Source of the DNA: a virus
Direction: 5' to 3' (one strand)
Length of the DNA: 21,292 nt
IMG/VR virus record: IMGVR_UViG_3300042391_000079
Location: 1-21,292 of that record
Numbering within the stretch: position 1 is the first letter of the stretch; each line of letters begins with the position of its first letter. Under the pieces are notes generated by a model. The model did not search any database and was not told the DNA's origin. It saw only the letters and a list, made by a program, of their open reading frames with translations. Below, one piece after another: positions 1 to 21,292 of this stretch. The position numbers and the translations under genes were made by a program.

Positions 1-2
1 CA

Positions 3-116
3 ATGGGCAATAAGACAATTAGAGAAATGAAATACATTTTAATATTGTTAGCCTACGAATTTATAAGACCAAAGATGATTTGGTTAAAAGATTATTTAAT
101 AAGTAAATCAAGTTAA
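3..116 (+). CDS. small hypothetical protein, 37 aa (possibly 5'-partial)
   Basis: An open frame begins at the third base of the window with ATG and ends in TAA at 114-116, two bases before the next start codon. It encodes a basic peptide with a hydrophobic centre (IILIL-type run, then RPK and WLKDYL). The tight spacing to the next gene and the same strand support it being a real member of the small-gene run. Because it starts at the window edge, the true start may lie upstream. No family is recognised and no function is proposed. Confidence 0.4.
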   Translation: MGNKTIREMKYILILLAYEFIRPKMIWLKDYLISKSS

Positions 117-118
117 TT

Positions 119-346
119 ATGAAAACAGTAAAAGAGAAAGCAAAAGAGTTAGTTGATAAGTTTGGCGAATATACAGTTCAAGAAAGTTGGCAAAGTAAAA
201 ATTATTTTGCAATTGAATGTGCATTAATAGCAGTTGATGAGATTGACGATATTTATCAAAAATTAACACCAAAAGATGACGCTTATTATTTCTTATTAGA
301 ATTAGAATATTGGCAAGAAGTTAAACAAGAAATACAGCTATTATGA
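119..346 (+). CDS. small hypothetical phage protein, 75 aa
   Basis: A 75-residue acidic protein, starting MKTVKEKAKELVDKFGEY and rich in Glu, Lys and Tyr. It looks like a compact helical protein with no signal peptide or membrane segment. The start is two bases after the previous stop, and its stop overlaps the next start (ATGA at 343-346), which suggests translational coupling in one early-type transcript. Proteins with a similar KAKELVDKF-type opening are common in Bacteroidota phages (recollection, not a search), but no function is known to me. Confidence 0.7.
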   Translation: MKTVKEKAKELVDKFGEYTVQESWQSKNYFAIECALIAVDEIDDIYQKLTPKDDAYYFLLELEYWQEVKQEIQLL

Positions 347-531
347 AACAACACTATTCCTATACAACAAATGAAATGGGTGATGAGCCGAAAGAATTAA
401 AACTTGGCGATAAATTAGAATGGCTATTTAAAGTAACTGGTATAAAATGGCTGGTTAAAAAGATAAACCCGAACTGCAAGTGCGAAAGCAGAAAAGAATA
501 TTTAAACGAAATAACTATCAAAAGAAAATGA
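343..531 (+). CDS. small protein with C-terminal Cys-x-Cys/RKEYLN motif, 62 aa
   Basis: A 62-residue basic protein. The N-terminal third is hydrophilic. The middle reads LGDKLEWLFKVTGIKWLVKK, an amphipathic helical stretch with two Trp, followed by NPNCKCESRKEYLN. The arrangement 'helix, then C-x-C-x2-RKE-x-LN' recurs in small proteins of flavobacterial phages as far as I recall, and the two cysteines could bind a metal or form a disulfide (inference). It overlaps the upstream gene by 4 bases and is itself overlapped by 4 bases by the downstream one. Function unknown. Confidence 0.72.
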   Translation: MKQHYSYTTNEMGDEPKELKLGDKLEWLFKVTGIKWLVKKINPNCKCESRKEYLNEITIKRK

Positions 532-725
532 AAAAAGCAGATAAAGAATGGTGGCAAAATTTCAGAGACAATCTACGCAATACAGTAAGCAATGATGAGT
601 ACAGAATAATATGTGAATTACACGCATATTATTTTAATCACATAGTAAACTATCCTTGCAAGTGTTCACCAAAAGTAATACAAAGTTACATTGATGATTT
701 AAATGCAAAATATTTAGAAGTATGA
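528..725 (+). CDS. small protein with PCKCSPK motif, 65 aa
   Basis: The open frame reaches back to an ATG at 480, but the ATG at 528 overlaps the previous stop as ATGA, the usual layout here, and gives a 65-residue protein starting MKKADKEWWQNF. Extending to 480 would add a highly basic tail lying entirely inside the previous gene, so 528 is preferred. The protein has a helical N-terminal half and a PCKCSPKVIQSYIDDLN segment, so a second Cys-x-Cys motif appears in the neighbouring gene. Zinc binding or a small DNA-associated role is conceivable but not shown. No family assigned. Confidence 0.7.
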   Translation: MKKADKEWWQNFRDNLRNTVSNDEYRIICELHAYYFNHIVNYPCKCSPKVIQSYIDDLNAKYLEV

Positions 726-1129
726 GCGAACAACACCACAAGTGGGAACAAGGAATAATTCTATTGATGAACTTGGATGGCTGGGAATTAACTTGGACTG
801 GTGAAAGTTTTGAGCATTACGATGCAAAGGGTAAAACACCAAAAGGCTTTGATTGCGTGATTGAATTTAAGTTACGCAATAAATACTACCAAACAAAGAT
901 TTTAGAGCAGTACAAGTACTCTAAATTGATGCAAGAGCCAAACGTAATGAAATTCTATTACGTATTCGATTGCAAAGGGAACTACCTTTATCATTTAGAT
1001 AACTTGAAACTTCCAGAAGCAGAGCCGATGCAATTACAAACAACGACGTACTTTGAAAATAACAATACAATAAACAAAGACTGTTATATGCTTTCAGAAA
1101 GTATGGCATCAATAATAGTTAGATATTAA
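722..1129 (+). CDS. possible PD-(D/E)XK-fold nuclease-like protein, 135 aa
   Basis: A 135-residue protein whose N-terminal half has the pattern of a compact PD-(D/E)XK nuclease core. Residues 29-50 read SFEHYDAKGKT followed by GFDCVIEFK, giving Asp44, Glu48 and Lys50 spaced D-x3-E-x-K. A tyrosine- and lysine-rich helix (YYQTKILEQYKYSKLM) and a beta-rich C-terminal half follow. In the family such a triad binds metal and cleaves DNA. Here the assignment rests only on the motif, and a structural role for the fold is equally possible. It starts in an ATGA overlap and ends the small-gene run. A 44-base gap with a promoter-like element separates it from the methyltransferase, so the two need not form a restriction-modification pair. 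Confidence 0.6.
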   Translation: MSEQHHKWEQGIILLMNLDGWELTWTGESFEHYDAKGKTPKGFDCVIEFKLRNKYYQTKILEQYKYSKLMQEPNVMKFYYVFDCKGNYLYHLDNLKLPEAEPMQLQTTTYFENNNTINKDCYMLSESMASIIVRY

Positions 1130-1140
1130 CAATTTATTTA

Positions 1141-1148
1141 TATCTTTG
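1141..1148 (+). promoter_or_regulatory. candidate Bacteroidota promoter (-7 element TATCTTTG)
   Basis: TATCTTTG matches the Bacteroidota sigma-ABfr -7 consensus TAnnTTTG exactly. It lies in the 44-base gap between two genes, 25 bases before the methyltransferase ATG at 1174. The upstream -33 TTTG box is weak (GTTAG around 1118-1122). The consensus is short and the DNA AT-rich, so chance matches occur; the intergenic position is the main support. It would drive the methyltransferase, exonuclease, DnaA-like and phosphoesterase block. Confidence 0.5.
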
Positions 1149-1173
1149 AAAAATAATCACTAAACAAAAAAAA

Positions 1174-1821
1174 ATGAAAGTATTAAATTTATACGCTTGT
1201 CTAGGAGGGAACAGACTACTATGGGATGACTGTGAAGTTACTGCAGTTGAACTTGACGAGGAATTAGCAAGAATGTATCAAGAAAGGTTTCCAAACGATA
1301 CAGTAATAGTTGCAGATGCACACCAATATTTGATTGACCACTACAAAGAGTTTGATTTTATTTGGAGTTCGCCACCTTGTCCTAGCCATTCGAGAGCAAG
1401 ATATTGGAGCAGTTCAAATTATGAAACAACTACCGAAGCAATTTATCCAGATATGAAATTATATGAAGAAATTTTGTTTTTACAACATTATTATAAAACT
1501 GGTAAATGGGTTGTTGAAAATGTAATACCATATTACGAGCCACTAATACCAGCCAAAAAAAGAGATAGGCATTTATATTGGACAAATTTTAATTTACCTT
1601 TAAATATTAATAGCAGACATTTTGACGGTCTTTGTCAAGCAAAAAATGAATTAAAAAGACTTTGTGAATTTCATAAGATAGACATTTCAACTTATAAAGG
1701 TGAACAAAGTATGATTAAAATTGCTCGTAATTTAGTGGACTTTGAAGCTGGTAAAACAATATTTCAAACTGCAAAAGGAATAATTGAAAAGTCAAATATT
1801 AACCAAACACAATTATTCTAA
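1174..1821 (+). CDS. DNA (cytosine-5-)-methyltransferase, compact phage type, 215 aa
   Basis: This protein transfers a methyl group from S-adenosylmethionine to carbon 5 of cytosine in DNA. The ordered C5-methyltransferase motifs are visible: motif I NLYACLGGNR (5-14), motif II AVELD (24-28), motif IV SSPPCPSHS (65-73) with catalytic Cys69, motif VI VENV (114-117), motif VIII KRDRHLYWTNF (129-139), and a motif X-like ARNLVDFEAGKTIF (184-197). Bacterial C5 enzymes usually exceed 300 residues. Here only about 40 residues lie between motifs VIII and X, so the target-recognition domain is minimal. Motif I lacks the usual Phe-x-Gly-x-Gly form. The start follows an A-rich stretch downstream of a promoter candidate; the stop overlaps the next ATG. 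No cognate restriction enzyme is identified, so it is probably a solitary enzyme protecting or marking phage DNA. Confidence 0.9.
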   Translation: MKVLNLYACLGGNRLLWDDCEVTAVELDEELARMYQERFPNDTVIVADAHQYLIDHYKEFDFIWSSPPCPSHSRARYWSSSNYETTTEAIYPDMKLYEEILFLQHYYKTGKWVVENVIPYYEPLIPAKKRDRHLYWTNFNLPLNINSRHFDGLCQAKNELKRLCEFHKIDISTYKGEQSMIKIARNLVDFEAGKTIFQTAKGIIEKSNINQTQLF

Positions 1822-2531
1822 TGATAGTACTAGTAGATGCAGACAGTTTAATCTGGAGCAGTTGTTACAAAAAGAAAGAGCATCCAGAAGACGAGCAGTA
1901 TCACACAATAGAGAATGCGATATTAAAGTTCGACGAGGTATTTATGTCAATTATAAATAAGATTGAAGAGGTTTACGAACTTGACAAAGTATTGACTTTT
2001 GCTGGTGCAAGAGGGAATTTTAGAAAGCAAATATCCAAAACTTATAAAGCAAACAGAAAAGAAAGCGACCGACCACCTTTGTTAAATGAATTACAAAAGT
2101 ATGTTGCAGAAAAATACAATGCTATTGCTGGAGAGGGTGTAGAGACAGACGATGTAGTGGCCACGTATTGGAAAACCTTATCAGATACATTTGGCAGAGA
2201 CGAAGTATTAATAGTTTCAATCGATAAAGACTATAAGCAGTTTCCTTGCATCATTTACGACTACCATTACAAAAAACAATGCTTTCATAATATATCAGAA
2301 GCCGAGGCAAGATATAATTTTTACGAGCAGATGATTGCTGGAGACAGCGCAGACAATGTAAACTATTGCAAAGGATATGGCAAAGCATATTGTAAAAAGG
2401 CATTTAAAGACTGTTTAAGCAATTATTCTTATTTAAGGGCAGTATTTAGTCTTTACAAGGTTTTATACAAAAACAAGGCACGTGAGAAGTTTTTGGAGTG
2501 TCACAAATTATTAAAATTAAAAACAGAATAA
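1821..2531 (+). CDS. 5'-3' exonuclease, FEN/T4 RNase H-like, 236 aa
   Basis: A metal-dependent 5' nuclease of the flap endonuclease family, expected to remove RNA primers or flaps during phage DNA replication and recombination. The acidic metal-binding residues stand in family order: VDADSL (Asp6, Asp8), KTYKANRKE near 73-81 (the basic arch region), VETDDVVATY (Asp110, Asp111), VSIDKDYKQF (Asp135, Asp137) and GDSADNV (Asp175, Asp178). The last is followed by the Gly-rich helix-3-turn-helix (residues 181-190). At 236 residues it is a stand-alone nuclease without the polymerase part of Pol I. It is translationally coupled to the methyltransferase (its A of ATG is the last base of the upstream stop) and 11 bases upstream of the DnaA-like gene. 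Confidence 0.9.
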   Translation: MIVLVDADSLIWSSCYKKKEHPEDEQYHTIENAILKFDEVFMSIINKIEEVYELDKVLTFAGARGNFRKQISKTYKANRKESDRPPLLNELQKYVAEKYNAIAGEGVETDDVVATYWKTLSDTFGRDEVLIVSIDKDYKQFPCIIYDYHYKKQCFHNISEAEARYNFYEQMIAGDSADNVNYCKGYGKAYCKKAFKDCLSNYSYLRAVFSLYKVLYKNKAREKFLECHKLLKLKTE

Positions 2532-2542
2532 AATAAAAGAAA

Positions 2543-2926
2543 ATGAATTATAAAGCAATATCAGAGGAAATAAAAGAAAAATTAAATGTAGATGTATTTG
2601 AAAATTCAAGAAGACAAAACGTAGTAGATGCTAGAAGCCTATTCTGTTATATCTTACGCAAAGATTTTCATTTAACGTTATACACAATAGTGGACGTATT
2701 TAAGAGCAATGGCAAAGCGTTTTCACATTGTAGTGTTCTGCACAACGTAAACACTTTTGAAATAGCAAGAAAAATAGATTATAGACTTGACGAAATAAGA
2801 AACAGTATTTTAAGAACAGCAAATCCAAAAGCAGTATTAATAAACCGAGTAAGAGAAATTTTTGATTTAGACCGAATTAAAGGATTGAATAATTTAATAG
2901 ACTTCCAAGAGCAACAAATAAAATAA
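2543..2926 (+). CDS. DnaA domain IV-like DNA-binding protein, 127 aa
   Basis: A small protein whose residues about 25-75 resemble the C-terminal DNA-binding domain (domain IV) of the replication initiator DnaA. A helix with RQNVVDARSLFCYIL corresponds to the basic helix, TLYTIVDVF to the helix-turn-helix, and SHCSVLHNVNTF (61-72) to the DnaA signature, where D-H-S-T-V-L-H is usual. The AAA+ ATPase domain of DnaA is absent. The C-terminal 50 residues are helical and basic. By family knowledge this domain recognises 9-mer DnaA boxes. In the phage it could mark an origin, recruit host helicase loaders, or regulate transcription; which one cannot be read from sequence. It sits between the exonuclease and the phosphoesterase with 11- to 13-base gaps. 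Confidence 0.75.
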   Translation: MNYKAISEEIKEKLNVDVFENSRRQNVVDARSLFCYILRKDFHLTLYTIVDVFKSNGKAFSHCSVLHNVNTFEIARKIDYRLDEIRNSILRTANPKAVLINRVREIFDLDRIKGLNNLIDFQEQQIK

Positions 2927-2939
2927 ACTAAAAACTAAA

Positions 2940-3959
2940 ATGAGCAAAAAAGGAAATCAAAACAGAAAGAGTTTCAAGTCAGATATAGTAATTGAGTACA
3001 TTCAAAGATTTCCAAAAGCATCAACGATGGCGATTGCCAGAATAGTTTTTGATGAAAATAAATTATACTTTGATAGCGTAGAACAAGCAAGAGGAATAGT
3101 TCGAGGTTATAGAGGTGAACTAGTAAAAGGAGCAAGTCATAAAACAATAGTTCAAACAAGAACAGCAGAAGAAAAAAAGAACTTTTTAAGGCGCAAACTT
3201 CCAGAAAGTGATTATGAAAAATGCGAGCCGTTTATAATTCCAAAAGGGCAAAATAACATATTGATTTTATCTGATATTCATTTACCGTATCAAGATAACA
3301 AAGCATTAGATTTAGCAATTAATTACGGCATAGAAAACAAAGTAAATGCTGTTTATTTAAATGGCGATACATTAGATTTTTATATGGCATCAAGGTTCTT
3401 AAAAAATCCACGATTAAGAGACTTGGCTGGTGAATTAGAAATGGGCAGAGAGTTTTTAAAGTTGCTGCAAGAAACATTTAATTGTCCGATATATTTTAAG
3501 ATAGGAAATCACGAAGTAAGGTGGGAACATTTTCTAATGATTAAGGCACCCGAATTATTAGGTATTGATGATTTTAAGTTGGAACAGTTATTACGGTTTA
3601 GAGAGTTTGGAGTTACTTTAATCAAAGATAAACAAATGGCATTGGCTGGTAAACTTCCTATCTTACACGGCCACGAATGGTACGGTGGATTTGCACCACC
3701 AGTAAACCCAGCAAGAGGTTTATTTTTAAAAGCAAAAGAAAGTGCAATAGTAGGACATCATCACAGAACAAGTGAGCATACAGAAAAGACTTTAAGCGGT
3801 GATGTAGTTACAACTTGGAGTACTGGATGCCTTTGCGGTTTAGAGCCAGAATATGCACCTTACAATAATTATAACCACGGATTTGCACACGTAAAAATTG
3901 ATAACGATGGGCATTACGAATTAAAGAATATGAGAATTATTAATTATAAAATAGTATAA
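2940..3959 (+). CDS. calcineurin-like metallophosphoesterase with N-terminal helical DNA-binding-like domain, 339 aa
   Basis: The catalytic domain (about 105-320) has the full set of calcineurin-superfamily metal ligands: LSDIHLPYQD (Asp112, His114), NGDTLDF (Asp143), IGNHEVRW (Asn190, His191), LHGHEW (His243, His245) and GHHHR (His273-275). These coordinate two metal ions for hydrolysis of phosphodiesters, and in Mre11/SbcD relatives for DNA cleavage. The first 60 residues, with FPKASTMAIARIVF and SVEQARGIVRGYRG, look like a winged-helix or similar DNA-binding domain, so the likely substrate is nucleic acid (inference). No signal peptide or membrane segment is present, so it should be cytoplasmic. 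Its stop codon directly abuts the ATG of the truncated ParB-like gene. The substrate is not known. Confidence 0.85.
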   Translation: MSKKGNQNRKSFKSDIVIEYIQRFPKASTMAIARIVFDENKLYFDSVEQARGIVRGYRGELVKGASHKTIVQTRTAEEKKNFLRRKLPESDYEKCEPFIIPKGQNNILILSDIHLPYQDNKALDLAINYGIENKVNAVYLNGDTLDFYMASRFLKNPRLRDLAGELEMGREFLKLLQETFNCPIYFKIGNHEVRWEHFLMIKAPELLGIDDFKLEQLLRFREFGVTLIKDKQMALAGKLPILHGHEWYGGFAPPVNPARGLFLKAKESAIVGHHHRTSEHTEKTLSGDVVTTWSTGCLCGLEPEYAPYNNYNHGFAHVKIDNDGHYELKNMRIINYKIV

Positions 3960-4022
3960 ATGCAAAAGACAGTAAAAATAACAGAGGTAAAAATCAACCC
4001 AAATAACCCAAGATTAAAATAA
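3960..4022 (+). pseudogene. 5' stump of a ParB-like (N-terminal domain) gene, 20 codons
   Basis: The frame starts with ATG immediately after the phosphoesterase stop and reads MQKTVKITEVKINPNNPRLK before TAA. The sequence 'VKI-x-EVK-x-NPNNPR' is the characteristic first strand and NP-x-NPR motif of ParB/Srx-fold proteins, which normally continue for at least 90 residues through a GxxR motif and a nuclease- or methyltransferase-like part. Nothing of that continuation is visible before the homing endonuclease 47 bases later, nor after it, where the small terminase starts. I read it as a remnant left when the rest of the gene was lost or replaced. It could still be translated as a 20-aa peptide, but no function is expected. 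Confidence 0.65.
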
Positions 4023-4057
4023 ATATCGTTATTGTGTAATACGTGGATTATTTATTG

Positions 4058-4065
4058 TATATTTG
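4058..4065 (+). promoter_or_regulatory. candidate Bacteroidota promoter (-7 element TATATTTG) for the HNH gene
   Basis: TATATTTG fits the TAnnTTTG -7 consensus, and a TTATTG at 4029-4034 lies 23 bases upstream as a possible -33 box. The element ends only four bases before the ATG at 4070, so transcription would begin at or next to the start codon, giving a leaderless or nearly leaderless mRNA. That would let the mobile endonuclease gene carry its own expression signal. The call rests on motif match and position only. Confidence 0.5.
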
Positions 4066-4069
4066 TATT

Positions 4070-4591
4070 ATGGAAATATATAAAGACATAATAGGGTATG
4101 AGGGTTTATACAAAGCTTCAACAAAAGGAAACATTAAAAGTGTTGTTAAACGTAATGGTAAAGATATAATATTAAAACAAGGCATAGATAAATGCGGTTA
4201 TTGTATTGTAACATTATGTAAAGATAAAAAAAAGACAACAAAAACTGTTCATAGATTAATAGCACTTACATTTTTATTTGAAACCGATATACAAGTAAAT
4301 CATAAAGATGGAAACAAAAAAAATAACGATGTTAGTAATTTAGAATTTGTAAGTGCAAAACAAAATATGAACCACGCAATTAAAAGTGGATTATTAAAAT
4401 TTAATACTACAAAAATAGCAGAAGAAAAAAGAAAAGTAGTTTTACAAATTGATAAACAAACAAATGAAGTTATAAATACTTTTAAATCAGCACACGAAGC
4501 ATCAAGATTAACTGGATTTAATAGAGGGAATATATCAACTTGTTGCAGATTAAACAAACAAATGTATAATTATATTTGGCAATATAAATAA
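4070..4591 (+). CDS. free-standing HNH homing endonuclease (NUMOD4-HNH-NUMOD1), 173 aa
   Basis: A selfish DNA endonuclease that cuts a recognition site in related phage genomes and spreads by repair copying. Residues 2-25 (EIYKDIIGYEGLYKAS, then GNIKSV) form a NUMOD4 DNA-binding module. Residues 59-102 form the HNH core: VHRLIALTF, VNHKDGNKKNND with His78 and Asn85/86, then SNLEFV. Residues 123-173 (VVLQIDKQTNEVI, SAHEASRLTGF, ICT-type helix and NYIWQYK end) form an intron-encoded-nuclease repeat/NUMOD1 module. A GTG at 4043 is in frame but overlaps the promoter-like element and adds residues not seen in the family, so ATG 4070 is chosen. Its base composition is more AT-rich, with more AAA and ATA codons, than its neighbours. 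It lies between the ParB stump and the small terminase. Confidence 0.92.
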   Translation: MEIYKDIIGYEGLYKASTKGNIKSVVKRNGKDIILKQGIDKCGYCIVTLCKDKKKTTKTVHRLIALTFLFETDIQVNHKDGNKKNNDVSNLEFVSAKQNMNHAIKSGLLKFNTTKIAEEKRKVVLQIDKQTNEVINTFKSAHEASRLTGFNRGNISTCCRLNKQMYNYIWQYK

Positions 4592-4601
4592 TAAAAATAT
4601 A

Positions 4602-4976
4602 ATGGGAAAGACAAAAGAGCAACACGAAAAAGAAATACTTGAAATAATAGTAAAGAATAAAGTAATGAAAATAAATCATATTTTTCAACACTATACTGAC
4701 TTACAGCACTCACAGTTTTATAATTTAGAATTGGATAAATCGGAGAGTATTAAAGAAGCAATATCAACAAACAAAAGTAAAGCAGTAAGTTATATGCTTA
4801 ACAAGTGGGTAGGTTCTGATAATGCTACTTTACAAATATCTGCATTCAAGGTATTATGCGAAGACGAAGACCGAAAGAAATTATCGATGCAATTTGTTGA
4901 AAGTGAAAACAGCCACCAGATTAGAAAGTTTGAAGTAGAAATACTAAAGCCAAAAGATGAGGATACAAACGAATAA
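4602..4976 (+). CDS. probable terminase small subunit / DNA-binding packaging protein, 124 aa
   Basis: A 124-residue helical, charged protein directly upstream of the large terminase and overlapping it by 20 bases, the usual position of the small terminase that recognises packaging sites. The N-terminal part (KEQHEKEILEIIVKNKVMKI, then FYNLELDKSESIKEAI) looks like a helix-turn-helix region. The segment SYMLNKWVGSDNATLQISAFKVL (longer than a simple motif, about residues 66-88) resembles the oligomerisation part of Bacteroidota phage small terminases as I remember them. It starts 10 bases after the homing endonuclease stop. The assignment is mostly positional. Confidence 0.65.
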   Translation: MGKTKEQHEKEILEIIVKNKVMKINHIFQHYTDLQHSQFYNLELDKSESIKEAISTNKSKAVSYMLNKWVGSDNATLQISAFKVLCEDEDRKKLSMQFVESENSHQIRKFEVEILKPKDEDTNE

Positions 4977-6111
4977 AGTATTTGAACATTTAGAGAATAG
5001 CACAAAGAGAATAACAATAGAGCAAGGCGGTACCAGAAGTGGCAAAACCTATAATATTCTAATGTGGCTAATATTTGGTTATGCTTTAAAAAATCAAGGC
5101 AAGACAATAACCATTTGCAGAAAAACATATCCCTCACTTCGTGCCAGTTCGATGAGGGATTTTTTCGATATACTGCGACAGTATGATATGTATGATGAAG
5201 CAGACCATAACAAGAGCAATTCAGAATATCGCCTTGAGGGCAACCTTTTTGAGTTTATAAGTTTAGACCAGCCACAGAAAGTAAGAGGCCGTAAAAGGGA
5301 TGTATTGTATATTAACGAAGCTAATGAGTTATACTTTGAAGACTGGCAACAGTTAATATTTAGAACAACTGAAAAGGCAATACTTGACTACAACCCAAGT
5401 GACGAGTTTCATTTTATTTATGATAAGATAAAACCAAGAGACGATGCAGATTTTTACATAACAACCTACAAGGACAATCTATTCTTATCAAAAGAAATAG
5501 TAAGTGAAATAGAGCGTTTAAAGAACATTGACGAGAACTACTGGAAAATATATGGACTAGGACAAATAGGTTCATCACAAGCCCTTATATTTAGAATTAA
5601 CGAATGTGCTGCAATACCAGTTGATGCAAAGTTTTTAAGTTATGGAATGGACTTTGGTTTTACAAATGACCCGACAACCTTAATCGCTATTTATCAGCAA
5701 GGCGATAATATTTATTTAAAAGAATTAATATTTCAAACTGGTTTAACAAATAGAGATATAGACGAAAAATTGAAGTTTCACGAAATAGAGCGCAAAGAAA
5801 TATTTGCAGATAGTGCAGAACCAAAAAGTATAGAGGAATTATATCGAATGGGTTGGAATATTAAACCAGCTACAAAAGGACAAGGCTCGGTTAATATCGG
5901 AATAGATATGATGAAGCGTTACCAAATACACGTTACCAAAAGTAGCGTGAATATGATTAAAGAATTCAGAAACTACAAATGGCAAGAAGACAAAAACGGA
6001 AACATATTGAACGTGCCGGTGGATATGTTTAATCACACAATAGATGCAGTTCGATATGGCTTATATGATAAGTTAGCAAGACCGAATTACGGGAAGTATG
6101 CAGTAAGATAA
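4957..6111 (+). CDS. terL: terminase large subunit (ATPase and nuclease), 384 aa
   Basis: The packaging motor: an ATPase that drives DNA into the prohead through the portal and a nuclease that cuts concatemers. The ATPase half shows Walker A GGTRSGKT (24-31), a Walker B-like RDVLYINEAN (114-123, with Glu121 as the catalytic carboxylate and Asn120 in place of the usual Asp), and a coupling-motif region around ILDYNPSDEF (142-151). The RNase H-like nuclease half shows GMDFGFTNDPTTL (Asp232), FADSAEP (Asp285) and TIDAVRYG (Asp363). The length is slightly short of the usual 400-500 residues, as is common in this phage group. The start ATG lies inside the small terminase gene, and the KVFEHLENSTKRI opening before Walker A is typical. 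Confidence 0.96.
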   Translation: MRIQTNKVFEHLENSTKRITIEQGGTRSGKTYNILMWLIFGYALKNQGKTITICRKTYPSLRASSMRDFFDILRQYDMYDEADHNKSNSEYRLEGNLFEFISLDQPQKVRGRKRDVLYINEANELYFEDWQQLIFRTTEKAILDYNPSDEFHFIYDKIKPRDDADFYITTYKDNLFLSKEIVSEIERLKNIDENYWKIYGLGQIGSSQALIFRINECAAIPVDAKFLSYGMDFGFTNDPTTLIAIYQQGDNIYLKELIFQTGLTNRDIDEKLKFHEIERKEIFADSAEPKSIEELYRMGWNIKPATKGQGSVNIGIDMMKRYQIHVTKSSVNMIKEFRNYKWQEDKNGNILNVPVDMFNHTIDAVRYGLYDKLARPNYGKYAVR

Positions 6112-6143
6112 TCACAAATAAAAAACAATAACGTTACATCAAT

Positions 6144-6803
6144 ATGAAATTAATAGTACCATCAAATTTAACCGAAATCAGTCTTTATAAATATCAAGAA
6201 TATTTAAAAGCATTCGAGCAAAGTAAAACAGAAAAGAATGCAGAGACATTCCTATCCTTAAAAATACTTGAAATATTTTGTGAACTAACAACGGAGCAGA
6301 GCAAACAAATAAGACAAGACGACGCGAATAAAGTAGTCAAGATTATAGTAGACTTGTTAGTGCAAGAGCCACCACTAGTAGAACGGTTTACACTTGAGGG
6401 AATAGAATTTGGATGGGTGCCGAAGTTAGACGATTTAAACTTTGGAGAGTTTTTAGATTTGAATAATAATATCACAAGTTGGGAAAATGTAGTCATAGCG
6501 ATGGGAGTTCTTTACAGACCAATTACAGAACAGACCAAAGAGGGCAAATATAATATCGAAGAGTACAACGGTGACAAGTATCATCACTTATTAAAAGATA
6601 TGCCTATTAGTGCCGTATTTGGTGCGAATGTTTTTTTTTGGAATTTAGGAACGGATTTGGTGACAGCTACCCACAAATATTTGGAAAAGGAATTGAGCAA
6701 GATGAGTTTACAGCAGAAGCACAATTTACAGCAGAATGGGGATGGTATAGTTCACTATTTGAACTTGCTAAAAACGACATTACAAAAGTTAAAAAGGTAT
6801 TAA
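6144..6803 (+). CDS. tail assembly chaperone, zero-frame product (gpG-like), 219 aa
   Basis: A 219-residue acidic protein starting MKLIVPSNLTEISLYKYQEYLKAF in spirit (first 20: MKLIVPSNLTEISLYKYQEY). The MKLIVP opening, the central FGWVPKLDDLNFGEFLDL, VLYRPIT and MPISAVFGANVFF segments match a family regularly found in Bacteroidota siphophages in the chaperone position (recollection). Such proteins bind the tape measure during tail assembly and are not in the virion. The gene contains a run of nine T at 6631-6639, and a second open frame in -1 overlaps its last 165 bases, so a longer gpGT-like fusion is also expected. If ribosomes do not shift, the C-terminal 54 residues include a NGDGIVHYLNLLK end that also looks family-like. 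It starts 32 bases after terL. Confidence 0.75.
   Translation: MKLIVPSNLTEISLYKYQEYLKAFEQSKTEKNAETFLSLKILEIFCELTTEQSKQIRQDDANKVVKIIVDLLVQEPPLVERFTLEGIEFGWVPKLDDLNFGEFLDLNNNITSWENVVIAMGVLYRPITEQTKEGKYNIEEYNGDKYHHLLKDMPISAVFGANVFFWNLGTDLVTATHKYLEKELSKMSLQQKHNLQQNGDGIVHYLNLLKTTLQKLKRY
6631..6640 (+). promoter_or_regulatory. probable -1 programmed frameshift site (T9 G)
   Basis: The zero-frame codons are GTT TTT TTT TGG, so the heptamer T TTT TTT fits the X-XXY-YYZ slippery rule exactly at 6632-6638. The -1 frame is open from 6611 to 6907 and has no other good slip site in the overlap. A shift here gives a fusion of 165 zero-frame residues plus 89 from the -1 frame (254 aa). Downstream, only a weak 4-pair hairpin (GGTG 6659-6662 with TACC 6668-6671) is seen, so a stimulatory structure is not obvious. 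Confidence 0.65.
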
Positions 6804-6907
6804 AAATAAATATGCATTTGTGTTTTAAAATGCTTTGCTATAAGATAAGCAAAGACCAGTTGAGAACAAAACAAATGGAAAAAATAAACAAGAAATATGG
6901 AAAATAA
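6638..6907 (+). CDS. tail assembly chaperone -1 frame extension (gpT-like part), 89 aa
   Basis: This frame has no ATG at its 5' end; the first possible ATG lies near 6812, inside what looks like the conserved part. It is therefore best read as the downstream part of a frameshift fusion entered at the T run. It encodes EFRNGFGDSYPQIFGKGIE, a short duplicated FTAEAQFTAE element, then EWGWYSSLFELAKNDITKV and a helical basic end (KINKKYGK). The 'W-x-W-Y-x-x-L-F-x-L-A-x-x-D-I' pattern recurs in the second chaperone frame of related phages as I recall. In the lambda paradigm the T part contacts the tail tube protein while the G part holds the tape measure. Its stop overlaps the next gene by 11 bases. 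Confidence 0.65.
   Translation: MEFRNGFGDSYPQIFGKGIEQDEFTAEAQFTAEWGWYSSLFELAKNDITKVKKVLKINMHLCFKMLCYKISKDQLRTKQMEKINKKYGK
6707..6736 (+). repeat. 12-base direct repeat, two copies
   Basis: TTTACAGCAGAA occurs at 6707-6718 and again at 6725-6736, separated by GCACAA. In the -1 frame this encodes FTAE-AQ-FTAE; in the zero frame it gives two LQQ-type segments (SLQQKH, NLQQNG). It is an in-frame 18-base step in both overlapping frames, so it looks like a small local duplication that both frames tolerate. Confidence 0.6.
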
Positions 6908-7367
6908 AAAAGGAGTTCAATCGCTTTACGATTTAATAGACACGATGAATTACGAACTGGAAAGCAATCCATTTGTAAACAAAGTGACTATAGGAACATT
7001 AACAGAAATAGATTTAGCAAAGCAAACTATTTTCCCATTGAGCCATATTACTTTGAATAGTGTAAGGCATAACGAAAATACACTATCATTTGATTTGACT
7101 ATTTTTAATCTAGATATTGTAAACATATCAAAAGATGGTGAAATAGGCGTTTACGGCAATGATAATTTATTTTACATACTAACTAACCAACTGTATGTAA
7201 TCAATCGTCTAGTGAGCAGACTACGTCAATCTACTTTACACAAAGATGGTTGGGAATTAGATGGCGACCCGACAAGCGAAGTAGTAGATAAAGAGACAGA
7301 AAATATGTTAGCCGGTTATGAGACAAATATAACAGTAATAATTCCAAATGACATAAACAAATGTTAG
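6897..7367 (+). CDS. phage neck or tail-completion protein (tail terminator candidate), 156 aa
   Basis: A 156-residue protein with the pattern of a Bacteroidota-phage structural family: GVQSLYDLIDTMNYEL near the start, TEIDLAKQTIFPLSHI (37-52), a beta-rich centre, VINRLVSRLRQSTL and a C-terminal LAGYETNITVIIPND. The long first helix, central sheet and final strand with the position next to a gp10-like gene suggest a tail terminator or a head-tail joining protein (inference). It begins 11 bases before the end of the frameshifted chaperone frame and its last 7 bases overlap the next gene, so it belongs to the same translational unit. No catalytic motif. Confidence 0.6.
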   Translation: MENKKGVQSLYDLIDTMNYELESNPFVNKVTIGTLTEIDLAKQTIFPLSHITLNSVRHNENTLSFDLTIFNLDIVNISKDGEIGVYGNDNLFYILTNQLYVINRLVSRLRQSTLHKDGWELDGDPTSEVVDKETENMLAGYETNITVIIPNDINKC

Positions 7368-7915
7368 ACTTAAGAATAAAATACAAGCACCTTGAAGAGG
7401 CTATGAATGCATTTGGAGATAAGGTAGTGGCCGATGCAAAGCAGAACTTAAAAGACCGTAAAAAAGTAGATACTGGAAAACTAGAAAAAAGTGTAGTCAA
7501 TAACGGTATTAAGTTTTCAAAAAGAAGTTTGGTATTAAATATTTCGATGTCAGATTATGGAGCATTTGTAGACAAAGGTGTGCGAGGTGTTGGTGGCGTA
7601 AGACTAACTACAAGTAAATTCAAGAGAACAAATAACAAGGGCAAGTTGTGGAAGCAGAACGGTGGCGATAGTCCATTTAGTTATAAAAAAGGAATTAAAC
7701 CAAGCGTGAAACATTTTGTAGAGTGGAGCAACAAAAGAGGCATAAGTCCTTATGCAGTACGTGAGGCAGTTTATCATCAAGGATTGAAACCGACATACTT
7801 TTTAAAAGATGCAGTTGAAGACAATATTAAATTAGCACCAGAAGAAATCTTAAAAGCATTTGGATTGGATGTTGAAAGTACAGTACGTGAAATAATAAAA
7901 GAAAACATAAAATGA
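7361..7915 (+). CDS. HK97 gp10-like head-tail joining / tail-completion protein, 184 aa
   Basis: A basic protein with the hallmarks of the HK97 gp10 / phage minor tail family: an N-terminal helix with AMNAFGDKVVADAKQNL, the VDTGKLEKSV motif (36-45), a beta hairpin and the S-DYGAFVDKGVRG motif (64-75). These are followed by a lysine-rich segment and a C-terminal SPYAVREAVYHQGLKPTYFL helix region. Family members connect the head to the tail or complete the tail end. At 184 residues it is somewhat longer than the usual 110-150 because of the insert at about 80-125. It is coupled to its neighbours by overlaps of 7 and 4 bases. Confidence 0.8.
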   Translation: MLDLRIKYKHLEEAMNAFGDKVVADAKQNLKDRKKVDTGKLEKSVVNNGIKFSKRSLVLNISMSDYGAFVDKGVRGVGGVRLTTSKFKRTNNKGKLWKQNGGDSPFSYKKGIKPSVKHFVEWSNKRGISPYAVREAVYHQGLKPTYFLKDAVEDNIKLAPEEILKAFGLDVESTVREIIKENIK

Positions 7916-8985
7916 AAGTAATATCAACAAGGTCACCGTTTCAAATATCCGTTGGAGACCCAACAGCCATAGCATCAAAAGTAGAGTTATTTATTTGGAA
8001 TAAAGGAACAGCTATGCCTACATTCCCAACAAACGTAATGAGTGAAAATATACCATCAGTTACACAGTTGGAAATGACTTATAATATATCACCATTTATA
8101 GTAGAGTATATCAATCAAATAGAGCCAAACAAATCGTCTACAACAGTTACAGTTGAAAGTAATTCAAATTGGGCTTACTGCTTTGCTAAAGCATACTACA
8201 CAACAGATGGAAGTACCTTTACTTTATTTTCTGAAGATTTATACGTTTGTTTAAGTTCATTTACCAACACAAGTGCCGGAGCAAACTTTGATATTTCAAA
8301 CTATCAATATGTTCTTTTAACTCCAGACGATAAAATAAAAATAACTACCTACACAAATTTCGCAATTCCTTACTACAATTTTGTTTGTGAGCGTGATACA
8401 GTAAATAATTACATTGTGAAATATTATAACGCTGCTGGAAGTGTAATAAATTCACAAACTATTTTAACTGCTGGAGCGATTGAAGAATACAATTTTAGAA
8501 TACCATTGGCTTATACTTCTGCAAGTGTGCAAATGAAAATATTTTTAGGTGCTACTTTAATTCACGAAGTAGATTGCGAATTATTATTAGAGTGCAAGTA
8601 CACACCAAATAATGTAGACTTTGTAAATTCTTATGGTGGATGGCAGTCGCTTGTATTTTTTAAAGCAAGTCAAGATAGCATCGATATAAAGAGCACAGAC
8701 TACAATTTAATGCAATCAAATTGGAATTATAACCCAAAGATAGGGCAAAGCAAAACAATGAATACAAACGGACAGCAAACGGTCAAATGCAATTCTGGAT
8801 GGGTAGATGAAAACTATGATTTATTAATTCGTGATTTATTGTTGAGTGAAACTATTTTATTGAATGGAAAACCAGTTACAGTAAAGACCAAACAGACGAA
8901 TTATAAGACCTATTTAAAGGACAAAAATATCAATTATACAATAGACTTTGAATATTCAAATAACTTGATTAATAACATAGTGTAA
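7912..8985 (+). CDS. distal tail structural protein, 357 aa
   Basis: A beta-rich, Thr/Asn/Tyr-rich protein without enzyme motifs. It opens MKVISTRSPFQISVGDP with KVELFIWNKG and has a typical QLEMTYNISPFIVEYI segment. The last third holds CKYTPNNVDFVNSYGGWQ, FFKASQDSI, GWVDENYDLLIRDLLLSE, LLNGKPVTVKT and INYTIDFEYSNNLINN. This set recurs in Bacteroidota siphophages between the gp10-like gene and the large tail-tip gene (recollection), so a distal tail (Dit-like) or tail-tip hub role is probable. The stop shares a base with the next start (TAATG), so the two are coupled. No transmembrane segment. Confidence 0.65.
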   Translation: MKVISTRSPFQISVGDPTAIASKVELFIWNKGTAMPTFPTNVMSENIPSVTQLEMTYNISPFIVEYINQIEPNKSSTTVTVESNSNWAYCFAKAYYTTDGSTFTLFSEDLYVCLSSFTNTSAGANFDISNYQYVLLTPDDKIKITTYTNFAIPYYNFVCERDTVNNYIVKYYNAAGSVINSQTILTAGAIEEYNFRIPLAYTSASVQMKIFLGATLIHEVDCELLLECKYTPNNVDFVNSYGGWQSLVFFKASQDSIDIKSTDYNLMQSNWNYNPKIGQSKTMNTNGQQTVKCNSGWVDENYDLLIRDLLLSETILLNGKPVTVKTKQTNYKTYLKDKNINYTIDFEYSNNLINNIV

Positions 8986-11582
8986 TGAATAGAAACGTAG
9001 AAATTTATATTAAAAAGAATACGCAAGTTTATGCTGGTATTACAACGTTTGACAATACTTCGCCATTCCTTACATTTAGAGATACCATCGGTGGATTTAT
9101 AGGAAATCAATATACTGGACATTATGCTATAATGACATCGGGTGATAATGTAGGAGCAACAAGTTGGATAGTATCAAACACATCAAGTATTATAACTTTA
9201 GAAACACCAATAGTCGTATTGGCAAGTGACACCTTTGCTATTTACAGAAGTGATTATCAAAGGTTGGATTTATTCAAAGAAGAGAAAATAAGCGTTACTA
9301 CACAAATACAGAATTCAAACGACATAGCAAAATTATATACTGATTATTCACAGTCTTTTAATATTCCAGCATCAAAAAGAAATAACGATATTTTAGAGTA
9401 CTGGTTCGAAAGTTCACTTGATAATGGTTTTGACCACCGAAGACGATACGATGCTTATATCGAAATTGATACGCATAGGTTTAAGGATGGAAGCATACAA
9501 TTAGAAAATGCTAAAGTAAAGAACGGACAACCAGACAGTTTTAATGTTACTTTTTACGGCAACCTTACACAATTAAAAGACCTTATCAAAGACGATAAAT
9601 TGAATAGTTTAGATTATTCAGTAACAAATCACACTTATGATAGCAGTAATGTAATAACAAGAATAGTTGCACCGACTACAACTGGAGACATCAAATATCC
9701 TTTAATTGGAAATGCAAAGAAATACTTTTATCAAGACCCAGTTTATCCTTTAGATGACATTACAACAGTTGCCGGAGCAGTCAAGTGGAATGATTTATTT
9801 CCAGCCATAAAAGTATCAAGTATATTTTTATACATTTCACAAAAATACGGCATAACCTTTACTGGTTCTTTTTTAAGTTTAGACCAATATCGAAAGTTGT
9901 ATTTATATTTGAAGTCTTCACTTTCTATGAGTGAGCAGACACAAAGACTGCCTTTGAATTTTACGACTATGACTGCTACATTCCCAGAAATGAATTTAGC
10001 AAGTGATACTTTGACAACACGATGGGATTGGGTGCCACCGACAGCGATGGGAGACATTTATAATAAAGTTGAAATAAGAATTACACCAGTTGTGGCGACA
10101 GATATTTACAGCGTATTCGTTTATAAAGATGGTGAACTTTACAAGTCGTATCTTAACAAAACTGGAACGACAAATTTAAATGCCGATACAGTAAGACGAA
10201 GTACAGATGCAAACCCACATCAATATACTTTCAGACTTTCAAGTGATGTTAGTATGACATTTTCACCAAGAGTAAAATTGACACGTAGGTATGGTGTTTT
10301 ACCTTATGGTACCGAAGTAGCATCAAATGATACAGCAGAAAACCCAGCACAAACAACAGTACAAAATATTGACATAGTAAACTATTTACCAGATATGAAA
10401 ATATCTGATTTTATTACTGGAATAATCAAGGCATTTAATTTAATGATAATTCCAAAAGGTAACAATACTTTTGAACTAAACCCACTTGAAAGTTTTTATA
10501 ATGCTGGTAAAATTATCGACATAACACAACACGTTTATTCAGATGATTTAACGATTGAAAAACCGAAGTTATTTAAGAGCATAGAGTTCAAGTACGAAGA
10601 AAGCATAAACGTGCTTAATCAAGCGTATAAAGGGCTTTACGGTTCTGCTTATGGTGACTTAACATATACAAATCCACAGACAACAGAAAACGCAACCTAT
10701 GAAATAAAAGTACCATTTGAAAACGTATTATTTGAAGTGCCAAAAGAGGGAAAACTATTTCAAACAGCAACTTTAATAGACAAGGATTTAAAGCCTTATA
10801 TTCCAAAACCAATGCTTATCTATTGCAACGGTTTAGTATCACCTACATTGGCCGGAGCAGATAGAATTTACGTGACTAATTCTGGAGGTGGCACCCAACT
10901 AATTACAAATTATAATAGATTTTCAAATGAGTTTAATTCTTTGCCATCAGACCCGAGTTTATCGCATTTAATGACGATGAATTTTAGTAACGAGCAAAGC
11001 AGTTGGTATAACGAACTTGCACCCGAAGGACTTTACAACAGACATTATCAAAACTATATTGAAAACCTTTATAATATCAAAACAAGAGTAATAAAAGTAA
11101 AAGCAATTTTACCAGTTAGCTTGTTAGGCAGTACTGTAGAGAATGGTTATGGAGAAGCATTAGGAATAGCTTTGAATGATAGGTTAATAATCAGAAATAA
11201 AAGATACATTATAAATTCATTCACTACTGATTTAACAAGTGGCGAGGCATCATTTGAATTGGTTACTGATTATCGGGGTGCAGATGCAGCATTAAGTGTT
11301 GGATATAGATTTGCAAGTTTAGGGAATATTGAAGTAGATAATCAACCAGCAAAAGTCGATGAAATTATTTACTTGAATGATTATGATAGTTTTGATATTT
11401 TAGCAGCAAGTTCTTTTCTTACTTATACGATATCAAGTAACAATACAAAGGATTTAGAAGTTGAAGTAAATGTGGCTCCAAATGGAACTGGATTGGATAG
11501 GTATGATGCGATGCAGATAGTCTATTATAAAAAAGGTGTAATAGCCAAAACAGAATATTTAACCGTTAAACAATTAGCATAA
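8985..11582 (+). CDS. tail tip / baseplate protein with C-terminal Ig-like (BACON-like) domain, 865 aa
   Basis: A large virion protein, probably the tail-tip hub. After a short beta-rich N-terminal domain (1-90) comes the segment RLDLFKEEKISVTTQIQ, then YTDYSQSFNIPASKRNNDIL and FDHRRRYDAYIEID, a set I associate with baseplate proteins of flavobacterial phages. The middle (about 170-720) is beta-rich with few cysteines and no clear hydrolase motif, so no lysozyme or peptidase domain is claimed. The last 90 residues, with SFDILAASSFLTYTIS, VEVNVAPNGTGLDRYDAMQI and ending YLTVKQLA, look like a BACON/Ig-like domain, which in Bacteroidota proteins is linked to carbohydrate or mucin binding. It could therefore touch host glycans (inference). 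The stop overlaps the next ATG by one base. Confidence 0.7.
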   Translation: MNRNVEIYIKKNTQVYAGITTFDNTSPFLTFRDTIGGFIGNQYTGHYAIMTSGDNVGATSWIVSNTSSIITLETPIVVLASDTFAIYRSDYQRLDLFKEEKISVTTQIQNSNDIAKLYTDYSQSFNIPASKRNNDILEYWFESSLDNGFDHRRRYDAYIEIDTHRFKDGSIQLENAKVKNGQPDSFNVTFYGNLTQLKDLIKDDKLNSLDYSVTNHTYDSSNVITRIVAPTTTGDIKYPLIGNAKKYFYQDPVYPLDDITTVAGAVKWNDLFPAIKVSSIFLYISQKYGITFTGSFLSLDQYRKLYLYLKSSLSMSEQTQRLPLNFTTMTATFPEMNLASDTLTTRWDWVPPTAMGDIYNKVEIRITPVVATDIYSVFVYKDGELYKSYLNKTGTTNLNADTVRRSTDANPHQYTFRLSSDVSMTFSPRVKLTRRYGVLPYGTEVASNDTAENPAQTTVQNIDIVNYLPDMKISDFITGIIKAFNLMIIPKGNNTFELNPLESFYNAGKIIDITQHVYSDDLTIEKPKLFKSIEFKYEESINVLNQAYKGLYGSAYGDLTYTNPQTTENATYEIKVPFENVLFEVPKEGKLFQTATLIDKDLKPYIPKPMLIYCNGLVSPTLAGADRIYVTNSGGGTQLITNYNRFSNEFNSLPSDPSLSHLMTMNFSNEQSSWYNELAPEGLYNRHYQNYIENLYNIKTRVIKVKAILPVSLLGSTVENGYGEALGIALNDRLIIRNKRYIINSFTTDLTSGEASFELVTDYRGADAALSVGYRFASLGNIEVDNQPAKVDEIIYLNDYDSFDILAASSFLTYTISSNNTKDLEVEVNVAPNGTGLDRYDAMQIVYYKKGVIAKTEYLTVKQLA

Positions 11583-11734
11583 TGATAGGACAGATTTTAG
11601 AATTATTAAAAGCAAGTGAACACTATGCTGAAAGTGAATACATAGAAATAGCAAAGGGAAAAAACAAACATCCTAAAACTTGGAGAGAAGCATTTAAACA
11701 ACATCAAAGACTACTGAAATGGCACAAGAAATAG
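11582..11734 (+). CDS. small protein preceding the tape measure, 50 aa
   Basis: A 50-residue basic helical protein (MIGQILELLKASEHYAESEY, with KTWREAFKQHQRLLKWHKK at the end). It starts in a TAATG overlap with the tail-tip gene and its last 16 bases overlap the tape measure gene, so it is fully embedded in the tail operon. A small gene with a 'TW-x-EAF-x-x-H' pattern ahead of the tape measure is something I remember in related phages, but its role is unknown. A chaperone for the tape measure or a translation-coupling leader are both possible. Confidence 0.7.
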   Translation: MIGQILELLKASEHYAESEYIEIAKGKNKHPKTWREAFKQHQRLLKWHKK

Positions 11735-13623
11735 ACATTAATTTAAACGTAAAAACAGAACAAGCCGACAAGTCACTTGGTAGTTTAAAAAAGCAATTTA
11801 GAGAGGCACAGCAAGAAGTTCAAACACTTGCTGATAAGTTTGGAGCCACTTCTGCAGAAGCTATTAACGCTGCCAAAAGGGCTGGAGAATTAAACGATAG
11901 AATTGGTGATGCTAAAAGTTTAACCGAAGCGTTCAATCCCGATGCTAAATTCAAATCTTTGACTGCATCGCTTTCGGGTGTTGCTGGTGGCTTCGCTGCT
12001 TATCAAGGTGCGATGGGATTGGCTGGTGTTGAAAGTAAAGATTTAGAAAAGCAACTTTTGAAAGTTCAATCGGCTATGGCTATTGCACAAGGGCTGCAAG
12101 GACTTGGAGAAGCAAGAGACAGTTTCAGACAATTAAAGGCGGTTGCCATCGATGCTTTTAAGGGCATAAAAACAGCAATTGGAAGTACTGGAATAGGTTT
12201 ATTAGTTATTGCTTTAGGAACGATATACGCTTATTGGGATGATATTAAAGAAGCAGTAAGCGGAGTAAGCGAAGAGCAAAAGAAATTAAATTCACTATCA
12301 CAAAAAAATGTAGAGCAAGAGAATGAAAAATTAAAAACAATAGGCAATCAAGATAATATTTTAAAGCTACAAGGCAAATCTGAAAAGGAAATATTAAATA
12401 TTAAAATCAGACAAACAGATGAGGCAATACAAGCTACTGAAATAAATCAGAAAAATCAAATTGAAACCACAAAGTTAGCAACAGAGGGAGCAAAGAGAAA
12501 CTATGAAATGCTAAAATCATTTATTGACTTTGTAAGTATTCCACAAAGGTTTTTATATGAAACAGCATCAAAGGCGATAAACAATATTATTGATTTATTA
12601 AATAAGATACCCGGAGTAAATATAAAATCAAAACTAGATGAAACGCTAGGAGACAAAGCGAGTGATTATTTAGCAAAGTTAGGATTTGACCCAGCAGAAA
12701 CAAAAGCGAAAGGTGATGCTGTTGTAAAAGAAAGTCAAGACGCATTATTAAAATTAAAAAATGATAGGGCAGCATATTTATTAGGAGTTCGTGATATAGA
12801 CAAACAAGCGGCAAAAGATGCCTTACTAACAGACGAAGAGAAAAAAAAGAAACTAGACGAATTAGATAAGCAGTATAACAAGCCAGTAGATGAAAGTTTT
12901 GATATTTCTGGACTAGAAGCATTAGAGGCATCAAATCAAGCTAAAATAGATGCTGATTTAAAGTACAAAGAGAGTTTGCTTTCTGCACAACAATTATTTG
13001 AATTACAAAATGCACAAATAATTTTTGATAGTGCCGATGCTGTTGCAGCACGAGAAGAGGAACGAAGAGCAAGAGCATTAGAAAAGTTCACAGAGCAAAA
13101 AGATGCTTTACTTGGACTCGCATCAAATTTGGCAAATGGCTTGGAAGCGGTCGAGGGATTGAGTAATAAAAAATCAAAGGCAGCAGCAACAATAAAAAAA
13201 GGAATTGCATTAGTAGACATTGCAATTAGCACAGCAACTGCATTAGGTTCGGCAGTAAAAGAGGCAAGAGCATCGGCAGCAGCAGCACAAGCATTATTTC
13301 CATTAGTGCCGGGTGTTGGAATAGTTGCTGGAATAGCAAGTTATGCAAGTTCGGCAGCGATGGTTCTTGGAAACGTAGCAAAAGCAAAAGCCATATTAAG
13401 CGGAGGCGGTGGCGGTGGTGGCGGTGGTGTTAGTGCCGGAGGTGGTGGAGCAATGCAAACAGCACCAACTTTTAACGTAGTCGGCCAAGGTGGTGCAAAT
13501 CAAATAGCCGAGGGCATTGGGGCAAGAGACACACAACCAGTTAAGGCATTTGTTGTTGGTGGCGATGTAACTACACAGCAATCGTTGAATATGGGAATAG
13601 TACAAAATGCAACTTTAGGATAA
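11719..13623 (+). CDS. tail tape measure protein, 634 aa
   Basis: The protein that sets tail length and is ejected at infection. The N-terminal region (about 5-150) is coiled-coil-like with Leu/Lys/Glu/Gln repeats (KSLGSLKKQFREAQQEVQTL). A hydrophobic segment at about 154-173 (IGSTGIGLLVIALGTIYAYW) could enter a membrane. Residues 180-450 are charged helical repeats, 480-560 are Ala-rich with a second weakly hydrophobic stretch (ALFPLVPGVGIVAGIASYAS), then a Gly run (562-570 and 574-577). The end (FNVVGQGG-ANQIAEGI, PVKAFVVGGDVTTQQSLN) is a conserved C-terminal block of Bacteroidota tape measures. At about 1.5 A of tail per residue, 634 residues would mean a tail near 95 nm. Its start lies inside the 50-aa gene. 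Confidence 0.88.
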   Translation: MAQEIDINLNVKTEQADKSLGSLKKQFREAQQEVQTLADKFGATSAEAINAAKRAGELNDRIGDAKSLTEAFNPDAKFKSLTASLSGVAGGFAAYQGAMGLAGVESKDLEKQLLKVQSAMAIAQGLQGLGEARDSFRQLKAVAIDAFKGIKTAIGSTGIGLLVIALGTIYAYWDDIKEAVSGVSEEQKKLNSLSQKNVEQENEKLKTIGNQDNILKLQGKSEKEILNIKIRQTDEAIQATEINQKNQIETTKLATEGAKRNYEMLKSFIDFVSIPQRFLYETASKAINNIIDLLNKIPGVNIKSKLDETLGDKASDYLAKLGFDPAETKAKGDAVVKESQDALLKLKNDRAAYLLGVRDIDKQAAKDALLTDEEKKKKLDELDKQYNKPVDESFDISGLEALEASNQAKIDADLKYKESLLSAQQLFELQNAQIIFDSADAVAAREEERRARALEKFTEQKDALLGLASNLANGLEAVEGLSNKKSKAAATIKKGIALVDIAISTATALGSAVKEARASAAAAQALFPLVPGVGIVAGIASYASSAAMVLGNVAKAKAILSGGGGGGGGGVSAGGGGAMQTAPTFNVVGQGGANQIAEGIGARDTQPVKAFVVGGDVTTQQSLNMGIVQNATLG

Positions 13624-13648
13624 TAAACCGTTATAAAAAAAAGAAACT

Positions 13649-14272
13649 ATGACTTTGATAGAATTAATAATAGACGAAACAATGGAATTAAGCGGAATAG
13701 ATGCAATCAGTATTGTAGAAAATCCAGCCATTGAAGAGAATTGGATAGCTTTAAAAAATGAGCAACCAAAAGAGTATCACTTTGCAGAAGTAGACAAAGA
13801 AAAGAAAATCATAATGGGTGCTATGTTAGTCCCAGATAAACCAATTTACAGAAGAGACGAAGACAACGGAGAGTATTACATTTATTTTAGTCAAGATACT
13901 ATTCGCAAATGTATGGAGTTATTTTTCCAGAACGGAAATCAAGGCAATGCGACTTTTGAGCATCAAGAGGCTATTACTGGTTTAACGATGGTTGAAAGTT
14001 GGATAGTTGAAGACACCGAAAAGGACAAAAGTAATTTGTATAATTTAAACGTTCCAGTTGGTACGTGGATGGGAACTATCAAAGTAGAGAATGAAGTAAT
14101 CTGGAATGAGTTTATAAAAACTAAAAAGGTAAAAGGATTTTCAATAGAGGGATATTTTGCTGATAAGGCAAAGTTACCACTTTCAAAAATAGACGACACC
14201 GATGCAGAAATCGAAGCGGGTTTACAATTATTAGAAATCATTAAAAAAATAGAAAATGCCAAAAGAAAATAA
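13649..14272 (+). CDS. prohead serine protease, XkdF-like (peptidase S78-type), 207 aa
   Basis: A capsid maturation protease that would cut the scaffold and possibly the capsid protein inside the prohead. The family pattern is clear: IMGAMLVPDKPIYRRDED (55-72), YYIYFSQDTIRKCMELFF (76-93), NATFEHQE with His105, MVESWIVED (114-122), GTWMGTIKV (138-146) and VKGFSIEGYF (161-170) with the probable nucleophile Ser165. At 207 residues it is the stand-alone size, with no fused scaffold. It is 25 bases downstream of the tape measure, and its last 17 bases overlap a 52-aa Cys-rich gene, close to the putative scaffold and capsid genes. Confidence 0.85.
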   Translation: MTLIELIIDETMELSGIDAISIVENPAIEENWIALKNEQPKEYHFAEVDKEKKIIMGAMLVPDKPIYRRDEDNGEYYIYFSQDTIRKCMELFFQNGNQGNATFEHQEAITGLTMVESWIVEDTEKDKSNLYNLNVPVGTWMGTIKVENEVIWNEFIKTKKVKGFSIEGYFADKAKLPLSKIDDTDAEIEAGLQLLEIIKKIENAKRK

Positions 14273-14414
14273 AGAATTTAAGACACCGAGCAGAACAAGT
14301 CCTACGACGAATAAGAGAGGCTGTTTATGTCCAGACAATAAGTATAGTCGCAAGTGCTGTGATGGTTCATTACAAGCACAAGGAATAGGCACTATTTACA
14401 GAAAAGCAGAATAA
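14256..14414 (+). CDS. small Cys-rich protein (RGCLCPD / RKCCDGS motif), 52 aa
   Basis: A 52-residue basic protein beginning inside the end of the protease gene and ending in TAA at 14412-14414. After a Ser/Thr/Pro-rich N-terminus it has RGCLCPDNKYSRKCCDGSL and AQGIGTIYRKA. Four cysteines in a C-x-C-x9-C-C layout would suit a zinc knuckle or disulfide-bonded minor head component. I recall the same motif in small proteins of many Bacteroidota phages near the capsid genes, which supports it as a real, conserved gene, but its role is not known. Confidence 0.75.
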   Translation: MPKENKEFKTPSRTSPTTNKRGCLCPDNKYSRKCCDGSLQAQGIGTIYRKAE

Positions 14415-14467
14415 AAATGCAAAATAAATAACTAAATCGTTATACACAAGAATAATAATTAATCAAT

Positions 14468-15046
14468 ATGAAAAACACAGACATTTTAAGCAGAATTAAT
14501 GCTTTGCTTTCACGAAATGTGAAACTAGAGCAACAGACTTTAGACAACGGAACGGTTGTGGAAGCAGATGCCTTTGCAGTTGGTGAGCCAATATTTGCAA
14601 TTGATGGTGAAAATAGACAGCCTTTGGAAGTAGGTAGCTATTTGATGGTAGATGGTAATACTTTAGAAGTTTACGAAATCGGTAAAATTGGTGAAATCGC
14701 TGCAAAAGTAGCAGAAGATGGCGAAATGGAAATGGCTGCCGAAGTACCAGTTGAAACAGTTGAGGAAGTAATCGACGAAGTAGTACTTGCAGAAGTACCA
14801 CCTACAATCGAAGAAGTAATTGCTTTGGTAATGGAAGCCGTACAAGTAAAACTTGACGAATTACAAGGTAAAATTGATGCCTTGATGGGAGCGCAAACTG
14901 AAATGAAAGCTACACTTTCTACAACAGTTGCAAAAAAACCATTAACGCACAAACCAACAGACACAAAAGTAAGTTTGACGAAAGCTAATTCTGGAAAAAA
15001 TCTTTCAGATACAGAAGCTAGAATTATGGATTTATTATCTAGATAA
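14468..15046 (+). CDS. probable capsid scaffolding protein, 192 aa
   Basis: A strongly acidic, low-complexity, helical protein. The N-terminal part has a beta-like VVEADAFAVGEPIFAIDGE and YLMVDGNTLEVYEIGKIGEI. The centre (about 80-125) is a Glu/Val-rich tract (EDGEMEMAAEVPVETVEEV). The region 118-158 is coiled-coil-like (VMEAVQVKLDELQGKIDALM). The C-terminus is basic and hydrophilic, as scaffolds often are where they touch the capsid protein. The position between the protease and the major capsid gene also fits. No sequence family is recognised with certainty. The 53-base gap upstream (14415-14467) shows no clear promoter or terminator. Confidence 0.6.
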   Translation: MKNTDILSRINALLSRNVKLEQQTLDNGTVVEADAFAVGEPIFAIDGENRQPLEVGSYLMVDGNTLEVYEIGKIGEIAAKVAEDGEMEMAAEVPVETVEEVIDEVVLAEVPPTIEEVIALVMEAVQVKLDELQGKIDALMGAQTEMKATLSTTVAKKPLTHKPTDTKVSLTKANSGKNLSDTEARIMDLLSR

Positions 15047-15057
15047 AAATTTAAGTT

Positions 15058-15423
15058 ATGGCAATAGTAGTAAACGGAACAGTAAATGCAATTCCAGCAG
15101 AAAAATTACCAGTTGGATACACACCACCTACGGTAACTATAATTCAAGATTTTCAGTACAGATATGACGTTGTTATTCCTTTGGTATTTTCAACGACTGC
15201 GACAAGTACAGCAGTAAACACAATGACTGCAATTGTAACGGCTACAAATAGTGCAGTAATAGCATTATTGGCTTTGGACTTTTTAGCAACAGCAACGGTA
15301 ACTTCTTACGCTGTTATTAATTCAATAGATACCAATTTAGCAAACACAACATCAACTTATTTATTAAGCACAACGACACCGAGTTATTTAGTGTCAGTAA
15401 CAATTTTCGTAAAAGCAATTTAA
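15058..15423 (+). CDS. hypothetical Thr/Ala-rich protein between scaffold and capsid genes, 121 aa
   Basis: A 121-residue protein with very few charged residues and much Thr, Ala, Val and Ser (VFSTTATSTAVNTMTAIVTA, then LLSTTTPSYLVSVTIFVKAI). It is predicted by eye to be mostly beta-strand, with no true membrane anchor despite the hydrophobic stretch at about 65-80. The location between the putative scaffold and the major capsid protein suggests a head component such as a decoration or cement protein, but this is positional inference only. The A-rich stretch before the ATG and its stop 27 bases before the capsid gene fit an expressed late gene. Confidence 0.6.
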   Translation: MAIVVNGTVNAIPAEKLPVGYTPPTVTIIQDFQYRYDVVIPLVFSTTATSTAVNTMTAIVTATNSAVIALLALDFLATATVTSYAVINSIDTNLANTTSTYLLSTTTPSYLVSVTIFVKAI

Positions 15424-15449
15424 AACAAAACAATTAAAACTTAAAAACA

Positions 15450-16361
15450 ATGGCTAATCAACCAACAATTACATCAAACTACGCCGGCGAATTCGCTGGT
15501 AAATATATCGCTGCTGCGGTATTAAGCGCAAATACTATCGCAAACAATGGAGTAACAGTTATTCCTAATGTGAAGTATAAAACAAACATCAAAAAATTAG
15601 TAAATTCTGGTATCGTTGCAGATGCTACTTGTGATTTTACTGATGCTGGAGTGGTAACACTTTCAGATAAAGTTTTGACTGTTGCTGAAAAACAAGTAAA
15701 CTTACAACTTTGTAAAACACCTTTCGAACAAGACTGGGAAGCATCATCTATGGGCTTTTCTGCTTTCGATGTTTTACCAGCTACATTTTCAGATTTCTTT
15801 ATTGCAAAAATGTTGAAAGACATCGCTTTAGATACTGAAACTTTCTTGTGGAATTCAACAAATGGTTTAGGTAAATTACTTAAAACAGATGGAGCAACTG
15901 TAATCGCTACACCTTTGGCTATTACTTCTGCAAACGTAATCGCTGAAATGGGCAGAGTTGTAGATGGTATTCCAGCATCACTTTATGGAACAGAAGATTT
16001 AAGAATTTATGTGTCTCAAAACGTTGCAAAAGCATATGTAAGAGCATTGGGTGGATTTAGCGTTGCTGCTACTTCAAACAATGGAGTTCAAGGTTTAGGT
16101 ACACAATGGTACAACGGTCAAGAATTGACTTTCGATGGTGTTCCAGTATTCGTTGCAAATGGTTTACCAGCAAACGTAATGGTAGCTGCTCAAATTTCTA
16201 ACTTATTTGTTGGATTTGGATTGGCTGATGATGCTAACATTATCAAGACTATTGATATGGCTGATTTAGATGGTTCTAAAAACGTTCGTTTCATCGCACG
16301 TTTCACAAGAGGTATTCAAGTTGGAATAGGTGCTGACTCTGTTACTTACGGAATAGCATAA
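15450..16361 (+). CDS. major capsid protein (HK97-fold type), 303 aa
   Basis: The main shell protein. It has the size and layout of Bacteroidota siphophage capsid proteins: an N-terminal arm (YAGEFAGKYIAAAVLSAN), TIANNGVTVIPNVKYKTNIK, a TCDFTDAGVVTLSDKVLTV strand pair, then LCKTPFEQDWEASSMG, a helical spine region (SDFFIAKMLKDIALDTETFL) and a C-terminal FVGFGLADDANIIKT, DGSKNVRFIARFTRGIQVG segment. No cleavable N-terminal delta domain is obvious, so scaffolding may be supplied by the upstream acidic gene. Its codons use more C-ending forms (ATC, TTC, CGT) and GCT than the neighbours, as expected for a very highly expressed gene. A good A-rich leader precedes the ATG. Confidence 0.85.
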   Translation: MANQPTITSNYAGEFAGKYIAAAVLSANTIANNGVTVIPNVKYKTNIKKLVNSGIVADATCDFTDAGVVTLSDKVLTVAEKQVNLQLCKTPFEQDWEASSMGFSAFDVLPATFSDFFIAKMLKDIALDTETFLWNSTNGLGKLLKTDGATVIATPLAITSANVIAEMGRVVDGIPASLYGTEDLRIYVSQNVAKAYVRALGGFSVAATSNNGVQGLGTQWYNGQELTFDGVPVFVANGLPANVMVAAQISNLFVGFGLADDANIIKTIDMADLDGSKNVRFIARFTRGIQVGIGADSVTYGIA

Positions 16362-16372
16362 TTAAATTAAAT

Positions 16373-16394
16373 GCCACCTTGTAAAATGGGTGGC
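16373..16394 (+). terminator. short hairpin after the capsid gene (weak terminator or processing site)
   Basis: GCCACC (16373-16378) and GGTGGC (16389-16394) form a 6-pair GC-rich stem with a 10-base loop, 11 bases after the capsid stop. The following bases (TATTTATTAACTTTTA) are AT-rich but do not make a clean U-tract. It could attenuate transcription between the capsid and tail tube genes, or stabilise the 3' end of the capsid message. Confidence 0.45.
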
Positions 16395-16422
16395 TATTTA
16401 TTAACTTTTAAAAGACAACAAT

Positions 16423-16947
16423 ATGAGTACTTGCTTAATGGCAACGGGGCGAAAGTTACCTTGCAAAGATGTAGTCGGTGGAATAAGAACAATCTACTTT
16501 GCTGATTATGGTACGTTGGGTACATTGACTATAACTGCTGGAACATTAACTGCGATTAGTGGTTCTGGGACAAACTTTTATAAATACGATGTAAAAGGTG
16601 GAAATAACTTGGAGCAAGTTATAACATCAAGTGATGAAAATGGCACAACTTTTTACGGTCAAACTGTTACGGCAGTATTAACTAAAATGGATGTGGCTAC
16701 ACAAGTAGAAATTCAAAAAATAGTTTCACAAAGACCTCACGTATTTATTGAAGACAACAACGGAAATTATTTTGCTGTTGGATTGACAAGAGGGTGCAAT
16801 GTGAATGGTACAATTTCAACCGGTACTGCTTTAGGTGATATGAATGGTTACACATTAACAGTTACAGCAGAAGAGCCTATTATGGCACCGTTTGTAACTT
16901 CTACGGTAGTAACATCACACGCATCACCAACACAAATAACACCGTAA
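16423..16947 (+). CDS. probable major tail (tube) protein, 174 aa
   Basis: A 174-residue beta-rich protein. It opens MSTCLMATGRKLPCKDVVGG with IRTIYFADYG. The central block GGNNLEQVITSSDENGTTFY and QTVTAVLTKMDVATQVEIQKI is followed by RPHVFIEDNNGNYFAVGLTR, GTALGDMNGYTLTVTAEEP and a Thr/Ser-rich end. This order (GGI-x-x-Y, GTTFYxQ, NGxY, GDxNGYT) is what I remember for tail tube subunits of Bacteroidota siphophages, which stack as hexamers around the tape measure. Here it lies next to the capsid gene and 2.8 kb after the tape measure, away from the other tail genes. It is the last gene before the strong terminator, which fits a high-level capsid-plus-tube transcript. Confidence 0.75.
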   Translation: MSTCLMATGRKLPCKDVVGGIRTIYFADYGTLGTLTITAGTLTAISGSGTNFYKYDVKGGNNLEQVITSSDENGTTFYGQTVTAVLTKMDVATQVEIQKIVSQRPHVFIEDNNGNYFAVGLTRGCNVNGTISTGTALGDMNGYTLTVTAEEPIMAPFVTSTVVTSHASPTQITP

Positions 16948-16969
16948 TTTTTTTTCATTTATTTTTTTT

Positions 16970-17001
16970 AAAGCCGTTGCAATCTGTAACGGCTTTTTTT
17001 T
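16970..17001 (+). terminator. strong rho-independent terminator
   Basis: AAAGCCGTT (16970-16978) pairs with AACGGCTTT (16988-16996). Two more inner pairs (G·T and C-G) leave a 5-base loop AATCT, giving an 11-pair stem, and a run of eight T (16994-17001) follows. This is the best intrinsic terminator in the window. It is unidirectional: the bases upstream of the stem are T-rich, so the opposite strand lacks a U-tract. The next gene's ATG begins at 17002, on the base after the T run. Confidence 0.88.
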
Positions 17002-17388
17002 ATGCAAAAAAATAAATTTATTCGTTACACAAGTATGACAGTAGTAAATCAAAATAATGCGACACAAACTTTCATCACTATTCCTAAAGGATATATTGAG
17101 GGCGAGCCTTTGACATTAAAATTAAAAGACGAACAGACAAAAGAAGTATTCACGTTTACAAATGCTGATGTATTTCCAAACGTTTACGATTTAGTTTATA
17201 TTCAAAAAACAATTAACTGCCTATATGAGGGTGCTTTCTTTGAGTTTAAGGTACTAAATGCAAGTGGCGATGAATTATATAAAGACATACTTTTTTCAAC
17301 AGCACAGAGCATCACAAACTATTCCATAAATTATCAAAAATATAATTCCTTGAATACAAATAATAACGATTTTATCGTAATTCAATAA
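17002..17388 (+). CDS. hypothetical structural-type protein, 128 aa
   Basis: A 128-residue beta-rich protein (FIRYTSMTVVNQNNATQTFI, GEPLTLKLKDEQTKEVFTF, FEFKVLNASGDELYKDILF) that looks like a single immunoglobulin-like or jelly-roll-like domain. It has no signal or membrane segment. Its ATG is immediately behind the terminator T run, leaving no room for a leader if the terminator works. A second Met at residue 12 (17035) is possible, but the IRYTSM-type opening looks native, so the first ATG is kept. It ends one base before the portal gene, suggesting a role in the neck or portal region (inference). The family is not recognised. Confidence 0.65.
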   Translation: MQKNKFIRYTSMTVVNQNNATQTFITIPKGYIEGEPLTLKLKDEQTKEVFTFTNADVFPNVYDLVYIQKTINCLYEGAFFEFKVLNASGDELYKDILFSTAQSITNYSINYQKYNSLNTNNNDFIVIQ

Positions 17389-17389
17389 T

Positions 17390-19258
17390 ATGAGACAAAA
17401 ACCAGCAATAAAAAAAGAGCCAAATAAAAACGTTGGCATTGGAATTGTAAATTTAGCAACCTACACAAGTCCTAAAATAGTTGAAGTAAGAAATCAAGAA
17501 TGGATTGGTTATGGAGCCGATAATAATTACTTTGGATATTTACAAGACAGAATAAATGGAAGTCCAACCAACAACGCTATTGTGAACGGAATTAGTCAAA
17601 TGATATTTGGACAAGGTTTAGATGCTAGTGATAAAGTATTAAAGCCAGAGGACTTTGCACAAGCTATGTTACTGTTCGACAATGATACGGTTGAAAGATT
17701 ATGCTATGACTTCAAAGCGATGGGACAATGTGCCTTGCAAGTTGTTTATTCGATTGATAAAACTAGAATAGTAGAATGTAATCACTTTCCAGTTGAAACA
17801 TTACGTAGTGGAAAATGCAACGACGATGGCGAAGTTGAAGTATATTTTTATGCTGAGGATTGGACAAAAGTAAACAGACAAAATAAACCTTTAGAAATTC
17901 CAGCATTTGGATTTGGTAACGGTGGCGAGGAAATACTTTTTATTAAACCTTACAAAACTGGTTTTTATTATTATTCACCACCAGATTGGCAAGGGGGTTT
18001 ACAGTATTGTGAACTTGAAGAGGAAATAAGCAACTACCATTTGAATAATATAATGAATGGTTTAGCGCCATCAATGCTTATAAACTTTAATAACGGTACA
18101 CCGACAGAAGACGAGCAAAGAGACATAGAAAGAAGCATAACACAAAAGTTTAGTGGAACTTCAAATGCTGGTAGATTTATTTTATCTTTTAACGACAATA
18201 ATAATTACGGTGCTACTGTTACACCAGTTCAATTATCGGATGCACATAATCAATATCAGTTTTTAAGCGACGAAAGTATGCGTAAAATAATGGTATCACA
18301 TAGAGTTATTTCACCGATGCTATTGGGAATAAAAGACAACAGCGGATTTGGTAATAATGCCGAGGAATTAAAGACTGCAACTATCTTAATGCAAAATACT
18401 GTTATTAAACCATTTCAAAACTTGCTGATTAAGGAGTTTAATACTGTTTTGGAGTTCAATAATATTGCTTTAAACCTTTATTTCAAGAGTTTACAGCCTT
18501 TGGATGCTAATAATGATTTAACAAATACTGTAGAAATCAATCCTTTAGTAGAGAAAATAAACGCTTTAAATGACACGTTAGCTAACAAGGTTATAGAAAA
18601 CCTAACAACCGAAGAAATAAGGTCGCTAATAGGCTTAAAATCAACTTTAGCACCACAAGAAGTGGCACCAATACAGCCAGAAACATTATCGGCAGTAGAT
18701 TTATCAGAGTTTGGAGAGGAAATAGACCTTGAAAAATACGAATTAATAGACAGCAGAGCAGTAGATTATGAGCAAGAAACTAATTTAGATGCACAATTAA
18801 GCGTTCATTTAAGTACTGGAACAGCAATACCAAACGCAAGTAGTATTGAGGACAGTCCAATTTATAAAGTTCGTTACAGATATGGTGGCAATGGTTCACC
18901 AGAACGGTCATTTTGCAAACAAATGATGGGAGCAAATAAGATTTACAGAAAAGAGGACATAAATAGAATGAGTACAATGACTGTCAATCCGGGTTTTGGT
19001 ATGTCACCAAATCCAAATGAGCCTTATGACATATTTTTATGGAAAGGTGGCGGACTTTTAAGCGAGGAATTCCCAAATGGAACTTGCAAACATTTCTGGA
19101 TACGTGAAACTTACGCAAGTAAAGACAGAAAATCTAAAGTAGACATTTACAGTCCAAATGCTGAAATAGTAAGTCCGAGTAAATCGATTGCAGAGAATGG
19201 ATTTATACCAACAGTTAATGACCAAAGAGCGTATATTGCGCCACACGATATGAAATAA
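17390..19258 (+). CDS. portal protein with fused C-terminal domain, 622 aa
   Basis: The dodecameric channel through which DNA enters and leaves the head. Residues 1-400 have the portal layout: EWIGYGADNNYFGYLQDRI with the NNAIVNG helix, FDNDTVERLCYDFKAMGQCA, an alpha/beta wing around FPVETLRSG and WTKVNRQNKP, then YHLNNIMNGLAPSMLINFNN, QFLSDESMRKIMVSHRVI (about 288-305) and the long stem helix LKTATILMQNTVIKPFQNLL (about 326-345). Residues 410-480 are an acidic linker. Residues about 488-600 form a separate domain with YKVRYRYGGNGSPERSFC, ANKIYRKEDINRM, NPGFGM, YDIFLWKGGG and CKHFWIRETY. This domain recurs at the end of Bacteroidota phage portals as I recall, where other phages encode a separate minor head protein. 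Confidence 0.85.
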   Translation: MRQKPAIKKEPNKNVGIGIVNLATYTSPKIVEVRNQEWIGYGADNNYFGYLQDRINGSPTNNAIVNGISQMIFGQGLDASDKVLKPEDFAQAMLLFDNDTVERLCYDFKAMGQCALQVVYSIDKTRIVECNHFPVETLRSGKCNDDGEVEVYFYAEDWTKVNRQNKPLEIPAFGFGNGGEEILFIKPYKTGFYYYSPPDWQGGLQYCELEEEISNYHLNNIMNGLAPSMLINFNNGTPTEDEQRDIERSITQKFSGTSNAGRFILSFNDNNNYGATVTPVQLSDAHNQYQFLSDESMRKIMVSHRVISPMLLGIKDNSGFGNNAEELKTATILMQNTVIKPFQNLLIKEFNTVLEFNNIALNLYFKSLQPLDANNDLTNTVEINPLVEKINALNDTLANKVIENLTTEEIRSLIGLKSTLAPQEVAPIQPETLSAVDLSEFGEEIDLEKYELIDSRAVDYEQETNLDAQLSVHLSTGTAIPNASSIEDSPIYKVRYRYGGNGSPERSFCKQMMGANKIYRKEDINRMSTMTVNPGFGMSPNPNEPYDIFLWKGGGLLSEEFPNGTCKHFWIRETYASKDRKSKVDIYSPNAEIVSPSKSIAENGFIPTVNDQRAYIAPHDMK

Positions 19259-19260
19259 TT

Positions 19261-19764
19261 ATGGCTACAACACTATTCATAACACAGACAGATTTAAAAG
19301 CAAATACTATTCTTAATGGTAATGTAGATGCTGATTTGTTTATGCAGTTTATCAAAATTGCACAACAGATGCACATTCAAAATTACATAGGCACCAAACT
19401 GTATGATGCTATCACTTTAAAGATAAATACAGCCACTTTAAGCGGTGATTATTTAGATTTGGTAAAAGACTATGTGCAACCGATGTTAATTCATTTTGCG
19501 ATGGTAGATTATTTGCCTTTTGCAAACTATCAAATCAGAAACGGTGGAGTATTTAAACACCGTTCTGAAAATAGCGAAAGCACGACAAAAGAAGAGTTGG
19601 ATTTATTAGTTCAAAAGCATCGAACTTTTGCAGATTTTTACGCAAAAAGATTTATCGATTATATGGGAATAAATGCTAGTGCTATGTTTCCAGAATATTG
19701 GACTAATTCAGATAGCGATATGTTTCCAGACCAAAAAGCAAATCCTTGTCCTTGGGTACTATGA
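19261..19764 (+). CDS. head-tail connector protein, DUF6712-like, 167 aa
   Basis: A helical 167-residue protein. LFITQTDLKANTILNGNVDA, FMQFIKIAQQMHIQNYIGTK and LYDAI form an N-terminal helix bundle. The centre has a VKDYVQPMLIHFAMVDYLPF helix and RNGGVFKHRSENSEST. The C-terminus has HRTFADFYAKRFIDYM and ends with NPCPWVL. This matches the family I know as DUF6712, found after portal genes in Bacteroidota phages and resembling the gp6-type connectors that build the head-tail junction ring. It is two bases after the portal stop and its own stop overlaps the next start (ATGA). Confidence 0.75.
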   Translation: MATTLFITQTDLKANTILNGNVDADLFMQFIKIAQQMHIQNYIGTKLYDAITLKINTATLSGDYLDLVKDYVQPMLIHFAMVDYLPFANYQIRNGGVFKHRSENSESTTKEELDLLVQKHRTFADFYAKRFIDYMGINASAMFPEYWTNSDSDMFPDQKANPCPWVL

Positions 19765-19877
19765 CAGATAAAGAAAAAAAAGAGCAAGAAAAAAGTAAAT
19801 TTGTTGCTTACAAAATAAAGACAGACAATATTCAAAAAGTAAAGGAATATTTAAACAAGCAAAATAAAAAATTATGA
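19761..19877 (+). CDS. small basic hypothetical protein, 38 aa
   Basis: A 38-residue lysine-rich peptide (MTDKEKKEQEKSKFVAYKIK, ending KEYLNKQNKKL). ATG at 19761 overlaps the connector stop, and its TGA at 19875-19877 overlaps the next ATG, so it fills the gap exactly with a 4-base overlap at both ends. That placement is the main evidence that it is translated. It may be a structural accessory peptide or only a coupling ORF. No family is recognised. Confidence 0.6.
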   Translation: MTDKEKKEQEKSKFVAYKIKTDNIQKVKEYLNKQNKKL

Positions 19878-20209
19878 GTTATAATTTCACACATATTAAA
19901 GGCGATACTTTTGACGAAATGCCGTTTGCAATAGTTAAAAATTCTGTTGCATTAAATTTAACTGGAGCAACTATCAGAATGCAGTTAAGAAGCGAATGCG
20001 GTGGATTGATTGCATTATCTTTGACTTCTGTTGCTAGTGCTGGAATTACAATTACTAACGCTGCTGGAGGCTTATTTAAGATAAACAAACAAATCATAAA
20101 CATAGCATCTGGAAATTACTTATATGATTTAGAAATAGTATTTGCAGATACATCTGTAAAGACTTGGTTAAGTGGTGAATTTTTAATCGAATGTGATATA
20201 ACAAGATAA
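19874..20209 (+). CDS. beta-sandwich phage structural protein (BppU N-terminal-like), 111 aa
   Basis: A single beta-sandwich domain: YNFTHIKGDTFDEMPFAI, LTGATIRMQLRSECGG, ITITNAAGGLFKINK, SGNYLYDLEIVFADTSVKTW and LSGEFLIECDITR. The order 'F-x-x-x-KGDTF ... LTG-x-T-x-R-M-Q-x-R ... GxYxYDLEI ... L-x-GxFxI-x-x-x-xTR' is widespread in phages just upstream of tail-fibre genes and resembles the N-terminal domain of baseplate upper proteins. It probably anchors the fibre or forms a collar/whisker (inference). It overlaps both neighbours (4 bases upstream, 1 base downstream). Confidence 0.75.
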   Translation: MSYNFTHIKGDTFDEMPFAIVKNSVALNLTGATIRMQLRSECGGLIALSLTSVASAGITITNAAGGLFKINKQIINIASGNYLYDLEIVFADTSVKTWLSGEFLIECDITR

Positions 20210-21292
20210 TGAGCGATACAATAGACATAAATATCTATCCAACAGTAGAGACTGTTAATTTGACTATTGAGCCAAATCTAACAACTATAAACATAAATAC
20301 TGTTAGTGGTGGTGGCGGTGGTGCTGTAAGTAGCGTAAACGGTCAGACTGGAGTTGTAGTATTAAATCAAGATGATGTACTTGATGGAACTACTTACAAG
20401 CAATATTCACAAACTGAAAAGACTAAACTTGCTGGTATTGCTGCCGGTGCAGAAGTTAATGTAAATGCTGATTGGAATGCTACTACTGGCGATGCTTTAA
20501 TATTAAATAAACCTACTATTCCAACTGTAATTACTAAAACAAGCGAACTTATAAATGATGGAGATAATGGAACAACACACTTTATATCGTTAGAAGATTT
20601 GCCCTCAAACATTATATTTTATCCAACAAACGTAGCAAGTGACATTGTAGGATATGTGAAAATAGTAACAAGCATCACAGACCCATCATACAACACGACC
20701 GCGGTTGATATTTCAACGGGTGCAATAACAACTACTTCTCAACTAATATCAAGTTTAGCGACATCGCCAAATATTATAGTTGGTAATCCGGGCGTGTTTA
20801 ATATTACAACAATCGGAAATATAAGAAGAATATCTGGAAGTGGCGAGGCATCGTTTTATTTTAAAGTTTATAAACGTACAAGTGGCGGTGTTGAAACGTT
20901 GATTGCGACAAGTGACAATACTATTCCAGTAATTGATGGTGGTACTTATATTGAATTTAGTGCAACTGCTATTTGGGATGACGGTATATTTTTAGACACC
21001 GATAGGGTTGTAATGAAATACTACGCTAATAGAATATCAGGAGGTTCAAATCCTACTTATGAGTTTCAATTTGGAGGCGTAACACCAGTTAGAACATTAG
21101 TACCTATTCCTTTAAGTGTAGTGCCTATAATAGCAAACGCCACAGAAACAGTAGCTGGAATTGCAGAAATAGCTACAACAGCGGAAGTAACAACGGGAAC
21201 GGATGATACAAGAATTGTAACACCTTTGAAACTTAAGCAAGTCACAGATAATTATATGCAAGTTATTCTTAACTGCAATGTATTAGGCTCGA
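20209..21292 (+). CDS. tail fibre / receptor-binding protein, 3'-partial (361 codons in window)
   Basis: The frame opens in a TAATG overlap and stays open to the window end, so the C-terminus is missing. The N-terminal region has short beta strands (DTIDINIYPTVETVNLTIEP) and a Gly linker (GGGGGA at about residues 35-40). Three well-known phage fibre motifs follow. SSVNGQTGVVVLNQDDV is a trimeric collar-type motif. LAGIAAGAEVNVNADWNA, then GDALILNKPT, is a widespread fibre repeat. ETVAGIAEIATTAEV with DDTRIVTPLKLKQ (about residues 312-342) is a neck repeat just before the receptor-binding tip. Residues 128-310 are less familiar and rich in Thr/Ile beta strands. It would determine host recognition. 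A chaperone or peptidase domain may lie beyond the window. Confidence 0.85.
   Translation, partial: MSDTIDINIYPTVETVNLTIEPNLTTININTVSGGGGGAVSSVNGQTGVVVLNQDDVLDGTTYKQYSQTEKTKLAGIAAGAEVNVNADWNATTGDALILNKPTIPTVITKTSELINDGDNGTTHFISLEDLPSNIIFYPTNVASDIVGYVKIVTSITDPSYNTTAVDISTGAITTTSQLISSLATSPNIIVGNPGVFNITTIGNIRRISGSGEASFYFKVYKRTSGGVETLIATSDNTIPVIDGGTYIEFSATAIWDDGIFLDTDRVVMKYYANRISGGSNPTYEFQFGGVTPVRTLVPIPLSVVPIIANATETVAGIAEIATTAEVTTGTDDTRIVTPLKLKQVTDNYMQVILNCNVLGS

Follow-up and report, generated by a model that had tools for sequence, protein, structure and literature searches.

Possible RNA polymerase slippage at an obligatory stretch of at least nine T's in a two-frame gene of Flavobacteriia phages

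In the viral DNA analyzed here (IMG/VR record IMGVR_UViG_3300042391_000079, positions 1 to 21,292, a stretch of 21,292 nucleotides referred to as the window), one gene on the plus strand raises the question of how, and by which machine, two overlapping reading frames may be joined into one product. The zero-frame ORF (6144–6803) encodes 219 aa and reads GTT TTT TTT TGG at 6630–6641; its T run is exactly nine nucleotides long (6631–6639), so that the site is spelled G-T9-GG. From 6611 onward the −1 frame is free of stops until the stop codon at 6905–6907, and no ATG precedes its conserved WGWY motif, which forms part of an EWGWY sequence. A −1 shift after the second TTT would join the N-terminal 165 residues, common to both products, to the 89 codons of the expressed part of the −1 frame (6638–6904), giving a fusion of 254 aa. 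The slip site lies 162 nt (54 codons) upstream of the zero-frame stop. A first-pass annotation, which had read these features from the DNA alone, was accurate as to the codons at the run, the extent of the −1 frame without an ATG at its start, and the length of the fusion. It had also proposed that the ribosome slips at the heptamer T TTT TTT (6632–6638), whose 3′ base is the eighth T of the run, and this second proposal is the one that the comparative data complicate.

A run of nine T's is not rare in shuffles of the whole window that keep its composition, and the role of chance was therefore judged by conservation. Of the IMG/VR stretches, more than 560 match each of the two profiles, and the best 80 of each were taken; the run was counted from a protein-level anchor at the junction, with no T run required. 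An uninterrupted run was found at the junction in all 203 loci that carry both parts (T9 in 157, T10 in 39, and T12 in 7), and no site with seven or eight T's occurs among them, the only lengths being 9, 10, and 12. Two further scans added 27 loci (26 of them on new contigs), of which the distinct sites that were read are T10, and at least nine T's are present in all 230 loci of the final tabulation, L035 and L036 included. The run occurs in each of the three codon phases, having changed phase seven times on the tree, and in several amino acid contexts, and is never shorter than nine, while the heptamer T TTT TTT stands in the zero-frame phase at every site. Relatives occur in phages of Flavobacteriia and in marine metagenomes; the named ones are the Nonlabens phages P12024L and P12024S and contigs or genomes labeled Winogradskyella, Galbibacter pacificus, a Flavobacteriaceae MAG, and one “Epsilonproteobacteria” MAG. 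The conservation that the first-pass annotation had wished to see in an alignment of homologs is thus present in every locus, and neither of the findings that it held would refute a slip, homologs without the run or a fused gene with ten T's, turned up among the relatives.

A more distant slip site was also sought in Flavobacterium phage 6H (L207, 10352–10927, minus strand), a distant relative by predicted fold only, but its 3′ end gave no confident alignment. There the homologous protein seems to continue only through changes of frame (TGT TTT TTC TAT stands near the stop), and the cause may be a shift of another kind or an error in the sequence.

The same counts bear on two explanations that need no slip during expression. 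Homopolymers are error-prone in some sequencing methods, and the gene could in principle be a broken one whose true run has ten T's within a single fused ORF. However, the same junction recurs in the 203 loci, which come from many studies, and the tabulated loci include a Galbibacter isolate genome (L127) and two isolated phages; an error of metagenome assembly or homopolymer calling cannot account for a run that the isolates share. Moreover, the run lengths preserve the zero frame, which remains under selection past the run, and conservation of the junction refutes this reading, to which we give practically no weight. Long homopolymers are also mutable, and the run might serve as a phase-variable DNA element that alters its length by replication slippage. 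Here, too, the lengths speak against the idea: every one of them preserves the zero frame and none of the 203 loci carries an out-of-frame length, so that phase variation was rejected as extremely improbable.

If the run is not an error, the question becomes whether both frames encode protein. Substitutions were counted by zero-frame codon position (1/2/3) in 54 independent pairs of relatives. Upstream of the run, the rates are.123/.079/.356. In the overlap (6639–6800), in which the zero-frame C terminus (NLGTDL...KLKRY) shares its bases with the −1 C-terminal domain, they are even and lower in total, at.078/.133/.132. Past the zero-frame stop, where only the −1 frame is coding, they are.058/.251/.097, concentrated on −1 third positions. 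In addition, 97% of 167 sequences have a zero frame that stays open for at least 45 codons; when each −1 protein was held and its codons were redrawn, as would apply if that protein alone were maintained, the figure was 4.4%. These patterns indicate that both frames evolve as protein over the overlap of some 55 codons, which bears out the earlier impression that both look like real protein and supplies the check for purifying selection suggested with it. They also rule out that the zero frame past the run is a mere by-product of the −1 protein, an idea that had its appeal in the way the zero-frame NGDG mirrors WGWY. The zero-frame extension has been lost or shortened in a few members, to 10, 28, 35, and 45 codons in L114, P12024L/S, L036, and L040, respectively. 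A further candidate feature is a +1-frame TAG just 3′ of the run (6646–6648), which would terminate the products of a one-base deletion or a two-base insertion; 166 of 167 sequences have a +1 stop no more than two codons from the run. It was considered as an evolved safety stop and set aside: since L197 lacks the TAG, it probably follows incidentally from the two encoded proteins.

How translation enters the −1 frame is constrained by where that frame could begin. Two separate genes, with the −1 ORF starting on its own codon or through translational coupling, are what the annotators of P12024L and P12024S assumed in giving the −1 part its own start, and a GTG or TTG does precede WGWY in 35 of 91 representatives. 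Yet there is no −1-frame ATG before WGWY in 90 of the 91, and none of ATG, GTG, or TTG in 55, and conservation of the −1 frame reaches back as far as the run (FFLxFR). Since the −1 frame lacks an ATG and is conserved to the run, translation must enter it at the run. An independent start was rejected on the start-codon counts, and we consider two separate genes very unlikely. The gene thus has the layout of the gpG/gpGT pairs of long-tailed phages, in which a −1 slip links overlapping ORFs and the second has no start of its own. These comparisons support as genuine and conserved a programmed switch to the −1 frame at the T run, which would give two proteins with a common N terminus.

The remaining choice is between ribosome and RNA polymerase. 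In the classical form of programmed −1 frameshifting, tandem slippage of tRNA-Phe on T TTT TTT would produce the same fusion, and there is much to recommend it: the heptamer is in the right phase at every site, ribosomal shifting of gpG/gpGT is widespread in long-tailed phages (PMC5009743), and the shifts of lambda, HK97-like phages, and P2 are described as ribosomal (PMC5009743, PMC3711429, PMC3091744). In phage P2 the ribosome shifts at T TTT TTG with no hairpin involved (PMC3091744), and U_UU.U_UU.Y motifs are functional in Escherichia coli (PMC4066793). Because the characterized gpG/gpGT pairs shift on the ribosome, a strong prior favors the ribosome over the polymerase.

The codons used within the run argue otherwise. 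Sites with two Phe codons (NTT TTT TTT TRN) are represented by 131 distinct sequences, every one of which spells the last Phe codon TTT and none TTC. A TTC there would be silent in the zero frame (Phe) and in the −1 frame (Leu) and would keep the heptamer as T TTT TTC, but would cut the run to seven T's. In the window this concerns base 6638, the eighth T, where a C would alter neither protein yet is never seen. At sites with three Phe codons that already have ten T's, the equivalent codon is TTC in 31 of 34. Where the three Phe codons are preceded by a codon with a final base other than T, a TTC would reduce the run to eight T's, and all 10 such cases again have TTT as the last Phe codon; with a further three-Phe context (AGT TTT TTT TTT CAT), which also has TTT, the count is 11 of 11. 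Such sequence counts do not represent independent events. On a tree of 161 sequences, however, the eighth T shows no change, compared with 11–30 at upstream Phe third positions and 11–24 at Leu first positions of the same gene, and the sites of the T10-C type account for about five changes, so that the contrast between TTT and TTC is not the outcome of one event. The rule that the junction obeys is a minimum of nine uninterrupted T's, not a heptamer. A constraint limited to the heptamer would allow TTC at the last codon, and neither the 131 sequences (no TTC) nor the tree (no change) shows such freedom. U_UU.U_UU.C and U_UU.U_UU.U are both shift-prone in E. coli (PMC4066793), and the heptamer thus does not explain the rule. 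For ribosomal slippage, it is awkward that T TTT TTC, silent at most sites and expected to shift, is never used at the last codon when TTC is common one codon later, past T10, and that the junction never has fewer than nine T's. Conversely, a U in place of a C in the A-site codon could alter ribosomal efficiency enough for selection to act on it, which weighs against the polymerase.

Signs of a ribosomal stimulator were sought as well. In 91 representatives, no conserved RNA structure was found upstream or downstream of the run, with a mean z of about zero on both sides, in keeping with the earlier remark that no strong hairpin is visible downstream; stimulatory structures are common at ribosomal sites but not obligatory. 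The distance to the zero-frame stop (162 nt) also exceeds the averages of 26–36 nt in two sets of phages (PMC10885494). We regard ribosomal frameshifting as a serious possibility, albeit one to which we assign well under an even chance.

Transcriptional slippage makes two demands that can be read from the alignments, an uninterrupted A or T run of about nine or more, the threshold reported for such slippage (PMC1088944), and avoidance of such runs elsewhere in every frame. The first was found in 203 of 203 loci. The second was assessed in 639 nonredundant ORFs of related loci against a codon-shuffled expectation: in this other coding sequence of the phages, runs of at least eight T's were seen once against 26.9 expected, runs of at least nine T's never against 6.6, and runs of at least nine A's four times against 41. 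Eight or more T's and nine or more A's are avoided whatever the frame, and the weakest avoidance is that of the in-frame ribosomal heptamer; avoidance of long T or A runs could also stem from replication slippage. RNA polymerase of E. coli prefers poly(T), needs at least seven T's, and inserts more often than it deletes (PMC6260861), and one inserted U leads to exactly the −1 frame. This part of the case rests on the polymerase of E. coli, whereas the relatives of the phage are found in Flavobacteriia. The conservation pattern fits slippage by RNA polymerase at least as well as slippage by the ribosome, and, from sequence comparison, transcriptional slippage is in our judgment the probable means of the frame switch, if by no great measure. 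Of the original proposal, the heptamer in phase and the entry into the −1 frame at the run both stand; the ribosomal mechanism is not established, as conservation follows the rule of nine or more T's and so fits transcriptional slippage better, a mechanism that the original proposal left out of account. The peptide across the junction that was to be sought by mass spectrometry would not separate the two mechanisms, because both yield the same fusion protein.

The model that we propose is that the gene (6144–6907) is decoded in two ways from a single start. The majority of the mRNA would direct synthesis of the 219-aa protein, while RNA polymerase would slip on a minority of transcripts at the obligatory run of nine or more T's, adding one U (U9 to U10), after which ordinary ribosomes would read on in the −1 frame and make the 254-aa fusion, with an 89-residue domain in place of the final 54 residues of the short protein. 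By analogy, the two proteins are probably tail assembly chaperones resembling gpG and gpGT. We infer four elements of this model: expression of the fusion, the polymerase in preference to the ribosome, which product is the minority, and the chaperone role.

The chaperone role is drawn from the two-product design and from the tail-gene surroundings. The gene adjoins that for the large terminase subunit directly upstream (4957–6111, plus strand; PHROGs head and packaging, E=2.8e-38), and does so also in P12024L and P12024S. It is followed on the plus strand by an ORF of 156 aa (6897–7367; from the ORF list and PHROGs search) that shares 11 bases with the end of the −1 frame, a neck- or tail-completion-like ORF (7361), two long ORFs, and the tape measure gene (11719–13623, plus strand; phrog_24676, E=6.7e-12). 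The slip gene is thus next to the terminase gene and four ORFs before the tape measure gene, not between the genes for the major tail protein and the tape measure, and the first-pass annotation was mistaken in placing it at the usual gpG/gpGT position. The order of the whole module (4957–19258) is unusual, running from terminase, slip gene, tail genes, and tape measure to protease, capsid-like, and portal genes; the portal gene (17390–19258) matches Pfam Phage_portal at E=9.8e-08, under the curated cut-off of that family. Farther upstream, an ORF just 5′ of the small ORF that precedes the terminase gene (4043–4591) resembles by eye a NUMOD4/HNH homing endonuclease (VNHKDGNKKNNDVSNLEFVS), and another (1174–1821) resembles, again by eye, a small protein of the DNA methyltransferase type (MKVLNLYACLGGNRLLWD).

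The zero-frame protein, which matches phrog_32199 (E=1.7e-15) and has homologs that keep the zero frame, is modeled confidently (AlphaFold2 pLDDT 91), and its predicted structure resembles many unnamed phage proteins; one protein annotated as a tail assembly chaperone is matched weakly in BFVD (E=0.04), whereas the PDB gave no match to a solved structure. No Pfam family matches the protein, and phrog_166, labeled “tail protein,” is matched by 6 of 39 relatives, at best with E=3e-5. The model of the −1 domain is poor (pLDDT 68) and was kept out of the fold searches. The label of tail assembly chaperone is plausible from the context of the gene. In PHROGs the two halves form separate families, phrog_32199 and phrog_38404, both labeled as of unknown function, and in P12024L (L041, 3001–3695) and P12024S (L042, 2001–2695) they are annotated as two separate, unrelated hypothetical genes; judged by its T9 run and −1 frame, each pair is one slip gene.

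Four known systems help to place the gene. Like gpG/gpGT of phage lambda, it has one start, a short product, and a −1 fusion with a C-terminal domain, and belongs to the tail module. Unlike in lambda, however, the slip lies 54 codons before the zero-frame stop, both C termini are under selection, at least nine T's are kept, the gene adjoins that of the terminase instead of standing just before the tape measure gene, and there is no fold match to solved structures. The E/E+E′ gene of P2, which shifts on the ribosome at T TTT TTG, shares a U-rich site, alternative C termini, and the lack of a downstream hairpin (PMC3091744), but P2-like sites have six T's and then G, whereas here there are never fewer than nine and the protein-silent interruption is never used. 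In Shigella mxiE, overlapping ORFs are joined by one nucleotide inserted at a U run, and the longer product is that of slippage (PMC1088944), as proposed here; mxiE is a regulator gene and not a phage tail gene, and in the phage family the C terminus of the short product is conserved as well. In Thermus thermophilus dnaX, a homopolymer of length nine is likewise the working element of transcriptional slippage (PMC1088944), although that run is of A's and the slippage product is the shorter one. Two-product tail genes as such are familiar; the obligatory minimum of nine T's, the dual-coding C termini, and the probable transcriptional slippage appear to be new, and a search of open-licence papers turned up no tail assembly chaperone said to depend on transcriptional slippage.

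Collectively, the comparisons suggest, at a confidence we would call evenly poised, that a large family of Flavobacteriia phages makes its tail assembly chaperone pair by RNA polymerase slippage on an obligatory run of nine or more U's, and not by ribosomal frameshifting, with a stretch of about 55 codons in which both C termini are under selection. The annotation is corrected as well, as the split PHROGs families and the two-gene annotation of P12024L and P12024S describe the halves of one gene. The gpG/gpGT shift is a textbook example of ribosomal frameshifting. If the proposal is true, a widespread phage family attains the same two products at transcription, a case like that of dnaX in which evolution would have exchanged the machine and retained the product, and the family would offer a natural system for the study of polymerase slippage in Bacteroidota.
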